From a bacterium (GTDB taxonomy: Bacteria; Actinomycetota; Acidimicrobiia; Spongiisociales; UBA5794), in the NCBI GenBank assembly GCA_024228555.1, contig JAAETI010000519.1, positions 1-64,000 on the forward strand: 64,000 nt of DNA, in the 5' to 3' direction. Numbering within the stretch: position 1 is the first letter of the stretch; each line of letters opens with the position of its first letter. A program made the position numbers and the translations under genes. This document shows positions 1 to 64,000 of this stretch, in pieces. The notes under the pieces are model-generated. The model was not told the origin of the DNA and searched no databases. It saw nothing but the letters and a program-made list of their open reading frames with translations.

Positions 1-130
1 AGGTTACCGTCCCGGTCGTTCCCTGGAGCTCCACGTGGTGGAGACCGGGAGAGGGCCTGGGCAAGGGGTCCTCGTCAGGTACCGGGGGGCGGTCAGCGCT
101 TGCACCCACTTGTCCATTGGTTGCATGCGT

Positions 131-454
131 CTATCCGTTGCACCATGGCGCACGCCTGATCTGGGCCAAGACCGCAGATCCATCGGCTCGGTCGGGCAGC
201 GAGTCGTCCGCTCGAACAGATAGGTGTGCATCCTCTTGAATGTAGAGGTCTGCGAGTTCTCGGAGGTCGGTACCGCTCGCACAGATATCGTCGAGACGGG
301 ACCGCCACACATCCTCATTCATCTGGTTCAGACCCACGCTGTTCGCCCAGATCCCGATCGCATCGGAAAGATTGTCGTCCTCCCACGGGGAGCTATCCCC
401 GCATCCGGTGAGGAGTATGACACCAATCAGCGTCCCAACGAACCGCCGTGACAT
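131..454 (-). CDS. Small predicted lipoprotein of unknown function
   Basis: The protein is 107 residues starting at the ATG at 454, chosen because it opens with a classic lipoprotein signal: Met-Ser-Arg-Arg, a hydrophobic stretch, then a lipobox ending Leu-Thr-Gly-Cys near residue 18. The frame is open further upstream to 556 but that extension has no signal character. The mature part is short, acidic and without a domain I recognise; it holds one further Cys pair (Asp-Asp-Ile-Cys and Ala-Pro-Trp-Cys). It lies about 100 nt downstream of the nucleotidyltransferase gene on the same strand, so it could share its transcript. The role is unknown; anchoring to the outer face of the membrane is inferred from the lipobox. 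Confidence 0.55.
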   Translation of the reverse strand: MSRRFVGTLIGVILLTGCGDSSPWEDDNLSDAIGIWANSVGLNQMNEDVWRSRLDDICASGTDLRELADLYIQEDAHLSVRADDSLPDRADGSAVLAQIRRAPWCNG

Positions 455-552
455 CAGGCGCTGGACGGGTATGTCTTCAAGCCCTCGCAATTGACTATCA
501 AGTTGTTCTCGATGCCCCACCCGGCGTGCCCCGTGCAGGTCGGCGAGCGTTG

Positions 553-1131
553 TCATCGGAGGAGAATTGCGAGAGCAGCTCGTGCTCGATCGCGTCCGTT
601 CGGTGCGAGGAGTTGCCAGGCGGGTTGCTGAGGATCGGCCAGCTCGGTGCGGGCGCGCAAGCGTCGGCGGTCCTTGGCGCCATCTGAGTGGCTAGATCCA
701 GTGGTTCCTCGACAAGGGGCCGTAGGAAGGCCAGATCGAGGCGTTGCGCATCGGGGGGTGTCGTCGATGTCGACCGCCAGTGCCTTGGCAATGATGGCGC
801 CAAGGAGTGCCGGCCGGGGCACATGACCGCTGGAGGTGGTTGTGTGGATGGGGAGCAGTTCGGTTCTGCTGAGAGCTTGGGTGCCGCCGGGGACTTGGAG
901 TGTGCGACCCGGGGGCGTCGTCGTGAGGTTGGTGCGAGGGCCGAGCCCTTCTATAGCCAGGACATCGATACTTACACCATCTCGCCTGTAGCGGTGGGCG
1001 AGCCCCTCGGATGAAGTCGCTTCAAGGTTGAAGCCGCGCAGTTCAATCGCGGTGTCGAACGCAGCGACGCCTCCTGTAACGATGCGGGCGTTGACCAGTA
1101 CGTCGAGATCGACGGTGGGCCACATGGTCAT
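553..1131 (-). CDS. Nucleotidyltransferase-like (AbiEii-type toxin-like) protein with two compensating frameshifts
   Basis: The N-terminal half carries a nucleotidyltransferase-like acidic pattern (Val-Asp-Leu-Asp-Val-Leu-Val) followed by a conserved block ending in Pro-Gly-Gly-Thr-Gln-Ala-Leu-Ser-Arg-Thr-Glu, as in small nucleotidyltransferases paired with HTH antitoxins. Two single-base events scramble about 26 residues. Homology-like sequence (Asp-Ala-Gln-Arg-Leu-Asp-Leu-Ala-Phe-Leu) sits in another frame between the G6 run at 753-758, which reads as one base too long, and GGCGCC at 676-681, one base too short. After that the original frame resumes with Lys-Asp-Arg-Arg-Arg-Leu-Arg-Ala-Arg-Thr. 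The ORF stays open throughout, so either a protein with an altered middle is made or the indels are sequencing errors. It overlaps the upstream HTH gene by 4 nt (ATGA), implying coupled translation. Confidence 0.6.
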   Translation of the reverse strand: MTMWPTVDLDVLVNARIVTGGVAAFDTAIELRGFNLEATSSEGLAHRYRRDGVSIDVLAIEGLGPRTNLTTTPPGRTLQVPGGTQALSRTELLPIHTTTSSGHVPRPALLGAIIAKALAVDIDDTPRCATPRSGLPTAPCRGTTGSSHSDGAKDRRRLRARTELADPQQPAWQLLAPNGRDRARAALAILLR

Positions 1132-1796
1132 CGGCGTTGGGCCAACTCTGCGCCAGCACGGCGGCTCCGCTCGTCGTCAGCCTCCAGAAGATCAACCGCG
1201 ACGACAGGTCGCGGCACCACATCCATCTCGGGCTCAAAGGGCCACACCGATTCATCAACGACCCGCAGAACGACATTGGGACGTTCCGCATCGGGGTCTA
1301 GCCCGTACTGGTCGATAAGCGCTGCGATCCGAGCCGCCGGCACATATGCCTCCAAGAAGTCAGCGGCCAAGATATCTGCGCTGTAGTTCACCGCTGCACT
1401 CACCCCCGAACGGACCACACCGGTCTCCGCAGCCAGATGTTCCAATACCGACGGGTGGCCATAGAATCGGCGCATCTCGGCCCTCGCACCGAGCCGGGCC
1501 ACCAGGCCGGCTCGGCCCTTCTCAGCAAGGCGGCGACGCGCTCGAGAACGATCCACAGGCGATAGATCAGAGCCATCACCGTCGGCGACGGCCAGCACCG
1601 CCCACGCCGACGAGGCACGCCATGGCCTACCCGGTGGTCCGCGGTATCGTCTCAGACTCTCAAGAGCGCGGCGCTCAATTGCCCACTCTCGACCTATCTG
1701 ACGGCCAGCGAGGAGGTCATCGGCCAGCATCTGGCGAACCCGGCGAGGGCTCACCTCCTGATACTCAGCCGCTTCAACAACACTCAAAACATCCAT
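1128..1796 (-). CDS. HTH DNA-binding protein, probable antitoxin/autoregulator of the nucleotidyltransferase
   Basis: The 222-residue protein begins with an excisionase/MerR-like helix-turn-helix (residues about 3-50: Leu-Ser-Val-Val-Glu-Ala-Ala-Glu-Tyr, then Arg-Val-Arg-Gln-Met-Leu and Gly-Arg-Glu-Trp-Ala-Ile). The remaining 170 residues are rich in Arg and Ala with no domain I can name. It overlaps the nucleotidyltransferase gene by 4 nt. HTH protein followed by a nucleotidyltransferase is the arrangement of AbiEi/AbiEii-like toxin-antitoxin pairs, but the fold here is excisionase-like, so the analogy is by context. Autoregulation is suggested by a perfect 12-bp inverted repeat just upstream of the start codon. 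Confidence 0.6.
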   Translation of the reverse strand: MDVLSVVEAAEYQEVSPRRVRQMLADDLLAGRQIGREWAIERRALESLRRYRGPPGRPWRASSAWAVLAVADGDGSDLSPVDRSRARRRLAEKGRAGLVARLGARAEMRRFYGHPSVLEHLAAETGVVRSGVSAAVNYSADILAADFLEAYVPAARIAALIDQYGLDPDAERPNVVLRVVDESVWPFEPEMDVVPRPVVAVDLLEADDERSRRAGAELAQRR

Positions 1797-1799
1797 GAC

Positions 1800-1827
1800 A
1801 TAACCATACCGACAGCGGTATGGTTAT
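1800..1827 (-). promoter_or_regulatory. Palindromic operator over a leaderless promoter of the HTH/nucleotidyltransferase pair
   Basis: The arms ATAACCATACCG (1800-1811) and CGGTATGGTTAT (1816-1827) are perfect reverse complements separated by ACAG. On the minus strand the hexamer TATGGT (1808-1803) matches an actinobacterial TANNNT -10 element and lies 6 nt before the ATG at 1796, so the transcript would be leaderless. A dimeric repressor on the palindrome would cover the -10 element. This fits autorepression by the HTH protein encoded immediately downstream; binding itself is inferred. Confidence 0.75.
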
Positions 1828-2105
1828 GAAATACCCTTGTAGTCGTCGAGTGGGACAGGTCTCGAGGGCGACGATCGTCACGGTGGCTGTTCGACATCCC
1901 GCTCGCCGCAGTGCCGTTCGGAGATACCTCGAGGAATGCACGTTGTTGCTGCAGAATTGTGGATCTGGGGCGGGGAATGTCAGCAACGCTCCGTATCGAC
2001 AAGCCCTTCCAGTTCGCCCCATAACTGCCGTGAGGTGTGCACCATCCAGACGATCATTCAGTCGATAGGCCTTGAGTCCGCGCACTTGCACGCGGGTCGT
2101 ATCCT

Positions 2106-2117
2106 TATACTCGCTCC
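2106..2117 (+). promoter_or_regulatory. Leaderless promoter -10 element of the YibE/F gene
   Basis: TATACT at 2106-2111 is followed by 6 nt and the ATG at 2118, with no purine-rich ribosome-binding site in between. Between the palindrome at 1827 and this element I see no convincing gene. Confidence 0.5.
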
Positions 2118-3593
2118 ATGGCTTCTGGACCCTCTGGTGAACCACCCGATAGAGAGCATCTGGCTGAGGCGGCCGCTTTGGATCAGTGGATCGGCTACAC
2201 CTCAGAACCCGATCCAGATCCGAAGGAGCGCTTTGATGTTCATCCGCTGTTGATCGTTGCAGCAGTGATTGCAATCGTCATCGTGGCGGCGATGGTGGTG
2301 CTTCGCCCGAGTGGTGTGGCGCAGGAACGTGCCGAGCGGGAATTGTCGGTCCTCGGTGTCCCCAGCATCTTCTATGCAGCTGAGGTCATCTCTGTCGGTC
2401 GATATCCGTGCGATTTCGACCCGGAGCTCGAATGCATCACGGTTGCTTTTGGCATCGAGCAAGGCCCAGACCGTGGCGAGACTTACTCCCAGGACTTCTT
2501 CCCGGGCGGTGCCATCCCGGACTTTGCGATCGGCCAATCGGTCGTGCTTGCGTATCGACCCGCGACCGGAGTGATCGAAGAGATGGCACTGGTTCCATGC
2601 TTGTTCGAGCCAGCGGACGATTGCGTCAACCTGCTGATTCGAATGACCGCAGGAGACACCGCGGGCACCGTGGTCACGTGGGAGCTCTCGGCGGATCTCG
2701 CCGATTATGTGGTTGGTCAGCAGGTGCAGGTGAACTTCCAAGGGGAAGGAGAAGGCACCGTTGTGGGCAGCGTGTCACCGGTCGCAATCGACACGCAGTA
2801 CTCGTTCTCCGACTTTCAGCGGCGGTCGGTCCTTATCTGGGTTGCGGTTGTCTTTGCGGTGGCAGTGATCGCTCTTGGTGGATGGCGCGGACTCGCCGCC
2901 CTATCCGGTCTGGGTATGACGGTCCTCGTGTTGTTGCTCTATGTGCTTCCCGCCATCCTGGACGGAAGGAGCCCCGTCGTCGTTGCCTTGGTGGGGTCGG
3001 CTGCGATCGCGTACATCGCGCTCTATCTGGCTCACGGGATCAACCTGATGACCACGACGGCACTGCTGGGGACCCTTGCCGCGCTGGTGATCACTGCACT
3101 GCTGGCGACGCTGGTCGTCTCACTGGCGAATTTCACGGGGCTAGCTAGCGAAGAGTCCGGTCTGCTAACCCTATTCCAGGGCGTCGACGTGCGAGGTCTG
3201 CTCCTTGCCGGGATGGTGCTCGGAGCAGCAGGCGCACTTGATGATGTCACCGTAACCCAGGCTTCTGCGGTGTGGGAACTGCATCACGCCGACCCGGCGA
3301 TGACGTCACAAGAGCTGTTCATGCGGGGATCGCGGATCGGAAGAGATCACATCGCTTCCACTGTCAATACACTGCTGCTCGCCTACGCTGGTGCCTCGCT
3401 GCCGCTGATGATCCTGCTCGTCCTCTCCCAACAGTCCCTTGGCTCGATCGTCAACAGTGAAGTGATCGCCGTTGAGGTCATTCGCACCCTTGTCGGCAGC
3501 ATCGGGCTCGTTGCGGCAGTGCCCATCACAACCTGGTTGGCGGCCCGCACAGTGCACACGGCCCATGGACGTGCCCGAGCCTCCTCGGTCTGA
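2118..3593 (+). CDS. YibE/F-like multispanning membrane protein
   Basis: The protein has 491 residues. A cytoplasmic N-terminus rich in acidic residues is followed by one membrane segment (about 42-63). Next comes an extracytoplasmic region of about 170 residues containing Cys pairs (Tyr-Pro-Cys-Asp and Leu-Glu-Cys; Val-Pro-Cys and Asp-Asp-Cys). A block of about seven hydrophobic helices runs from residue 237 to the end, with the motif Gly-Ala-Leu-Asp-Asp-Val-Thr-Val-Thr-Gln after the fourth. This layout and the Asp-Asp-Val motif match the YibE/F family, whose members are membrane proteins of uncertain transport function. The start is supported by the promoter element 6 nt upstream. The next feature downstream is the tRNA-Lys gene on the other strand. 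Confidence 0.8.
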   Translation: MASGPSGEPPDREHLAEAAALDQWIGYTSEPDPDPKERFDVHPLLIVAAVIAIVIVAAMVVLRPSGVAQERAERELSVLGVPSIFYAAEVISVGRYPCDFDPELECITVAFGIEQGPDRGETYSQDFFPGGAIPDFAIGQSVVLAYRPATGVIEEMALVPCLFEPADDCVNLLIRMTAGDTAGTVVTWELSADLADYVVGQQVQVNFQGEGEGTVVGSVSPVAIDTQYSFSDFQRRSVLIWVAVVFAVAVIALGGWRGLAALSGLGMTVLVLLLYVLPAILDGRSPVVVALVGSAAIAYIALYLAHGINLMTTTALLGTLAALVITALLATLVVSLANFTGLASEESGLLTLFQGVDVRGLLLAGMVLGAAGALDDVTVTQASAVWELHHADPAMTSQELFMRGSRIGRDHIASTVNTLLLAYAGASLPLMILLVLSQQSLGSIVNSEVIAVEVIRTLVGSIGLVAAVPITTWLAARTVHTAHGRARASSV

Positions 3594-3704
3594 GTGGTCG
3601 AGCTCTGACCGGTGCCCAACTTGGCTAGCAAAGCCGACGAGCGCCCCGGGCTGTTGGGGGTTGGTGAGGTAGAGGGTGTTGGCACGCTGACCTGGGGTTT
3701 TGCG

Positions 3705-3780
3705 TGGTGGGCCCGGTGGGAATCGAACCCACGACCTTCGGATTAAAAGTCCGCTGCTCTGCCGATTGAGCTACAGGCCC
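3705..3780 (-). tRNA. tRNA-Lys (anticodon TTT)
   Basis: Read on the minus strand, the gene starts GGGCCTG at 3780 and folds into a cloverleaf. The D-arm stem is GCTC/GAGC, the anticodon loop is CTTTTAA with TTT as anticodon, and the T-arm is GTGGG/CCCAC around TTCGATT. The acceptor strand CGGGCCC pairs with the 5' end apart from one G-U. The discriminator A is at 3708 and a CCA end is encoded at 3705-3707. Confidence 0.95.
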
Positions 3781-3830
3781 CGAAGGGACGTTACCAGCGT
3801 CTGAACCCCTTGCTGCTGTAGGGTCCGCAG

Positions 3831-4209
3831 ATGCCAACCATCAGCCTTGTCTTCATGGCCATTGCCGGTCTCATCCATATTGGGTTCTTCGTCATTGAGA
3901 GCCTGCTCTGGCGACGGCCCGAGATTTACAGGATCTTCGGGGTACGAAACGCAGAGGATGCCGAGACGATGGCCTTTGCGCTCTTCAACCAGGGCTTCTA
4001 CAACCTGTTCCTGGGTTTGGGGGCGCTCGTCGGGGGTCACCGGATCCCTCTGGTTGTTCGACAACGATGACCACTTGGTCGTGTTTTGCGCCCTGTTCAT
4101 GATCGGCGCCGCCATAGTCCTCGTGGCTAGCAACAGGCGTCTGTGGCGGGGGGCTGTGGTGCAGGGGGCGCTACCTAGCCTTGCGTTGCTTGTGGCACTC
4201 ACCTTCTAG
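3831..4209 (+). pseudogene. DUF1304-family membrane protein, split by a frameshift
   Basis: The first frame gives the start of a small four-helix membrane protein: Ile-His-Ile-Gly-Phe-Phe-Val-Ile-Glu, then Trp, Phe-Asn-Gln-Gly-Phe-Tyr-Asn-Leu-Phe-Leu. These are hallmarks of DUF1304. It stops at 4070 in unrelated sequence. The C-terminal half of the family (Phe-Met-Ile-Gly-Ala-Ala, Leu-Trp-Arg-Gly-Ala, Gln-Gly) continues in the next frame to a stop at 4209. The shift falls at the G5 run at 4032-4036; removing one G restores one continuous protein of about 125 residues. It may be a real disruption or a homopolymer sequencing error. The function of the family is not established. Confidence 0.75.
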
Positions 4210-4313
4210 ATCAAGTTTTGTCTGGTCATATCACCCAGCGCTGATATTCTGACTTCTGAACAAATATATCGGGTTATCATTTGCATCTTAGAGAGTGACA
4301 TAGAGGTCGATAG

Positions 4314-5483
4314 ATGGATCCACTACGCAACCCCTACGCACCAGGAGCGGGAGTCAAGCCACCGCAGTTGGCCGGACGTGACGCCGATCTCGATGCATTC
4401 CGCGTGGTGCTGGAACGGGTCGGCAGAGGCCTCCCCGAACGATCGCTGATGATCTCGGGTCTGCGTGGTGTCGGCAAGACTGTGTTGCTTCGCGAGTTTC
4501 AGTCGCTCGCCGAGCAATATGAATGGTCCACCGCAAAGCTGGAAGGTCGCGAGGGGATGTCCTTGCGTGGGGCACTAGGCCGGGCCGTCCACCTACTCCT
4601 ACGTTCGCTGAACCGCCGGCACCGTCTCGAACACCGTTTTGAGCAACTGCTCGGTGTGCTCAAGTCGTTTGTGATTACCGCATCGCCCGGCGGCGAGTTC
4701 TCGCTCAAGCTGGAAGCAGATCCGGAGCCCGGTCGCGCCGACAGCGGTGACGATGAGGTTGACCTGACAGAGTTGCTCATAGAAGTCGGCAAAGCTGCGG
4801 CCTCGGTGCATACCGGTGTCGCCATCTTCATTGACGAGCTGCAAGACCTTCGCAGCGAGGACCTTGCCGCCATCGTCGGTGCTTTCCACGAGATCAGCCA
4901 GCAGCAACTCCCCGTGCTACTCGCCGGCGCCGGCCTGCCGCATCTACCTCAGGAGCTATCAGAATCGAAGACCTACGCCGAGCGGCTCTTTCGTTATCGC
5001 AACGTCGACAGCTTGTCGATGGCAGCCGCAACCGAGGCTCTCGTAGTTCCGGCGCAACGGCTTGGAGTTGAGTTCACCGAGCCGGCGATCGAAGCTGTCC
5101 TTGATGCGTCCGGTGGCTATCCGTACTTCATCCAGGCATATGGCAAGCACATCTGGGATGTTGCCGACCGCTCACCGATCGATCTCGAGGACGTGCAACT
5201 AGGCGCAAACGAAGCGCGTCGCGAGCTCGACGTCGGATTCTTCGGCACACGCTGGGATCGGGCAACACCGAAGGAGCGGGAGTATCTGCAGGCCATGGCC
5301 GAGTTGGGGGAGCAGCCGACACGGTCAGCTGCGGTGGCCGCCCACCTTGGCAAACCGGCAGGCAACTTGTCGGTCGCCCGCGACCAGCTGCTCAAGAAGG
5401 GGCTTATATACAGCCCGGGCCGCGGGTTGGTCAGCTTCACGGTCCCTCGTTTCGGCGAGTTCATCCTGAGTCGCCAAGACTGA
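4314..5483 (+). CDS. Solitary AAA-type ATPase with C-terminal winged helix
   Basis: The 389-residue protein has a Walker A motif Gly-Leu-Arg-Gly-Val-Gly-Lys-Thr at 49-56 and a Walker B Ile-Phe-Ile-Asp-Glu-Leu-Gln-Asp at 171-178. A helical lid with Gly-Gly-Tyr-Pro-Tyr follows, and the C-terminal 90 residues look like a winged helix (Ala-Val-Ala-Ala-His-Leu-Gly, Leu-Leu-Lys-Lys-Gly-Leu-Ile). This is the STAND/ORC-like architecture of single-gene ATPases often annotated only as ATP-binding protein. No partner gene is adjacent. About 100 nt of unusually AT-rich DNA precedes it, and GAGGT at about 4302 serves the ATG. The molecular role is unknown; DNA-associated or regulatory action is a guess from the winged helix. 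Confidence 0.75.
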   Translation: MDPLRNPYAPGAGVKPPQLAGRDADLDAFRVVLERVGRGLPERSLMISGLRGVGKTVLLREFQSLAEQYEWSTAKLEGREGMSLRGALGRAVHLLLRSLNRRHRLEHRFEQLLGVLKSFVITASPGGEFSLKLEADPEPGRADSGDDEVDLTELLIEVGKAAASVHTGVAIFIDELQDLRSEDLAAIVGAFHEISQQQLPVLLAGAGLPHLPQELSESKTYAERLFRYRNVDSLSMAAATEALVVPAQRLGVEFTEPAIEAVLDASGGYPYFIQAYGKHIWDVADRSPIDLEDVQLGANEARRELDVGFFGTRWDRATPKEREYLQAMAELGEQPTRSAAVAAHLGKPAGNLSVARDQLLKKGLIYSPGRGLVSFTVPRFGEFILSRQD

Positions 5484-5624
5484 GTATGTCGGGTGTGGCC
5501 TCTCAGTCTTTCTGTCTGTCTATCAGCTTGGTTTGATAGACCGACCGATGGCAGGTTATGGGTCTCTTGTGTGTTGTGTAGCGGTGTTTTACGGTGGGTG
5601 GGTGCGACAACTGCGGGTCTTCAC

Positions 5625-5740
5625 CCCCCTTCGTACGGCTCCGCCGTCCGATCCCCCCACAAGGGGGGGATTGCTGCAGACTCGTACGAATGCGTTGCTC
5701 GATCCGCTGACGATGGGGGGATTGCCTCCGGCCGTACGCA
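5625..5740 (+). repeat. Palindromic intergenic repeat element (C6/G6 hairpin with CGTACG)
   Basis: GTCTTCACCCCCC is followed by CGTACG and then a hairpin ATCCCCCC-ACAA-GGGGGGAT at about 5652-5671. A degenerate second copy (TCGTACG, GGGGGGATTG, CCGTACG) runs to about 5740 and enters the 5' end of the TadE/G-like reading frame. The same building blocks recur at 60650-60772, and a fragment occurs near 45535, so this is a dispersed family in the genome. Confidence 0.7.
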
Positions 5741-6168
5741 AAGTCCGACGGCAGCGGGGGTCGGTGACTATCTGGGGGATTGGGTTGACGCTGCTTATCG
5801 CGGCGTTTGCGGGTGTGGTCATCGATACATGGCGGGTGTTTGCCGAACGGCAGGATCTGTCGGGCATGGCGGACTCGGCTGCGATTGCCGCGGTCACGGC
5901 GATCGACATTGGCCACCTCAACGAAACGGGCGAAGTGCGTCTTGACGAGGCCACAGCCGAGGAACGCGCCGCCGTGTATCTCACCAATCAGGACGGCTGG
6001 TCCGACGAGATCGTTCCCAACATCGCGGTCGCTGCGGACTTGGCGACCATCACCGTTGTCCTCGAAAAGGATGTCGATTTCACGCTGCTGGGCCCGCTGC
6101 TGCCGGGGGAGGATCCGCTACGGATAACCGTGACCGCCTTGGCATCGCCCAACGTGGTGGCACCGTAG
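5713..6168 (+). CDS. Orphan TadE/TadG-like pilus-assembly/secreted protein
   Basis: The protein opens with a basic stretch (Arg-Arg-Gln-Arg-Gly-Ser) and one hydrophobic helix (Thr-Ile-Trp-Gly-Ile-Gly-Leu-Thr-Leu-Leu-Ile-Ala-Ala-Phe). This is followed by Asp-Ser-Ala-Ala-Ile-Ala-Ala-Val, the signature of TadE/G-like proteins in which the helix is inserted and the C-terminal part lies outside. Mature length is about 125 residues. The frame is open from 5533, but that upstream part is repeat DNA and reads as non-protein, so I start at the ATG at 5713; a GTG at 5762 is also possible. No tad/flp genes are nearby, so the pilus role is uncertain. Confidence 0.6.
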   Translation: MGGLPPAVRKVRRQRGSVTIWGIGLTLLIAAFAGVVIDTWRVFAERQDLSGMADSAAIAAVTAIDIGHLNETGEVRLDEATAEERAAVYLTNQDGWSDEIVPNIAVAADLATITVVLEKDVDFTLLGPLLPGEDPLRITVTALASPNVVAP

Positions 6169-6178
6169 ACGCACTCGG

Positions 6179-6190
6179 TACTCTTGCGGC
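6179..6190 (+). promoter_or_regulatory. Leaderless promoter -10 element of the endonuclease IV/primase fusion gene
   Basis: TACTCT at 6179-6184 is followed by 6 nt and the ATG at 6191. No ribosome-binding site is present. Confidence 0.45.
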
Positions 6191-8038
6191 ATGATCCGCT
6201 TTGGAATCTCCAGCATGCCACCGGAAGACGTCGACGATGCCGCCTGGCTCGACTCGCTCGTGGAACGTGGCCACGATGCCGTTGAGCTGCCGTTTGTCAG
6301 TGGGTTCCCTTGGAAAGAGAAGCGCTGTGCGGCGTTTGGTGAACTTGCCGCCGAGCGTGGCATGGCCGTCTCGGTCCATGCACCGTATTTCGCCGTGCTG
6401 ACCGTTGCCGATCCCGAGAAACGAGCCAAGACACTGTCGGCGGTCGAGCACACCATGAAGCTGGGCAAGGCTCTTGGGGCGCACACGATTGTCGCCCACA
6501 CCGGCCACATCAAGGATCGTCAGCCCGACGAACTGCACGAACTGGTTGCCGAGGGTCTACACAGAATCGAACCAAAGGTACGTCACCTCGGTGTCGCGCT
6601 TGGTCTCGAGACTGCAGGCAACGATCGCTCATTCGGATCCCTCGGTGACATCGCCATAGTCGCGCGCAAGTTCTCGTTTGTTCGTCCCGTGATCGACTGG
6701 GCGCATGTGCACGCCCAATCTGGGGGCGGCTTGACCAGCCGTGAAGCCTTCCAGTCGGTTATTGCCTTCCTCCGCCAGGAGTTTCCCGGCTGGGCGATAG
6801 ATCCGCTGCACACCCAATTCACCGACAACGAGTTCAGCTCCCACGGCGAGATCCGTCACCTCCCCTATGGCGAGGGATCACTGCGAGCCGGCCTGCTTGG
6901 AGAAGCGGTGGCCGCGGCCGGTCTGGGGATAGTCGTCATCTCTGAGGCCAGGGAGCAAGAGAGCCACGATCTGATCCAAGCCGATCTGCGGGAGGGGGCG
7001 GTAGCCGTACAGCCGAAGCCAACTGGAGTTGGGGTGAACCTGGCTGGCTCCGATATCGAATTCCCCGACCCGGTCACGATAGAGGCCGATCGCGACGGCT
7101 TCCGGACCACGGGCTTGGATCGACCGGTGCGGATCTCGAACCCGAATAAGCCCTTCTTCGGCGAGCAGTACGTCAAGGGTGACCTCGTCCAGTACTACGC
7201 ATCGATTGCCCCAATGCTCATCCCGCATCTCGAAGGTCGTGCCCTGTCGATGGCCCGCTACCCGGATGGGGCCGATGGGGAGTACTTCTATGAGAAGCAA
7301 TGTCCGTCGCATGCGCCGGAATGGTTGGTGCGGGCGCCGATTCACTCGAACCATCGCGGGGAACCCATCGAGTTTTGCACGGTTTCTGATATTGAGTCGC
7401 TTGTGTGGGTCGCCAATATGGCGTGTATCGAAATGCATCCTTGGCTGAGCAGGGCAGAGCGGTTTGAGTACCCCGACTTTGCGATCTTTGATCTCGACCC
7501 GCAAGAAGGTGCAACCTGGGAGCAGGTCACCTACACCGCGGGGCTGATCAAAGTCATTCTCGACAAGCTCAACCTGGACTCGTACGCAAAGACCAGCGGT
7601 GCGACCGGTATTCACATCTATGTCCCGATCGACCCGATCTACGAGTACTCGAGGGTGCGCCGCTTTGTCGAAACGGTCGGCCAGCTCATCGTCGCCGCCG
7701 ACCCTGAGACAGTCACGATGATATGGGACATCGCGCGACGCGGGCCAAAGGTGTTCATCGATCACAACCAGAACGTTGGCGGCAAAACGATCGCCTCGGT
7801 CTACTCAGTCCGCCCTCACCCGGGTGCCCCGGTATCGACGCCCATCCTGTGGGACGAACTTGCCGAAGTGCGGCCCGGCGATTTCACTATCGCCAACATC
7901 TGGCCCCGGCTCCGTCAGTACGGAGACCTATTTGCCCCTGTCCTGCGGGGTGGGCAGAGGTTGCAAGCGGCTGAAGCTGCACTAGGAATCGCCGAGGAGC
8001 AGATCGACGGCAGCGACGATGAGGTTGTGCTCGACTAA
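6191..8038 (+). CDS. Fusion of endonuclease IV-like TIM barrel with LigD-type primase/polymerase domain
   Basis: Residues 1-265 form an AP endonuclease IV/xylose isomerase-like barrel. Metal-ligand candidates fall in the expected order: His63, His103, Glu140, Asp169, His172, His207, His218/His223 and Glu252. Residues 310-590 form a LigD-type archaeo-eukaryotic primase/polymerase: Tyr-Glu-Lys-Gln near 369, the catalytic Phe-Asp-Leu-Asp-Pro at 433-437, Lys-Thr-Ser-Gly-Ala-Thr-Gly-Ile-His-Ile-Tyr-Val at 467-478, and Phe-Ile-Asp-His-Asn-Gln-Asn at 522-528. Both active sites therefore look intact. Coupling abasic-site incision with gap filling would suit base-excision or end-joining repair. No ku or ligase gene is nearby. 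The 3' end overlaps purN tail to tail by 57 nt. Confidence 0.85.
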   Translation: MIRFGISSMPPEDVDDAAWLDSLVERGHDAVELPFVSGFPWKEKRCAAFGELAAERGMAVSVHAPYFAVLTVADPEKRAKTLSAVEHTMKLGKALGAHTIVAHTGHIKDRQPDELHELVAEGLHRIEPKVRHLGVALGLETAGNDRSFGSLGDIAIVARKFSFVRPVIDWAHVHAQSGGGLTSREAFQSVIAFLRQEFPGWAIDPLHTQFTDNEFSSHGEIRHLPYGEGSLRAGLLGEAVAAAGLGIVVISEAREQESHDLIQADLREGAVAVQPKPTGVGVNLAGSDIEFPDPVTIEADRDGFRTTGLDRPVRISNPNKPFFGEQYVKGDLVQYYASIAPMLIPHLEGRALSMARYPDGADGEYFYEKQCPSHAPEWLVRAPIHSNHRGEPIEFCTVSDIESLVWVANMACIEMHPWLSRAERFEYPDFAIFDLDPQEGATWEQVTYTAGLIKVILDKLNLDSYAKTSGATGIHIYVPIDPIYEYSRVRRFVETVGQLIVAADPETVTMIWDIARRGPKVFIDHNQNVGGKTIASVYSVRPHPGAPVSTPILWDELAEVRPGDFTIANIWPRLRQYGDLFAPVLRGGQRLQAAEAALGIAEEQIDGSDDEVVLD

Positions 8039-8563
8039 GTGGACTCGTTCTTCGAGGTCGGCAACCGACTCATCCTGAAAGATGGGAACGGGCTCTGCCA
8101 CCACGGCCGGTCCCGCATCGACCTCGGCGACAACCCGGTGCACCATGACCCCGGTGCGCTTGATCTCGCCACGATGGAAGGCGGCGTGAGCACGCTTGAT
8201 CGCATCGGTACCTGGGAATGCGCCCGGCATCGCCGGGTGCAGATTGATGACATCGTCAGGGAAGCGGTCCAAGAACTCAGCCCCCAGAATCAGCATCCAG
8301 CCGGCAAGGACCACCAGGTCCGGTTGATAGGAAGCCACTACATCAGCGAGCTCCCTGTCGAAGCGATCACGGTCGTCCCCGTCGGGCAGTGGCATGACTT
8401 TCACGGGGATGCCTGCTCGCTGCGCTCTTTGCACCCCGAAGGCATCGGCTTGGCTGGATACAACCACGGCGATCTCGGTTGCGAGATCTCCGGCTTCGAC
8501 GCTGTCGATCAGAGCCTGCAGGTTCGATCCGTTGCCCGATATCAGTACCGCGATCCTGCTCAT
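7982..8563 (-). CDS. purN: Phosphoribosylglycinamide formyltransferase
   Basis: PurN transfers a formyl group from 10-formyltetrahydrofolate to GAR, the third step of purine synthesis. The 193 residues show the N-terminal Ile-Ser-Gly-Asn-Gly-Ser-Asn-Leu-Gln and the catalytic block with Asn-Leu-His-Pro-Ala near 107-111, followed by Gly-Val-Met-Val-His and Val-Asp-Ala-Gly-Pro. I use the ATG at 8563, which overlaps the purDM stop by 4 nt (ATGA); a longer reading frame exists but lies inside purDM. It is the last gene of the purine operon, and its end is antisense to the end of the repair fusion gene. Confidence 0.95.
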   Translation of the reverse strand: MSRIAVLISGNGSNLQALIDSVEAGDLATEIAVVVSSQADAFGVQRAQRAGIPVKVMPLPDGDDRDRFDRELADVVASYQPDLVVLAGWMLILGAEFLDRFPDDVINLHPAMPGAFPGTDAIKRAHAAFHRGEIKRTGVMVHRVVAEVDAGPAVVAEPVPIFQDESVADLEERVHLVEHNLIVAAVDLLLGDS

Positions 8564-10887
8564 GCCAGCTCCACCGGTTCGGTGTCGCGGGGGACGATTT
8601 CTCCGAGTCGCCAAGCATCGCTGCCCAGCTTCGAGAGCGCTTCCTGTAGTCCATCGGCCGGAACGATCACCATCATGCCAACTCCCATGTTGAAGGCCGT
8701 GAACATCTCTCGCTCCAAGATGTTGCCCTGGGAACAGATGAGCGAAAACAGTGGCGGAACCGTCCATGACGAACGGTCGACACGCAATGCGGTCTCCTCC
8801 GGCAGCACCCGTGCGGGGTTCTCGATCAGACCACCGCCGGTGATATGGACCAGGGCCCGGATATCGACGCCTGCGTTGCGCAGCGTCGTGACGTGGGGCA
8901 GATAGCTGCGGTGGGGTTCGAGCAGCGCATTGCCGAGCGATGTGCCCAGAGCGGCGACCCTGTCGTTCAGGTTCCAAAGCTCAAATACCTTGCGTGCCAA
9001 CGAATATCCGTTGGTGTGAAGCCCCGAGGAGCGGATTCCGACGACCTGATTGCCGACCGTAACGCGACTGTGGTCGACGATGTCGCCGCGCTTCACCACA
9101 CCCACCATGGTGCCAACGACATCGAGTTCATCCTTCTCGTATACCCCCGGCATCTCTGCGGTTTCTCCACCGAGCAAGGCGCATCCCGCTTCCCGGCAAG
9201 CCATGGCCATCCCACCAACCACGGTTGCTGTGACTCTCGGGTCGAGCTGGCTCGTTGCGACATAGTCAAGAAAGAAAAGAGGGCGTGCCCCTTGAACCAG
9301 GATGTCGTTGACACAGTGGTTGACGATGTCCTGCCCGATTGTGTCGTAGCGCTGCAGGGCGGTGGCAATCTTGGTCTTGGTGCCCACGCCATCGGTTGAG
9401 GCAACGAGGACCGCGTCTTCACCAAGCGCCGAAGCATCAAACATGCCACCAAACGAGCCAATGCCTGCCATGACCTCTGGTCCGTACGTAGAGAGCACTT
9501 CGCGCTCCATCATCGCCACCGCACGTGAACCGGCTTCGATGTTGACACCCGCATCCGCATACGTGGTTGGTCGGGGGAGGAGGCTCTCACCGCCGTCGGC
9601 GGCGGAGAGCTCCGTGACATGGGCTCCGATGTCGTTGCGATACTGCATCCCTTCGAACTCGATGTGTTCGATCCCGTGATAGGCGCAGGCAAGGGCCATG
9701 GGAAGGTTCGGCTGCACACCGGTCACTGCCAGCACGCGTCCTCCGGCGGTGACTACATCGTCGCCGAGTGCTGTTCCTGCGTGGAAGACGGTTACACCGG
9801 GCACGCTGTTGGCGTCGCCGATGCCGGTGATGGTGCGGCCGCTTGGAGATGCCCCCGGGTAGCCCTCCGCCGCGGCGACGACTGTGGCAGCGACCCCGTC
9901 GTTCCAACGCACAGGGACCTGGTCGAGAGTCCCGTCGACACAGGCGGTGAGGATCTCGTACAAGTCGGTCTCGAGCAGTGGGAGAACCACTTGGGTTTCA
10001 GGGTCGCCGAAACGGCAGTTGAACTCGAGTACCTTCGGACCGTCATCTGTGAGCATGAGACCGGCATATAGGACACCAACGTACGGGAACCCTTCAAGCG
10101 CCATGGTCCTGACGACGGGCTCCATGACCCCGGTGACCACTTCCTCCATCAGCTGACCGTTCACAAGCGGGGCGGGCGCATATGCGCCCATGCCACCGGT
10201 GTTGGGTCCCAGGTCGCCATCCAGCAATGGTTTGTGGTCCTGTGCTGCCGGCATCGGGATGATGGTGGTGCCGTCGCAGAAGGCGAGCACCGAGGCCTCC
10301 TGGCCGATCAAGCGCTCCTCGATGATCACTTCTGATCCTGCTTCGCCGAACTCGTTCTCGACCATGATCCGATTCAGAGCCTGCTCGGCCTCGGCCATTG
10401 AGTTGGTCACGATGACGCCTTTGCCCGCAGCTAGCCCGCTGGCCTTGATCACAACGGGTGTAGTGACGGCACGGAGGTGGGCAACTGCTTCAGCGTGGTC
10501 TGTGAACGCCTCGTAGCTGGCGGTCGCCACACGCACCCGGTCCATGATCTCTTTGGAGAATCGTTTTGAGCCTTCGAGTTGGGCGGCACCGGCAACTGGT
10601 CCAAAGCAGCGGAGACCGACTCCCTCGAAGCAGTCCACGATCCCGGCAACGAGCGGCGCTTCGGGTCCGATGACTGTCAGATCAACTTGGTTGGCTCCAG
10701 CGAATTCGATGAGATCGTCGATGTCTGACTCAGTGAGCGCAACGTTTTCGATCTTGCCCCCTGCCGCGGCCGTTCCCCCGTTGCCCGGTGCGACGTATAC
10801 CTTCCCGACATGCGGCGATTCGGCGAGTTTCCAGGCCAGGGCGTGCTCGCGGCCACCACGGCCGACGATGAGAACGTTGCTCGTCAT
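8560..10887 (-). CDS. purD-purM: Bifunctional GAR synthetase-AIR synthetase (PurD-PurM fusion)
   Basis: One uninterrupted frame of 775 residues encodes two enzymes. Residues 1 to about 422 are PurD, an ATP-grasp ligase joining phosphoribosylamine and glycine: Gly-Arg-Gly-Gly-Arg-Glu-His at 9-15, Lys-Ala-Ser-Gly-Leu-Ala-Ala-Gly-Lys-Gly at 148-157, and Glu-Phe-Asn-Cys-Arg-Phe-Gly-Asp-Pro-Glu at 288-297. Residues about 441-775 are PurM, which closes the imidazole ring of AIR: Tyr-Ala-Asp-Ala-Gly-Val, Asp-Gly-Val-Gly-Thr-Lys, Leu-Gly-Gly-Glu-Thr-Ala-Glu-Met and His-Ile-Thr-Gly-Gly-Gly. A linker of about 20 residues joins them. Start and stop overlap the neighbours purF and purN by 4 nt each. The order PurD-PurM-PurN equals that of the animal trifunctional GART protein. 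Confidence 0.95.
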   Translation of the reverse strand: MTSNVLIVGRGGREHALAWKLAESPHVGKVYVAPGNGGTAAAGGKIENVALTESDIDDLIEFAGANQVDLTVIGPEAPLVAGIVDCFEGVGLRCFGPVAGAAQLEGSKRFSKEIMDRVRVATASYEAFTDHAEAVAHLRAVTTPVVIKASGLAAGKGVIVTNSMAEAEQALNRIMVENEFGEAGSEVIIEERLIGQEASVLAFCDGTTIIPMPAAQDHKPLLDGDLGPNTGGMGAYAPAPLVNGQLMEEVVTGVMEPVVRTMALEGFPYVGVLYAGLMLTDDGPKVLEFNCRFGDPETQVVLPLLETDLYEILTACVDGTLDQVPVRWNDGVAATVVAAAEGYPGASPSGRTITGIGDANSVPGVTVFHAGTALGDDVVTAGGRVLAVTGVQPNLPMALACAYHGIEHIEFEGMQYRNDIGAHVTELSAADGGESLLPRPTTYADAGVNIEAGSRAVAMMEREVLSTYGPEVMAGIGSFGGMFDASALGEDAVLVASTDGVGTKTKIATALQRYDTIGQDIVNHCVNDILVQGARPLFFLDYVATSQLDPRVTATVVGGMAMACREAGCALLGGETAEMPGVYEKDELDVVGTMVGVVKRGDIVDHSRVTVGNQVVGIRSSGLHTNGYSLARKVFELWNLNDRVAALGTSLGNALLEPHRSYLPHVTTLRNAGVDIRALVHITGGGLIENPARVLPEETALRVDRSSWTVPPLFSLICSQGNILEREMFTAFNMGVGMMVIVPADGLQEALSKLGSDAWRLGEIVPRDTEPVELA

Positions 10888-12368
10888 TGCTCTTCTCCAT
10901 TTTCGGACCAGGCGCCCTGGAACGCCAGCTTGTCACGGTCACGCCAGAACTTGTCGAGCTTGATGGGGTATTCACCAGAGAAGCAGGCGTTGCAATGACC
11001 AGAGCCGGCATCGGCTTCCTGAGTGACCGCGTTCATCATCCCCTCCTGAGAAAGATAGGCCAGACTATCGGCGCCGATATGGACTCGGATCTCTTCCGGT
11101 GTCTTGATGTAGCCGATCAGATCCTCGCTGTCGGCCATATCGATCCCCATAAAGCACGGATGACGAACCGGAGGAGAGGACACCCGCACATGGACTTCAG
11201 ATGCCCCGCCTTCACGGAGCAGCGTAACGAGGGGACCGGCGGTTGTTCCCCGCACGATCGAGTCGTCGATGAGTACGACCCGCTTGCCTCTGAGGTTGGC
11301 CTCTAGCGGGTTGTACTTGAGATGAACCCCCGATTTGCGGAGCTGGTCGCTCGGCTCAATGAATGTGCGGCCGATGTAGCGGTTCTTCGTAAGCCCTTCC
11401 GTATAAGGAATGCCGGATGCCGCTGCATATCCAATGGCGGCGGGGGTTGCCGAGTCAGGGACACCAACGACAACATCGGCGGTGGCGGGGGCTTCGGCGG
11501 CGAGAACCTCTCCGAGGCGCTGTCGTACCCGATGGATTGTCTGGTTCTCCAGGACCGAATCGGGCCGGGAGAAGTACACGTATTCGAACACACAAAGAGA
11601 GGGCGGGCTGCTCCGTTGCGGGGAAATGCTGTGGTACCCATCCTTGTCGAGTCTGATGATCTCCCCAGGCTCAACCTCACGCACATAGCTGGCCGAAACA
11701 GTACCCAAAGCACAGGATTCCGAGGCGAGCACGTAGCCGCCGTCGGCAAGCTTGCCGATACACAGCGGGCGGAAGCCCTTTGGGTCGCGCACGCCAAACA
11801 CGGCATCGCTGGTGAGGATGACCAGTGAATATGCTCCCTCCGCCGCCGCCATGAAGTGCTGGATCCTGGCCTCCCAATCGGGGTTTGCCTCTGTAGTCCC
11901 CTGTGCCGGTGCGGCCAGCATCTGGGTGATCACTTCGCTGTCGGTTGACGAGGTGAGGCCAACGCCACGTTCGAGCAGTCTGTTGCGCAGGTCGGGGGAG
12001 TTGGTGAGGTTGCCGTTGTGCCCAACTCCGAGAGGTCCGTGCATCGTCTCGATCAGATAGGGCTGCGCATTGCGTAGGTGGGACGACCCGGTCGTGGAGT
12101 AGCGGGTCTGCCCGATCGCCAGATGCCCGTTGAGTCGAGCCAGGCTTTCCTCTGTGAAGACCTGGGCGACGAGACCCATGTCCTTGTGGACTGCTGCAGA
12201 GACACCGTCGCTGGTTGCTATGCCCGCACTTTCTTGGCCACGGTGCTGCAGTGCGTAGAGCGCAAAGAACGAAACCCGAGCCACATCGGTGTTGGGGGCA
12301 TAGATACCGAACACTCCGCAGGCTTCGCGGGGGCGATCGAGAATGTCGTCTCCGAAGATTGTGTCCAC
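10884..12368 (-). CDS. purF: Amidophosphoribosyltransferase
   Basis: PurF commits PRPP and glutamine to purine synthesis. The glutaminase nucleophile follows a propeptide of 17 residues (Pro-Arg-Glu-Ala-Cys-Gly-Val-Phe-Gly), and the PRPP loop reads Val-Val-Leu-Ile-Asp-Asp-Ser-Ile-Val-Arg-Gly-Thr. Cys residues in Ser-Glu-Ser-Cys-Ala-Leu-Gly, Arg-His-Pro-Cys-Phe and Cys-Asn-Ala-Cys-Phe fit the Fe-S cluster of the Bacillus-type enzyme. The frame is open up to 12596, inside purE. I choose the GTG at 12368 because GGGAG lies about 9 nt ahead and the result is 494 residues with a short propeptide; an ATG at 12422 is the alternative. The 3' end overlaps purDM by 4 nt. Confidence 0.93.
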   Translation of the reverse strand: MDTIFGDDILDRPREACGVFGIYAPNTDVARVSFFALYALQHRGQESAGIATSDGVSAAVHKDMGLVAQVFTEESLARLNGHLAIGQTRYSTTGSSHLRNAQPYLIETMHGPLGVGHNGNLTNSPDLRNRLLERGVGLTSSTDSEVITQMLAAPAQGTTEANPDWEARIQHFMAAAEGAYSLVILTSDAVFGVRDPKGFRPLCIGKLADGGYVLASESCALGTVSASYVREVEPGEIIRLDKDGYHSISPQRSSPPSLCVFEYVYFSRPDSVLENQTIHRVRQRLGEVLAAEAPATADVVVGVPDSATPAAIGYAAASGIPYTEGLTKNRYIGRTFIEPSDQLRKSGVHLKYNPLEANLRGKRVVLIDDSIVRGTTAGPLVTLLREGGASEVHVRVSSPPVRHPCFMGIDMADSEDLIGYIKTPEEIRVHIGADSLAYLSQEGMMNAVTQEADAGSGHCNACFSGEYPIKLDKFWRDRDKLAFQGAWSENGEEQ

Positions 12369-12396
12369 TCGTTTATGCTCCCGCTTCGTGGGCAGG

Positions 12397-12879
12397 CTAC
12401 TCCGCTTGGGTTGCCTGATCATCGTCGATGATGGTCTGGGTTGCTGCCGCCTGGGCGTCAGCAACCGCCTGGTGAATCGCAGGGTCATTGATGCCAAGGA
12501 TCTTGGCGGCGGCAAGTCCAGCACCACCCGGATCGAGCACCACCAGCGGGGCGATCCCTGATGGCATGCGGAGCGATGAGAATACGTCTGCTCCACCGAA
12601 ACGATCCGAGTACGGAGGACAAGCGATCACAGGCGATGTGACGTTGCCGTCGACGAGGCCGCTCAACGCATTGGAGCGGCCGGCGACGGTCACGTACACC
12701 TTGGGTCGTGGATCGGTCTCGTATTCGGCCAAGATCCCCAAGAGGAACACCGGCGCCTTGTGCGCAGAAGCGACCCTGATCTCGCTGGCGATGCCATAGC
12801 CACCGAGGGTGTTGGCGATCGCCTTCCCGTGGCTGAGGTCCGATTTCGAGCCCATGATGATCGGAACAAGTGGTTTCAT
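12397..12879 (-). CDS. purE: AIR carboxylase, class II PurE
   Basis: The 160-residue protein has Met-Gly-Ser-Lys-Ser-Asp-Leu near the start, Ser-Ala-His-Lys-Ala-Pro at about 38-43, and Ala-Gly-Arg-Ser-Asn-Ala-Leu-Ser-Gly. The Ser-Ala-His-Lys pattern in place of Ser-Ala-His-Arg-Thr, and the Gly-Arg-Ser-Asn loop, are those of class II enzymes (as in animal PAICS). These carboxylate AIR with CO2 directly and need no PurK. No purK lies in this operon, which agrees. It overlaps purC by 4 nt, in the PAICS order of PurC then PurE. Confidence 0.88.
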   Translation of the reverse strand: MKPLVPIIMGSKSDLSHGKAIANTLGGYGIASEIRVASAHKAPVFLLGILAEYETDPRPKVYVTVAGRSNALSGLVDGNVTSPVIACPPYSDRFGGADVFSSLRMPSGIAPLVVLDPGGAGLAAAKILGINDPAIHQAVADAQAAATQTIIDDDQATQAE

Positions 12880-13814
12880 GACAGCGCCTTCCTGATGCGG
12901 TCTTCGACGGGCTGTTCCCCCGGCACGAAGCCAGTTCCGGTGAGTCTCTCGTATGCGTCGATATAGCGGGCCGCCACGCTGGCGACGAACTCGTCCGGCA
13001 TGGTTGGGGCCGCACCATCGCCACGGTATCCGCGGTCAATGAACCAGAGTCGGAGGTACTCCTTGTCGTAGTTCTGCGGATCGCCTGCCTGGTACGTGGC
13101 GGAGATCCAATAGCGGCTCGAGTCTGGAGTGTGGATTTCGTCGATGAGCGCCAGCCGGCCGTCGATGAGGCCAAACTCGTACTTGGTATCAACCAGGATG
13201 AGTCCTGCGGCCGCGGCGACTTCCTGTCCACGAGCGAACACTGCCAGGGCAGCTTTCTGCACCTCGGCCCAGAGATCGGGCTCGACGAGTCCGTTGGCGA
13301 CAACCTCGGCGCTGGTGAGCCGCTCATCGTGGGCGCCCCCTGTGGCTTTTGTGGTCGGCGTGATCACCGGTTCCGGGAGTGAGTCATTCTTGGAGAGACC
13401 CTTGGGGAGATCTAGCCCGTAGGGCCGATCCACACCCTGTTCGTAGAGGGTCCACAACGATGTCGATGTCACTCCGGTGATGAAGCCACGGACGATTACC
13501 TCGACGGGCAACGCCTCTGCCTCGGCCCCAATGGTCACGTTGGGGTCGGGTACCGAGACAACATGGTTGGCCACGATGTCTTCGACTGCTTTGAACCACC
13601 ACGCACTCAGTTGGTTGAGGACCTGTCCTTTGAAGGGAATGGCACCGAGCACCTGATCGAAGGCGGAGACGCGGTCTGTCGTGATCAGAACACGTTTGCC
13701 GTCCTGCAGATAGATATCGCGGACTTTGCCTTCGATCCGTTCGCCGAGTTCCGGCAGGTTGGTTCTGAGCAATGCGTTCGGGATCGCAGCAAGAATGTCT
13801 TCTCGAGCAGTCAC
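12876..13814 (-). CDS. purC: SAICAR synthetase
   Basis: PurC joins CAIR and aspartate using ATP. The 312-residue protein is of the longer, eukaryote/actinobacteria-like type. It has Gly-Lys-Val-Arg-Asp-Ile-Tyr near 29-35, Thr-Asp-Arg-Val-Ser-Ala-Phe-Asp at 46-53, Val-Arg-Gly-Phe-Ile-Thr-Gly, and Asp-Thr-Lys-Tyr-Glu-Phe-Gly with Asp-Glu-Ile-His-Thr-Pro-Asp-Ser-Ser-Arg-Tyr-Trp. Its stop overlaps the purE start, and purQ lies 21 nt upstream. Confidence 0.95.
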   Translation of the reverse strand: MTAREDILAAIPNALLRTNLPELGERIEGKVRDIYLQDGKRVLITTDRVSAFDQVLGAIPFKGQVLNQLSAWWFKAVEDIVANHVVSVPDPNVTIGAEAEALPVEVIVRGFITGVTSTSLWTLYEQGVDRPYGLDLPKGLSKNDSLPEPVITPTTKATGGAHDERLTSAEVVANGLVEPDLWAEVQKAALAVFARGQEVAAAAGLILVDTKYEFGLIDGRLALIDEIHTPDSSRYWISATYQAGDPQNYDKEYLRLWFIDRGYRGDGAAPTMPDEFVASVAARYIDAYERLTGTGFVPGEQPVEDRIRKALS

Positions 13815-13835
13815 GTTTGGTACCTCTCTGTGGGG

Positions 13836-14591
13836 CTAGGAGAGAGCCGCATGGGCGACTCCGTTCTTGAACAAGGGCAGACCTGACCCGGTGGTGGGGC
13901 CGGTACGGCTTTGCGGATGCTGGGCAGCCACGATGTGATTCTCCGGGTGCGGCATCATGCCCAATACGTTGCCAGCGGGGTTGGTAATGCCGGCGATGTG
14001 ATTGGCGGACCCATTGGGGTCTGCGGGATACGCCACCGATCCCACCCGGTACCGGAAGGCGACCATTCCCTGGGATTCGATTTCATCCAATGTGGCAGCT
14101 TCGGCGACGAACCGCCCCTCGCCGTGCGCAACAGGGCAGTAGATCGGATCGAGTGCGTTGGTCCAGAAACTGTTCCCGGCGGGGTCGAGCGCAACCCAGC
14201 GGCATTCGAACTTGCCCGACTCATTGCGGGTGAGAGTTGCTTGCTGGTCCGATGAGCCACCGTAGGCGGGGAGAAGCCCTGACTTCACCAGCGCTTGGAA
14301 TCCGTTGCAGATACCCAAAACCGGGCTACCCCTGTCGACGAATGCTTCGAGATCAGCGCCGAGTCGGTTCCGCAAGGCGATTGCCCAAAGCTTGCCTGCG
14401 CCGAGGTCGTCGCCGTACGAGAAGCCTCCCGGGAGGACCAGCATTTGATAGTCGAGAAGACTATGTGTCCCGTCGTTGATGGCGTTCATGTGCACTATCG
14501 CGGGCTTGGCGCCGGCGAGTTCAAGCGCCCAGGCGACATCCTGGTCTCGATTCGTGCCCGAGGCGTGGAGGATGATGGCCTGCGGCTTCAC
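13836..14591 (-). CDS. purQ: FGAM synthase, glutaminase subunit
   Basis: PurQ supplies ammonia to PurL for converting FGAR to FGAM. The 251-residue class I glutamine amidotransferase has the nucleophile elbow Leu-Gly-Ile-Cys-Asn-Gly-Phe-Gln near 93-100, Leu-Pro-Gly-Gly-Phe-Ser-Tyr-Gly-Asp-Asp upstream, and the His-Glu pair in Met-Met-Pro-His-Pro-Glu-Asn. It overlaps purL by 4 nt, consistent with a stoichiometric complex. Confidence 0.95.
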   Translation of the reverse strand: MKPQAIILHASGTNRDQDVAWALELAGAKPAIVHMNAINDGTHSLLDYQMLVLPGGFSYGDDLGAGKLWAIALRNRLGADLEAFVDRGSPVLGICNGFQALVKSGLLPAYGGSSDQQATLTRNESGKFECRWVALDPAGNSFWTNALDPIYCPVAHGEGRFVAEAATLDEIESQGMVAFRYRVGSVAYPADPNGSANHIAGITNPAGNVLGMMPHPENHIVAAQHPQSRTGPTTGSGLPLFKNGVAHAALS

Positions 14592-17482
14592 GCTGTACCG
14601 TCCCCGCGCCAGGCTGTTGTCACCGCAGCCACGGTGGTATCGATGAAGGCGCTGCCGTTGCTGCCGTTGATCCTGATGTGCTGGTCATCCGTTGTCACCC
14701 CAAGACGAGTCGTCGGATACTTGCCCATCGCCGCTGCGAACTCCGCGGCGTGCTGTGGACTCACCTCGACTAGCAGACGTCCCAGGGACTCGCTGAAGCA
14801 TGCGGACAAAGCATCGAGATCCGGATCCGGCAGGTCTATCGCGAGTCCGCGGGCGCCGCCGATTGCCATTTCGGCAACCGCAACCGCAATCCCTCCTTCG
14901 GACACATCGTGACACGCCACAACGAGTCCCGAAGCGATGGCGTGGTGCAAGGCCCGGTAGCCATGCAGCGCCTGCACCGGTTCGGGAGCATCGCCACCAT
15001 CAAACCCAAGATGTTCGGCTAATGCCGATCCGCCGAGATGGGGTCCGGTCGTTCCGATCAGGAACAGGTGATTTCCGGCGTTCTTGAGGTCGCTGGTAAC
15101 CGTTCTTGAGATGTCGGGCACGATGCCAAGCGATGAGATGACCAGAGTCCCCGGGATGGTGTGTTTGCGACCGTCGACACCGGTGTACTCGTTGTTGAGG
15201 CTGTCCTTGCCGGAGATGAAAGGCGTCCCATAGGCCACCGCGGCGTCGTGGCAGCCCTGGGTGCACCGCACCAGCGAACCCAGCCGGTCGGGGAGTCTTG
15301 GGTTGCCCCATGAGAAGTTGTCCAAGATCGAGATCCGGTCGGGATCGGCACCGACCGCAACGACGTTGCGGATTGCCTCGTCCACCGCGGCCCATGCCAT
15401 CCGGTAGGGGTCGATGGCTCCGTAGGCCGGGTTGACGCCGACCGCCAGCGCAGCGCCGGGGGTAGTGCCCTCGTGGCGCCGAATCGGCGTGACGACCGCA
15501 GCGTCCGATGGGCCGATTTGGGCGGCCCCGGCAAACGGCTTGACGACGGTTCCGCCCTGGACCTCATGGTCGTAGCGGCGCACGATTTCTTCCTTGGACC
15601 GGATATTTGGATCGGTCAACAACCCGAGGAGTGTCTCTGTTGCATCCGGTGGAGGCTCGAGGTCAGTCTCCTGGCGTGGAGGGGGCTCCCACTTTGCCGT
15701 CAAGCGCTGACGGGGCAGGCCGTTGTGAAGGAAGTCACACTCAATCTCACCGACGGTTGCTTCGTTGTGCTCGATACGCAGGACACCATCACCGGTAAAC
15801 GTGCCGAGAACGGTCATCTCCACATCAAGGGCTGCCGCTATTTCCCCAACGCGGGCAACGTTGTCTTCAGGGACCGCGATGACCATCCGCTCCTGGGCCT
15901 CGCTCAGCCAAATCTCCCACGGAGCTAGTCCCGGATACTTGAGCGGGACCCGCTCGAGGTGGACGATCGCCCCCAGATCCTCAGCCATTTCACCGACACT
16001 TGAGGAGAGTCCACCGGCTCCACAGTCCGTTATTGCGTTGTAGAGGCGCTCGTCACGGGCTGCGATGATTGCCTCGAGCGTCTGCTTCTCATGTATCGGA
16101 TGCCCGATCTGGACGGCACTTCCCGACAGTTCGCTGGTTGTGTGGTCCGACTCCATCGACGAGAAAGTGGCCCCGCGCAGTCCATCACGGCCGGTCCTTC
16201 CGCCGAGGACGACGATGCGGTCGCCGGTTTGGGGTTCAGTGGGATGCGATCCTGCCGGGAGGGCTCCCAGGCAACCGCAGAATACAAGAGGATTTGCGGT
16301 GTAGCCGGGATCGTAGATGACGGCACCGTTCACCGTCGGTATCCCCATTTTGTTTCCGTAGTCCTCGATGCCTGCGATGACCCCGCTGGCGATACGCTTC
16401 GGATGATGCACCCCTTCGGGGAGTTCTTCGAACGTCGTGTCCACCGGTCCGAAACATAGGATGTCGGTGTTGGCGATGGGCCGGGCGCTGACCCCGATCA
16501 CGTCGCGGACAACACCGCCAACGCCGGTGTTGGCGCCGCCGAATGGTTCCAAGGCAGAAGGGTGGTTGTGGGTCTCCACCTTGAAGGCAAGGTCGGTTGT
16601 GTCGTCGAGAGCGACGATCCCCGCATCGTCAACGAACGCGGATTTCACCCATGGTTTGGCAACGGTTTCTGTGGCGGCACGGATGTGCTCGTCGAGAATC
16701 GAATCGACGGTTGTTGTCTCGATCGGTTCGTGCGCTCCGGGCGGGGGACCTGTATAGGTGATGAGCGCACGGAACGTTTTGTGCACACAATGCTCAGACC
16801 AGGTCTGGGCGAGGGTTTCGAGCTCAACGTCTGTTGCCGCTCTGCCCTTGCCATCGAAGTAGGCCTGGATGGCCTCCATCTCGTCGCCATCGAGGCTCAG
16901 CCGCCGTTCGTTGCTCAGAGCGGCCAACTGCGTGCGCCCGAGCCCGGTGAGGCTGATGCTCTCAGCGCCGGTTGCTGCGGCTTCCGGAGCCGCAAACGGA
17001 GAGCGTCCCGGCTCGTTGATGTGAAATGACTGGATGACCTCGTTGGCGAGGAGTTCGCTTGCGATCCGTGCAGTGTCGGTGCGAGTCAGGCCCTGCCCAG
17101 ATAGCGTGTAGCGATGTCCGGTGGCGACTTGCTTGACCCCGGCAAGCCCGATCTCTGTGATCCCTGCGAGCAGGCTTTCGGCAGGAGAATCGGTAACACC
17201 CGGATGGAGTACAACATCGACGGTGTAGCTGTGAGCACCGTCCGCTCCGGTGTCCTCGCCAAGCGGGAAGCTGGTGGCTGTTTCGACGATGTTGTCGGCG
17301 AGGAGGGAGTCGGTGAGACGTCCCAGATCCTCGGCGGAGATGGATCCCGTCAGGTAGTAGCGGTCAGCAATGTCGACCGAATCGACTCCCGGGATACCCA
17401 GCAGTTCGATTTGGCCTTTGAGATCGTCGGTCCTTGTGTCCCGACATCCCTGCTTGGTGACAACCTCAACGCAGTAGTTCAT
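14588..17482 (-). CDS. purL: FGAM synthase large subunit with two N-terminal PurS-like domains
   Basis: At 964 residues it is about 200 longer than the usual small PurL. The extra part is two consecutive PurS-like domains (about 2-80 and 84-160). Each begins with a Val-Glu-Val-Val or Val-Asp-Val-Val strand and holds Pro-Gly-Val-Asp-Ser-Val or Ala-Gly-Val-Lys-Gln-Val plus a Tyr-Leu-Thr or Tyr-Thr-Leu turn. The catalytic core follows: Trp-Ser-Glu-His-Cys-Val-His-Lys near 227-234, Val-Glu-Thr-His-Asn-His-Pro-Ser-Ala, Gly-Gly-Arg-Thr-Gly-Arg-Asp-Gly-Leu, Cys-Gly-Ala-Gly-Gly-Leu, and His-Asp-Val-Ser-Glu-Gly-Gly. No separate purS gene is present. It is the first gene of the operon, starting at the ATG at 17482 behind a GGGACCGGGG stretch. 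Confidence 0.93.
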   Translation of the reverse strand: MNYCVEVVTKQGCRDTRTDDLKGQIELLGIPGVDSVDIADRYYLTGSISAEDLGRLTDSLLADNIVETATSFPLGEDTGADGAHSYTVDVVLHPGVTDSPAESLLAGITEIGLAGVKQVATGHRYTLSGQGLTRTDTARIASELLANEVIQSFHINEPGRSPFAAPEAAATGAESISLTGLGRTQLAALSNERRLSLDGDEMEAIQAYFDGKGRAATDVELETLAQTWSEHCVHKTFRALITYTGPPPGAHEPIETTTVDSILDEHIRAATETVAKPWVKSAFVDDAGIVALDDTTDLAFKVETHNHPSALEPFGGANTGVGGVVRDVIGVSARPIANTDILCFGPVDTTFEELPEGVHHPKRIASGVIAGIEDYGNKMGIPTVNGAVIYDPGYTANPLVFCGCLGALPAGSHPTEPQTGDRIVVLGGRTGRDGLRGATFSSMESDHTTSELSGSAVQIGHPIHEKQTLEAIIAARDERLYNAITDCGAGGLSSSVGEMAEDLGAIVHLERVPLKYPGLAPWEIWLSEAQERMVIAVPEDNVARVGEIAAALDVEMTVLGTFTGDGVLRIEHNEATVGEIECDFLHNGLPRQRLTAKWEPPPRQETDLEPPPDATETLLGLLTDPNIRSKEEIVRRYDHEVQGGTVVKPFAGAAQIGPSDAAVVTPIRRHEGTTPGAALAVGVNPAYGAIDPYRMAWAAVDEAIRNVVAVGADPDRISILDNFSWGNPRLPDRLGSLVRCTQGCHDAAVAYGTPFISGKDSLNNEYTGVDGRKHTIPGTLVISSLGIVPDISRTVTSDLKNAGNHLFLIGTTGPHLGGSALAEHLGFDGGDAPEPVQALHGYRALHHAIASGLVVACHDVSEGGIAVAVAEMAIGGARGLAIDLPDPDLDALSACFSESLGRLLVEVSPQHAAEFAAAMGKYPTTRLGVTTDDQHIRINGSNGSAFIDTTVAAVTTAWRGDGTA

Positions 17483-17698
17483 ACCCCGGTCCCTGCGGCA
17501 GATCGCAGTTTGGCATCGCGCCGGCGGAAGAGGGTGGGTTTGCGGTGCCTATTTGCGAGACCGCGAAATCTTTTCTTGACCCCAGTCACCCAAAGTGCTC
17601 GCTCGACCACTACTCTGGTCCCCAGTCGACAGATAGTCGATGCGACCGAGAGGTCGGGAGCGCGGTGGTACCGGGGGGTCGTGTTCCATTTGAGACGC

Positions 17699-17746
17699 AA
17701 TGTAGGGCGACGGGTCCCGGTAGGGGGAGAACCGTCGCCTTACATT
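17699..17746 (+). terminator. Long inverted repeat with T-run at the 3' end of the sulfurtransferase gene
   Basis: Arms AATGTAGGGCGACGG (17699-17713) and CCGTCGCCTTACATT (17732-17746) pair over 15 positions with one G-T, around an 18-nt loop. CTTTTT follows on the plus strand, so it has the form of a plus-strand intrinsic terminator, although no plus-strand gene precedes it. It also contains the stop codon of the minus-strand sulfurtransferase gene and could end that transcript. It lies about 215 nt upstream of the purL start. Confidence 0.5.
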
Positions 17747-18570
17747 CTTTTTCGAGTTGCTACCTCACCGCCTCGGTCGCACCAATCGCTCCATGACCCC
17801 GGATAGAGAAGTACATCGGTATGGCCGGCAATCGCCGCGGCCAGGATGTTGTTGCATGCGGTGACCCCGCTGCCGCAATAGAACACGGTTCGCCGCGGCT
17901 CGACTACCAAATCGAATCGTTCGCCGAGATTCCCATCACTTTGGAACACCCCAAGCGGTCCGTTGTTGGATTGGTAGGGCAGGTTGATTGCACCAGGAAT
18001 GTGTCCCGCAATCGGGTCAATCGGCTCAGCATCACCCCGATAGCGGGCGGCGGCTCTCGAATCGATCAGAAGCAGGTCGGTGGCGGTTTCCACTTCGTCG
18101 CCGCTGATGGTTCCCGACCAGCTTTCGGCAAGGGCGAGTTCCGCAGGCTCCCGATTGGGAATCTCCGAAGTCATCGAGCGTGGTTCCGATGACCAAGCGG
18201 ACCAGCCGCCGTCGAGGACGAACACACTCTCATGGCCCAACGAGCGCAGCATCCACCACATCCGGGCGGCACCGGTGCTGCTGCCGTCGTCATACACGAC
18301 GATTGTGTGGCGGCCACCAAAGCCAGCTCGCCCGAGCCGACCAACGAACCAACTTGGTTCCGGCAACGGGTGCCGGCCGGGTCCGCTGGCCCCTGTGAGG
18401 TCATCGTCGAGCGAGAAGTACGTCGCACCAGGGATATGGCTCCTGGAGTACTCGAGCTGTCCCCGAGCCGGTTCGGCGAGGTAGAAGCGGCAGTCGGCGA
18501 TGCGCAGGTTCTCGCAGTGGAGCCGTTCGCCGAGCCATTCGGTGGTGACAAGGGGGTTCAGCGGCGCCAT
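17740..18570 (-). CDS. sseA: 3-mercaptopyruvate/thiosulfate sulfurtransferase (two rhodanese domains)
   Basis: Two rhodanese domains fill 276 residues: an inactive N-terminal one (about 8-135, with Ser-His-Ile-Pro-Gly-Ala) and an active C-terminal one (about 155-272, with Ala-Gly-His-Ile-Pro-Gly-Ala). The catalytic loop Cys-Gly-Ser-Gly-Val-Thr-Ala-Cys starts at Cys232. That Gly-Ser-Gly-Val-Thr loop is the mercaptopyruvate sulfurtransferase type rather than the thiosulfate-specific one. The start overlaps the aldehyde dehydrogenase gene by 13 nt, so the two are likely cotranscribed. Confidence 0.9.
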   Translation of the reverse strand: MAPLNPLVTTEWLGERLHCENLRIADCRFYLAEPARGQLEYSRSHIPGATYFSLDDDLTGASGPGRHPLPEPSWFVGRLGRAGFGGRHTIVVYDDGSSTGAARMWWMLRSLGHESVFVLDGGWSAWSSEPRSMTSEIPNREPAELALAESWSGTISGDEVETATDLLLIDSRAAARYRGDAEPIDPIAGHIPGAINLPYQSNNGPLGVFQSDGNLGERFDLVVEPRRTVFYCGSGVTACNNILAAAIAGHTDVLLYPGSWSDWCDRGGEVATRKRM

Positions 18571-20042
18571 CCAAAGAGGAGGTAGGCAAGCCGTTTCCAG
18601 TACCGGGGCGAGCGCTTCCTTGGCAACCAGGCGCCCAGGACCTTGGTGGTCGGAGAGAATCGTGCCGACGTGATTGAGCGATGGATTGTGAAGGCCTTGA
18701 TCCCTTCTTCGCCGAGCTGTCCGTTGAGACCCGAGTCACCGATACCGCCGAGTTTGATGCTCGGGTACACGAAGTTGACGACGTGGTCATTGACCGCGAT
18801 CGAGCCGGTCTTCATCTTGCTTGCAACCCTGGCGCCGCGTTTGCGGTCCTTGGTCCATACCGACCCGTGTAGCCCGTAGGTCGAATCGTTGGCGAGTGTG
18901 AGAGCTTCGGCTTCATCCGCAACCCTCATGACGGGAACGAGCGGACCAAATGTCTCTTCGCACATGACCTTCATGGTGTGATCGACATTCTCCAGAAGCG
19001 TTGGTTCAAAGTAGATACCATGCTCGGTCTCGATCCTCGATCCGCCGGCAACCACGGTGGCACCCTTGCTGATAGCGTCCTTGAGGTGGTCCTCGATGAT
19101 GTCGATCTGGGGTGGTGAGATCAGGGGGCCAATGTCCCGCTTGTCCCCGGTTGCAGCAGTGACCTTGCCGGCTGCCTTGGTTACTTCTGCCATGAAATCG
19201 GCGTAGACCTCTGCGACCACATAGACCCGCTCGATGCCAACACACATCTGCCCGGCGTTGAAGACCCCGAAGTTGATAGCGGCCCTTGCGGCATCCTTGA
19301 TCTTGGCGTCTTCCAAGACGATCTGGGCATCCTTACCCCCTAGCTCGAGGAGGGTCGGCTTCAGCATCGGCGCGGCAACAGTTGCGATCTTCCTACCAAC
19401 GGCAGGTGACCCGGTGAACGCGATGATGTCTGTATCGGCTTCAACCAGTGCGGCGCCGGTGGCACCGTCACCGTGGATGACCTGAACCACCCCTTTGGGT
19501 ATTCCTGATTCCAGGGCGAGGTCCTCGATCAGTTGACCAGAAAGAGGAGTCAGTTCTGAAGGCTTGATTACGACCGTGCAGCCGGCGCTCAGGGCTTGGA
19601 TGGCCGAGAGAGTTGGCAAGTAGAACGGGTAGTTCCACGGGGAAATGACTCCAGCGACACCGAGCGGGTGATACTCGGTCCAGCCCTTGGTGATGACGTA
19701 GGGCCAAGAGGTTCCCCGTTTCGGGCTGAGCAGGTCTTCAGCCTTCCTGGTGAAGAAGTCGAGAGCGGTGAGAGTGGCGTTGACTTCGGCGAGCACGTCG
19801 CCGCGATCCTTGCCGGTCTCGGATCGCACCACGTCTGTGATCCTGTCCATCGAATGGAGGACATGCTTGGCGAACGCACGCAGATAGGGCTTGCGCTCGG
19901 CTCGGGTCATACTTCCCCAACTCGCAAACACCCGATGTGATCGCCCCACAACGTCCGCAACGTCAGTCGGTTCTGTAACCAAGACCGTCCCCGCGACTTC
20001 TCCCGTTAGCGGGTTCCTTGGCGATAGCTCTGCCGGACTCAT
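18558..20042 (-). CDS. NAD(P)-dependent aldehyde dehydrogenase
   Basis: The 494-residue protein has all ALDH landmarks: Ser-Pro-Trp-Asn-Tyr-Pro around the oxyanion Asn137, Lys-Pro-Ser-Glu at 160-163, Phe-Thr-Gly-Ser at 209-212, Glu-Leu-Gly-Gly-Lys-Asp with Glu233 as general base, and the nucleophile Cys267 in Gly-Gln-Met-Cys-Val-Gly. The C-terminal tail is extended, basic and aromatic (Trp-Lys-Arg-Leu-Ala-Tyr-Leu-Leu-Phe-Gly-Trp-Arg-Arg). That is seen in membrane-associated fatty-aldehyde or succinate-semialdehyde type ALDHs. The substrate cannot be read from sequence. Its first codon overlaps the end of the upstream LURP-like gene (4 nt). Confidence 0.9.
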   Translation of the reverse strand: MSPAELSPRNPLTGEVAGTVLVTEPTDVADVVGRSHRVFASWGSMTRAERKPYLRAFAKHVLHSMDRITDVVRSETGKDRGDVLAEVNATLTALDFFTRKAEDLLSPKRGTSWPYVITKGWTEYHPLGVAGVISPWNYPFYLPTLSAIQALSAGCTVVIKPSELTPLSGQLIEDLALESGIPKGVVQVIHGDGATGAALVEADTDIIAFTGSPAVGRKIATVAAPMLKPTLLELGGKDAQIVLEDAKIKDAARAAINFGVFNAGQMCVGIERVYVVAEVYADFMAEVTKAAGKVTAATGDKRDIGPLISPPQIDIIEDHLKDAISKGATVVAGGSRIETEHGIYFEPTLLENVDHTMKVMCEETFGPLVPVMRVADEAEALTLANDSTYGLHGSVWTKDRKRGARVASKMKTGSIAVNDHVVNFVYPSIKLGGIGDSGLNGQLGEEGIKAFTIHRSITSARFSPTTKVLGAWLPRKRSPRYWKRLAYLLFGWRR

Positions 20043-20563
20043 AGGGGATCCTCAGAGGCCGGGGCTGCCACCAGCGTGCCGGGAGCCGCCGCGGCCTCCC
20101 AGGGGCGGGCAATGGCGTGCCAAGCAAGGGCTATCACCAGGATCGGTGCTCCGAGCGGCGCTTCGATGTTGACCTTGTTGTACGAAACCAGCGAGCCTGT
20201 CATTTGGGCCACCGAGGTACCGCCGACAGTGATCTGCCAGCGACGGGGTCGCGGGTCGCTCTTGAGGACGTAGGCCCAGCGCTTTGAGGTGACGTCCCAA
20301 TTCCGGCCAAACCACGAGGTGCGGGTGATCCGAGCAAGCTCATTGCCTCCGGGGTCGAGCGCAAGCACCACCGATTGACCGTGTGGGGTCAGCACCGCTT
20401 CTTCACCATTTGGGAGGAAGATCTTGCTTATGTGAAGTCTGCCGAGACGGCGCAGTTGGGCGACCTCGCCACTGCTATCGACGAGCCGCCAGCGGCTCGA
20501 CATGAATGGACTGTCAAGATGTGCGATTCCGGATACGGTCCCAAAAAGACCACGCTCAGCCAT
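20039..20563 (-). CDS. LURP-one/tubby C-terminal-like protein (tentative)
   Basis: From the ATG at 20563 the protein has 174 residues. Strand-rich sequence with Trp-Arg-Leu-Val, Trp-Phe-Gly-Arg-Asn-Trp-Asp-Val, Tyr-Val-Leu-Lys-Ser-Asp and a final hydrophobic helix (Pro-Ile-Leu-Val-Ile-Ala-Leu-Ala-Trp-His-Ala-Ile) is reminiscent of LURP-one/scramblase-like beta barrels. I infer this from pattern only. I prefer the ATG at 20563 because TACCGT lies 6 nt ahead of it. An ATG at 20635 would leave only 3 nt to the divergent exonuclease start. It precedes the aldehyde dehydrogenase gene with a 4-nt overlap. Confidence 0.5.
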   Translation of the reverse strand: MAERGLFGTVSGIAHLDSPFMSSRWRLVDSSGEVAQLRRLGRLHISKIFLPNGEEAVLTPHGQSVVLALDPGGNELARITRTSWFGRNWDVTSKRWAYVLKSDPRPRRWQITVGGTSVAQMTGSLVSYNKVNIEAPLGAPILVIALAWHAIARPWEAAAAPGTLVAAPASEDPL

Positions 20564-20638
20564 GGGCAAACGGTAGTACGTCTCGGACCCGTCAGGTCCC
20601 CCCACTCGTTTCCGCGCCAACGAGTATCGTCGCATGTC

Positions 20639-21508
20639 ATGAAGTTGCATCTGATGGACGGCACCTATGAGCTGTTCCGCTCCCACTTTGGCGCACCACC
20701 GAGAACCAGCCCGAGCGGCCAGGAGGTCGGAGCCACCCACGGGATCGTCGCCTCGACGCTGTCGCTGCTTGCCGATCCGGGTGTGACTCATCTGGCGGCT
20801 GCTTTTGACAGCGTCGTTGTCTCGTATCGCAACGAGGTTTACCCCGAGTACAAGTCAGGGGAGGGGATCGACGGAGTTCTGCTCGATCAGTTCGCTCTCG
20901 CCGAGCGGGCGTTGCGGGCCCTCGGTGTAGCGGTCTGGTCAATGGTCGAGTTCGAGGCGGACGACGCTCTTGCCGCCGCCGCAGTGCGGTGGGCCGACGA
21001 TGTGGAACAGGTAGTCGTGCTTACCCCCGACAAGGACCTGGCGCAGTGCTACGGCCACCCGAAGATCGTCGGGTACGACCGCCGCCGCCAAACGTTTATG
21101 AACGCTGACGGTGTCATGGAGAAATTCGGGATCCGTCCCGAGTCGATACCCGACTACCTGGCTCTGGTCGGCGATGCCGCAGATGGACTACCCGGTCTCC
21201 AAGGTTGGGGAGCGAAGTCCAGTTCAGTCCTGCTGGAACGATACGAGCACCTCGAGTCGATACCGCTCGATGCCGCCCGGTGGGATGTGAAGGTACGCAG
21301 CGCCGATCGGCTTGCCGAGACGCTGAAGGTCAATATGGGTGATGCCCTGCTGTATCGATTCCTGGCGCAGCTGCGGCTCGATGTCCCCCTTGAGGAGGAA
21401 CTCGAGGATCTGGAATGGAAGGGCGCACATCGTCAGCCATTCGAGGAACTGTGCGATGAGCTGGGATTCGACCGACTCCGTGACCGCCCCCACCTCTGGC
21501 AGGACTGA
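20639..21508 (+). CDS. Stand-alone 5'-3' exonuclease (FEN/Pol I N-terminal-like)
   Basis: The 289 residues form a PIN-like 5' nuclease without a polymerase domain. Asp7 lies in Leu-Met-Asp-Gly-Thr-Tyr. An acidic cluster Glu104-Phe-Glu-Ala-Asp-Asp-Ala sits at 104-110, and Thr-Pro-Asp-Lys-Asp-Leu-Ala-Gln at 129-136. The helix-3-turn-helix Gly-Asp-Ala-Ala-Asp-Gly-Leu-Pro-Gly-Leu-Gln-Gly-Trp-Gly-Ala-Lys lies at 178-193. Such enzymes remove flaps or RNA primers. The frame is open upstream to 20375 but that part is antisense to the neighbour; TATCGT at 20625-20630, 8 nt ahead, supports the ATG at 20639. Confidence 0.85.
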   Translation: MKLHLMDGTYELFRSHFGAPPRTSPSGQEVGATHGIVASTLSLLADPGVTHLAAAFDSVVVSYRNEVYPEYKSGEGIDGVLLDQFALAERALRALGVAVWSMVEFEADDALAAAAVRWADDVEQVVVLTPDKDLAQCYGHPKIVGYDRRRQTFMNADGVMEKFGIRPESIPDYLALVGDAADGLPGLQGWGAKSSSVLLERYEHLESIPLDAARWDVKVRSADRLAETLKVNMGDALLYRFLAQLRLDVPLEEELEDLEWKGAHRQPFEELCDELGFDRLRDRPHLWQD

Positions 21509-21541
21509 TCGCAAATTCGGCGTGGTGCCTGCCACTCGTAA

Positions 21542-21558
21542 GCTCCGCGTAGCGGAGC
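21542..21558 (+). terminator. Short GC hairpin after the exonuclease gene
   Basis: GCTCCGC and GCGGAGC pair perfectly around GTA, 33 nt after the exonuclease stop. No T-run follows, so it is at best a weak intrinsic terminator or a repeat remnant. Confidence 0.35.
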
Positions 21559-21600
21559 CCCGAACTCAAGGTTTTGGGTCCAAGCGCCGATAATTCGGCC

Positions 21601-24129
21601 ATGATCCATCTCGTTCCTCACTATCGAGGGGCGCGTCTTGTAGTCGCGACCTCACTGCTCCTCGTCCTGGTTCCTTCTGCCGCGTTTGGCAGTGACGACG
21701 GGACAGCACCACCGGCCGTGGTCGAGGTCGCAGACCCCGACTGTCACACCGGCGACGACAACATCGAGTGCCATCAATCTGCAGCAAGCAAGATCGTCAT
21801 CACCGAGATCATGCAAAACCCGTCGATGGTGTGGGACTCGCTCGGGGAGTGGTTCGAGATCTACAACGCAGGATCAAAGCCTGTCGATCTGGCCGGGTGG
21901 ACCATCACCGACGAACTCGATAATCATCATGTGATTGCGGGTTCACTGGTGATTGGGCGAGGCGAGTACCTGATTCTTGGGAGCAACAGCAACGCTGCCA
22001 CCAACGGTGGAGTCGACGTCGGCTACTCGACCGGTAGTGACATCTTCCTGTTCAACAGCTCGGACCGGCTTGTACTGCGCAACGACCGAGACCGCGAGAT
22101 CGACCGTGTCGTCTGGGACAACGGCGCCACATTCCCCGACCCAAACGGTGCCTCGATGTCGCTGTCCAACATAGACGCAGACAATGCCATCGGGAGCAAC
22201 TGGTGCACCGCAACCACCGTCTTTGGCGACGGCGACCTCGGCACCCCGGGCCGCACGAACTCGTGTGCGACGGCACCGCCACTGCAAGTCACCGAGATCA
22301 TGCAAAACCCAAACGCAGTTTCGGATGTGCGGGGCGATTGGTTCGAGATCCACAACCCGACCGGCTCCGCCGTTGATTTGGCCGGGTGGACGATCAAGGA
22401 CGATGACGTTGACTCGCATGTCTTCACCGGTCCGCTGGCCGTGCCTGCAGGTGGCTATGTGGTGGTCGCTCGCAGCGGTGATTCCACCATCAATGGTGGA
22501 TTCACTGCCGACTACACGACAGGGTCAGAGATATTGCTGCACAACAACTTCGATGAGTTGATTCTGCTCGATCCAAACGGCATCCGGGTGGATCGTGTCG
22601 TATGGGATGACGGTCGCACCTTCCCCGACCCGACTGGTGCTTCGATGTCGCTGCGCGGTCTCGGATTGAACAACGGCATCGGCGGGAACTGGTGCAAGTC
22701 GACCACCCCATTTGGGCAGGGCGACCTGGGGACGCCCGGTACCGCCAACACCTGTGCCGAACCGACTGGCTCCCCGGCGATGGCGCGGCTCGAAATCACC
22801 GAGATCATGACCAATCCGAGTGCTGTTGTCGACAACGACGGCGAGTGGTTTGAGATCTACAACCGCGAAGCAACTCCGGTCGATATCGACGGATGGACGA
22901 TTCGCGACTTCGACACCAACGTCCACGTGATTGACAGTTCTTTGGTGATTCCGGCGTACGGCTATGCGGTGCTTGGTCGGAATGCTGACCAGGCAACAAA
23001 CGGTGGTGTCGCTGTGGATTACTCCTATGGCACCGACATGGTCCTCTACAACGCCGCCGATGAGGTCGTGATTGTCGACCCCAACGGGACGATCGTCGAT
23101 CAGGTTGCCTACGACGACGGCAGGACTTTCCCGGATCCTGACGGCTCGGCCCTGGCTCTCAAGAGTCTGGCCCTGCGTAACGACGTCGGCGACCACTGGT
23201 GTGCAGCGAACACCCCCTACGGTGATGGAGATGGCGGAACGCCAGGTGCACCGAACTCCTGCGGGCCCGGCGTACCTCTGGCCCCACTGGTGATCAATGA
23301 GATCATGCTGAATCCGGCGAGCGTTCCCGACTCAGTCGGGGAATGGTTCGAGATCTTCAACCCAACCTCGAATACTGTGGACATTGACGGTTGGATCATC
23401 CGCGACGACGATTTCAACCACCACGTCATCGACAATGGTGGGTCGCTGCTGATCGACCCAGGCGGCTACCTGGTCTTGGGTCGCAACAGTTCCGTCTATT
23501 CCAATGGCGGGGTTCAACTCGACTACCGGTATGGCACCGGCATGGTGCTCTACAACGCTGACGATGAACTCATCCTCATCGATTCGAACTACGTCGAGGT
23601 GGATCGGGTGGAGTGGGACGATGGTGTGACCTTCCCTGATCCGTTGGGAGCTTCAATGAGCCTCACCGATCCTGCGTTGGACAATGCCGTCGGCTCCAAT
23701 TGGTGCATTTCTGGCAGCAGATATGGTCCCGCCGAAAAGGGCACCCCCGGTGCGGCCAATGAGTGCGGCCCGGCTTGCGATGTCGACGGGTTGACGGTGA
23801 CCGTCACCGCTACCCCCAATACGTTGTGGCCGCCGAACGGTCGTATGCATCACGTCACCACGGAGGTGTCTGTACAGGACGAAGAGCCGGGGACCGTGAT
23901 CCGGCTCGTCGATGTTGTCTCCGACGAGGCTGACCCGGGCAAGGGGAAACGGCATCCCGACATCGTCATCATTGATGACTTCAACTTCGAGCTACGTGCC
24001 GAGCGCAACGGGTGGGAAGACGGTCGGGTATACACGATCACTTATGAGGTGGCAGCCCCATGTGGCGGCACCGGTCTGTACTCAACAACGGTCACCGTGG
24101 TTCATGACCAAGGTCACGGCGCCTACTAG
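21601..24129 (+). CDS. Secreted protein with four tandem lamin-tail domains
   Basis: The protein has 842 residues. A signal peptide (Leu-Val-Val-Ala-Thr-Ser-Leu-Leu-Leu-Val-Leu-Val-Pro-Ser-Ala-Ala-Phe-Gly) is followed by four copies of a unit of about 165 residues starting near residues 65, 229, 397 and 563. Each unit opens with Thr/Asn-Glu-Ile-Met-x-Asn-Pro, Gly-Glu/Asp-Trp-Phe-Glu-Ile and Val-Asp-Leu/Ile-Ala/Asp-Gly-Trp. Each closes with Asp-Arg-Val-Val-Trp-Asp, Phe-Pro-Asp-Pro, Asn-Trp-Cys and Gly-Thr-Pro-Gly-x-x-Asn-x-Cys. That is the bacterial lamin-tail domain, a beta sandwich found on surface and secreted proteins. The last 118 residues hold Leu-Trp-Pro-Pro-Asn-Gly-Arg-Met-His, typical of a C-terminal Ig-like module. 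No nuclease or anchor domain is seen. GATAAT 6 nt ahead of the ATG suggests a leaderless start. Confidence 0.88.
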   Translation: MIHLVPHYRGARLVVATSLLLVLVPSAAFGSDDGTAPPAVVEVADPDCHTGDDNIECHQSAASKIVITEIMQNPSMVWDSLGEWFEIYNAGSKPVDLAGWTITDELDNHHVIAGSLVIGRGEYLILGSNSNAATNGGVDVGYSTGSDIFLFNSSDRLVLRNDRDREIDRVVWDNGATFPDPNGASMSLSNIDADNAIGSNWCTATTVFGDGDLGTPGRTNSCATAPPLQVTEIMQNPNAVSDVRGDWFEIHNPTGSAVDLAGWTIKDDDVDSHVFTGPLAVPAGGYVVVARSGDSTINGGFTADYTTGSEILLHNNFDELILLDPNGIRVDRVVWDDGRTFPDPTGASMSLRGLGLNNGIGGNWCKSTTPFGQGDLGTPGTANTCAEPTGSPAMARLEITEIMTNPSAVVDNDGEWFEIYNREATPVDIDGWTIRDFDTNVHVIDSSLVIPAYGYAVLGRNADQATNGGVAVDYSYGTDMVLYNAADEVVIVDPNGTIVDQVAYDDGRTFPDPDGSALALKSLALRNDVGDHWCAANTPYGDGDGGTPGAPNSCGPGVPLAPLVINEIMLNPASVPDSVGEWFEIFNPTSNTVDIDGWIIRDDDFNHHVIDNGGSLLIDPGGYLVLGRNSSVYSNGGVQLDYRYGTGMVLYNADDELILIDSNYVEVDRVEWDDGVTFPDPLGASMSLTDPALDNAVGSNWCISGSRYGPAEKGTPGAANECGPACDVDGLTVTVTATPNTLWPPNGRMHHVTTEVSVQDEEPGTVIRLVDVVSDEADPGKGKRHPDIVIIDDFNFELRAERNGWEDGRVYTITYEVAAPCGGTGLYSTTVTVVHDQGHGAY

Positions 24130-24136
24130 CGACGAC

Positions 24137-25276
24137 TCACAAGCCGAGACCCCGCCCAATGAGTTCCTTCATGATCTCAGTGGTGCCGCCGTAGATGGTC
24201 TGGGGCCGGCTGTCCACGAACATCCGTGCGATCGGATACTCCATCATGTATCCGTAGCCACCGTGTAGCTGAACGCCACGATCCACGACACGAACCTGGA
24301 GTTCAGTGCACCACCACTTGGCCATTGCCGCCCGGTCGGGGGTGAGCCGTCCCTCAACCAGTTCGGCAATGCAATGGTCGATAAAGACCCTGGCGATGTG
24401 CAACTCGGTTGCCATCTCAGCCATGGTGAACCGTGTGTTCTGGAACTTGCCGATGGGGCGCCCGAATGCGGTTCGCTCCTTGACGTAGTCCATCGTCAAC
24501 TCAAAGGCCTTCTCGGCTGCGGCCACCGCCCCGATTGCGATCGCCATCCGCTCCCGCTCCAAGCCGGACATGAGATAGAAGAAACCGGCGCCTTCCTCGC
24601 CGAGCCGATTCGCAACAGGGACCCGAACGTCGTCAAAAAACAACTCCGACGTGTCCTGTCCCTTGAGGCCGACCTTGTCGAGGTTGCGACCCCGTGCGAA
24701 GCCATCCATATCGCTCTCGACGACCAGCAGCGTCAGACCGCGATGGGGGTCATCCGACGTCCGGGCCACGACAACGACGATGTCGGCCAGCTGCCCATTG
24801 GAGATGAAGGTTTTGGCCCCGTTGAGCACGTAGAAGTCGCCATCATGGACTGCCTTGGTTGCGATGCCGGACAGATCGCTGCCGGTGCCAGGCTCGGACA
24901 TGGCTACCGCAGAGATGATCGAACCGTCGACACAGCCGGGCAACCAGCGTTGCTTCTGCTCGGGAGTGCCCTGGTCTTGGATGTAGGGGACGACCATTTC
25001 GGAATGGATGTAGAACCCGGGTGCGCTGACGAGACCTTTGGCAAGCTCTTCGATGAGAACAGCCGGGAAGCGGAAGTCGTCGACTCCGGCTCCGCCGTAG
25101 TCCTCGGCAACCGAGTGGCAGAGGTGACCGCCCGCACCTGCGGCCAGCCAGGACTCTCGACTTGCGACGCCGTCTTCTTCCCATTGCTCATGGTGTGGCG
25201 TGATTTCCCTGGCGATGAACTCGCGCACAGCACCGCGATACAACTCATGGTCTTCGTTGAAGATGGTGACCTCCAC
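24137..25276 (-). CDS. Acyl-CoA dehydrogenase
   Basis: The 379-residue flavoprotein has the family signatures Ala-Met-Ser-Glu-Pro-Gly-Thr-Gly-Ser-Asp near 128-137, Gly-Ala-Lys-Thr-Phe-Ile-Ser-Asn-Gly, Glu-Arg-Thr-Ala-Phe-Gly-Arg-Pro-Ile-Gly, and Gln-Leu-His-Gly-Gly-Tyr-Gly-Tyr. The C-terminus has Ile-Tyr-Gly-Gly-Thr-Thr-Glu-Ile-Met, so the catalytic Glu of short/medium-chain enzymes is Gly here. The base is then probably on an internal helix, as in long-chain or isovaleryl enzymes. The start is a GTG. It converges with the lamin-tail gene, 7 nt apart. The substrate is unknown. Confidence 0.9.
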   Translation of the reverse strand: MEVTIFNEDHELYRGAVREFIAREITPHHEQWEEDGVASRESWLAAGAGGHLCHSVAEDYGGAGVDDFRFPAVLIEELAKGLVSAPGFYIHSEMVVPYIQDQGTPEQKQRWLPGCVDGSIISAVAMSEPGTGSDLSGIATKAVHDGDFYVLNGAKTFISNGQLADIVVVVARTSDDPHRGLTLLVVESDMDGFARGRNLDKVGLKGQDTSELFFDDVRVPVANRLGEEGAGFFYLMSGLERERMAIAIGAVAAAEKAFELTMDYVKERTAFGRPIGKFQNTRFTMAEMATELHIARVFIDHCIAELVEGRLTPDRAAMAKWWCTELQVRVVDRGVQLHGGYGYMMEYPIARMFVDSRPQTIYGGTTEIMKELIGRGLGL

Positions 25277-25307
25277 TCAGGATTCGGCCACTCTATCGAG
25301 TCCTGAG

Positions 25308-26684
25308 TCAGCGACTGCGGACGTGATACATCGTGCGGGTGTCGCTTACCTCGACCTTGGTGAGAATCTCGCCGTGTGCCATCGCAGTCTCTTCGAAGAG
25401 GTCACGTGTGTACGGGGCAAGATCCGATGTCCGGCTCGCCGAGATACGCTGCGCCATGGGGTCGGCGAGGTCAACGAACTCAACGACGGCTTCTTCGCTG
25501 AACTCGAATATCTGGGCGACAACCTCGGTGAGCGGAATGCCTATTCCAAGACATAGGTGATGCAAGACGGCAAGCCACGCAGAGAAGGTGGGGTGGACGC
25601 GATCGGTGAATGCGGCCCGCTCCTTGCCACGCCAACCGAAAGCCGGCGTCGGATTTGTGATGTCAACGACAAGCGGGGTTAGGTTGTCGAGCTTTGCCTC
25701 TTTGGTTGAGTCATACAGTGCGTCGATTGCACCTTGGTCGTTGTCGATGCCGATGACGCGTGTGAACTGTTCGCTGAGAATTCTCGTGAACAGGCCGGCG
25801 TTGGCACCCACATCGACAGCCAGGTCGTGCGATGAGGCCGCGGCAGCCGCCTCACGGACGAACTCAGCCTTGGCATCGGTTGCCTCGATCTCGTAGGGCA
25901 AAGCTTCCTCGTAGTCTCCCCAGGTGCTGGGGGCTGCGGACTCGAGATCGGCGATGAGGTCGCGGAGTTTCTTCATGGTTCCGGCCACAGCCGACGCTGG
26001 GAGGGACGCTTTTCCAACATCGCGACGCTCCGCGGTGGCCATGCCAGCTGCCCGGCGCTCCAGCATGCTGCGCAGCCGAACGTGGGTCAGGATTCCTTTG
26101 TGGATGCCGGCGCGGCCTCGTAGCAAGCGGTTGAGGTCGCCGATGGGCACCCCGTCGGTCTTGCCATGAAGCATCCTTTGGAAAGGGATGCCTGCGTACG
26201 CCTCGAGCATGATGGGGGCGAGAAAGTGGTCGCAGAACTGCCCGTAGGCGGTCCAGATCCCACGCTCACCAAACTTGTCGATCGATGCGATGTCGATGAT
26301 TGTCGGAGCGACGCCGTCAAAGACGATATTGAAGGCAGACGCGTCCTTGAGGATGAATCCTTTTTCGAGGCAGAGCAGGTTGGCGTCCAGGGTGAGCAAG
26401 GCAGCGTCGCGCAGCATCGAGAACGACCACTCGGACGGGTAGCTCATGACCGCCAGACGTGTCGATTCGATCACGGCTTGATCGGGAATGCCGGCTGGCG
26501 GCTTGACGTCGTCGACGACCCAGTTCTTGACGAAGAGACCTTTTTCGACCAACTGGTCCATCAACCCGGTGCTGCGCGCAGCAGCATCGATCTCGGCTGC
26601 TTCGCCGGCGAGGCCGCGCAACACACGGTCGTCCTGATAGAAGACCCGTGCGGTGGGGTCGCGGAAGGATCCAGATTCGATCAT
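25308..26684 (-). CDS. Class I SAM-dependent methyltransferase with kinase-like N-terminal domain
   Basis: The protein has 458 residues. The C-terminal half has the SAM-binding motif Leu-Ala-Val-Asp-Val-Gly-Ala-Asn-Ala-Gly-Leu-Phe-Thr at 288-300 and the acidic end of strand 2 in Gly-Ile-Asp-Asn-Asp near 312-316. The N-terminal half contains Lys-Asp-Ala-Ser-Ala-Phe-Asn-Ile-Val-Phe-Asp-Gly at 113-124, then Ile-Ile-Asp-Ile-Ala-Ser at 129-134. That has the spacing of a protein-kinase-fold catalytic Asp-x4-Asn plus metal-binding Asp, so a kinase-like or pseudokinase domain is possible. The start overlaps the small membrane protein gene by 4 nt, and the sulfatase-like cluster lies upstream, so a role in envelope glycan or lipid modification is inferred. 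Confidence 0.75.
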   Translation of the reverse strand: MIESGSFRDPTARVFYQDDRVLRGLAGEAAEIDAAARSTGLMDQLVEKGLFVKNWVVDDVKPPAGIPDQAVIESTRLAVMSYPSEWSFSMLRDAALLTLDANLLCLEKGFILKDASAFNIVFDGVAPTIIDIASIDKFGERGIWTAYGQFCDHFLAPIMLEAYAGIPFQRMLHGKTDGVPIGDLNRLLRGRAGIHKGILTHVRLRSMLERRAAGMATAERRDVGKASLPASAVAGTMKKLRDLIADLESAAPSTWGDYEEALPYEIEATDAKAEFVREAAAAASSHDLAVDVGANAGLFTRILSEQFTRVIGIDNDQGAIDALYDSTKEAKLDNLTPLVVDITNPTPAFGWRGKERAAFTDRVHPTFSAWLAVLHHLCLGIGIPLTEVVAQIFEFSEEAVVEFVDLADPMAQRISASRTSDLAPYTRDLFEETAMAHGEILTKVEVSDTRTMYHVRSR

Positions 26685-26884
26685 TCGGAGGAAGAGGCCT
26701 CTTCTGCCATCTCCTCGGCATTGAGGATCTCTTCTGAGGGCTCGGTTTGCGTCCTTGTCTTGCGGCGCAGTTTGTTCATTCTGAGCTTGGTCAGACCCGC
26801 GATTCCGGCAGTGCCGGCCAGGGCGAGTTGAACGAGGGTCGCCCCGGTCCCGGGGTCGAGGTATAGGAGTACAGGGTCGAGCAT
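26681..26884 (-). CDS. Small membrane protein with Leu-Asp-Pro-Gly-Thr-Gly motif
   Basis: The 67-residue protein starts with Leu-Leu-Tyr-Leu-Asp-Pro-Gly-Thr-Gly, then one hydrophobic helix, a basic stretch (Lys-Leu-Arg-Arg-Lys-Thr-Arg) and an acidic tail. Tiny proteins with this opening commonly precede methyltransferase or sulfatase-like glycan genes. AAAGGA stands ahead of the ATG. It overlaps the methyltransferase gene by 4 nt, so the two products are probably made together. Confidence 0.65.
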   Translation of the reverse strand: MLDPVLLYLDPGTGATLVQLALAGTAGIAGLTKLRMNKLRRKTRTQTEPSEEILNAEEMAEEASSSE

Positions 26885-27012
26885 CGATGTCCTTTCGTCA
26901 TCAGTGTCTTCGGCACAGATGCCGGAGAGTTGAGCAAGATTATTCCGCCACAGTGGTGACTAGTCTGCCGCGATAGTATCTCGAATCGGCCGATTAGGCC
27001 GATATTGAGCGA

Positions 27013-28563
27013 CTACTTGGTGAGGCGCGGCCCTACGTCGACCACCACGCCGGCGATATCGGTTGGCGCCCAGTACATTTCGTCGGTCACTGCATCCAGT
27101 CCGGCATCGATGGCGCAGTTGGTGGCCACCCGCATCCCGTTTACAGGCGTCAGCTCTGGGTAAATCGCCTCGTCGCACCCGGGGAGCCGATATGCGGAGA
27201 AAATCTCCATTCGTGGTGCGATTTCGTCATCGGTCCACTCAGAGATGGGCGTTTCTTCACTGCGGGTGAGTTCGGTGCCGTGGTCCCCCGTGATCATGAT
27301 CACTGTATCGCTGCGTGCCGCGAGGATCTCGTCGAGGGCATCAAGCACGGTCGCGTTGGTGCAGATGAGCTGATCGACGTAGTAGGGACGGCGTTCGTCC
27401 AGCACATCAGGATCGGTAACTCGGAGCGGTCGCCGATTTGTGTCTGACTGCCGATTGCACGCCGAGTCAAGAAGAAGGGGAGGGTGCGGCAGGATGACGT
27501 GTGCCACCGTCAAGCGGGGAACACCGTCCTTCCGATCGATCTCGACGACTTCTGGCAGGTGCTTCAAGTTGTCGTACGAAATCGTGTTGAAGGTGTGGGG
27601 GCGGATGTCGCTCAGTAGCGGAGCAAGAATCGTCAGCCGGCTGAGATTCCACAGCGCTCGTTCGGCGATGCCGTCGCGCCAGCAAGCATCGACAGCACCA
27701 CCGCAATAGGAGCCCGTCCAAGCGTTCTCTGCGAAGGCAACGTCGTACCCGCGCTCGTGGAAGAGTCGGTACAGCTCCGGATCGCCCGAAAGGGACTTAC
27801 GCATCAGAGAGAGTTCAGCTTCGGAAATCTCGCCGACGTCAAAGACGTAGTCGAGATTGAGCATGCTGGAGAGAGCAGCGTAGGTGAATGCGTAGTTGGC
27901 TTTGGCGTCCATGGCTATTTCGAAGCCGCGCTCCTTTAGTGAGGAATAGAAGGCACTGTTGTCGTAATCGAAGTTCTCCATCAGGATTCGATCACCTGCG
28001 TATCCGTCCAACACCAGCAATAGGACATCGGGTGATCCTGGTGCCGCCGTCACGGTCGCCACCGGCTCAGGCGAGCCGTTCACCCGGGGTGCGGCTGTGA
28101 CCGCCGACACGGCAACGATGGCAACTGTGCTGACCATGAGAAGGACAGCGAACACTCTGTCCCCGGCTAGTCGAATCGCCAACCACAGCAGCGCGACCGC
28201 CAGAAGTACAGGGAGGACGTCTGAGATGATGCCTATGTTGAGCGCATCCGCGATCCGGTCCCCAGTTCTGGTCAAGGCCGGCCACTGGAAGAAGGCGAGG
28301 GTCGTGGCTGTTGCCACGCCGAGAGCCCAGCGGATCCGCGACTGCAGACCTCGCGAGAGGATCACGAGCAGAATCACGCTGAAGATGAGAACGAACAGCG
28401 ACATAGCAACGCCGAGCGCGATCCGGATCGACATTGGGCTCTCCCCGACAACCCATTGCATTCCGGGTGTCATCGCCGTCAACACAAACGGAATCACCCA
28501 AAGGATCACGGGCAGGTCGGACTCCGAGTGCTCGGGTGGGGGTGCTGTCGATTCTTGATTCAT
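27013..28563 (-). CDS. Membrane-anchored sulfatase/phosphoglycerol-transferase-like protein, paralogue 1
   Basis: The protein has 516 residues: five hydrophobic helices in the first 165, then an alkaline-phosphatase-superfamily domain outside the membrane. Metal-ligand candidates are Asp in Asp-Val-Leu-Leu-Leu-Val-Leu-Asp-Gly-Tyr near 185-194 and Asp-His in Met-Ile-Thr-Gly-Asp-His-Gly-Thr-Glu near the C-terminus. A Thr/Ser-rich block (Phe-Thr-Tyr-Ala-Ala-Leu-Ser-Ser-Met-Leu) holds the likely nucleophile. His-Val-Ile-Leu-Pro-His-Pro-Pro-Leu-Leu-Leu-Asp is shared by all three paralogues. LTA-synthase-like enzymes of this type move phosphoglycerol or related groups onto envelope glycans. It is the last of the tandem array. 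Confidence 0.75.
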   Translation of the reverse strand: MNQESTAPPPEHSESDLPVILWVIPFVLTAMTPGMQWVVGESPMSIRIALGVAMSLFVLIFSVILLVILSRGLQSRIRWALGVATATTLAFFQWPALTRTGDRIADALNIGIISDVLPVLLAVALLWLAIRLAGDRVFAVLLMVSTVAIVAVSAVTAAPRVNGSPEPVATVTAAPGSPDVLLLVLDGYAGDRILMENFDYDNSAFYSSLKERGFEIAMDAKANYAFTYAALSSMLNLDYVFDVGEISEAELSLMRKSLSGDPELYRLFHERGYDVAFAENAWTGSYCGGAVDACWRDGIAERALWNLSRLTILAPLLSDIRPHTFNTISYDNLKHLPEVVEIDRKDGVPRLTVAHVILPHPPLLLDSACNRQSDTNRRPLRVTDPDVLDERRPYYVDQLICTNATVLDALDEILAARSDTVIMITGDHGTELTRSEETPISEWTDDEIAPRMEIFSAYRLPGCDEAIYPELTPVNGMRVATNCAIDAGLDAVTDEMYWAPTDIAGVVVDVGPRLTK

Positions 28564-28570
28564 AAGGCTG

Positions 28571-30112
28571 TTACTCGCTCATTAGGTGTTCGATGTTGAT
28601 CACTGTCCCCTGCAACGAACCCGGTGCCCAGAAGTGACGGTCTGGCATCTGAGTCAGGCCCGCATCCAACGCACAGTTGGCGAGGGCGCGGGCTCCGTTT
28701 ACCGGTGTGATGGTCTCGTAGACGTCGGTGCACCCGGGGAGACGGTAGGCGCTGAGAATGCTCATACGCTCGACGATTTCAGGATCGGTCCATTCGGTGG
28801 ATACTCCAGCAACCCGGGTCGAGTCTGAACCGTGGTCGCCGGTGATCATGACGAGGGTGTCGGCTCTGCTTTCGAAGATCTCGGTCAATGATTCGACGAC
28901 CAAATCGTTGGTGCACTTCATCTGCTCGACGTAGTAGCCAAGCCGTGGCTCGATGTCATCGGGATCGGATACCCGCAGATCCTCGCGATCAGCCCCCTTG
29001 TGACGGTTGCAGTCGGCGTCGAGCAAGAGTGGTTGATGCGGCAGCAAGATGTGGGCCACCGTTAGCCGGGGGACGCCCTCGGTGCGTTGGCTCTCAACCA
29101 ATTCTGGGAAAGCTTCCAGGTGGTCAAGAGACACGGAATTGAACGGGTGGGGGAGTACGGGGGCAACAAGTGGCGCAAGAATCGTCATTCTGCCCGTTGC
29201 CCACAACGCGGACTCGAATAGTCCCTTTCGCCAGCACACATCGGTAGAGCTTCCGCATGCGGAGCCGGACCAGGGGTTCTGGATGTAGGCAATCTCGTAG
29301 CCCTGCTCGTGGAAGCGGCGGAACAACTCGGGGTCTCCCGTGAGCGCATTGCGCATAGCTTCGTACTCAACCGGGCCGATTTCGCCGAGTTCGAACACGT
29401 AGTCGAGTTCGAACATGGAGGAGATCGAGGCGTACGTGTATCCGTAGTTGGAACGGGCTTCGCTGGCGACGTTAAACCCCAGCGTCTCTAACTCCGTAGT
29501 GAACGGTGAGTTGTCGTATCCGAAGCGGCTATCAAGCACGTCGGCCCCGGAGTAGCCGTCGAGGATCATCAGTAGGACGTCGGGTGACCCCTCAGCCGCG
29601 ACCGCGGCTCGGGTGCTGTTTGGCTCGTTCGATACCCGGCTTTGGGCATTGATGAAGAGTGCGCCGCAGACAATCAGCAGCGCGACGCTGAGGATGGAGG
29701 CAAATGGCCACTCGCCACCTATCCGGTTGGCCACCCAGAGGAAGCCAACCGCCAGGACCAGCGGAAGGACGTTGCTGGTAAACGGGATACGAACCGCATC
29801 GGCCACGACATTTCCGACATTCGTGAGTTGTGGCCAGTGGAAGAGCACAAGCACGGTCATCGCCGTCACGCCCATTGACCATCGAACTCGGTGCTTGAAC
29901 CCTCGAGAGAGGATCGCCAACAGGAACACAGCGACGACGCCAACGATTGTCGCCATCGCGAGGACGAGACCATAGCGAGGGGCCATCGGGCGTTCGCCCG
30001 CCACCCACTCGAGCCCTGGCATGATTGCTGCCAGCACCAGCGGAACGGCCCACAGGATCATCGGAGTGCCGGACCTGGAATTCTCGGAGATGGGCTCGGG
30101 CGGGTGGTTCAT
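28571..30112 (-). CDS. Membrane-anchored sulfatase/phosphoglycerol-transferase-like protein, paralogue 2
   Basis: The 513 residues align with paralogue 1 throughout: membrane segments begin at Ile-Leu-Trp-Ala-Val-Pro-Leu-Val-Leu-Ala, the catalytic domain at Ser-Pro-Asp-Val-Leu-Leu-Met-Ile-Leu-Asp-Gly-Tyr, followed by Tyr-Thr-Tyr-Ala-Ser-Ile-Ser-Ser-Met-Phe-Glu-Leu-Asp-Tyr and Val-Met-Ile-Thr-Gly-Asp-His-Gly-Ser-Asp. Only 7 nt separate it from paralogue 1 and 15 nt from paralogue 3, so one transcript is expected. It most likely arose by tandem duplication. A different acceptor or donor specificity per copy is a guess. Confidence 0.75.
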   Translation of the reverse strand: MNHPPEPISENSRSGTPMILWAVPLVLAAIMPGLEWVAGERPMAPRYGLVLAMATIVGVVAVFLLAILSRGFKHRVRWSMGVTAMTVLVLFHWPQLTNVGNVVADAVRIPFTSNVLPLVLAVGFLWVANRIGGEWPFASILSVALLIVCGALFINAQSRVSNEPNSTRAAVAAEGSPDVLLMILDGYSGADVLDSRFGYDNSPFTTELETLGFNVASEARSNYGYTYASISSMFELDYVFELGEIGPVEYEAMRNALTGDPELFRRFHEQGYEIAYIQNPWSGSACGSSTDVCWRKGLFESALWATGRMTILAPLVAPVLPHPFNSVSLDHLEAFPELVESQRTEGVPRLTVAHILLPHQPLLLDADCNRHKGADREDLRVSDPDDIEPRLGYYVEQMKCTNDLVVESLTEIFESRADTLVMITGDHGSDSTRVAGVSTEWTDPEIVERMSILSAYRLPGCTDVYETITPVNGARALANCALDAGLTQMPDRHFWAPGSLQGTVINIEHLMSE

Positions 30113-30127
30113 GAGTTCAGCACTCGC

Positions 30128-31687
30128 TCAGTCGCTCAAGCGCGGGGCGATATCTGTCACTGAGCCCTTGCCATCGTTGGGGGACCACAGTACGGCGTCG
30201 TCCAAGAAATCGAGTTCCACGTCGAGAACACAGTTGGTCATGGCTCGCGCTCCGTTGACTGGTGTGATCGACGGATATGTGAAGCTCTCGCAACCCGGCA
30301 TTCGGTATGCGCTCAGGATGCTCATACGTTCGGCGATTCCAGCATCGCTCCACTCCTCGACAGGCTCGTTGGCCAGCCGAGTGGACCCTGATCCATGGTC
30401 GCCGGTGATCATGATCACCGTGTCGGGTCGATCGGCAATGATCTGCTGGAGAGATTCGAGGAGCTTGTGGTTGGTGCAGGTTGCCTGAGCCACATAGAAG
30501 TCGCGACGGTTTTCGATCAGCTCAGGACTTGCCGTTGTGAACGCACGACGTACCGCGGTGTTCTGCCGTTCGCACTCAGCGTTGAGCAGAAACGGGGGAT
30601 GAGGCAAGATCAGGTGAGCAAACGTGAGACGAGGGACTCCCGGTGTTCGGTCTGCGGAGACGTAGGTGGGTAGTGATTCCAGCTGTTCCAGCGACACGGT
30701 ATTGAACGGATGTGGTCGTGTCGCAGTCAATATCGGTGCCATGATCGTGACCTGGCCGAGGTTCCAAAGCACACGTTCGACTAGGCCATCTCGAATGCAG
30801 ATGTCGACGGCCGCACCGCAATGTGATCCCTGCCACGCATTCTCGACGTATGCGAACTCGTAGCCACGCTCACGGAATTGCTCTGGTAGTGCTCCGTTGC
30901 CTGCGAGGGAGTTCCGCATGGTCTCGTGGTGTCGATCGGTCACCGGACCGATCGGGTAGGCGTAGTCGAGATCAAGCATGCTTGCGATGGAAGCGTAGGT
31001 GAAGCTGTAGTTCGGCCGAGCTTCGGTAGCTATCTGGAATCCAAGTTGCTCGAGTTCGCTCAACCAGGGGGTGGTGTCGAAGCCAAACTGTGTTTCCAGT
31101 ATGTCAGCTCGGGTATAGCCGTCCATGACGATCAGTACGACATCGGGCGATCCATCGCGAGCAGACATTTCCTGTGCGGTTGGTGTCGAGCGATCGACGT
31201 ATGGAAGCGTGTTGACCAGAAGGACGACAACGATGAGCCATGTACCAAATCCAGTGATGGCTGCGAACGGCCATTCTCCGCCGATTCTGGTGGCAACCCA
31301 CAGGAAAGCGACCGCAAGAATCACCGGGAAGGCATCGGCGAGGAACGGCAAAGGCACCGCGGCCTCGAATACCCTGCCCACGTAGGTCAGCGTTGGCCAC
31401 TGAAAAGCGACCAGTACCGCCATCGTTGCAACCGAGGTTGACCACCTAATACGCCGCCTGAAGCCATTCGAGACTGCCGCGAGAAGCAGCAATCCAGTCA
31501 ACGCGACGACCCCAGTCATCGCTAGAGCGAGCTCGACTCGTGCCGCCATAGGTCGCTCTGCGATCATCCAGACCAGGCCCGGGATCAGGATCACTGCAAT
31601 GAGCGGCACAACCCAAAGGACCAAGTGGACATCTGACTCCACCGGCGGGTCGTCGGGAGTCGCATGAGGGTCGGGTTTGAGGCTCAT
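30128..31687 (-). CDS. Membrane-anchored sulfatase/phosphoglycerol-transferase-like protein, paralogue 3
   Basis: The 519-residue protein has the same five-helix anchor and catalytic domain: Ser-Pro-Asp-Val-Val-Leu-Ile-Val-Met-Asp-Gly-Tyr, Phe-Thr-Tyr-Ala-Ser-Ile-Ala-Ser-Met-Leu-Asp-Leu-Asp-Tyr, and Val-Ile-Met-Ile-Thr-Gly-Asp-His-Gly-Ser. The start at 31687 aligns best with the short N-termini of the other two copies. An in-frame ATG at 31744 overlaps the ABC permease stop by 8 nt and sits just behind GGAGG, so translation coupled to the transporter is the alternative. Confidence 0.72.
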   Translation of the reverse strand: MSLKPDPHATPDDPPVESDVHLVLWVVPLIAVILIPGLVWMIAERPMAARVELALAMTGVVALTGLLLLAAVSNGFRRRIRWSTSVATMAVLVAFQWPTLTYVGRVFEAAVPLPFLADAFPVILAVAFLWVATRIGGEWPFAAITGFGTWLIVVVLLVNTLPYVDRSTPTAQEMSARDGSPDVVLIVMDGYTRADILETQFGFDTTPWLSELEQLGFQIATEARPNYSFTYASIASMLDLDYAYPIGPVTDRHHETMRNSLAGNGALPEQFRERGYEFAYVENAWQGSHCGAAVDICIRDGLVERVLWNLGQVTIMAPILTATRPHPFNTVSLEQLESLPTYVSADRTPGVPRLTFAHLILPHPPFLLNAECERQNTAVRRAFTTASPELIENRRDFYVAQATCTNHKLLESLQQIIADRPDTVIMITGDHGSGSTRLANEPVEEWSDAGIAERMSILSAYRMPGCESFTYPSITPVNGARAMTNCVLDVELDFLDDAVLWSPNDGKGSVTDIAPRLSD

Positions 31688-31736
31688 GACGGGTGCACCG
31701 GCCTGTTTGCCTTGTCGATCATTAGTGACACCTTGC

Positions 31737-32561
31737 TCAACCATCGCCTCCAAATCCGAGCAGGCTTTCCCTACTGAGCGATCGTGACCCGGTCATGAGT
31801 CCAATAATGGCCAGAATCCATGCCACGATCCCGATTCCGAAAGCTGCAATAACCGGGTTGATGAGCAGACCGCTCGAAACCCCGTAGGCGGCGAATATAA
31901 CGGGTAGCGAGACCAATGTGGCTGCTTGCTGGGCGGCTGCGGTGCTGCGTACTTTCGACGAGACCCACAGGATGACGGAAAGGGCGAGGGCGATAAATGG
32001 GGGGACCACCCACACGATAAGGATCCACCAGCCAGCCGTTGGGAAGAACCATCCACCGACCAGGGGGCCGACCTTCATGTTGACTAGCAATGAGTAGATA
32101 GCGAATCCGACGCCGGTGGCCAGGAAGCCGGGAACAAGGCTCGCCAGCATCTTGCCCATGAATATCTCACGCTCTGTCAATGGGGAGTGGGCCAAAAACT
32201 CGCCGGTGCCTCGCTCCCTCTCTCCGACGATGGCGTGGGCACCGACCGCCGAGGAGATGGTCAGCGGCACCACGATCGCGACCGGGGCCAATAGGTACAC
32301 CGAAAGCATGTAGGCGCCTCGGGCTGCTGGTGTCGTTCCCACAACATTCTCCTGGACCGGTCCGGGTAGCGTCTGCAGCACTTCACCGATCTTATTGACC
32401 AGGTCGCTGCTCGTCGTTGAGGTCACAATCGTGAGCAGGAGAAACGGCAGACCGATGAAGAACACCGACGCCAGGAAGCCCATCGGTATCCAATAATCCT
32501 TGCTCTTGAAGAGTCGGCGCAGATCGATCCGAGCCACGGTCAGCATGCGATCCCACCTCAT
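31737..32561 (-). CDS. ABC-2 type transporter permease
   Basis: The 274-residue protein has a cytoplasmic N-terminus (Leu-Arg-Arg-Leu-Phe-Lys-Ser-Lys-Asp-Tyr-Trp) and about six hydrophobic segments. Between helices 2 and 3 it has a conserved coupling region Gly-Glu-Arg-Glu-Arg-Gly-Thr-Gly-Glu-Phe-Leu-Ala-His-Ser-Pro-Leu-Thr, typical of ABC-2/Nat-type export permeases. It overlaps the ATPase gene by 4 nt, so the pair forms one exporter. The cargo is unknown; adjacency to the sulfatase-like array makes an envelope component plausible. Confidence 0.85.
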   Translation of the reverse strand: MRWDRMLTVARIDLRRLFKSKDYWIPMGFLASVFFIGLPFLLLTIVTSTTSSDLVNKIGEVLQTLPGPVQENVVGTTPAARGAYMLSVYLLAPVAIVVPLTISSAVGAHAIVGERERGTGEFLAHSPLTEREIFMGKMLASLVPGFLATGVGFAIYSLLVNMKVGPLVGGWFFPTAGWWILIVWVVPPFIALALSVILWVSSKVRSTAAAQQAATLVSLPVIFAAYGVSSGLLINPVIAAFGIGIVAWILAIIGLMTGSRSLSRESLLGFGGDG

Positions 32562-33475
32562 GATTGCCCCCGCAGTGATCGCTGCATCTCGAAGTAGAGC
32601 GTTTCAAGCGTCGGGTTGTCGGGTTCGACCCTGGTGATTCGTGCCCCGGCGCCAACCAGGTCGGCGACGAGGCCGGGGAGACGATCAATGTGGGTCAACC
32701 GAACGTGAAGAGCGCCGTTCCACTCGGCTGAGACAACATCGTCGTGACGACTGAGGGCGGACAGGGAGTCGCGGTCCTCTGCATCGATAATGACGGCAGG
32801 ATTGGTGACGTATCGGTCGGCGAGATCGAGCTGACTGCCCACAATCTGCGCCTGGCCGGCTCCCATGAGCACGACCTGATCGGCAACACCTTCAGCCTCG
32901 TGGAGAAGGTGGGTGCACAGAACGATTGTCCTACCTCTGCCGGCCAGTTCCCTGATGAGGTTTAGGACGGCGCGGGCGGACTCTGGGTCGAGTCCTGCCG
33001 TCGGTTCATCCAGGAGAAGGACATCGGGGTCATGGAGGACAGCCCGAGCCAATGCCAATCGGGTTCTCATGCCTGTCGAGTAGCCGCCAACGTTGAGATC
33101 CAGAGCGTGATCTATGCCAAAGCGTTCGGCAGCTGGCTTGATGCCTTTGTGGTCCGCACTAAAGATATCGGCGGTGAAGGTGAGGTTTTCCCATCCCGTC
33201 AGGTTGTCGTATAGCGCAGGTTTTGGGGGAACGACGGCGCAGCGTGACCGCACCTCATTGCCTGCGATCAGCGGGTCGAGCCCTAAGACCTCGATGGAAC
33301 CTTCGTCGGAGCCCAAAGCTCCGGTGGCGAGCCGTACGGTTGTTGTCTTCCCGGCCCCGTTCGGGCCGAGCAGAACCGTTATCGAACCCTCGGGGACTTC
33401 AAGGCTCAGGTCGTCGACTGCCGTGATGTCACCAAATGTTCTGGTGACGTGGGAGAACGCTAGTGCTGTTGGCAT
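32558..33475 (-). CDS. ABC transporter ATP-binding protein
   Basis: The 305-residue ATPase has Walker A Gly-Pro-Asn-Gly-Ala-Gly-Lys-Thr at about 37-44 and the signature Gly-Tyr-Ser-Thr-Gly-Met-Arg-Thr-Arg-Leu-Ala-Leu-Ala. Walker B is Asp-Val-Leu-Leu-Leu-Asp-Glu-Pro-Thr-Ala-Gly-Leu-Asp-Pro, and the switch His is in Leu-Cys-Thr-His-Leu-Leu-His-Glu-Ala-Glu. A C-terminal domain of about 90 residues follows, as in multidrug/Nat-type exporters. It lies 47 nt downstream of glgB on the same strand. Confidence 0.92.
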   Translation of the reverse strand: MPTALAFSHVTRTFGDITAVDDLSLEVPEGSITVLLGPNGAGKTTTVRLATGALGSDEGSIEVLGLDPLIAGNEVRSRCAVVPPKPALYDNLTGWENLTFTADIFSADHKGIKPAAERFGIDHALDLNVGGYSTGMRTRLALARAVLHDPDVLLLDEPTAGLDPESARAVLNLIRELAGRGRTIVLCTHLLHEAEGVADQVVLMGAGQAQIVGSQLDLADRYVTNPAVIIDAEDRDSLSALSRHDDVVSAEWNGALHVRLTHIDRLPGLVADLVGAGARITRVEPDNPTLETLYFEMQRSLRGQS

Positions 33476-33522
33476 AGAGTCGTATCGGTACGACGATGAC
33501 CGACCTGAACGATCGAATTGGG

Positions 33523-35382
33523 CTATGCCGGGGTCAAAAAGACCCCAGTGAGTGGCGGTACTGTGACCGTGATCGAACGCTCAAAGCCGTGGCTGGGCAC
33601 CAGCCCAGCGCTGAGGGTTCCTGGATTGATGATCCCGCTGCCGCCGTAGCGAAGATCGTCGCCGTTGAGGACCTCTTTCCAGTCAGCGTCGCCGGGCACA
33701 CCAAGCCGATAGTCGTGGCGTACTACCGGGGTGAAATTGGCTACAAAGAGCAGCGGATTGCCGCTGCTGTCGAGCCGCAAGAACGCATAGACGCTGTTGG
33801 CGTCGTCGTTGCCGACCACCCACTGAAACCCGCTCGGATCTGAATCTCTCTCGTGGAGCGCCGGGTTCTCCCTCATCAGGCTATTGAGGTCAGAAACCCA
33901 CCGTGTCACCCCCACGTTCTCATCAGCGGCCGCCACGGCCCAGTCAAGCTCTTGCTCGTGGTTCCACTCGTCGGCCACGCCGAACTCGCTGCCCATAAAC
34001 AGGAGTTTCTTACCGGGTTGGGCCCACTGGTACGCATAGAGCAAGCGAAGGCCTGCGAATTGCTGCCAGCGATCACCCGGCTGCTTGTTCAGCAGCGACC
34101 CCTTGCCGTGTACAACCTCATCGTGTGACAGCGGAAGCGTGAAGTTCTCGTTGAATGCGTAAACCATGCGGAAGCTGAGAACGTCGTGGTGATGGCGTCG
34201 GTGGACCGGGTCCTTCGACACGTATCGCAACGTATCGTTCATCCAGCCCATGTCCCACTTCTGGCCGAACCCGAGCCCGCCGTAGTCGGTGGGGTGGGTG
34301 ACCATCGGGAAGGCGGTCGACTCTTCGGCGTACATCTGGATATCGGGGTAGCGGGCGTATGCGTTCGTGTTGATGAGCTGCAGCAGCGAAATGGCGCCGA
34401 GGTTCTCTCTCCCCCCGAACTCATTTGGAATCCATTCGCCCTCTTTGCGGGAGTAGTCCCGGTAGAGCATCGAGGCCACAGCATCAACGCGGATACCGTC
34501 GGCGTGGTATTTGTCGAGCCAGAACAGTGCGCTTGACAGGAGGAAGCTCCGCACTTCGAACCTGTCGTAGTTGAAGATGAGGCTGTCCCAGTCCGGGTGG
34601 TAACCGAGTTGGGGGTCGCTGTGTTCGTAGAGGTGGGTTCCGTCAAACGCGGCCAAACCGTGGGCGTCCGAAGGGAAGTGCGACGGGACCCAATCGAGAA
34701 TGACCCCGATTCCCTTCTGGTGCAGGTAGTCCACGAAGTACATCAGGTCTTGCGGCGTGCCGTACCGCGACGTTGCCGCAAAGTAGCCGGTCGACTGGTA
34801 GCCCCACGATCCGTAGAAAGGATGCTCCATAACCGGGAGCAATTCGACGTGGGTAAAGCCGGTCTCCAGTACGTAGTCGGCAAGCTGATGGGCGATCGCC
34901 CGGTAGCCGCCGGGCTCATATCGCCACGAGCCGAGATGTACTTCGTAGATCGAGATCGGTGAGTCGTAGGCGTTCTTATCGCCCCTTGTCTTCATCCAGG
35001 CTTCGTCGGCCCATTCGTAATCGAGATCCCAGACCACAGATGCGGTGCGTGGAGGCTCCTGGGCTCGGAACGCAAACGGGTCCGCTTTGTCGAATGCAGG
35101 ACCTTCTGCAGGTGTGATTCGGTACTTGTAGATCTCGCCTTCTTCGATTCCGGGGATGTGACCGCTCCAGATACCGGAGCGGTCAGGGTTGAGCGCCCAG
35201 CCATCTTCCCAAGAGTTGAAGTCGCCGATCACTTCGACCCTGGTGGCCGAGGGTGCCCAAACTCGAAAGGTGGTGCCACTCTTGTCGGAGTGCGCACCGA
35301 GTATCTCGTACAGGGAGGTGTGGGTACCGCCGTTGAATGACCAGCGATCGTCGTCCGTCAGGATGCGGGGAGTTTGCGTCAT
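33523..35382 (-). CDS. glgB: 1,4-alpha-glucan branching enzyme
   Basis: GlgB makes alpha-1,6 branches in glycogen. The 619 residues comprise a CBM48 module (about 25-110), the GH13 barrel and a C-terminal beta domain. The catalytic residues are visible: nucleophile Asp300 in Asp-Gly-Ile-Arg-Val-Asp-Ala-Val, acid/base Glu353 in Tyr-Ala-Glu-Glu-Ser-Thr, and Asp421 in Ser-His-Asp-Glu-Val. It lacks the extra N-terminal domain of the long E. coli-type enzyme. TATTTT 6 nt ahead of the ATG points to a leaderless transcript. It is divergent from glgC. Confidence 0.95.
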   Translation of the reverse strand: MTQTPRILTDDDRWSFNGGTHTSLYEILGAHSDKSGTTFRVWAPSATRVEVIGDFNSWEDGWALNPDRSGIWSGHIPGIEEGEIYKYRITPAEGPAFDKADPFAFRAQEPPRTASVVWDLDYEWADEAWMKTRGDKNAYDSPISIYEVHLGSWRYEPGGYRAIAHQLADYVLETGFTHVELLPVMEHPFYGSWGYQSTGYFAATSRYGTPQDLMYFVDYLHQKGIGVILDWVPSHFPSDAHGLAAFDGTHLYEHSDPQLGYHPDWDSLIFNYDRFEVRSFLLSSALFWLDKYHADGIRVDAVASMLYRDYSRKEGEWIPNEFGGRENLGAISLLQLINTNAYARYPDIQMYAEESTAFPMVTHPTDYGGLGFGQKWDMGWMNDTLRYVSKDPVHRRHHHDVLSFRMVYAFNENFTLPLSHDEVVHGKGSLLNKQPGDRWQQFAGLRLLYAYQWAQPGKKLLFMGSEFGVADEWNHEQELDWAVAAADENVGVTRWVSDLNSLMRENPALHERDSDPSGFQWVVGNDDANSVYAFLRLDSSGNPLLFVANFTPVVRHDYRLGVPGDADWKEVLNGDDLRYGGSGIINPGTLSAGLVPSHGFERSITVTVPPLTGVFLTPA

Positions 35383-35394
35383 GGCTGCAAAATA
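35383..35394 (-). promoter_or_regulatory. Leaderless promoter -10 element of glgB
   Basis: On the minus strand TATTTT (35394-35389) is followed by GCAGCC and the ATG at 35382. Confidence 0.45.
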
Positions 35395-35458
35395 ACGCGA
35401 TCCGAGGCCCGCTGCATAACTCGGGAGCGATGAAGACAGTTATGGAGGTCGCATTCGA

Positions 35459-36727
35459 GTGTGCCAATATGTGCACATGCATACACGCTCATCATCGCCG
35501 AAGGTCATATCCATGGTTCTTGCCGGTGGGCAAGGGACCCGACTACTCCCCCTCACCTCGGTCCGAGCGAAACCTGCTGTGCCCTACGGTGGCCAGTACC
35601 GCCTGATCGACTTTGCGCTCTCCAATCTTGCAAATGCCGGTTACCGCAAGATCGTCGTGCTCACCCAATACAAGAGCCACAGCCTCGATGTTCACTTGTC
35701 GACCACGTGGCGGATGTCGACGTTCCTTGGCAACTACGTTGTCTCGGTGCCGGCGCAGATGCGGCGGGGTCCGCAGTGGTTTGCCGGCTCTGCCGATGCC
35801 ATCTTCCAGAACATGAACCTCATCGATGACGAACATCCCGACTACATATTCGTCTTCGGCGCCGACCATATCTATCGCATGGATCCGACCCAGATGCTGC
35901 AGCATCACATCGATAGCGGCGCAGGGGTCACTGTTGCAGGGATTCGGGTGCCGCGCGACGAGGCAAGCGCATTTGGCGTCATCCAGCGCAACCCACATTC
36001 GTCCATGATCGATGCGTTTCTGGAGAAGCCAGCCGACCCTCCTGGCCTCGCCGACAGCCCGGATGAGGTGCTCGCCTCGATGGGCAACTACTTCTTCAGC
36101 AGCGATGTGCTTGTCGATGTCCTCAATGCCGACGCCGAAGACAAGCAGTCGGGGCGCGATCTTGGTGGTGACATTATTCCGGCGCTGGTGTCGTCTGGCC
36201 AAGCCCATGTCTATGACTTCACTACCAACGTGGTCCCCGGTGAGACTCCGCGGGACCGCCACTACTGGAGGGACGTCGGGACGCTCGACTCGTATTACGA
36301 AGCCAATATGGATCTCGTCGCTCCGCACCCCGTGTTCAATCTGTACAACAACGACTGGCCCGTGTTCACCTCGTTCCGTACGTTGCCTCCGGCCAAAGTG
36401 GTCGCCCACGGCGAGTACGGTTCAGGTGACATCGCCAATTCTGTGCTTTCTCAGGGCTGCATCGTCACCGGGGCGACCGTGCACGATTCGGTGCTTTCGC
36501 CAAATGTTCGGATCGAACCAGGGGCAGTTGTCGAAGGCTCCATCTTGTTCGATGATGTGCACATTGGTGCCAATGCCACCGTTCGCAACGCCATCGTCGA
36601 TAAGCACGTGGTGATTCCCCGCAACCGTGAGATTGGTACCACTCCGGATCGGGATGCCGAGGAGTTTGTGATCTCGCCCAACGGAATCATCGCCATCGGC
36701 AAGGGCCACAAGGTCAAGTACGCCTAG
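35459..36727 (+). CDS. glgC: Glucose-1-phosphate adenylyltransferase
   Basis: GlgC makes ADP-glucose, the donor for glycogen synthesis. It has 422 residues. The nucleotide-binding motif is [10 protein letters not shown] near 20-29. Lys-Pro-Ala-Val-Pro-Tyr-Gly-Gly and Gly-Ser-Ala-Asp-Ala-Ile-Phe-Gln-Asn follow, then the catalytic Gly-Ala-Asp-His-Ile-Tyr-Arg-Met-Asp. A left-handed beta-helix tail has Gly-Ala-Val-Val-Glu-Gly-Ser and Lys-Val-Lys-Tyr-Ala at the end. The GTG at 35459 stands 10 nt behind GGAGG (35444-35448); an ATG at 35477 is the alternative start. It ends 1 nt before the glgA stop on the other strand. Confidence 0.95.
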
Positions 36728-36728
36728 C

Positions 36729-38104
36729 TCAGAGTGCGAGGAGTTCCTCGTAGAGATCGATATGGCGCTGGGCGGGACGTTGCCACGACCAATCTCTGGC
36801 CATGCCCCGCCGCTGGATGGCACCTCGTCGCTGCTTGTGTCGCCACGCTCGTCCGGCGCGATGGAGTACGTCGACTATCCCTGGCACCTCGGCGGTCGTC
36901 GCCAGGAACCCGGTTCCGTTCTTGCGGTCGGCGTCGGCGTCGATGACCGTGTCGTGAAGGCCTCCGACATCGGTGACCACCGGGATGGTCCCGTACGCCA
37001 TGGCCTGCATCTGCGCCAGCCCACACGGCTCGAACCGGCTTGGCATCAGAAGCAGATCGGACCCGGCAAAGATTGTGTGTGCTAGCTGCTGGTTGTATCC
37101 ATCGGCGAAGAACATGTTGTCGGGCCAGTTCCCGCTTGCCCAGTGGGCCCACTCGGACAGTCGTTGCTCGCCCGAACCGAGCATGACCAGCCGATATGGG
37201 ACCCCGGCGGCGTAGCGCACCGACTCAAGCGCGAGGTCGATACCTTTTTGCTCTACAAGCCGAGTGACCATGCCCACCAGCGGCGTGCCGTCGTCGGTCC
37301 ACCCAGCCTCCTTGTGTAGAGCCGCCCGCGATGACTCCTTGCCACTGAGGTCGGCGAGGCTGTAGTTGGCGGACAGTCTCTGGTCCGTTGCCGGATCCCA
37401 GATAGCGGTGTCGATCCCGTTGCGAATGCCGACGAGGTGATCACCGAGACCCGAGAGTATGTGGTCGAGACCCATCCCCGATTCCGGGCGTCGGATCTCG
37501 TCGGCGTAGTTGGGGCTGACTGCGATAACACGATCGGCGACTTGGATAGCCCCGGCAAGCGGATTGACGTCCCCGAAGCTCTCGAATGCTGAGAAGTTGT
37601 AGGGGATGCGGGGCAGCCATTCGGAGCCAGCCCATCCCTGATAGCCAAGGGTGTGAATGGTGAAGACGACCGGTGGGCGTTTGCGCAGAAAGGCAAGGGT
37701 GGCAGCGGTGTGCCAATCGTTTAGATGAACCACGTCAGGTCGGCTGGTTTGGGTGAGGTTGGCGACTGCAGCGGAAAAGGCGAAGAACCGTGCATCGTTA
37801 TCCGGCCAGCCGATGCCTGTTTCGTCAATGTACGGGTGGGAGCGGACGATCCCTGGGACCTTGACCAAGGTAACGTCGCCAACTCCTGCGGCCACACCGC
37901 GTCTGGCGGTCGCCGGCCGGGCCCATTTTGGAACCGTAACGTCACGTGGCCGTTCGTCTGTGAGTTCTGTTTCGCTGTAATCGGGGAGGATGAGATCGAC
38001 CGTGATCCCTGCCGCCCTGAGTGCGACCACGAGGCCGGCAGCTGCCTCAGCTAGGCCACCAACTCTGGCCATGGGAGTCAGTTCGGCGGTCGCAAAGAGG
38101 ACCT

Positions 38105-38108
<4 letters not shown>
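36729..38108 (-). CDS. glgA: Glycogen synthase (ADP-glucose type, GT5)
   Basis: The 459-residue enzyme starts Met-Lys-Val-Leu-Phe-Ala-Thr-Ala-Glu-Leu-Thr-Pro and has Arg-Val-Gly-Gly-Leu-Ala-Glu in place of the common Lys-Thr-Gly-Gly-Leu. Further landmarks are His-Leu-Asn-Asp-Trp-His-Thr-Ala, Thr-Ile-His-Thr-Leu-Gly-Tyr-Gln-Gly, the donor-site Thr-Arg-Leu-Val-Glu-Gln-Lys-Gly, and Pro-Ser-Arg-Phe-Glu-Pro-Cys-Gly-Leu. The start overlaps the glgX stop by 4 nt. The frame is open further upstream, inside glgX. Confidence 0.92.
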
Positions 38109-40209
<2,101 letters not shown>

Positions 40210-40213
<4 letters not shown>

Positions 40214-42204
40214 CTGCCTGCGGCTACCTGGTAGATCCGCTCGCCGTACTCCTTGACCATGCGTGAAGCAGTGACAAAGGGTCCGAGGGTCCTCCAATTG
40301 TGTCGAACCTTGTTGAGCCAATCCGCCGTTGGGGCAATGCCTCCGGGCCCGTAGAACAGAGGCGCAATCTCGTCGCCGAGGATGTCATAGAGAAGGCTGG
40401 CTTCCTCCCGATCCCGTTGCTGAGGATCGTCCGCAACCGATGACGGGATTGCCCAGCCGTTCTCGCCGTCAAAGCACTCGTCCCACCAGCCATCCAAGAT
40501 GGAGAAGTTGAGGCCGCCGTTCAGGGCAGACTTCTCGCCGCTGGTGCCACATGCTTCGCGGGGCCGCACCGGGTTGTTGAGCCAGACGTCGCAGCCGGCA
40601 TACATGGCTCTGGCGACAGCCATGTTGTACCCGGGTATGAAGATGAACCGGCCATTTGATGCTGGGTCGCCGGCAAACCTGACGATGTTGCGCAGCAAGT
40701 CCTTGCCGGGCTCGTCGGCGGGGTGGGCCTTCCCCGCAAAGACAAATTGCACCGGCCGGTCCCCATCATTGATCAGGGATGTGAGTCGCTCGATATCGGC
40801 GAGCAGCAGATCGGCACGCTTGTAGGTGGCGAAGCGACGAGCAAAACCGATCGTCAGAATGTCGGGGTCGAGGTTGGTTTCGTGGCCAAGCTGGCTGTTG
40901 GCCATGCTGATCATGCGTTGGCGACCACTGGCGAAAACGGTGCGAATCTCGTCGTCGCTGATTTCATCGACCTTGTTCCACGCATCGGCCGCAGGCAGAT
41001 GCCAGTCCGGGCCGAGCTTGTCATCGAAGACCATCTGCATTTCAGGATCGACCCAGGTGCGGGCGTGGATGCCATTGGTCACCGACGTGATCTCTGAACC
41101 GCCGGGTACCTCAGAGAACATGGCCCGGCTCACCTCGCCGTGAAGGCGGGAAACACCGTTGCAGCGACCCGCGATGCGCACGCAGAACGCCGCCATGTTG
41201 AAGTGATCGTCCCCGCCAGGGAGGATACCGAGTTTCAGCAGCTCGTCGAGGTCCACGCCGTAGCGATCGGCCCACACCCCGAGATACTTGCGCATGAGGT
41301 CCGGAGCAAACCGGTCGATGCCGGCGGGCACCGGCGTGTGGGTGGTAAAAACAATCCGTGTCCGGATGGCGGTCACCGCCTCGTCGAGGGTGAGGCCCTT
41401 TGCCACCTCTTCAGCCAGGAGCTCCAAAGCAAGGAATCCGGCATGACCCTCGTTGAGATGGAACTTCGCCGGCTCGTAGCCGAGTTGGCGAATGGCGCGC
41501 ACCCCGCCGACGCCCATCAGCAGCTCCTGGCGCATGCGGTGCTCCCGGTCGCCGCTGTAGAGACGATCCGAAACGCGACGCCCGAACTCGTCGTTGACAT
41601 CCAGGTCTGTGTCGAGCAGGAATAGCCGGGTTGTTCCGACGTTGGTGCGCCACACTCTGGCGGTGACTTGGCGGTCGGCAAGCTGGAGCTCGACGCGGGC
41701 GGGGGTGGCGGTGAGGGCGAGGAAGCGCGGGTTGTTGGTCACATATCGCTCGCGCTGCTGTCCGTCCTCGAGTGCCTGCCGGAAGAAGCCGTCGCGATAG
41801 AACAGCCCGACCGCCAGCAGGGGCATTCGCAGATCGCTGGCTGCTTTCAGGTGGTCTCCCGCCAACACTCCGAGGCCACCCGAGTACTGAGGCAGCATTT
41901 CTGAAACGCCGAACTCCGGACTGAAGTACGCAACGGTGGTCCCGTCGTTGATCTGGAGTGGTTTTGGGAGGTTGCTGTGGGCGTCTCTGGCCAGGGCGGA
42001 AAACTCAGCGTCGTTCGTCAGACGTTCCCAGTCCTCCTCGCTGAGAAGCTTGATGCGCTCTGCAGGGTGCAGGGCACCTTCCCCGTTGAGCGACGGGATT
42101 CGGTTGAACAGCTCTCGAGCCTGGAGATCCCAGGTCCACGAGTAGTTGCCGGCGACTTGGAGCAGTGTGCTCTCGAGCTCGTAACGGGATGTTTTCTCTT
42201 GCAC
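40210..42204 (-). CDS. glgP: Alpha-glucan phosphorylase, short GT35 form
   Basis: The 664-residue enzyme is of the shorter, Thermotoga/archaeal-like type rather than the 800-residue E. coli type. It has Ser-Pro-Glu-Phe-Gly, Tyr-Ser-Gly-Gly-Leu-Gly-Val-Leu-Ala-Gly-Asp-His, His-Leu-Asn-Glu-Gly-His-Ala-Gly-Phe, and Val-Thr-Asn-Gly-Ile-His. Arg-Arg-Phe-Ala-Thr-Tyr-Lys-Arg and the pyridoxal-phosphate region Gly-Thr-Ser-Gly-Glu-Lys-Ser-Ala-Leu-Asn-Gly-Gly follow. The start is a GTG. It releases glucose-1-phosphate from alpha-1,4 chains and sits between malQ (50 nt upstream) and glgX (overlapping). Confidence 0.93.
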
Positions 42205-42254
42205 GTCATTCCCTCAGAAAAATTGCGTAGAGGCGGATGTTATAGCGTTGGAGG

Positions 42255-44177
42255 TTAGTGGTGGTCGTCTTCAATTTGAGTCGACCCATGGTCGGTCGGG
42301 TTGCGCAGTTCGCTCAGCCTTTCTAGCTGGGCGAGCAGATGCGAGTCGGCTGCGATTTCCTCCATCGTATGGCGGTGCCGCGCCCGCCAATTGGGCCGCT
42401 CGGCGTCGGTTCCCGGCACGTTCTGGCGGCGCGGTTCCTCCCAGAGGTCGTCGATGTTGATGATCGCAATCGCCGCATCCGAGGTGGCCATCCAGCCCAT
42501 GATGGCATCGCGTGTGTCGGCGCGTCCGGAGCTGCCCAGAACCTCCTCGAGGTAGGCAATGGTGTCACGACGATGCTGGCGAGCCACATCGCCCCGACCG
42601 TCGGTGTAGACGCCGAGATCCTCGCCATCATCAATGTCGATCTCTGACCACCATGCCGCAAACGGGGGCGTGTCGTGGGTACTGAGGGCGATGAGTTCGT
42701 CGCTCGCCGGCGGGTTCAGACCATCCTGGGCGACCTTCATTCCCATGAGTTTGTGCCGGTCGAGAGCCTCGCTGATCGCTGGTGGGACCGTACCCATGTT
42801 TTCTCCAACGACGGCCGCTCCAGCCCGGACCGACTCGAGACAGATGATTGCGAACATCTCTTCGGTGGGCTGCATGACGTAGGCACCATCAGTCGATGTG
42901 AGTCCGTGGGGCACCCACCAGGTGCGGTGGAGTCCCATAACATGGTCGATCCGGAGGAGACCGGCGACCGACAGTTGATGACGAACCGCTTTGACGAAAG
43001 CCCGGTGTCCGTCGCGGCGCGACTGTGCCGGAATTGTTGCGGGGAGCCCCCAGTCCTGACCGCCAAGGAACAGCGAATCGGGAGGAGCACCAACGCTGGC
43101 AGGTGCGTAGAGATCGGGCTGCTCCCAGATGTCGAAGCCATCGGGATGACAACCAATGGGTAGATCCAGATAGAGGTATTGGCCGCGGTCACGGAGACGG
43201 TTGCCCAAGCCGGCGAGTTGTTCGGTGGCCAGCCATTGTGTCGTCAGGTGGTAGTTGACCCGATCGGGGAGGGGTCGGGCGTCGTCCGGCCAAATTCGCC
43301 AGTTACGCCCGTAGCGATCGCCGGTCGCACGGAATGTCGCGTACCTGGTGACTTCGGGCTGGGTCACTGCGAAGATTTCAATCTGGTTCTTGATATGGGG
43401 CATTTGCTGTGCAGCGGTGGCGTACTCGGCAAGAGCCCCGCGGATTGATTGTCCTACGGCTTCGTAGTTGACCCACAGAGGATTATCGCCGGAGGTGGGG
43501 ACATCCCCCGACCACCCTGGAGCAGCCGTGATATCGATGAGCAGCTCGTTCCAGGCACGGCGTGACGCGGGTGAGTACGGAGATGGTTGGTCAGGGAAGG
43601 TGGCGACAAGCGGCAGAGTGCCAACGACGTCCACCCCGGCGATGAGTGCCGCATCTGCAAGCTGTCCGAGGTGGCCGTAGTTGCCGATACCGGTGTCGAA
43701 GCTACTCGACCGCATCGAGTAGACAGGAGCGAGGACGCCCAGCCTGCGTTCCCCCCAGGGATATGCCTCGCTTGGAGCGGAAATGATCAGGGTCTTCTGA
43801 TCAACGCCTTCGATGTGGAGCTCGTGGTAGCCGAAGGGCAGAGTCGTCGTGATGAGCAGCCAGCGATCGCCGATGGTGATCGGCAACTCGTTACCCGCTT
43901 CGGTGACCAGGTACGCCGACCGAGGATGGCGGGCGATTGGGATCTCGGGGAGATGCCCATCCCAGGCAACGAAGACCGGTTCGATGATGGGCTGCTCATT
44001 GGCCAGGTCAGCCCGAGCCGCGTCGACCTCGGCTACCGAGGTCAAGCGTCGACCGGTCAATGCTTCGAGGGTCGCCAACAGATTGTCGACCGTTACGTGC
44101 TGAGGATTGCCCCAAACGTCGACCCACTCTGTGAGGACTCCTGCCGACGCTGCAAGGCTATGAATTGATGATTCGAT
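42255..44177 (-). CDS. malQ: 4-alpha-glucanotransferase (amylomaltase) with non-canonical start
   Basis: The GH77 enzyme has Asp-Leu-Pro-Ile-Gly-Cys, Leu-Arg-Ile-Asp-His-Val-Met-Gly-Leu with the catalytic Asp, Val-Val-Gly-Glu-Asn-Met-Gly-Thr with the acid/base Glu, and Ser-Thr-His-Asp-Thr-Pro-Pro. The first ATG/GTG/TTG in frame is the TTG at 44078. However, about 30 codons upstream still encode family-like sequence (Leu-Ala-Ala-Ser-Ala-Gly-Val, Thr-Glu-Trp-Val-Asp-Val-Trp-Gly). No usual start codon precedes these before an in-frame TAA. I therefore place the start at ATC 44177 behind AAGAGAAG, with ATT at 44165 as the alternative. It rearranges maltodextrins and heads the malQ-glgP-glgX-glgA operon. 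Confidence 0.85.
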   Translation of the reverse strand: MESSIHSLAASAGVLTEWVDVWGNPQHVTVDNLLATLEALTGRRLTSVAEVDAARADLANEQPIIEPVFVAWDGHLPEIPIARHPRSAYLVTEAGNELPITIGDRWLLITTTLPFGYHELHIEGVDQKTLIISAPSEAYPWGERRLGVLAPVYSMRSSSFDTGIGNYGHLGQLADAALIAGVDVVGTLPLVATFPDQPSPYSPASRRAWNELLIDITAAPGWSGDVPTSGDNPLWVNYEAVGQSIRGALAEYATAAQQMPHIKNQIEIFAVTQPEVTRYATFRATGDRYGRNWRIWPDDARPLPDRVNYHLTTQWLATEQLAGLGNRLRDRGQYLYLDLPIGCHPDGFDIWEQPDLYAPASVGAPPDSLFLGGQDWGLPATIPAQSRRDGHRAFVKAVRHQLSVAGLLRIDHVMGLHRTWWVPHGLTSTDGAYVMQPTEEMFAIICLESVRAGAAVVGENMGTVPPAISEALDRHKLMGMKVAQDGLNPPASDELIALSTHDTPPFAAWWSEIDIDDGEDLGVYTDGRGDVARQHRRDTIAYLEEVLGSSGRADTRDAIMGWMATSDAAIAIINIDDLWEEPRRQNVPGTDAERPNWRARHRHTMEEIAADSHLLAQLERLSELRNPTDHGSTQIEDDHH

Positions 44178-44265
44178 GGCGTACTTCTCTTGAGATCGAC
44201 CGGGACAGGGTGATTATTGCCGGTAATGCGTCGTCAGAAAAGGTGGGGTCTGGGAGAATGAGCTG

Positions 44266-44958
44266 ATGTGTGGAAGATTTGTTCAATCCCATGACGCCAG
44301 TTTTTATGCAGATGCCTTCCAAGTCGAGACGATCAGAGCCGACACTCTGCCGGCTTCGTACAACGTCGCCCCTACCGACTCGGTGTACGCCGTTGCCGAG
44401 CATGAGGGAACACGATTGCTCGGCTCATTTCGGTGGGGGTTGATTCCATGGTGGGCGAAGGATCGCAAGATTGCGGCGCGCAACATCAACGCGAGGTCTG
44501 AGACAGCAGCGGAGAAGCCCGCATTTCGCGACTCCTTTGTGAAGCGACGTTGTCTCATTCCTGCGGATGGTTTTTATGAGTGGCAGCGGCTGCCGAAGGG
44601 CAAGTTGCCGCACTACATTTATAGGGCCGACAAGCAACCGCTGGCCTTGGCCGGTCTGTGGTCAAGCTGGAAGGATCCTGAAACGGGAGATCGACTTAGG
44701 ACCTGCACCATCCTTACCGGCGAGCCAAATGACCTCGTGGCGGACATCCACGATCGGATGCCCGTGGTCCTTCCCAAGGAGTATTGGTCCGACTGGCTCG
44801 ACCGAAGCAACGATGACCGAGGAGCTCTCCAGAAGATGATGACCGTCTTGCCGGCGGCGGCGATGGCTGAGCACCCGGTCGCCACTTTGGTGAACAAGGT
44901 GAGCAACAATTATCCGGAGTGTGTTGCCCCGCTCGATACAGGTGCAGTTGACCAGTAG
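44266..44958 (+). CDS. SRAP-domain abasic-site protein (YedK/HMCES type)
   Basis: The 230-residue protein matches the SRAP family, whose N-terminal Cys forms a thiazolidine crosslink with abasic sites in single-stranded DNA. Cys2 (exposed after Met removal) is followed by Gly-Arg-Phe. Asn75 lies in Asn-Ile-Asn-Ala-Arg-Ser-Glu, Glu105 in Gly-Phe-Tyr-Glu-Trp, and His162 in Ile-His-Asp-Arg-Met-Pro. All catalytic positions are present. GGGAG precedes the ATG. Confidence 0.93.
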   Translation: MCGRFVQSHDASFYADAFQVETIRADTLPASYNVAPTDSVYAVAEHEGTRLLGSFRWGLIPWWAKDRKIAARNINARSETAAEKPAFRDSFVKRRCLIPADGFYEWQRLPKGKLPHYIYRADKQPLALAGLWSSWKDPETGDRLRTCTILTGEPNDLVADIHDRMPVVLPKEYWSDWLDRSNDDRGALQKMMTVLPAAAMAEHPVATLVNKVSNNYPECVAPLDTGAVDQ

Positions 44959-45024
44959 ACATCCGACTTGATGTCGGTCACGCCTGGCGGCAATCTGCTG
45001 CAAGCTAGCTTCCCGGGAATCCCA

Positions 45025-45504
45025 ATGTCTGCGGCCCGATCGATGTCAACCAACACTGATGCAGCTTCGCTCCACGCTGTCATCGACGCTGAGCCGGCCC
45101 AGATCATGTCGAACCCAGTCGGGCGTGCGGTCTACGTTGTCCTTGGCTTTGTGTGTCTTGGGCTGGGTATCGCCGGATACATCGTCCCTCTGCTTCCCGG
45201 CACCGTGTTCCTGCTGCTCGCGACGTATTTCTTCTTCAAGTCGAGTGAGCGCATGTACAACTGGGTGCTCAACAACCGTCAGTTCGGCCACGTCATTCGT
45301 GCCTATCGCGCTGGCTACGGCATTCCCCGTCGCATCAAGGCATACGCGATCGCCCTCATCGTGGTCAGCATGGGTGTCTCGATTGCCGTTGCGACCGATA
45401 CAGTCGCGATCCGGCTGCTGCTGGTCGCGATCGGTGTGGCAGTCTCCACATTCATCCTCACCCGCCCCACCACCGAAACCGTCCTGGCGAGTTCCCAGGA
45501 CTGA
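45025..45504 (+). CDS. DUF454 (YbaN-like) inner-membrane protein
   Basis: The 159-residue product has a soluble N-terminus. A DUF454 core follows: a hydrophobic helix with Gly-Phe-Val-Cys-Leu-Gly-Leu-Gly, then Pro-Leu-Leu-Pro-Gly-Thr-Val-Phe-Leu-Leu-Leu-Ala, then Phe-Phe-Phe-Lys-Ser-Ser-Glu-Arg and two more helices. The ATG at 45025 follows CGGGAA; a TTG at 44968 and an ATG at 45043 are alternatives. The function of the family is unknown. Confidence 0.75.
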   Translation: MSAARSMSTNTDAASLHAVIDAEPAQIMSNPVGRAVYVVLGFVCLGLGIAGYIVPLLPGTVFLLLATYFFFKSSERMYNWVLNNRQFGHVIRAYRAGYGIPRRIKAYAIALIVVSMGVSIAVATDTVAIRLLLVAIGVAVSTFILTRPTTETVLASSQD

Positions 45505-45560
45505 ACGACGGTTTCGGTACTTGCGTCTTGATCCCCCTCGTACGAGCTGCGCAAGCAGGC

Positions 45561-46496
45561 CTACTCGGTGTCCTCGGGGTGGTCTTCTTCTAGGCGCCGG
45601 CGGAGACCGCTGCCGCGGCGTTGGTAGATGGTGTTGCCGGGGGCGACTACGAAATGTTCGTTGGGAAGGGTGTGATTCGGCTCAGCGGTGGTGTCGGTCA
45701 GGTCAACGGTCAGCCCTTGCTGGGTCAAGCGGACGACCTCGGGTTCTGCAGGTGACTCCTCGAGGATGTCATCCAAGCCCGTCGTCTCGAGGGAGATCAT
45801 CGAAGACACGATTTCTGTCTGCTCGAGTGTGGATTCGGCGAGATGGCGGAACTGCCCTTCGATGCCGGCAATCGCGGACCGCAACTGTCCGATGCGTTGT
45901 TCGAGGCTGGCGTGCTCGCGGCGGGCCCGGCCGAGGATCGCTCCGGCCTCGTGGCGCGCATCTTCGACGATCCTGCGTGCGTCGAGTTCGGCGGACTGGA
46001 CCAATGCTGCCCCTTCTGTTCGTTTGCCGGCCCGGAATTCGTTTGTCTCGCGCAAGACCCTGGCACGCAGTGCCTTGACTTCTGCCAAAGCAGCAGTGAT
46101 CAGCGCTTCCGTGCGGGCATTGCGTCGCGACAGCAACTCGGCCGCATCAGTCTGAGCCGAGGTCTTGATTGTGGTGGCGTCCGCTTCGGCGGCGGCGATC
46201 TCGGCGGTGGCTTGGATCCGGGCCTGCTCGAGTTGAGCGACGGCAGCTGCATGGAGCTGTTCGCTGGCTGCCTCGGCATCGTCGAGGGCCTTGGTGCGAG
46301 CGATGCGCACTTCATCGAGGTCGGTGATCTGGGAGGTCAGGTCGTGCGTCGATTCGGCAAGCTCAGCATCTTGCTCCTCGTACTTGCGCAGCGTGGAAAC
46401 GAGGCGTTTGATCACGGCGTCGACCTCGGCTTGGTCGTATCCACGACGGCGTGCGACCAGGAAGTGGTGACCCTCTATAGATGATGAGTGGATCAT
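45561..46496 (-). CDS. DivIVA-like coiled-coil protein
   Basis: The 311 residues start with a DivIVA-type N-terminus (Phe-Leu-Val-Ala-Arg-Arg-Arg-Gly-Tyr-Asp-Gln-Ala-Glu-Val-Asp-Ala-Val-Ile). About 200 residues of Ala/Glu/Arg-rich coiled coil follow (about 35-240), and the C-terminal tail is Pro/acidic and ends in a basic patch. Such proteins scaffold cell-pole or septum growth in actinobacteria. The usual DivIVA gene neighbours (ftsZ, sepF) are absent, so this may be an accessory paralogue. Confidence 0.75.
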   Translation of the reverse strand: MIHSSSIEGHHFLVARRRGYDQAEVDAVIKRLVSTLRKYEEQDAELAESTHDLTSQITDLDEVRIARTKALDDAEAASEQLHAAAVAQLEQARIQATAEIAAAEADATTIKTSAQTDAAELLSRRNARTEALITAALAEVKALRARVLRETNEFRAGKRTEGAALVQSAELDARRIVEDARHEAGAILGRARREHASLEQRIGQLRSAIAGIEGQFRHLAESTLEQTEIVSSMISLETTGLDDILEESPAEPEVVRLTQQGLTVDLTDTTAEPNHTLPNEHFVVAPGNTIYQRRGSGLRRRLEEDHPEDTE

Positions 46497-46862
46497 CGTT
46501 CATGCCTCCCTGTGTTGTTGTCGTCGGCGACCGGGTGTCCGCCGGTGCAACCCGGCGCGGGCGGCCGCTGAGTCGAGTATCACAGGGCGCGAAAAGGCGC
46601 GCAAGTGCGGTCTTTCCCGCTGCCGCCTATGTCGAGGTGCCACGGTGCTTGCTGGTGACTAGTCCTGTTGATGACGGTTGGAATGTTGCGCAAGTTCTTC
46701 CAGACCTTGCCGATACGTTGTGTACGGGTGCTGGACAGTGCTCTGCAGGAGAACCTGTCGAGGATTTCAGCGGAGGTGCGTTCCACCCCCGCTTGAGGTT
46801 TGAAACGGTCGGCCGTTACTAGCAACCTGGTACCGGGTGATCCACCGGTCGTTTCCAATCCT

Positions 46863-46896
46863 CGATGAGACCCGCCTTTCGAGGCGGGTCTCATCG
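46863..46896 (+). terminator. Perfect 14-bp hairpin, probable terminator of an unannotated transcript
   Basis: CGATGAGACCCGCC (46863-46876) and GGCGGGTCTCATCG (46883-46896) pair without mismatch around TTTCGA. No long T-run follows (CGTT). It lies upstream of the HTH-clpS operon promoter and would separate it from whatever is transcribed before. Confidence 0.55.
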
Positions 46897-46936
46897 CGTT
46901 CGGAGGTCCCTGCGGTGGTGGTATCACCGGCTCTGC

Positions 46937-46965
46937 TTGCTGAGTGGCTCCGTCTCTCATAGCCT
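46937..46965 (+). promoter_or_regulatory. Promoter of the HTH-clpS-DUF2017 operon
   Basis: TTGCTG (46937-46942), a 17-nt spacer and TAGCCT (46960-46965) form a sigma70-like promoter. The ATG at 46975 lies 9 nt after the -10 element, so the mRNA is predicted to be leaderless or nearly so. Confidence 0.55.
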
Positions 46966-46974
46966 GTGGCCGCA

Positions 46975-47190
46975 ATGGACAGGATCATCGTTGACATCGA
47001 CAAGAGCTGGCTATCGGTCTCCGACATCTGCGAGTACATGGATGTCTCGCCGTTTGTGGTCACCGGCCAACTTCGCACGGGAGGACTGCCTGCTGTGAAG
47101 TTCGGGCGAGAGTGGCGGGTGGCTCGTCAAGATTTTGAGGACTGGATCAACGCTCAACGGATGATTGCGGAGCAGGAGCCGTCCGGATGA
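46975..47190 (+). CDS. Excisionase-family helix-turn-helix protein
   Basis: The 71 residues form a single MerR/excisionase-type winged HTH: [14 protein letters not shown], then [10 protein letters not shown] and Asp-Phe-Glu-Asp-Trp-Ile. A GTG at 46966 is in frame, but the promoter placement favours the ATG at 46975. It overlaps clpS by 4 nt and may regulate the operon; no phage genes are near. Confidence 0.75.
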
Positions 47191-47474
47191 CCACTGCGCC
47201 CGTTGAACTCGATCTCCCGGATGCGAAGGACAAGACGGACTACATCCCGGTCTGGGATGTAGTGGTGTGGGACGATCCGGTAAACCTCATGAGCTACGTC
47301 GTTTGGGTTTTTCGCAGCCTCTTTGGGTACGACGCCACCAAGGCGACGAAGCTCATGCTGCAAGTTCACAACGATGGTCGTGCGGTCGTGGACAGTGGCC
47401 CCCGCGAGCATGCCGAGATGAGTGCGTTCCGGCTCCACCACCATGGGCTGTGGGCAACGTTGGAGAAACGATGA
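47187..47474 (+). CDS. clpS: ATP-dependent Clp protease adaptor ClpS
   Basis: ClpS delivers N-degron substrates to ClpAP or ClpCP. The 95-residue protein has the ClpS core: [13 protein letters not shown], Tyr-Val-Val-Trp-Val-Phe, His-Asn-Asp-Gly-Arg-Ala-Val-Val and Glu-His-Ala-Glu. The Asp-Asp-Pro-Val-Asn segment belongs to the N-degron pocket. It overlaps both neighbours by 4 nt. Confidence 0.92.
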
Positions 47475-47947
47475 GCAGATTCAGGGCGACGGCAGACGGT
47501 GTTGAGGTGCAACTCCTCGACACAGAAATCGCCATTCTCGTGCGATTGAGTGCCGTGGTGCAGGGAGCCGGGGTTGAGAAGGACGACCCGGCGACGGAGC
47601 GGCTTCGTCCAGTGATCTATTCCGACGATACGAAGGCTTCCCGGGAGTTTGATCGACTCGGTGCGAAGGAACGAGTTGAGGTACGGTCCGCCGACAGGGA
47701 GAAGTTCGTCGATGGCCTGAAGAAGGCCGAGGCGGGAGTCTTCACTCTGAGTACCGAGGACACCGCGGCCTGGGCACGAGTTCTTGGCGAGTCCCGGATT
47801 GTGCTCGCGGCCCGCAAAGGCCTCTTTGACAGTGGCTTGCCGGAGGGTCGCCCACAGGATCCTGAGGTGGCACTGGTGATGTTCATTGGTGTGCTGCAGG
47901 AGGAGCTTGTCGGGCAGATGCTGGCGACCATGGAGGACAACAAGTGA
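47471..47947 (+). CDS. DUF2017 family protein
   Basis: The 158-residue product follows clpS with an ATGA overlap, the standard actinobacterial neighbourhood of DUF2017. The sequence is helical and charged, with Glu-Ile-Ala-Ile-Leu-Val-Arg-Leu near the start, Pro-Val-Ile-Tyr-Ser-Asp-Asp, and a terminal helix [15 protein letters not shown]. The constant pairing suggests a link to ClpS-dependent proteolysis, but no activity is known to me. Confidence 0.8.
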
Positions 47948-48438
47948 GCGACCAACCCGACCCGATGGAGTCCGTTCCGCCCGAGGATCTGACACCGGGT
48001 AAGGAAGTACGCAAGCCCAAGAACCCCGCAAGCACCTTGACGTCGGCACTGGTTGTCTACGTATTCGTCAACCTCTTCTTCGCCTTGCCGCTCGTGATCT
48101 TCCCAGCCACCTACTTCGACTTGATCGGGTTTCATCAGACAGTTGCCAGCCAACTCGCAGGGTTGCGTTGGGTCGGCGCAGTCCTACTCGCTTGGTCGAT
48201 CACGGGGATTGCGGTTTTGGCCCGGCCCGAAGGTCGTGGAGTGTTTGTAACCGCGGGTGCCACCCAGCTCACCTTGGGAGCGCTTGGCTTTCTGTACTCG
48301 TGGTCGATCGATGAGTACCACTGGGACATGTGGTACCAGGCCCTCGCTTCGATCCTGATGACAGCAGGCGCGGTATATCTGTGGTGGGCTCGGCTCAGCG
48401 GTCGCAAGGTCTTGAGTGGCAAGGACATCACCGAGTAG
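47944..48438 (+). CDS. Four-helix membrane protein, last gene of the clpS operon
   Basis: The 164 residues begin with a polar, Pro-rich stretch of about 30. Four hydrophobic segments follow (about 32-57, 66-92, 98-120, 130-150) with Gly-Leu-Arg-Trp-Val-Gly-Ala at the start of the second. The GTG start overlaps the DUF2017 stop (GTGA). I do not recognise the family with certainty. Confidence 0.7.
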   Translation: MSDQPDPMESVPPEDLTPGKEVRKPKNPASTLTSALVVYVFVNLFFALPLVIFPATYFDLIGFHQTVASQLAGLRWVGAVLLAWSITGIAVLARPEGRGVFVTAGATQLTLGALGFLYSWSIDEYHWDMWYQALASILMTAGAVYLWWARLSGRKVLSGKDITE

Positions 48439-48492
48439 CAGAGGTCTTTGCTGCGCCGACTAGGTTAAGTCTCCGTTCTAAGGAGGCTCCCC

Positions 48493-49083
48493 GTGAAGGT
48501 CGCAGCAATGGTGCTCGCCGCTGATGTTGGATCAGGTTTTGCTGGTCCAAAGCATCTCGCGCCGTTACGTGGCTCCACTCTCATCGAACAGGTCGTCGCG
48601 GAAGTCCGAGAGTGGCCTGTCGACGCAGTCATCGTTGTGTTGGGGCCGCATGCCGAGGAGATAGTCGACCGCGCCGACCTTGGTGATGTGATCATCGTCA
48701 TCGATCTCGAATGGAAGGAAGGCGAGGCCGCCGCAGTCCGTGTTGGCATCGACACCCTCTACCGGCTTGATGAGTTCGACGCCGTTGTCCTGACCCATGC
48801 TGATTATCCAGGTACGAGGGCCGATGAAGTCGCTCGTCTGATTGAGCAGCATGCCGAGGGGCACAAGGCCGCGGTCGTTCCGAAGTATCGGTATGCCGTC
48901 GGCTACCCGGCGGTCATAGGGGAGTTGTTGTGGCCCCGTCTCATCAGCATGGAGGGCGCTACAGCGTTTGATCAGATTCTGGCAACTCATCCCGACTGGG
49001 TGGAAGAGGTTTGGTTCGACAGGCTGCCTGCGAAGCGGGTGAAGACCCCAGATGACCTGATCGACATCGAGTCGATTCGCTAG
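48493..49083 (+). CDS. MobA/MocA-like nucleotidyltransferase
   Basis: The 196-residue protein has a GT-A nucleotidyltransferase fold: Met-Val-Leu-Ala-Ala-Asp near the N-terminus, Pro-Lys-His-Leu-Ala-Pro-Leu-Arg-Gly, Glu-Gly-Glu-Ala-Ala-Ala-Val-Arg, and the metal Asp in Val-Val-Leu-Thr-His-Ala-Asp-Tyr-Pro. The Gly-rich loop is degenerate (Asp-Val-Gly-Ser-Gly-Phe-Ala-Gly). The GTG start has a near-perfect ribosome-binding site (AAGGAGG, 6 nt spacing). It may transfer CMP or GMP to a molybdenum cofactor, or a nucleotide to a sugar phosphate; no moco genes are nearby. Confidence 0.75.
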   Translation: MKVAAMVLAADVGSGFAGPKHLAPLRGSTLIEQVVAEVREWPVDAVIVVLGPHAEEIVDRADLGDVIIVIDLEWKEGEAAAVRVGIDTLYRLDEFDAVVLTHADYPGTRADEVARLIEQHAEGHKAAVVPKYRYAVGYPAVIGELLWPRLISMEGATAFDQILATHPDWVEEVWFDRLPAKRVKTPDDLIDIESIR

Positions 49084-49230
49084 CCAGGGCGCTGACTCAA
49101 GATCCGTCATCGTGGTTTTGGCTATCCCGTCTGGCAATCAGTGGTCGAGATTCGGTATTCTCCCGCTGGGTGCTGTCCTGTGGTTGAGGGGCCCGGCGCA
49201 CTGCCGAGCAGTTGATTGGGAAGGACGTGT

Positions 49231-49635
49231 ATGGCTTCGATCGATACGATCGAGGGGATCAGCCACAAGCAGGCAACGAGTCTTCGCAAGGCGAAGATCC
49301 GAACTGTGGAGGCGCTCCTCAAGAAGGGCTCCACGAAAAAGGGAAGGGGCGATGTCGCCGCAGCAACCGGAGTCAGCGAGAAGTTGCTCCTCGAGTGGGT
49401 GAACCGCGCTGACCTCATGCGAGTCCGCGGCGTTGGTGAGGAGTATTCGGATCTCCTCGAAGCGGCAGGTGTCGACACTGTCAAGGAGCTGCGCCGCCGC
49501 AATCCGGGCAACCTGCTTGCTTCGGTGATGGAAGTGAATGCGAAAAAACTCCTGGTGCGCCGGTTGCCGACCGAGGCGATGGTGCAGCGCTGGGTAGAGC
49601 ACGCTGGCGAGCTCGACCCCGTCGTCAAGTACTAG
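49231..49635 (+). CDS. DUF4332 helix-hairpin-helix protein
   Basis: The 134 residues contain two helix-hairpin-helix-like units: Ile-Glu-Gly-Ile-Ser-His-Lys-Gln-Ala-Thr-Ser-Leu near the start, and Val-Arg-Gly-Val-Gly-Glu-Glu-Tyr-Ser-Asp-Leu-Leu-Glu-Ala-Ala-Gly-Val. This is the layout of DUF4332, which may bind DNA. GGAAGGA precedes the ATG at 49231. A strong terminator follows. Confidence 0.8.
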   Translation: MASIDTIEGISHKQATSLRKAKIRTVEALLKKGSTKKGRGDVAAATGVSEKLLLEWVNRADLMRVRGVGEEYSDLLEAAGVDTVKELRRRNPGNLLASVMEVNAKKLLVRRLPTEAMVQRWVEHAGELDPVVKY

Positions 49636-49644
49636 AGAACAAGC

Positions 49645-49676
49645 GAAACCCCCCGGCGATGCCGGGGGGTTTCTTT
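49645..49676. terminator. Bidirectional intrinsic terminator
   Basis: GAAACCCCCCGGC and GCCGGGGGGTTTC form a perfect 13-bp stem around GAT. TTT follows on the plus strand and the stem starts with an A-rich stretch for the minus strand. It lies between the convergent DUF4332 and histone-like genes. Confidence 0.9.
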
Positions 49677-49762
49677 GTGGCCGGAGAAGCGAAGCAGGAA
49701 GGGAGGGAGAGCTTCGTCAGCCTTCAAAGAAGACTGGTGTCTTCCTCGGCCAATGCTCGTAG

Positions 49763-50224
49763 CTACTTGCTAGCAGTCGCCTTGGCCGGGGCCTTCTTGG
49801 CGGGGGCCTTCTTGGCCGTTGCCTTGGTGGCGGGAGTCTTCTTGGCTGCTGCAGTCTTCTTGGCGGGAGTCTTCTTGGCTGCTGCAGTCTTCTTGGCGGG
49901 GGCCTTCTTGGCGGCTTCTTCTGAGGCCGGGATGAAGGACTCACGCCAGTTGTTCAGCGTGTTCTCGAGCTGATCACGCAACTGCTCGACACGGTCTTGG
50001 ACTTTGTCGATGTTCATGCGGTGCTCGAGCTCTTCAACGACGTTGCGGTCCTTGATCTGCTTGGTGACCTTCTTGCCTTCTTTGGCGTAAGAATCGATAT
50101 GGTCCTGGGCTCCCGACACCATCTTGGTGCTGTAGTCCTTCACCTTGCGGGCGACCACCACGGGGGCGCCGACAGCCACGAAAGCGGTCTTCTGCGCCAT
50201 CTTCTTCTGGTTCTCGAAGTCCAT
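49763..50224 (-). CDS. Histone H1/HbhA-like protein with Lys-Ala-Pro repeat tail
   Basis: The 153-residue protein has a helical, charged N-terminal part (about 1-100; Val-Val-Glu-Glu-Leu-Glu-His-Arg then Val-Gln-Asp-Arg-Val-Glu-Gln-Leu-Arg-Asp-Gln-Leu). The tail of about 48 residues is almost entirely Lys, Ala, Pro and Thr in (Ala-Lys-Lys-Thr/Ala-Pro) repeats. At DNA level a 33-bp unit is repeated in tandem (49829-49861 and 49862-49894). Such tails bind DNA or polyanions (HupB/histone H1-like, or heparin-binding HbhA). GAGGAG overlaps the stop of the XRE regulator gene just upstream, so the two are translated from one message. Confidence 0.75.
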   Translation of the reverse strand: MDFENQKKMAQKTAFVAVGAPVVVARKVKDYSTKMVSGAQDHIDSYAKEGKKVTKQIKDRNVVEELEHRMNIDKVQDRVEQLRDQLENTLNNWRESFIPASEEAAKKAPAKKTAAAKKTPAKKTAAAKKTPATKATAKKAPAKKAPAKATASK

Positions 50225-50226
50225 TG

Positions 50227-50568
50227 CTACTCCTCGTTCTCTTGGCTGATGAAGCTGTTGTAAACCTCAAGCAGCGCGATCTTCTGGGTCTTTGTGAGTG
50301 TCTCGTCTACTGCGATCGCCTCAGGCACATCCCGTCGCATCGAGACTTCGTCAAGCAGTCCCGCACGCTCGTAGAGCGTTTCGGCCGATATCGAGAGCGC
50401 TCTTGCCAGCGACTTGAGAATCTCAGCCGATGGTTTGCGCAACCCTCGCTCAATCTGGCTTAGGTAGGGATTGGAGATTCCGGCTGTTTCCGCAAGCTTG
50501 CGGAGCGACATTGCACTGCGCTCCCGCTGCTGGCGGATGTACTCACCGAGGTCACCAATCTGCTTCAC
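50227..50568 (-). CDS. XRE-family transcriptional regulator of the histone-like gene
   Basis: The protein has 113 residues with a Cro/C1-type HTH: Ser-Leu-Arg-Lys-Leu-Ala-Glu-Thr-Ala-Gly-Ile-Ser-Asn-Pro-Tyr-Leu-Ser-Gln-Ile-Glu-Arg, followed by Pro-Ser-Ala-Glu-Ile-Leu-Lys-Ser-Leu-Ala. I start at the GTG at 50568 rather than the ATG at 50577, because that ATG overlaps the -10 hexamer and would lie upstream of the transcription start. It precedes the histone-like gene by 2 nt. Autoregulation through the palindrome over its promoter is inferred. Confidence 0.8.
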   Translation of the reverse strand: MKQIGDLGEYIRQQRERSAMSLRKLAETAGISNPYLSQIERGLRKPSAEILKSLARALSISAETLYERAGLLDEVSMRRDVPEAIAVDETLTKTQKIALLEVYNSFISQENEE

Positions 50569-50569
50569 G

Positions 50570-50604
50570 GTTAGCATAATATCGCATAGTGCTAACTATT
50601 GCAA
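50570..50604 (-). promoter_or_regulatory. Promoter and palindromic operator of the XRE/histone-like operon
   Basis: On the minus strand TTGCAA (50604-50599), a 17-nt spacer and TATTAT (50581-50576) form a strong sigma70-like promoter. GTTAGCA (50570-50576) and TGCTAAC (50590-50596) are exact inverted repeats separated by 13 nt, and they flank the -10 element and most of the spacer. The GTG start codon lies 7 nt beyond the -10 element. Confidence 0.75.
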
Positions 50605-50624
50605 GCACTAAACCAAGCCCAGAA

Positions 50625-51791
50625 TCAGATCGCTGAGCCTCGTTGCACCAACATCTCGTCGAGGTTCGCCTGGATGAGTGACCTGATTTCTTCGGTCCTC
50701 TCCAGCATCTCCAGAGGGTCAGGATCGATGCCTGCGTGGCTCGGTTGAATCGGCTCGAGGAATCGCACTCGCCATCGAATCGGAAGCGGCACCAGATTCA
50801 GATAGACCGCCATTTCCTCAACCCGCTGCGATGGCCAGACCATGCGGACGATGCGGGCCAACGCCTGTGATGAGAACAACGCCGGATGGACCTCGTCGGA
50901 CCCAACGATGGCAACCGGCACTACCGGCACGCCGTGGCGTTCCGCCATCGTGAGGAATCCTCCGCGCCCAAATCGCTGTACGTGATATGCCTCGGAGAAC
51001 GGCTTCTGGAAGGCGCGAACCCCTTCGGGAAACACTCCGACCATATGGCCTTCCTCGAGAAGGTAGGCCGCATCGGCTCGGGCTGCATAGACCCCACCGA
51101 CCTTGCGGTAGAGGTGAGACAGCGTTGGTGTGGCGTTGAACACTTCTGTGGCCATCATGCGCGGGCGGCGCGGCACGGCCATCTCGTTGGTGACGGCCAG
51201 GCTGAGCATCATGGCGTCGTAGGGCAACGCCGCCCCACCATGATTGGCGGCCAGCAGCACGCCACCTTCGGTCGGCAGGTTTTCGACACCCTCGACTTCG
51301 ACGCGGAAGTACTCGTAGTACAAGTAGTTGATCAGGTGCCAGACCATTTCGGCAACTATCGGGTCGAGGCCGATTGGGTCTATCTCGTACGAGGCGAGCC
51401 AAACGTGTCTGAGCAGCGTTGGCCACGTATCAAAGCCAAGCCGCCCCAGGGCCGGGATCGCCACGTCCGTGTTGGTGACGCCCCCATGGAGGACACATCG
51501 GTCCTTCTCAATCACGACAGGCAACCCGCAGGGGTGCCCTTCGATGCTGCGCCAGTTACAGGTTTTGGTGTGGTCGATATACGCATTGAGGCGTTCGTCA
51601 AGAGCAGCGCGGCGACCCTTGGCATCGTAGCTTCGGTCTCCGGGAGGCTCGGTAGCTGCTGAGTCATTCCCATTGGCCTCCAGCGCCACAATGAGTTGTG
51701 CCTTTGTCATCCGTGACCGGCCGACGATCTGCTGGTGGCGCGCCATGTCCATCAGCTGTCTCTTGGTCAGTTCGTCGAGGGGGACACTCAT
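50625..51791 (-). CDS. PlsC-like acyltransferase with N-terminal SAP/Rho-N-like and Cys/His region
   Basis: The protein has 388 residues. An N-terminal helical motif (Leu-Thr-Lys-Arg-Gln-Leu-Met-Asp-Met-Ala, Met-Thr-Lys-Ala-Gln-Leu-Ile-Val-Ala-Leu) resembles Rho-N/SAP. A Cys/His segment follows (Thr-Cys-Asn-Trp, His-Pro-Cys-Gly-Leu-Pro-Val-Val, Arg-Cys-Val-Leu-His-Gly-Gly), like a small metal-binding knuckle. The acyltransferase domain has Ala-Asn-His-Gly-Gly-Ala-Ala-Leu-Pro-Tyr-Asp in place of the usual His-x4-Asp, and Val-Phe-Pro-Glu-Gly-Val-Arg. The ATG overlaps the epimerase stop by 4 nt. It is probably an acyl-CoA:lipid acyltransferase at the membrane. Confidence 0.8.
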   Translation of the reverse strand: MSVPLDELTKRQLMDMARHQQIVGRSRMTKAQLIVALEANGNDSAATEPPGDRSYDAKGRRAALDERLNAYIDHTKTCNWRSIEGHPCGLPVVIEKDRCVLHGGVTNTDVAIPALGRLGFDTWPTLLRHVWLASYEIDPIGLDPIVAEMVWHLINYLYYEYFRVEVEGVENLPTEGGVLLAANHGGAALPYDAMMLSLAVTNEMAVPRRPRMMATEVFNATPTLSHLYRKVGGVYAARADAAYLLEEGHMVGVFPEGVRAFQKPFSEAYHVQRFGRGGFLTMAERHGVPVVPVAIVGSDEVHPALFSSQALARIVRMVWPSQRVEEMAVYLNLVPLPIRWRVRFLEPIQPSHAGIDPDPLEMLERTEEIRSLIQANLDEMLVQRGSAI

Positions 51792-52735
51792 GGGGTAGTC
51801 GATCGGCTGGGGAGGGCACCGTAGCCACACAGGACGGCCTGGCGCAGGTTCTGGCTCGGCTCGAAACCGAGCACGTTTCTCATCCGTCGTGTGTCGGCGA
51901 TCAACCCGTAGTGAACCAGGTGCTTGATGTGATCCGGCAAATGGAGATCTGCCCGCCCCATGCCTTTGACCGCAACGTTGTAAGCCCGGCGGGGGAGAGG
52001 TTGGCCTACCCGCTTGCCCAGACGCAGGATCCTGGACAGGTAGAGCTGTCCAGGGGCGGCGATGTTGAATGTGCCCTGCACCGGGTTGCTCAGCGTGTGT
52101 TGGATGGCGCCGGTGGCATCTTCTCCCGAGATCAGCTGAATCCGGGGGTCATAACCGAGGCGGGTCGGCACCAGCGGGAGGCGGAGGTATCGGCTCATCG
52201 GATTGGTTACGTTCGGGCCAAAGATCGGGGCCAACCGCAGCACTGTGAAGACAATGTCTTTCCGAGATTTGGCGGTGTCGGTGATGTAATCCTCCATGAT
52301 CGTCAGATCCTTGGCGAATCGGCTACGTCGCCCATCGAGCCGGGCCTCCTCGCTGACAACCGACGGATTTCGTGGCCCCATCCCGTACACACAGATATCC
52401 GATTTGACGATGACCTGGGTGAGCTCGGCACAGCGGTGGATCGCGCCAAACAGCGCTTGGGCGCCGACCACTGCCTCGTCATGGGAGCGCCGCCCACCGA
52501 GCAGCGCCGACCGATCAACGGTTTGCAGGTGGATCACGGCATCCGGCTTGGTGTCGATCACGAAGTGGGCGAACTCGGGGTTGTCCAGCTCGAACAGATG
52601 AACCTCTGACTCGAGTTCCACTCTGGCGGGAACCTCATCGACCGCGATGACATGGACGTCGGAACGTCGTTCGAGTTCTTTGATTAGATGACCACCCGTC
52701 CAGGTGGCTGCCCCGGTCACAAGGATTCGCCGCAT
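51788..52735 (-). CDS. NAD-dependent epimerase/dehydratase-like SDR
   Basis: The 315-residue extended SDR starts Met-Arg-Arg-Ile-Leu-Val-Thr-Gly-Ala-Ala-Thr-Trp-Thr-Gly-Gly, a variant of the Gly-x2-Gly-x2-Gly NAD loop. Val-Ile-His-Leu-Gln-Thr-Val-Asp and a late Leu-Arg-Leu-Ala-Pro-Ile-Phe-Gly-Pro follow. The Tyr-x3-Lys pair is not clear: Ser-Asp-Ile-Cys-Val-Tyr-Gly-Met holds a Tyr without a following Lys, so activity may be altered. It is paired with the acyltransferase gene by a 4-nt overlap. Confidence 0.75.
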   Translation of the reverse strand: MRRILVTGAATWTGGHLIKELERRSDVHVIAVDEVPARVELESEVHLFELDNPEFAHFVIDTKPDAVIHLQTVDRSALLGGRRSHDEAVVGAQALFGAIHRCAELTQVIVKSDICVYGMGPRNPSVVSEEARLDGRRSRFAKDLTIMEDYITDTAKSRKDIVFTVLRLAPIFGPNVTNPMSRYLRLPLVPTRLGYDPRIQLISGEDATGAIQHTLSNPVQGTFNIAAPGQLYLSRILRLGKRVGQPLPRRAYNVAVKGMGRADLHLPDHIKHLVHYGLIADTRRMRNVLGFEPSQNLRQAVLCGYGALPSRSTTP

Positions 52736-52844
52736 AGCCGTCAGCCTACCGAGCCACGACGCCCCACCCTTCATGCTCGCCATCTGTGGCTGGCCGGAGG
52801 CCAGCCACAGACCTACCATGGCGGGCCATCGCCGGAGTATTCAC

Positions 52845-53885
52845 ATGAAATCCACAAAAGGGGACGAGTCCTTGATCATCGTCATGACAAAGGGGTCTTC
52901 ACCCGAGGACGTCGCCAACGTGATCAACCGGCTCACCTCAATCGGCGCCGAGGCGCATGTATCTGAAGGAAAGCAACGCACGGTTATTGGTGCCGTTGGT
53001 GACAGAAACGCTATCCAGCAGCTGCCGTGGGAGGCCTTCCCCGGTGTCGAGCGAGCGGTACCCGTACTCAAACCGTTCAAGTTCGTCAGCAGAGACTTCC
53101 AGGTCGAAGACACGGTCGTTGATGTCGGCGGTGTTCCTGTAGGTGGCGGCAACTTCGCCGCTATCGCAGGACCATGCGCCGTCGAAACACGCGACCAGCT
53201 CTTCGCCTCCGCAGCAGCGGTTGCCAAGGCCGGTGCCACCATCCTTCGTGGGGACGCCTTCAAGCCACGGACCTCACCGTATTCCTTTCAAGGCCTCGCC
53301 GAAAAGGGGCTCGAGCTTCTTGCCGAGGCTCGTGACGAGTTCGGTCTGCCATTCGTTGCCGAGGCCGTGGATCCGAGGGATGTGGAGCTGGTGAGCAGCT
53401 ACGCAGATCTAATCCGTGTTGGCACTCGCAACATGGCCAATTTCACCCTCCTCTCCGAACTCGGTCGACAGAGCAAACCCGTGATGCTCAAGCGGGGTCT
53501 CACCGCCACCATCGAAGAGTGGCTCAACGCGGCTGAGTACATCTACAAAGAGGGCAACCACGACGTCATCATGTGTGAACGTGGCATCCGCACGTTCGAG
53601 ACCGCTACGCGGAACACCCTCGATATCTCTGCGGTGCCTGTTCTGAAGGAACTGTCGCACCTTCCCGTGATTGTTGATCCTTCCCATTCCGGGGGTAAGC
53701 GAAGCCTTGTCGCCCCGCTCACCCGGATAGCGGTTGCGGCGGGAGCCGATGGCTTCATGATCGATGTTCATCCGGCGCCGGAGACGGCGTTGGTCGACGG
53801 ACCGCAGGCCATCCTGCCGGCCGAGTTCACCGATCTGATGGACGAGGTGCGGGCATTGCTCATCGTGATGGACTCGTTCACCTAG
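52845..53885 (+). CDS. aroF: 3-deoxy-7-phosphoheptulonate (DAHP) synthase, type I beta
   Basis: The first shikimate-pathway enzyme, 346 residues. A ferredoxin-like regulatory domain (about 1-70) is followed by the catalytic barrel: Pro-Phe-Lys-Phe-Val-Ser-Arg, Ala-Gly-Pro-Cys-Ala-Val-Glu, [16 protein letters not shown], Gly-Thr-Arg-Asn-Met, and Asp-Pro-Ser-His-Ser. GGAG lies 7 nt ahead of the ATG at 52845. Feedback control through the N-terminal domain is known for relatives such as the Thermotoga enzyme. Confidence 0.95.
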
Positions 53886-54911
53886 ATGCCCGCAGTAGCC
53901 ATCTCCGGCACCGGGCTAATCGGCGCTTCGATCGGTCTCGGGTTGGCCCGCGCTGGTTGGGAAGTCACCGGATGGGATCCTGATCGCAGCGTTCTGAAGG
54001 CTGCCCAAGACGTTGGGGCGATACATCAAGCCGCCGATTCGTTCGATGCGTTGCTGGCAACTGAGGTTGAGTTGGTTGTGATGGCAGGGCCGCCCTTGGC
54101 CGTTATAGAGCAAGCGTCGATTGCCGAAACGGACGCGCTCATCATCGACGTCGCCGGCGTGAAGTCGGCGGTTCTAGGGGCGGCTCGACCTGCTCGGTTT
54201 GTCGGCACGCATCCGATGGCCGGCCGCGAGATGACCGGGCCGCAAGGGGCGTCACCATCCTTGTTCCGGGGTGCGACATGGGTCGTAGCTACCGATGGGG
54301 CGACGGAGGCCGACCTAACCACAGTTGAGGAGACGCTCGGAGAGTTAGGGGCGCGTCCCGTGAGGATGACGGCCGCCGAACACGACGCGGCAGTCGCAAT
54401 GATTAGCCACTTGCCGCAGGTGCTGGCGACAGCCCTGGTCAACGAGGCCGCGGATCGTATCAACGCGCTGGACTTGGCAGCAGGCAGTTTCCGTGACCTG
54501 ACGCGCGTGGCTGCTTCCGACCCGGCGATTTGGGTCGAACTGTTGGCAATAAACAGCCAAGACGTGGTGGGTGCAATCGAAGACTTCAGGGGTCGCCTGG
54601 CTCGAATCGTCGATGCACTTGAGAGAGGCGATGCCGAGGTGATCCGGCGGTTCCTCACCAGAGGACAGGAGATTCGGCGCACGCTTGCCCCTGGGTCGGC
54701 GTCGGTGCGTGTTGCGCTGGCGGACGAGCCGGGCGAGCTGGCACGGGTCGGTCGGGCCCTCGGTTCGTCATCGGTCGACGTGCGCGATCTCCAGCTCCGC
54801 CACGCTCCTCACGGCGGAGGTGGTGTTCTCACCATATCCGTGCGCCCCGGCGAGGTTGAGACCTTGGGCACAGCGTTGCGTGACGAGGGTCTTCTCGTCC
54901 TTGACATCTGA
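53886..54911 (+). CDS. tyrA: Prephenate dehydrogenase with C-terminal ACT-like domain
   Basis: The 341 residues begin with the NAD loop Gly-Thr-Gly-Leu-Ile-Gly-Ala-Ser-Ile-Gly and contain Gly-Thr-His-Pro-Met-Ala-Gly-Arg-Glu and Ile-Ser-His-Leu-Pro-Gln-Val, with the catalytic His residues of TyrA. Residues from about 268 (Ser-Val-Arg-Val-Ala-Leu-Ala-Asp-Glu-Pro-Gly-Glu-Leu-Ala-Arg-Val) form an ACT-like regulatory module. It starts directly after the aroF stop codon, so tyrosine synthesis is coordinated with pathway entry. Confidence 0.92.
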   Translation: MPAVAISGTGLIGASIGLGLARAGWEVTGWDPDRSVLKAAQDVGAIHQAADSFDALLATEVELVVMAGPPLAVIEQASIAETDALIIDVAGVKSAVLGAARPARFVGTHPMAGREMTGPQGASPSLFRGATWVVATDGATEADLTTVEETLGELGARPVRMTAAEHDAAVAMISHLPQVLATALVNEAADRINALDLAAGSFRDLTRVAASDPAIWVELLAINSQDVVGAIEDFRGRLARIVDALERGDAEVIRRFLTRGQEIRRTLAPGSASVRVALADEPGELARVGRALGSSSVDVRDLQLRHAPHGGGGVLTISVRPGEVETLGTALRDEGLLVLDI

Positions 54912-54916
54912 TTTGG

Positions 54917-56134
54917 TCAGCGGTGGAGGCGAACGGGCACGGTCTCATAACCGTGAATGGTGAACGCATTCTGTCTGATCGGTTGTGCTGTTAGCTCGAG
55001 GTCGGGAGCTGACTCGACAAGTGTTGCGAGTGCGACATCCAGTTCGAGACGAGCCAACGCAGCCCCGAGACAGTGATGGGTTCCGCCCCCGAAGCCGATG
55101 TGATGGACGGCGTGACGATCGGCAACGAATCGGTCCGGATCATCAAATGCCCTCGGGTCTCGGTTCGCTGCCCCGAACAGCATCCCAATCTTGTCGCCGA
55201 AGCTGAACTGCTTTCCGGCGACCTCGACATCGTCGGCGAGCACCCACCGCTCAAACAGCTGCAACGGTGCGTCCCAGCGCAACATCTCTTCGACAGCAAC
55301 TGACGGCGCTACCCATCCGTCGACAACACGGTGCCATTCGTCTCGGTTCCTCATGAATCCCGTGATGCCGTTGCCCATTGTGTTCACTGTCGCTTCGTGC
55401 CCGGCGTTGAGGAGCACAATGATGGTCGAGACGATCTCTTCTTCGGCAAGGCGTTCGCCGTCGACCTCCGCGTGTACGAGTTCGCCGATCAATCCGCCGC
55501 GCGGTTCCGAGCGATGGAAATGAATCATGCCGCGCACATAGCTGTCGAACTCGGCTGCGGCATCGGCCGCATCCTGGGCCTGGCTGTCGGTTGTGTTCAG
55601 CTCGTACATTTTGACCATGAGGTGTGACCAATCGAGCAGATGCTGGTGATCCTCTGCAGGCACCCCGAGCAAGGTGGTGATGATGCCAATCGAGTACGGC
55701 ATGCTGAAGTCTGCGAGCAGGTCGATCTCGTTTATCTCCATGGCGGCTGCGAGGAGCGAGCCGGCGAGCTCCTTTGCAGGATTGCGCATGGCTTCGACCG
55801 CACGGATGGTGAAGGCTTTCGATACCAGCCGGCGCAGCCTTGTGTGATCGGGTGGCTCGAGCTCGAGTAGAGAGTGCTTTTCGACCCTCCAAAAGGGAGC
55901 CCAGCGGGGATCGCGAGGGGTTGCCCCGATTTCCTCGTCCGTTGCGATGTGGTCGTAGACCCGACCAAGCCGCCGATCGCGCAAGCAGGTTCGCACGGTC
56001 TCGTGGCGAGACACCATCCACAATCCGGATCGTTCATCTTGGACGATCGCGGATGACTCGCGGATCTTGCTGAGGACTGGATAGGGGTCCTGGATGAACT
56101 CGGGATCTGCGAGGTCGAATATCAACTGTGCCAT
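54917..56134 (-). CDS. Cytochrome P450
   Basis: The 405-residue soluble P450 has the I-helix Ala244-Gly-His-Glu-Ala-Thr249, Glu283-x-x-Arg286, and the heme loop Phe-Gly-Gly-Gly-Thr-His-His-Cys355-Leu-Gly. The I-helix threonine for oxygen activation is present. The substrate cannot be told from sequence, and no redox-partner gene is nearby. TAACGT (56147-56142), 7 nt before the ATG, suggests a leaderless start. Confidence 0.93.
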   Translation of the reverse strand: MAQLIFDLADPEFIQDPYPVLSKIRESSAIVQDERSGLWMVSRHETVRTCLRDRRLGRVYDHIATDEEIGATPRDPRWAPFWRVEKHSLLELEPPDHTRLRRLVSKAFTIRAVEAMRNPAKELAGSLLAAAMEINEIDLLADFSMPYSIGIITTLLGVPAEDHQHLLDWSHLMVKMYELNTTDSQAQDAADAAAEFDSYVRGMIHFHRSEPRGGLIGELVHAEVDGERLAEEEIVSTIIVLLNAGHEATVNTMGNGITGFMRNRDEWHRVVDGWVAPSVAVEEMLRWDAPLQLFERWVLADDVEVAGKQFSFGDKIGMLFGAANRDPRAFDDPDRFVADRHAVHHIGFGGGTHHCLGAALARLELDVALATLVESAPDLELTAQPIRQNAFTIHGYETVPVRLHR

Positions 56135-56295
56135 TGGACAGACGTTACCCCGCTAGAAGCGGTTCTGGAACGGACCTATCGGGACGGGTAAGGGGCTATG
56201 GTTGGCGCGCGGTGGCCGGTGTGGACGCGGTACCCGAGACATCATCGAGATTGCCGAACGGTGTATGCGGCGGTGCGAGCTGCAAGGAGAAACCG

Positions 56296-56331
56296 GTGCC
56301 AACCAAAGATCCATTGCGACGTGAGGCTTGA
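56296..56331 (+). CDS. Possible 11-codon leader ORF upstream of metH
   Basis: A GTG at 56296 stands 6 nt behind AAGGAG (56284-56289) and opens an 11-residue frame (Val-Pro-Thr-Lys-Asp-Pro-Leu-Arg-Arg-Glu-Ala). It ends in TGA at 56331, 1 nt before the metH ATG and in a different frame. It could couple translation to metH. It contains no internal Met codons, so classical attenuation is unlikely. Confidence 0.3.
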   Translation: MPTKDPLRREA

Positions 56332-56332
56332 G

Positions 56333-59300
56333 ATGAGTGAATTCCTTCATTCCCTCAACGAGCGTGTGATCATCTTTGACGGGGCGGCGGGCACCACTCT
56401 GCAGCGAGCAGGTCTCAACGACGACGATTTTGGGGGCCCCAGTCTCGAAGGTTGCAACGAGCTTCTCAACGTAACCCGGCCGGATGTTGTGGCCGCGATG
56501 CACGACGAGTTCCTGACGGCTGGCGTCGATGTCATCGAGACAAACACTTTTGGTGCGTTTGCCGTGCCGCTCGCCGAGTACGGCATTGCCGACCGTTCCT
56601 ATGAGCTCAACAAGGCGGCAGCGGAGATCGCACGGTCGGTTGCCGCCGATCACGCCACCGCAGAGCGCTCGCGTTGGGTTGCAGGTTCGATCGGCCCCGG
56701 CACCAAGCTCGCGTCACTGGGTCAGATCTCCTATGCGGAGCTGGCCGATGCCTATGAGATTCAGGCAGGGGGTCTGATCGACGGTGGTAGCGATCTTCTG
56801 ATCGTCGAGACCATGTACGACTTGTTGACACTGAAGGCTGCCGTTGCGGGAAGTCGGCGCGCAATGAAGGCTCGGGGACACTATGTGCCAATACAGGCAC
56901 AGGTCACCATCGAAACGACTGGGCGCATGTTGCCTGGGACCGAAATCGGGGCGGCCCTGGCAGCTATCGAACCGTTGCGCGTCGACGTCATTGGGCTCAA
57001 CTGCGCGACAGGCCCTGAGGAGATGAGCGAGCACATCCGCTATCTGGCGCGTCATTCGCGGGTTCCGATCTCGGCGATCCCCAACGCCGGTTTGCCGGAG
57101 GTTGTCGATGGCGAGATGCACTACGGGTTGTCAGCGGAGAACCTTGCCGAGCAGCACGCTCGCTTCATCACCGACTTTGGCGTCAGTGTTGTGGGCGGCT
57201 GCTGCGGCACCACTCCAGAACACCTCAAGGCTGTCGTCGATCGATGTCGTGACCTCACACCTGCCGCCCGCCAGCCGGAAACCCAAGCCGGGGCCTCCTC
57301 TACGTACAGTTTTGTCCCCTTTGCCCAAGACACGTCGTTTCTCCTTGTCGGCGAACGCACGAACGCCAACGGCTCGAAGTTGTTCCGCGATGCGATGCTC
57401 GAACAGGACTGGGACTCCTGTCTTGAAGTGGCGCGGAGCCAGGTCGCCGAGTCGGCGCATCTGATCGACGTGTGTGTTGACTATGTAGGCCGCGACGGGG
57501 TGGCCGACATGGACGAGCTGGCTAGCCGCTTCGCCACCCAGGTCCCTGCACCACTTGTTCTGGACAGCACCGAACCGGAGGTGCTGCGGGCGGGACTCGA
57601 GCGCATCGGTGGCCGATCCGTTCTCAACTCGGCAAATCTCGAGGACGGCGATGAGCGGGGGTCCCGTGCCGATGCGGTGTTCGAGCTCGCCAGGGAACAC
57701 GGAGCGGCCGTCATTTCTCTACTCATCGATGAGGACGGGCAAGCACGTGACGTCGACTGGAAGATGCGTGTCGCTCACCGCCTCTATGACCTCGCCGTCA
57801 ACCGCTACGGATTGGAGCCGTCGTCGCTGATCTTTGACCCGTTGACGTTTCCGCTGACGACGGGCGACCCGGACCTGCGGCGTGACGGTCTCGCCACATT
57901 GGCTGCTATCAAACGGATCAAGAGTGAGCTGCCTGGTGTCTTCACAATCCTTGGTGTCTCGAACGTCTCTTTTGGCCTGCGTCCAGCGACGCGACACGTC
58001 CTGAATTCGATGTTCCTCCATGAGTGTGTTGCGGCTGGTTTGGACGCAGCCATTGTGCACGCCGGACGAATCAAACCTCTCAACAAGATTGAGGACCGGC
58101 ATAGAGAGCTATGTCTCGACCTGATCCATGACCGTGGCCACGATGGTTACGACCCTCTCACCGAACTGATCGAGGAGTTCGCAGATGTGACTGTTGCCTC
58201 AGCTGCCGTCATTGACCACAGCGACTGGCCGGTTGACGATCGGCTCCGGCAACGCATCATCGACGGCAACATGACCGGTTTGAAGGACGACCTCGACGAG
58301 GCAGTTGCCGCGGGGACGTCACCGCTCGACATCATCAATGATGTCTTGCTGAGTGGCATGAAGGTCGTCGGGGAACTCTTTGCCAGCGGAGAGATGCAAT
58401 TGCCGTTTGTGCTCCGCAGCGCCGAAACCATGAAGCGAGCGGTTGCTCATTTGGAGCGGCAGATGGAGAAAGGTGACGCAAGTCATCGGGGCTCGATCGT
58501 CCTCGCCACGGTGCGTGGCGATGTCCACGACATCGGCAAGAATCTGGTCGACATCATCCTCACCAACAACGGTTTCGATGTGCACAACCTCGGGATCAAG
58601 GTCGGGATGGCTGAGATACTCGAGGCGCTTGCTGAACACGAGGCCGACGCCATTGGCATGAGCGGCTTGTTGGTGAAAAGCACACTGATCATGCGGGACA
58701 ACCTGGAGCAGCTGAACCGTCGCGACATGACGCATGTTCCCGTGGTGCTTGGCGGGGCTGCCCTGACCAGGGCGTATGTCGAACAGGATCTGCGTGGCGT
58801 CTACCCGGGACCGTTGTTCTACGGGAAGGATGCGTTTGCAGGGCTCGACGTAATGGAACAGATTGAGCGTCGCCGTGGTGGCGATATCGATGTCGAGTTC
58901 GGCAGAGTCGAGATACGGAAACTGCCGAAGCGGCAGCCTGAGACTGCGGTGTCTTCACCCGCGGGTCCCGAACGGAGCCCCGAGGTTGTCACCGACAACC
59001 CTGTCTTCACACCACCGTTCCTGGGGTCGCGAGTCGTGAAGGGCGTCCCTATCGACGAGATCGCCGAATACGTCAACGAGACGGCACTATTCCGAAACCA
59101 GTGGCAGTTCCGACCGGCGAACGGCGAGACCGACGCCGATTTCAAGGGTCGGATCCGGGGTGTGTTTCGGGAGCAGCTTGCTTCGGTACGTCAGCAGGAT
59201 CTGCTGACCCCACAGTTGGTCTACGGATACTTCCCTGCCAACGCCGACGGTGATGACTTGGTCATTTGGTCTGATGCGGAGCGCACGGAGGAGAGGATGC

Positions 59301-59806
59301 GCTTCTCGTTCCCCCGACAGACCGATGACCCGTGGCTCTGCATCGCCGATTTCTTCCGCCCGGTTGCATCCGAGGACATTGACTATGCCGCTTTCCACAT
59401 TGTCACGATAGGGGAGCGCATATCTGAGGAGACCGCCCGACTCTTTGAGACCAATGCCTACCAGGACTATCTGTTCCTTCACGGCATCGGGGTGGAAATG
59501 GCCGAGGCCCTCGCCGAGTACTGGCACAAGCGCATCCGCACCGAGTGGGGATTCGCCGACGAAGACGGTCCGTCGCTGCACGGTTTGTTCCGCCAGCAGT
59601 ACCGGGGTGGTCGCTATTCGTGGGGCTATCCGGCGTGTCCCGATTTGGCAGACAACGAGAAAGTTGCTCAATTGCTCGGGGCGTCCCGCATTGGGTTGAC
59701 CGTCGGCCCCGAGACCGGCTTTCAGTTCCACCCGGAACAGACGACATCGGCGCTGATCAGTCATCATCCGCGGGCGAAGTACTTCATCGCAAGGACGAGG
59801 TCATAA
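56333..59806 (+). CDS. metH: Cobalamin-dependent methionine synthase
   Basis: The 1157-residue enzyme has all four modules. The homocysteine domain (about 1-310) holds Asp-Gly-Ala-Ala-Gly-Thr and zinc Cys in Leu-Asn-Cys-Ala-Thr-Gly and Gly-Gly-Cys-Cys-Gly-Thr. The pterin domain (about 335-600) holds Gly-Glu-Arg-Thr-Asn-Ala-Asn-Gly-Ser. The cap and B12 domains hold Gly-Asp-Val-His-Asp-Ile-Gly-Lys-Asn near 727-735, with His as cobalt ligand. A C-terminal reactivation domain holds Tyr-Ser-Trp-Gly-Tyr-Pro-Ala-Cys-Pro-Asp. It regenerates methionine from homocysteine and 5-methyl-THF. The ATG at 56333 follows GAGG; the frame is open to 56198. I see no B12-box or SAM riboswitch core in the leader. 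Confidence 0.95.
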   Translation: MSEFLHSLNERVIIFDGAAGTTLQRAGLNDDDFGGPSLEGCNELLNVTRPDVVAAMHDEFLTAGVDVIETNTFGAFAVPLAEYGIADRSYELNKAAAEIARSVAADHATAERSRWVAGSIGPGTKLASLGQISYAELADAYEIQAGGLIDGGSDLLIVETMYDLLTLKAAVAGSRRAMKARGHYVPIQAQVTIETTGRMLPGTEIGAALAAIEPLRVDVIGLNCATGPEEMSEHIRYLARHSRVPISAIPNAGLPEVVDGEMHYGLSAENLAEQHARFITDFGVSVVGGCCGTTPEHLKAVVDRCRDLTPAARQPETQAGASSTYSFVPFAQDTSFLLVGERTNANGSKLFRDAMLEQDWDSCLEVARSQVAESAHLIDVCVDYVGRDGVADMDELASRFATQVPAPLVLDSTEPEVLRAGLERIGGRSVLNSANLEDGDERGSRADAVFELAREHGAAVISLLIDEDGQARDVDWKMRVAHRLYDLAVNRYGLEPSSLIFDPLTFPLTTGDPDLRRDGLATLAAIKRIKSELPGVFTILGVSNVSFGLRPATRHVLNSMFLHECVAAGLDAAIVHAGRIKPLNKIEDRHRELCLDLIHDRGHDGYDPLTELIEEFADVTVASAAVIDHSDWPVDDRLRQRIIDGNMTGLKDDLDEAVAAGTSPLDIINDVLLSGMKVVGELFASGEMQLPFVLRSAETMKRAVAHLERQMEKGDASHRGSIVLATVRGDVHDIGKNLVDIILTNNGFDVHNLGIKVGMAEILEALAEHEADAIGMSGLLVKSTLIMRDNLEQLNRRDMTHVPVVLGGAALTRAYVEQDLRGVYPGPLFYGKDAFAGLDVMEQIERRRGGDIDVEFGRVEIRKLPKRQPETAVSSPAGPERSPEVVTDNPVFTPPFLGSRVVKGVPIDEIAEYVNETALFRNQWQFRPANGETDADFKGRIRGVFREQLASVRQQDLLTPQLVYGYFPANADGDDLVIWSDAERTEERMRFSFPRQTDDPWLCIADFFRPVASEDIDYAAFHIVTIGERISEETARLFETNAYQDYLFLHGIGVEMAEALAEYWHKRIRTEWGFADEDGPSLHGLFRQQYRGGRYSWGYPACPDLADNEKVAQLLGASRIGLTVGPETGFQFHPEQTTSALISHHPRAKYFIARTRS

Positions 59807-60591
59807 TGTTGTCAGCCGCAGACGGGTGGATGGATGTCGCCGAGGTGAACCCTCCGGTTCTCCCGAGTGCCCGTCATCTCATGCTTGATCGGGCGTGGGA
59901 ACGCGTTCTGATAACCGACAATACATTCGGCAAGATCCGCGTTTCTCCCTACGCATTTGCGGCTCGCATCACTCATGATGTGCCATCGGTAGCGCCGACC
60001 GTGGTTGCGTCGACGCGCGATCGCAATATCCTCGCCATCGAGAGTGAGGTGCGGGGGGCGCTCGGTAACGGGGTGCGATCGTTTCTAATTGTCGTGGGCG
60101 ACACCCGGCCCCAGGTCGAGCATATGTCTCATCACTACGAGATCATCGAGCATCTGCGCGACCTGCAGACTCAGCTCCCCGTATTCGAGGCCGGCATGAC
60201 AACACGTTTCCGTGATTGGCAGTTCCGCAGACGGGTTGATGCCGGTGGCCAGTTCTTTGTGACCGGTCCGATCATGGATCCCACGACTATCGCACCCAGC
60301 ATGGAGAAGCTGAAGCGCGACCCCGCCGATCCTCCGGTGTTCCTCATGGTGATTCCGCCGTTCAGCCTCAAGTGGGTTGAACGTATGGAGTCCATCGGAA
60401 CGGTGGCAGTCGGAGATAAGCTGCGTGGTGAACTTGCCGATGGCATCGATCGCGAGCGCGCATGGGATCTGTCTCTCGAGGTTGCCTCCGCGGCCAAGGA
60501 TGCGGGCTTTGCCGGTGTGATCCTCACTGGTCTCAAATTCGACACAGTCGTCGACGAAGCCGCCGGAGTATGGCGGGCGGCGCACGACTAG
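59806..60591 (+). CDS. Methylenetetrahydrofolate reductase-like protein
   Basis: The 261-residue protein has MTHFR-like elements: Ser-Thr-Arg-Asp-Arg-Asn near 60-65, Gly-Val-Arg-Ser-Phe-Leu-Ile-Val-Val-Gly-Asp, Asp-Ala-Gly-Gly-Gln-Phe-Phe-Val-Thr-Gly-Pro-Ile-Met-Asp, and a final Ala-Gly-Val-Ile-Leu-Thr-Gly. The N-terminus lacks the usual Glu-Phe-Phe-Pro-Pro-Lys of MetF. Its start overlaps the metH stop (TAATG), so it most likely supplies methyl-THF to MetH. The divergent N-terminus means electron donor or substrate use may differ. Confidence 0.75.
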   Translation: MLSAADGWMDVAEVNPPVLPSARHLMLDRAWERVLITDNTFGKIRVSPYAFAARITHDVPSVAPTVVASTRDRNILAIESEVRGALGNGVRSFLIVVGDTRPQVEHMSHHYEIIEHLRDLQTQLPVFEAGMTTRFRDWQFRRRVDAGGQFFVTGPIMDPTTIAPSMEKLKRDPADPPVFLMVIPPFSLKWVERMESIGTVAVGDKLRGELADGIDRERAWDLSLEVASAAKDAGFAGVILTGLKFDTVVDEAAGVWRAAHD

Positions 60592-60605
60592 CAGTCCTCC
60601 ACGGG

Positions 60606-60772
60606 TTGCGGTTGAGGAGTCCTCGCGTTCGCGGCGGGAAGCGGATAGCGTCTTCACCCCCCTCGTACGACCTGTGGTCGTCCGATCCCCCCATCAAGGG
60701 GGGATTTGCGGTTGAGGAGTCCTCGCGTTCGCGGCGGGAAGCGGATAGCGTCTTCACCCCCCTCGTACGACC
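60606..60772. repeat. Direct repeat of 67 bp with 100-bp period, enclosing a C6/G6 hairpin
   Basis: Identical 67-bp blocks at 60606-60672 and 60706-60772 start with TTGCGGTTGAGGAG and end with CCCCCCTCGTACGACC. Between them ACGACC-TGT-GGTCGT forms a hairpin, and ATCCCCCC pairs with GGGGGGAT (60685-60704). The same C-rich/CGTACG elements occur at 5625-5740. The block fills the space between the convergent metF-like and M20 genes and could act as a transcription barrier. Confidence 0.85.
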
Positions 60773-60784
60773 ACAGAGGAGTTT

Positions 60785-61957
60785 CTACGCCTCGGCTAGC
60801 AGGCGGAGGATGGTGGCGGTGGCTACGAGGATGCCGGTTTCGATGGCGGACTCGTCGATGTCGAAGCTGGCGGAGTGGAGATCGACGCGACGATTGGGAA
60901 GGGCAGCTCCGAGACGGATGAGGGCGCCGGGGATGTCCTCGAGGAACCAGGCGAAGTCTTCGGCGCCGAGGCTCTGGTGCGTGTGGACGACTTTGTCGGC
61001 GCCGAGGGCGTCGCTGGCGGCCGCTTCGACCAAACGAATGACGTTGGCATCGTTGACAACGGGCGGCGAACCGGCGATGTAGTCAACCTCGGCTGTGGCA
61101 CCGAGAGGACCGACCATGTCGGCGACCAACGTTTCGACCCGCTTTGGCATCTCGCGCCACAGGTCCATATCGAACAGTCGGACGGTCCCTTGCAGTTCGA
61201 TGTGTGTCGGGATGACGTTGGCTGCGGACCCGCCGTGAACTGTGCCAAAGACGACGAGAACTGTTTCCCGAGGGTCAATTGTGTGGCGGATGAGCTGGGG
61301 CAGGTCGGTGATTACTCGAGCTGCCACATAGAGCAGGTTCACCGTCTGGTGAGGGCGGGAAGTATGACCACCGGGTCCGGAGATGCGGATGATGAACCGG
61401 TCTGAGGCCCCGGTGATGCCACCGGTTCTGATGCCTACCTTGCCCGCCTCCAGCGATGGGTCGACGTGGAAAGCGGTTATAGCCGAAAGGTCACGATGGA
61501 CGCCATCGGTCCGTAGCGCTTGCGCACCACCGGGGATGGTTTCCTCGGCAGGTTGGAACAAGAGACGGGCAGTGCCGGGGAGCTGGTCGAGTTGCTTGAG
61601 TACCCAAGCGGTCCCAAGCCCGATTGCGGTGTGGGCATCGTGGCCGCAGGCATGCATAACGCCGGGAACGATTGAAGCGTACGGCGGGGTCGCTTCCTCG
61701 GCGATTGGCAGAGCGTCGAGGTCGGCGCGAAATCCGACGGTTGGTGGTCCCTCGCCGATGTCGGCGATGAGGCCGGTTCCCTCAGGACGCATCTGGGGCT
61801 CGATACCCCACTCGATCAGGGTGTCTGCAACCTTGCGGGTGGTGCGGTGTTCTTGCCACCCAACTTCGGGGTTCTGATGGAGATCGCGTCGGACGTCGAT
61901 TATTCGCGGCGTGATTTCCGCGGCAAGGCGCGCTAGGTCAGAGATTCGATCGGGCAT
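60785..61957 (-). CDS. M20-family amidohydrolase (hippurate hydrolase/aminoacylase-like)
   Basis: The 390-residue metallo-amidohydrolase has Arg-Arg-Asp-Leu-His-Gln-Asn-Pro-Glu near 23-31, Gly-Phe-Arg-Ala-Asp-Leu-Asp-Ala-Leu-Pro, metal ligands in His-Ala-Cys104-Gly-His106-Asp-Ala-His, Gln-Pro-Ala-Glu-Glu with Glu138 as base, and Ala-Glu-Asp-Phe at the C-terminal site. The start is the ATG at 61957; an upstream extension to 62041 is open but not family-like. It probably removes acyl groups from amino acids or related amides; the substrate is unknown. Confidence 0.9.
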   Translation of the reverse strand: MPDRISDLARLAAEITPRIIDVRRDLHQNPEVGWQEHRTTRKVADTLIEWGIEPQMRPEGTGLIADIGEGPPTVGFRADLDALPIAEEATPPYASIVPGVMHACGHDAHTAIGLGTAWVLKQLDQLPGTARLLFQPAEETIPGGAQALRTDGVHRDLSAITAFHVDPSLEAGKVGIRTGGITGASDRFIIRISGPGGHTSRPHQTVNLLYVAARVITDLPQLIRHTIDPRETVLVVFGTVHGGSAANVIPTHIELQGTVRLFDMDLWREMPKRVETLVADMVGPLGATAEVDYIAGSPPVVNDANVIRLVEAAASDALGADKVVHTHQSLGAEDFAWFLEDIPGALIRLGAALPNRRVDLHSASFDIDESAIETGILVATATILRLLAEA

Positions 61958-62087
61958 GCCGGGAGTGTAGTGAGTGCGCGTTGATCTCAGCGAAGGCAAC
62001 TGCGAGCAGATGTATGTCTGGCACGGGCGATCGTTCGCCATCGTGCGGATTGCTCAACTATGTTGGCCCTTCGGGAGGTGAGTACCA

Positions 62088-63221
62088 GTGGTTGAACGAC
62101 CTGCATTCACGATCGGTATCGAAGAGGAATACCTGATTGTCGACATCGAGAGCCGGGAGCTCGTGCAAGACCTTCCCGACGGCTTGATGGCCGCATGCGA
62201 GGAGATTCTCGAGGCCCAGGTGAGCCCTGAGTTCCTGCGGTCTCAGATCGAGATCGGCACCAAGGTTTGCTCCAGCATCCACGAGGCGCGCGATGATCTA
62301 AAACGACTGCGACGTGCGGTTGCTGATGTCTGCAACGAATATGGCCTGGCGCCGATTGCGGCTTCGACACATCCTTCTGCCGACTGGTACGAGCAACGTC
62401 ATACGGACAAGCCTCGGTACAACATCCTTGCCAATGCCCTTGGTGGCGTGATCCGTCGCCTGTTGATCTGCGGTATGCATGTCCACGTAGGCATTGGGGA
62501 CCCTGACACGCGGGTCGACCTCATGAACCAGGTGCTCTATTTCGTGCCTCACATGCTGGCTCTGTCCACGTCGTCTCCGTTTTGGAATGGCGCCGAGACT
62601 GGGCTGAAGAGCTATCGCACTTCTGTTTTTCGGGCTGTCCCTCGGACGGGAATGCCGGACGAGTTCGACACATGGGGCGAGTACCAACGTCATGTCGAAG
62701 TACTGGTCAATGCCGGGGTTATCGAGGATGCCACCAAGCTGTGGTGGGATCTCCGCCCCAGTGCCCGTTACCCGACGCTGGAGCTGCGCAGCAACGACAT
62801 CTGCACCAACATCGAGGACACTCTCTCTATCGCTGCCATGTACGTCTCCCTGCTGTCGATGTTGCATCGGCGTCGCGTCAAGAATCAGCGCTGGCGGGTC
62901 TACAGCCGGATGCTGATTGAGGAGAACGTGTGGCGGGCGCAGCGGTACGGGATTTCCGAATCGCTCATCGACTTCGGTCGAGGCGAGCTGGTCGGGTACC
63001 CGCAGCTAGTTGACGAGATCATCAATCTGGTCAAGAAGGACGCCAAGCGGCTTGATTGCGAGGACGAGCTTCTTCACGCCCGAACCATCGTCAAGCGTGG
63101 CACCAGCGCTGATTCCCAGCTCGACGTCTATCACAAGGCACTTGCCGCAGGCGCCGGCGAGCATGAAGCGTTGGAGAAGGTCGTCGACTGGCTTGTCGCG
63201 GAGACCGTCGCTGGGGTCTGA
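62088..63221 (+). CDS. Carboxylate-amine ligase, YbdK/glutamate-cysteine ligase type 2
   Basis: The 377-residue protein starts with Phe-Thr-Ile-Gly-Ile-Glu-Glu-Glu-Tyr and contains Gly-Met-His-Val-His-Val-Gly-Ile and Leu-Arg-Ser-Asn-Asp-Ile, all typical of the GCS2 family. Members make gamma-glutamylcysteine or have unknown carboxylate-amine ligase activity. The GTG start has GGGAGG 9 nt ahead. The next gene, nadE, begins 62 nt downstream. Confidence 0.88.
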   Translation: MVERPAFTIGIEEEYLIVDIESRELVQDLPDGLMAACEEILEAQVSPEFLRSQIEIGTKVCSSIHEARDDLKRLRRAVADVCNEYGLAPIAASTHPSADWYEQRHTDKPRYNILANALGGVIRRLLICGMHVHVGIGDPDTRVDLMNQVLYFVPHMLALSTSSPFWNGAETGLKSYRTSVFRAVPRTGMPDEFDTWGEYQRHVEVLVNAGVIEDATKLWWDLRPSARYPTLELRSNDICTNIEDTLSIAAMYVSLLSMLHRRRVKNQRWRVYSRMLIEENVWRAQRYGISESLIDFGRGELVGYPQLVDEIINLVKKDAKRLDCEDELLHARTIVKRGTSADSQLDVYHKALAAGAGEHEALEKVVDWLVAETVAGV

Positions 63222-63283
63222 GGCTCCCGTCGAGCGGAACCATGCGAGTTCCTGGCGAATCCCTACCCGGGTAACCTGCCGTC

Positions 63284-64000
63284 ATGTCTTATCTGCGGAT
63301 AGCTGGGGCCCAGGTCAATCTTGTCGTTGGTGATATCGACGGCAATCTCAAGATCATTCTCGAGGCGATGGAGCGCGCTGAGGAAGCGGAAGCCGATGTG
63401 CTGCTTCTGCCTGAGCTCGCCATTACCGGGTATCCCCCCGAGGACTTATTGCTGCGCCGGTCGTTCATCGATCAGAACATGGAGGCGCTGCATCAAATCG
63501 CCCAGGCATCCGAGATGACAGCGGTTGTCGTCGGATTTGCTGATCGTGTCGACGGTGATCGTCACAAGGACGACTCGGTTGAGCGTGGTCTTGCCAACGC
63601 CGCTGCGATTGTTGGCGATGGTGCTATTCGAGGGATCTACCACAAGGTGCTTCTCCCCAACTACGGGGTCTTTGACGAGGCTCGCTATTTCGCACCGGGC
63701 CGCGTTGCCGAGAAGTTGTGGGGCTTTGGCGACGTCGTTGCCGGGGTCTCGGTTTGTGAGGACATCTGGGCCGCCGATGGCCCGCCGGCGTTGCAGGCCG
63801 AGGCTGGTGCGCAGATCCTGCTGAACATCAATGGCTCTCCCTATCACGTTGGCAAGGGAGCCGACAGATCATCGTTGCTGGCCGCTGAGGCGCTCCGGTC
63901 CGAGGTTCCTGTTGCATACGTGAACATGGTTGGCGGTCAGGACGAGTTGGTTTTCGACGGCGATTCGATGATCTTTGGAAGCGACGGTGAGCTCATCTAC
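63284..64000 (+). CDS. nadE: Glutamine-dependent NAD+ synthetase, 5' part
   Basis: Only the first 239 codons are in the window, and the frame is open to the last base. The visible part is the nitrilase-type glutaminase domain that feeds ammonia to NAD synthesis: Glu44 in Leu-Pro-Glu-Leu-Ala-Ile-Thr-Gly-Tyr-Pro-Pro-Glu-Asp, Lys121 in Tyr-His-Lys-Val-Leu-Leu-Pro-Asn-Tyr, and Cys158 in Val-Ser-Val-Cys-Glu-Asp-Ile-Trp. This triad is complete. The synthetase domain should follow beyond the window. Confidence 0.92.
   Translation, partial: MSYLRIAGAQVNLVVGDIDGNLKIILEAMERAEEAEADVLLLPELAITGYPPEDLLLRRSFIDQNMEALHQIAQASEMTAVVVGFADRVDGDRHKDDSVERGLANAAAIVGDGAIRGIYHKVLLPNYGVFDEARYFAPGRVAEKLWGFGDVVAGVSVCEDIWAADGPPALQAEAGAQILLNINGSPYHVGKGADRSSLLAAEALRSEVPVAYVNMVGGQDELVFDGDSMIFGSDGELIY

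Follow-up and report, generated by a model that had tools for sequence, protein, structure and literature searches.

Organization of the locus

The window analysed here is a stretch of 64,000 nt beginning at one end of contig G000:C519 in a draft Acidimicrobiia genome, and it contains, 0.5–1.8 kb from that contig end, a module of two genes for an HTH protein and a nucleotidyltransferase (NTase). The features of the module, and a small ORF next to it, are as follows:

131–556, minus strand: small lipoprotein ORF, likely start at 454, lipobox LTGC
553–1131, minus strand: remnant of a putative NTase toxin gene, AbiEii/MenT-like, 192 aa
676–758, minus strand: frame-shifted stretch of the NTase remnant, between two single-base length changes, at the site of the conserved motif-IV aspartate
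1106–1111, minus strand: junction of a 168-nt in-frame deletion, as seen when the DNA and the protein are aligned to intact relatives
1128–1796, minus strand: putative antitoxin/repressor gene with an ATG start, 222 aa, comprising a Xis/BldC-type HTH (residues ~3–47) and an AbiEi_2-like domain (~116–222)
1799–1828, minus strand: candidate operator, a perfect inverted repeat with arms of 13 nt each (1799–1811 and 1816–1828), a 4-nt gap and 100% complementarity
1803–1808, minus strand: –10 element TATGGT, at positions –12 to –7 from the HTH ATG
1826–1831, minus strand: –35-like element TTTCAT by consensus reading, with a 17-nt spacer to the –10

The HTH ORF comes first and overlaps the NTase ORF by the 4 nt of ATGA (1131–1128), as the first-pass annotation had stated. 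That annotation also had a lipoprotein gene following the module. The ORF is real, but it was rejected as a third module member, its homologues being unlinked to the module elsewhere and absent beside it in relatives; one genome (G039) has two lipoprotein copies close together (L108 and L111). Also beside the module are genes for a YibE/F-family membrane protein (2118–3593, plus strand; E 3e-76) and an AAA_16 ATPase (4314–5483, plus strand). Neither of these has a counterpart beside the module in relatives, among which there is no synteny.

An excisionase-type head on an AbiEi_2-like tail

The HTH protein was compared with 40 diverse homologues from Actinomycetota, giving 41 aligned sequences with the window protein included. 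All 41 match HTH_17 in Pfam, at residues ~3–47 of the window protein. By profile, the closest solved relative of this N-terminal part is the mycobacteriophage Xis protein 4j2n (E 9.4e-6), and Foldseek with the predicted structure gave Xis (TM 0.77–0.79 over the target) and BldC as the best folds. The model itself is of moderate quality (pLDDT 75), and the AbiEi structure 6y8q ranked 50th, without significance. The excisionase-like HTH proposed from the sequence at first sight is borne out. An identity as the excisionase of a mobile element was dropped, the likeness to Xis being limited to the HTH domain, and PADLOC matches of the family to mad1 and MTase_II were judged to be noise from the shared HTH, because the one printed match covers the HTH end only.

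The rest of the protein had been described as about 170 residues of unknown type in place of an AbiEi antitoxin, and this description does not hold. Pfam AbiEi_2 (PF09952) is matched by 16 of the 41 homologues, with a best E of 3.5e-4, and eight also touch AbiEi_4. The window protein itself falls below the cut-off for PF09952 (E 0.0029; 18.4 bits against 21 bits). When the C-terminal part of the family (about residues 129–222) was aligned by HHalign to PF09952 sequences collected from genomes, the match reached 89% (E 2.2e-6, 93 columns); the two controls, the N-terminal part and the NTase, gave 0.3% and 0.2%. By these comparisons residues ~116–222 belong with the AbiEi_2 antitoxin domain, and the unusual part of the protein is its Xis/BldC-type N-terminal HTH. 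The AbiEi-type N-terminal winged helix is absent as such from all 41 members; in view of the eight AbiEi_4 matches, a distant kinship of the HTH_17 head with it is conceivable. No description of an AbiEi antitoxin with an HTH_17/Xis-type head was found in the literature searched, which covers few subscription papers. The HTH ORF is intact, and judging from its dN/dS of 0.16–0.20 the gene is under purifying selection.

The NTase family and its broken member in the window

Intact relatives of the NTase are ~248 aa long. Their closest representatives have no call as AbiEii in Pfam or NCBIfam, and most members have no match, so that motifs, profiles and folds were used as evidence. In AbiEii, four motifs have been defined: hG[G/S] (I), DhD with an Arg (II), a Lys (III) and +DxxD (IV) (PMC3985639). 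Across 24 sequences of the present family G43, D64, D66, K172 and D188 are invariant, and R60 (at least 90%) and D112 nearly so. Motif I (G43) and motif II (D64 and D66, preceded by R60) are therefore present, as is the motif-III lysine among hydrophobic residues, K172 of GAIIxKAxAV. Motif IV is partial: D188 has basic residues before it, giving +xxD rather than the +DxxD of AbiEii. The family profile matches MenT1 (8an4, E 0.0021), two of the 24 members match Pfam AbiEii (PF08843, best E 3.3e-6), and one copy on a plasmid is annotated "AbiEii/AbiGii toxin" by NCBI. The predicted structure is of high confidence (pLDDT 93); nucleotidyltransferases lead its Foldseek matches, with the NTase-like protein 5uvd as the best (E 9.6e-5). 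By motifs, profiles and fold, the NTase is a divergent relative of AbiEii and MenT with motifs I–III conserved.

The copy in the window is not intact. Compared with its relatives it lacks 56 codons near the N-terminus, through an in-frame deletion whose ends share the short sequence CGATC. Lost with it are motif I and, from motif II, the arginine. Further along, a pair of compensating single-base length changes shifts and then restores the frame, scrambling the motif-IV region. Mutations in each of the AbiEii motifs abolished or reduced toxicity (PMC3985639), so the window toxin should be inactive. The surviving part of the gene has a similarly low dN/dS, like that of intact copies, which suggests that the break is probably recent. 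A second pair with both genes intact is found in the same genome on another contig (G000:C421, L019; minus strand, HTH 3081–2425, NTase 2419–1676); it is ~55% identical to the window module and has its own, differing palindrome.

A probable palindromic operator over a putatively leaderless promoter

The inverted repeat upstream of the HTH gene covers the –35-like element TTTCAT, the 17-nt spacer and the –10 element TATGGT, so the earlier description of a perfect repeat over the –10 stands, except that the arms are 13 nt long and not 12. Sixty shuffles of the DNA upstream of the gene yielded no repeat that scores as high, and a scan with the repeat's sequence gave no further match, either in the window or in shuffled versions of it. 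The –10 element is, as first noticed, only 6 nt from the HTH ATG, an arrangement consistent with a leaderless mRNA for this gene.

Upstream DNA could be read in 36 homologues, and in these the conservation of the arrangement was examined. The centre of the palindrome peaks at –17.5 from the start codon, followed by –18.5; the mean paired fraction is 0.61 at whichever of the two is better, compared with 0.32 ± 0.04 at other centre pairs, and the peak persists after close relatives are removed. Moreover, 20 of the 36 homologues have a TANNNT box whose last base is at exactly –7, where 500 shuffles give about one and at most six, and the –35-like element of relatives reads TTGCAT or TTGACA. The position of the operator is thus fixed in the family while its letters vary, with distant examples of changed letters in L018, L029, L059 and L060. 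Among plasmid copies, L151 shares the arrangement, with its centre at –17.5, while in L150 the palindrome is centred ~1 nt off. Six distant members (L050–L052 and L054–L056) have no palindrome at the expected place, which is partly owing to uncertain starts. The fixed centre together with the fixed –10 box makes it likely that the palindrome is a genuine operator and the promoter leaderless, and the HTH protein probably represses its own operon through the palindrome. A pattern for the window operator found no other site in the same genome, so the regulator probably acts on its own operon only.

In a single relative (L021, near position 1954) the HTH gene has AGG where close relatives have their ATG start, with operator and NTase intact; either the assembly is wrong at this point or the start has shifted.

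Pairing and one-sided decay in Actinomycetota

Among the 39 HTH homologues that could be judged, 37 have an NTase gene directly downstream. The 41 aligned sequences divide into 27 with an intact NTase, ten with a broken one, two with none, and two that were not judgeable because of a run of N (L037, at first taken for a deletion of the NTase and not counted) or a contig end (L039). The order is regulator first and NTase second, adjoining or overlapping, as in AbiE operons. The two homologues without an NTase (L041 and L053) are both divergent, and they are the only ones that lack both partner and palindrome, the case that the first-pass annotation had named as refuting its proposal. In L053 (G504) the place of the NTase gene after the HTH gene is taken by an ORF that looks like a VapB/VapC pair.

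Two reverse searches that started from the NTase returned 28 intact full-length NTases, every one with an HTH gene upstream. Beyond these came only fragments and two weakly NTase-like ORFs, at L143 and L144. Both ORFs lie within long open frames and have larger wHTH regulator ORFs nearby (336 and 381 aa), and they look like AbiEi_2-type pairs.

Decay within the family is one-sided. Ten toxin genes are broken beside intact antitoxin frames (the window, L012, L015, L017, L028, L032, L038, L048, L054 and L058), and each intact toxin among the family loci or in the NTase-started searches had an antitoxin-like partner. Ten losses of the toxin against none of the antitoxin is the outcome expected of a toxin–antitoxin pair. 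One caution is that most of the sequences are draft metagenome assemblies, in which some single-base breaks may be errors, albeit errors expected equally in both genes.

Relatives of the module are carried on plasmids of Rhodococcus, Tsukamurella, Arthrobacter and Bifidobacterium, and the Tsukamurella paurometabola plasmid copy lies ~1 kb from ParA and ribbon–helix–helix (RHH) partition genes. Plasmid carriage and the lack of synteny both point to a mobile module. None of the phage records searched encodes the NTase.

Interpretation

With good confidence, we interpret the locus as a two-gene toxin–antitoxin operon of the AbiE/MenAT kind, in which the toxin of the window copy is broken, and what is left is a solitary antitoxin that has been under selection until recently. 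In an intact operon, the HTH protein would bind, with its Xis/BldC-type domain, the palindrome on the leaderless promoter of its own gene and repress the operon, and its AbiEi_2-like C-terminal domain would, from the domain relationship, neutralise the toxin. The toxin, a polymerase-beta-type NTase, may stop growth by adding nucleotides to RNA, with tRNA the probable target, as suggested by MenT. In the window, the loss of motifs I and IV would make the toxin inactive, and the module has probably been reduced to a self-repressing solitary antitoxin. The first-pass annotation had proposed a compact autoregulated module like a toxin–antitoxin system; the pairing and the conserved palindrome support this for the family, but the window does not have a working pair, since its toxin is without motif I and scrambled in motif IV. 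We file the module as a variant of AbiE/MenAT because the AbiEi-type winged helix is absent, motif IV is partial and Pfam AbiEii matches are few.

There are several other possible scenarios. The first concerns the meaning of the solitary antitoxin, which might not be a leftover but be kept as protection from related systems, whether newly arriving or already resident (anti-addiction). The intact ORF, the perfect operator and the low dN/dS would fit such a role, as would the intact paralogous pair in the same genome and the ten loci at which the antitoxin has outlasted the toxin. On the other hand, the equally low dN/dS of the toxin remnant points to a recent break, such that retention of the antitoxin may reflect time only, and the two operators of the genome differ, that of the window being without a second site. 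Retention for protection is a tentative idea, and we think it rather unlikely.

A second scenario is that the two genes serve defence or regulation in some way other than as toxin and antitoxin, with the HTH protein regulating transcription locally and the NTase acting as a housekeeping enzyme or modifying antibiotics (ANT/LnuA-like). Two antibiotic nucleotidyltransferases, ANT(2'')-Ia and LnuA, are indeed among the best-matching folds that Foldseek gives for the NTase, and the scarcity of AbiEii calls in Pfam and NCBIfam points the same way. Against it are the antitoxin-type C-terminal domain, the profile matches to MenT1 and AbiEii, the strict pairing, the decay of the toxin side only and the carriage on plasmids, and taken together these make it improbable. 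Least likely of all is that the breaks arose in assembly and that the living cell has a complete, unbroken pair: the genome is a draft of metagenome type in 1027 contigs with the module near a contig end, one length change sits in a run of six Gs, and the toxin remnant has the dN/dS of intact copies, but an in-frame 168-nt deletion with a short shared end sequence is typical of a real deletion, the two further changes are in the NTase gene with none in the adjoining HTH gene, a distribution that speaks against random error, and nine other family members have broken toxins.

If the toxin–antitoxin interpretation is right, a pair of actinobacterial genes that is mostly unannotated (usually "hypothetical protein", on plasmids too) is now tied to AbiE/MenAT, and an antitoxin domain can stand behind a different DNA-binding domain. 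The intact and toxin-broken copies would also provide a natural series for asking whether there is a reason that antitoxins outlive toxins. More speculatively, and with considerable doubt on our part, the family might be a distinct and widespread actinobacterial branch of AbiE-like systems, defined by the exchange of the winged helix for a Xis/BldC-type HTH, a single palindrome spanning the promoter, a leaderless mRNA, and repeated decay to solitary self-repressing antitoxins that protect against related toxins.

Comparison with known systems

The closest parallel in organization is AbiE (AbiEi–AbiEii) of Streptococcus agalactiae, a type IV toxin–antitoxin system in which the C-terminal domains of AbiEi suffice for antitoxicity (PMC3985639). 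Both are bicistronic with the regulator first, both pair an N-terminal DNA-binding domain with a C-terminal antitoxin domain, both have inverted repeats over the promoter (over –35, –10 and +1 in AbiE), and both NTases have G..DxD and the motif-III lysine. The module differs in that its HTH is of the Xis/BldC (HTH_17) type and not the winged helix of AbiEi, and in having one hyphenated palindrome with arms of 13–16 nt where AbiE has two 23-bp repeats; in addition its motif IV is partial, its start is probably leaderless and the toxin of the window copy is broken.

MenAT1, MenAT3 and MenAT4 of Mycobacterium tuberculosis (PMC11375011, PMC7319586) are likewise actinobacterial with a DUF1814-type NTase, and the NTase profile matches MenT1 (8an4). 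MenA3 and MenA4 are AbiEi homologues, and inverted repeats cover the promoter of Rv2827c (MenA4). In contrast to the module, MenA1 is without an HTH, and MenA3 and MenA4 carry AbiEi-type winged helices. The similarity of the module's NTase to MenT is weak, and tRNA would be a putative target for it.

The regulator–NTase pairs with AbiEi_2 (PF09952) have, by profile comparison, the same C-terminal domain; their regulators are mostly ~350–400 aa long with another N-terminal part, whereas that of the module is ~220 aa with HTH_17. Finally, excisionase Xis and BldC resemble the N-terminal ~50 residues of the HTH protein; unlike Xis, this protein is fused to an antitoxin domain, and no linked recombinase was seen at the window module.

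Follow-up and report, generated by a model that had tools for sequence, protein, structure and literature searches.

A candidate surface-modification module of the NoeA/NoeB type, with three tandem NoeB-like enzymes and a small YLDPGTG protein, in a member of the Actinomycetota

What might three consecutive sulfatase-like membrane enzymes do together with a 67-residue protein and a methyltransferase that carries kinase-like features? This question is raised by a locus within a 64,000-nucleotide stretch of genomic DNA (hereafter the window), which a preliminary description had interpreted as an envelope module decorating a surface polymer. The genes of the locus and its two upstream neighbours are presented in Table 1. 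The three paralogues, described as lying 7-15 nt apart, are indeed arranged in tandem, with gaps of 15 nt between S1 and S2 and of 7 nt between S2 and S3. A further 128 nt separates S3 from the small gene, which shares an overlap of 4 nt with the gene for the kinase-methyltransferase. The start codon of S1 is probably the ATG at position 31687; the open frame extends to a TTG at 31753.

Table 1. Coordinates of the module genes and of the adjacent transporter genes in the window
Feature	Position	Strand	Evidence
S1, NoeB-like alkaline-phosphatase-superfamily membrane enzyme	30128..31687	-	PF00884, 31.6 bits; D/T/H/H/D/H catalytic set
S2, second NoeB-like copy	28571..30112	-	PF00884, 29.9 bits; AlphaFold model (pLDDT 85), alkaline-phosphatase fold
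S3, third NoeB-like copy	27013..28563	-	PF00884, 25.9 bits; catalytic set intact
Small YLDPGTG protein (67 aa), probably membrane	26681..26884	-	Family alignment; genome-wide profile match
NoeA-like kinase-methyltransferase	25308..26684	-	tblastn to rhizobial NoeA; alignment; model (pLDDT 83); methyltransferase fold matches
ABC-2 permease, genus-conserved neighbour	31737..32561	-	PF12679, 51.7 bits
ABC ATPase, DrrA-like, genus-conserved neighbour	32558..33475	-	PF00005, 95.6 bits

A tblastn search of plasmids with the kinase-methyltransferase returned 65 records, 57 of them from Sinorhizobium, with ~31% identity over 98% of the query. Judged from the alignment, the protein is a relative of NoeA, homologous over its full length. 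It comprises (i) a kinase-like part (residues 1-245), and (ii) a class I methyltransferase domain (residues 250-458) with the motif DVGANAG (291-297) and a His-His pair (HH375-376). The kinase-like Asp-x4-Asn and Asp residues (D114, N119 and D131) were invariant in 17 diverse NoeA-family sequences, as were D291, G293, N295, D314, H375 and H376 of the methyltransferase part, which bears out the kinase-like features ascribed to this methyltransferase in the preliminary description. In fold comparisons of the predicted structure, matches to the methyltransferase domain took up the lists, which accounts for the lack of kinases in them. A profile of the kinase part detected no protein kinase of this type in the PDB.

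The methyltransferase-domain profile matched WbdD in the PDB (E 1.5e-4), with the invariant His-His pair aligned with WbdD H132/H133. In WbdD these two histidines, together with R203, are essential for methylating mannose phosphate (PMC3482155). Arg203 has no aligned equivalent in the NoeA-like profile, and R450 is a guess at its counterpart. Since a His-His or Tyr-Tyr pair is also present at this position in NodS and RebM, whose methylation targets are not phosphates, the WbdD-like pair is a lead rather than proof.

In Ensifer canadensis the tblastn match is annotated as noeA and is followed by noeB (sulfatase-like), while a 71-aa hypothetical protein and nodL are encoded before it. The 71-aa protein, which reads ...AHAYLDPGTGSMLVQ..., belongs to the same family as the 67-aa protein of the window. 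The order small gene-noeA-noeB was found on plasmids of Ensifer, Rhizobium, Novosphingobium and Sinorhizobium. On pSymA of Sinorhizobium meliloti and S. medicae, a YLDPGTG open frame lies directly upstream of noeA (L156:2751-2937 and L157:2751-2943, respectively); the gene table, itself incomplete, lists no gene at these frames.

The synteny of the set in relatives, a check put forward in the preliminary description, was confirmed. The 100 NoeA-like loci with sufficient flanking sequence came from the window's own order, from other Actinomycetota, from two further phyla and from plasmids; in 90 of them the small gene adjoins the NoeA-like gene (88 upstream, 2 downstream). Among 85 NoeA-like loci, 65 have a NoeB-like or longer sulfatase-superfamily gene no more than a few kb away. 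Because part of the 100 loci had served to train the small-gene profile, genome-wide co-occurrence provides a more independent test. In 60 relatives, 24 genomes had both genes, one NoeA only, two the small gene only and 33 neither (Fisher p 2e-13; a marginal NoeA-like match in G031, E 9e-4, was left out of this count), and the corresponding numbers for 296 Actinomycetota were 31, 3, 0 and 262 (p 6e-39); both p-values overstate independence, since the genomes are related. The module occurs in Actinomycetota, Acidobacteriota, Planctomycetota, Gemmatimonadota and Proteobacteria.

The small protein matches no Pfam or NCBIfam family, and a literature search for the YLDPGTGS motif found no paper on a YLDPGTG protein. 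The window genome contains a single copy of its gene (genome-wide search, E 3.6e-18). Of the earlier claim of a 67-residue membrane protein, the gene itself stands; the window's own sequence falls below a simple transmembrane threshold, and the membrane location is probable by reference to relatives with a clear signal peptide or hydrophobic stretch. Ten small genes were found away from NoeA, and nine of them have a NoeB-like enzyme or a longer member of the superfamily as their direct neighbour (two at L146 and one each at L147, L148, L150, L151, L153, L154 and L155, the exception being L149), which identifies the transferase as the constant partner of the small protein. At one locus (L046, genome G013) the NoeA-like gene directly overlaps the NoeB-like gene, and neither the locus nor the rest of the genome contains the small gene.

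Two small-gene/NoeB-like pairs at L146, where NoeA is absent, flank a cluster (8023-12740) encoding a CTP-transferase/PEP-mutase fusion and a phosphonopyruvate decarboxylase (both above curated cut-offs), an Fe-alcohol dehydrogenase and a CDP-glycerol-phosphotransferase-like protein. This content fits a role in attaching phosphono- or phospho-alcohol groups to a polymer of the cell surface. A PEP mutase above the cut-off is lacking in the window genome, so that the phosphonate context is not directly transferable to the window.

S1, S2 and S3 show 48-50% pairwise identity (48/49% for S1 and S3 against S2), and NoeB is only about 20% identical to S2. All three narrowly passed the Pfam Sulfatase model PF00884 (25.9-31.6 bits; cut-off 25 bits). 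The membrane anchor which they were said to share is present, with four N-terminal hydrophobic segments in each copy. In the S2 model, six helices precede the catalytic domain, which has an alkaline-phosphatase fold. Its structural matches were sulfatases, at the top of the list, together with EptC, YejM/PbgA and LtaP (Z about 20-21; ~21 over 283 residues), and a phosphonate monoester hydrolase matched as well as the sulfatases did (Z 20-22). At the sequence level, a PDB search with the single S2 sequence gave no match, a profile of the S family gave weak matches to sulfatases and LtaS, and S1-S3 matched none of the family-specific Pfam or NCBIfam models (EptA N-terminal domain, LTA synthase equivalogs).

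The catalytic Asp, Thr, Asp-His and two further His residues are kept in S1-S3; in S2 numbering, the acidic residue, the Thr nucleophile and the Asp-His metal site correspond to D185, T226, D426 and H427. The metal sites, which the preliminary description had also regarded as shared, have thus been lost in none of the copies. The formylglycine motif C/S-x-P-x-R was not matched in S1-S3, and the nucleophile column contains Thr. Across 71 NoeB-like or longer superfamily enzymes, the first Asp was found in 70 (one gap), and both His and the second Asp in all 71. The nucleophile was Thr in 61 and Ser in 9, and never Cys, and the last catalytic His column contained His in 58 and Glu in 13. Because the Asp/Thr/Asp/His set is kept and the Cys-x-Pro-x-Arg motif is absent, S1-S3 look like phospho-transferases; from their sequences, a transferase is more likely than a sulfatase, in line with the earlier view of a conserved, envelope-associated set of transferases. 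The difference in specificity which that view ascribed to the three copies is conjectural.

Other genomes of the genus contain one or two copies of the NoeB-like enzyme, and the transferase gene would have been duplicated to three in the window genome. A tree that included all three copies placed S2 and S3 with a fused homologue of G001 and left S1 unresolved; S2 and S3 therefore look older than the window species. Within the window's genus, at L044:7749-10535, a NoeB-like enzyme is fused behind a membrane glycosyltransferase domain that is weakly GT87-like (20.5 bits, below the cut-off).

The ABC exporter noted earlier upstream of the S1-S2-S3 array is present as an ATPase and a permease. Both belong to generic Pfam/NCBIfam families (DrrA-like ATPase and ABC-2 permease), and the polysaccharide-exporter reading was dropped for this reason. 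The pair occupies the same place beside the module in same-genus loci (L043, L044 and L058) and is not systematically found there outside the genus. No dedicated surface-polysaccharide genes were seen at the window locus. A glycogen cluster lies beside the module (33523-40321) and encodes GlgB, GlgC and a starch-synthase-type GlgA, together with a debranching-type enzyme recognized by eye only; in several relatives, a protein with a GlgB-like start adjoins the module. On the other side (21574-24129, plus strand), a gene encodes a secreted-looking protein of 851 aa, which contains four repeats of the Lamin Tail Domain (PF00932, 252 bits).

We interpret the locus as a NoeA/NoeB-type surface-modification module that would place phosphate-containing groups onto surface molecules, with a probability of roughly 0.55. 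In the chemistry, order of steps and substrate that we infer, the first step is probably the phosphorylation of a (lipid-linked) sugar or polyol in the cytoplasm by the kinase-like domain of the NoeA-like protein, and the methyltransferase domain probably then methylates that phosphate, by analogy with WbdD acting on O9a mannan. The membrane-anchored NoeB-like enzymes, with their extracytoplasmic alkaline-phosphatase-type domain, would act on a glycan or lipid of the surface, adding a phosphate-linked group or removing it, in a step which the fold and the catalytic set liken to that of phosphoethanolamine or phosphoglycerol transferases. The YLDPGTG protein is kept with the NoeB-like enzyme even where NoeA is absent, and may therefore be its dedicated partner; the association is observed, and a physical interaction is suggested by it. 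A bolder proposal, which we hold tentatively and would not bet on at even odds, is that there is a widespread, unrecognized class of two-part extracytoplasmic phospho-transferases, each made up of a NoeB-like enzyme and the YLDPG[TS]GS protein as an obligatory subunit, with NoeA as an optional supplier of a methyl-phosphate group. The classic nodulation operon would consequently contain an overlooked fourth gene essential for NoeB.

The NoeB-like enzymes might instead be phosphodiesterases or phosphatases, with NoeA making a phosphorylated intermediate (surface or lipid) and the NoeB-like enzymes trimming it: the alkaline-phosphatase superfamily includes both hydrolases and transferases, the S2 fold matches sulfatases and the phosphonate monoester hydrolase equally well, and the catalytic set is compatible with either activity. 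We consider such a role unlikely, though worth keeping in mind, since the multi-helix membrane anchor and the Thr nucleophile resemble transferases of the EptA/LtaS type, and both the GT87-like fusion and the CDP-glycerol-transferase-like neighbour fit synthesis. In EptA and LtaS, a Thr nucleophile is likewise combined with Asp-His ligands. A second possibility is that the module modifies a secreted small signal, along the lines proposed for Nod factors or Legionella effectors, and not an envelope polymer. The genes noeA and noeB, located in the nodL operon, were reported in 1995 as host-range nodulation genes (cited in PMC9758233), and Lani_1194 is listed in that paper as a Legionella effector; however, the module is common among bacteria only distantly related to rhizobia and its NoeB-like part is membrane-anchored, which makes a Nod factor-like or effector-like target rather improbable. 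That S1-S3 are true sulfatases stripping sulfate esters from glycans for nutrition, as their best Pfam family and top structural matches might indicate, was rejected as highly improbable, since the formylglycine motif is missing from every copy, 70 of the 71 relatives have a Thr or Ser nucleophile, and all three carry a transmembrane anchor.

The surface-modification reading extends what is already known of the NoeA/NoeB neighbourhood. In its treatment of the NoeA family, PMC9758233 presents a biochemically uncharacterized unit of kinase-methyltransferases whose neighbours are conserved, with a NoeB partner of the alkaline-phosphatase fold. The Lani_1194 family described there, from Legionella and other bacteria, is the same NoeA family, with both domains and a conserved neighbour of the alkaline-phosphatase fold; in that description the small protein is not presented as a partner of the NoeB-like enzyme. 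New here are the finding that the small protein is paired with the transferase, the recognition of its gene within the nodulation operon, the link to WbdD through the His-His pair, and the triplicated array of the window genome, the named relatives of which belong to the Acidimicrobiia. The preliminary description had missed both the NoeA/NoeB identity and the constant pairing of the small protein with the NoeB-like family. The genes noeA and noeB are part of a module whose range extends well outside the rhizobia, in which the small protein travels with the NoeB-like enzyme, and their role can be given a concrete chemical guess, namely sugar-phosphate methylation coupled with extracytoplasmic phospho-transfer.

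Of the other known systems, WbdD of E. coli O9a (PMC3482155) combines a kinase and a class I methyltransferase in one protein, as does the NoeA-like protein of the window. No overall homology between the two was detected; WbdD is arranged as methyltransferase-kinase-coiled-coil, whereas the window protein has the reversed order, with the kinase-like part first, and has no coiled coil or C-terminal extension. The phosphoethanolamine transferases EptA, EptC and MCR, as well as LtaS/LtaP and YejM/PbgA, resemble S1-S3 in having N-terminal transmembrane helices followed by an alkaline-phosphatase domain, with only distant sequence similarity. The window differs from the nodL-noeA-noeB operon (nod box n5) of Sinorhizobium/Ensifer in that its NoeB-like genes, three in number, precede the rest of the set, and in having neither nodL nor a nodulation context; however, that operon encodes the small YLDPGTG protein, NoeA and NoeB in order, and thereby matches the set found in the window.
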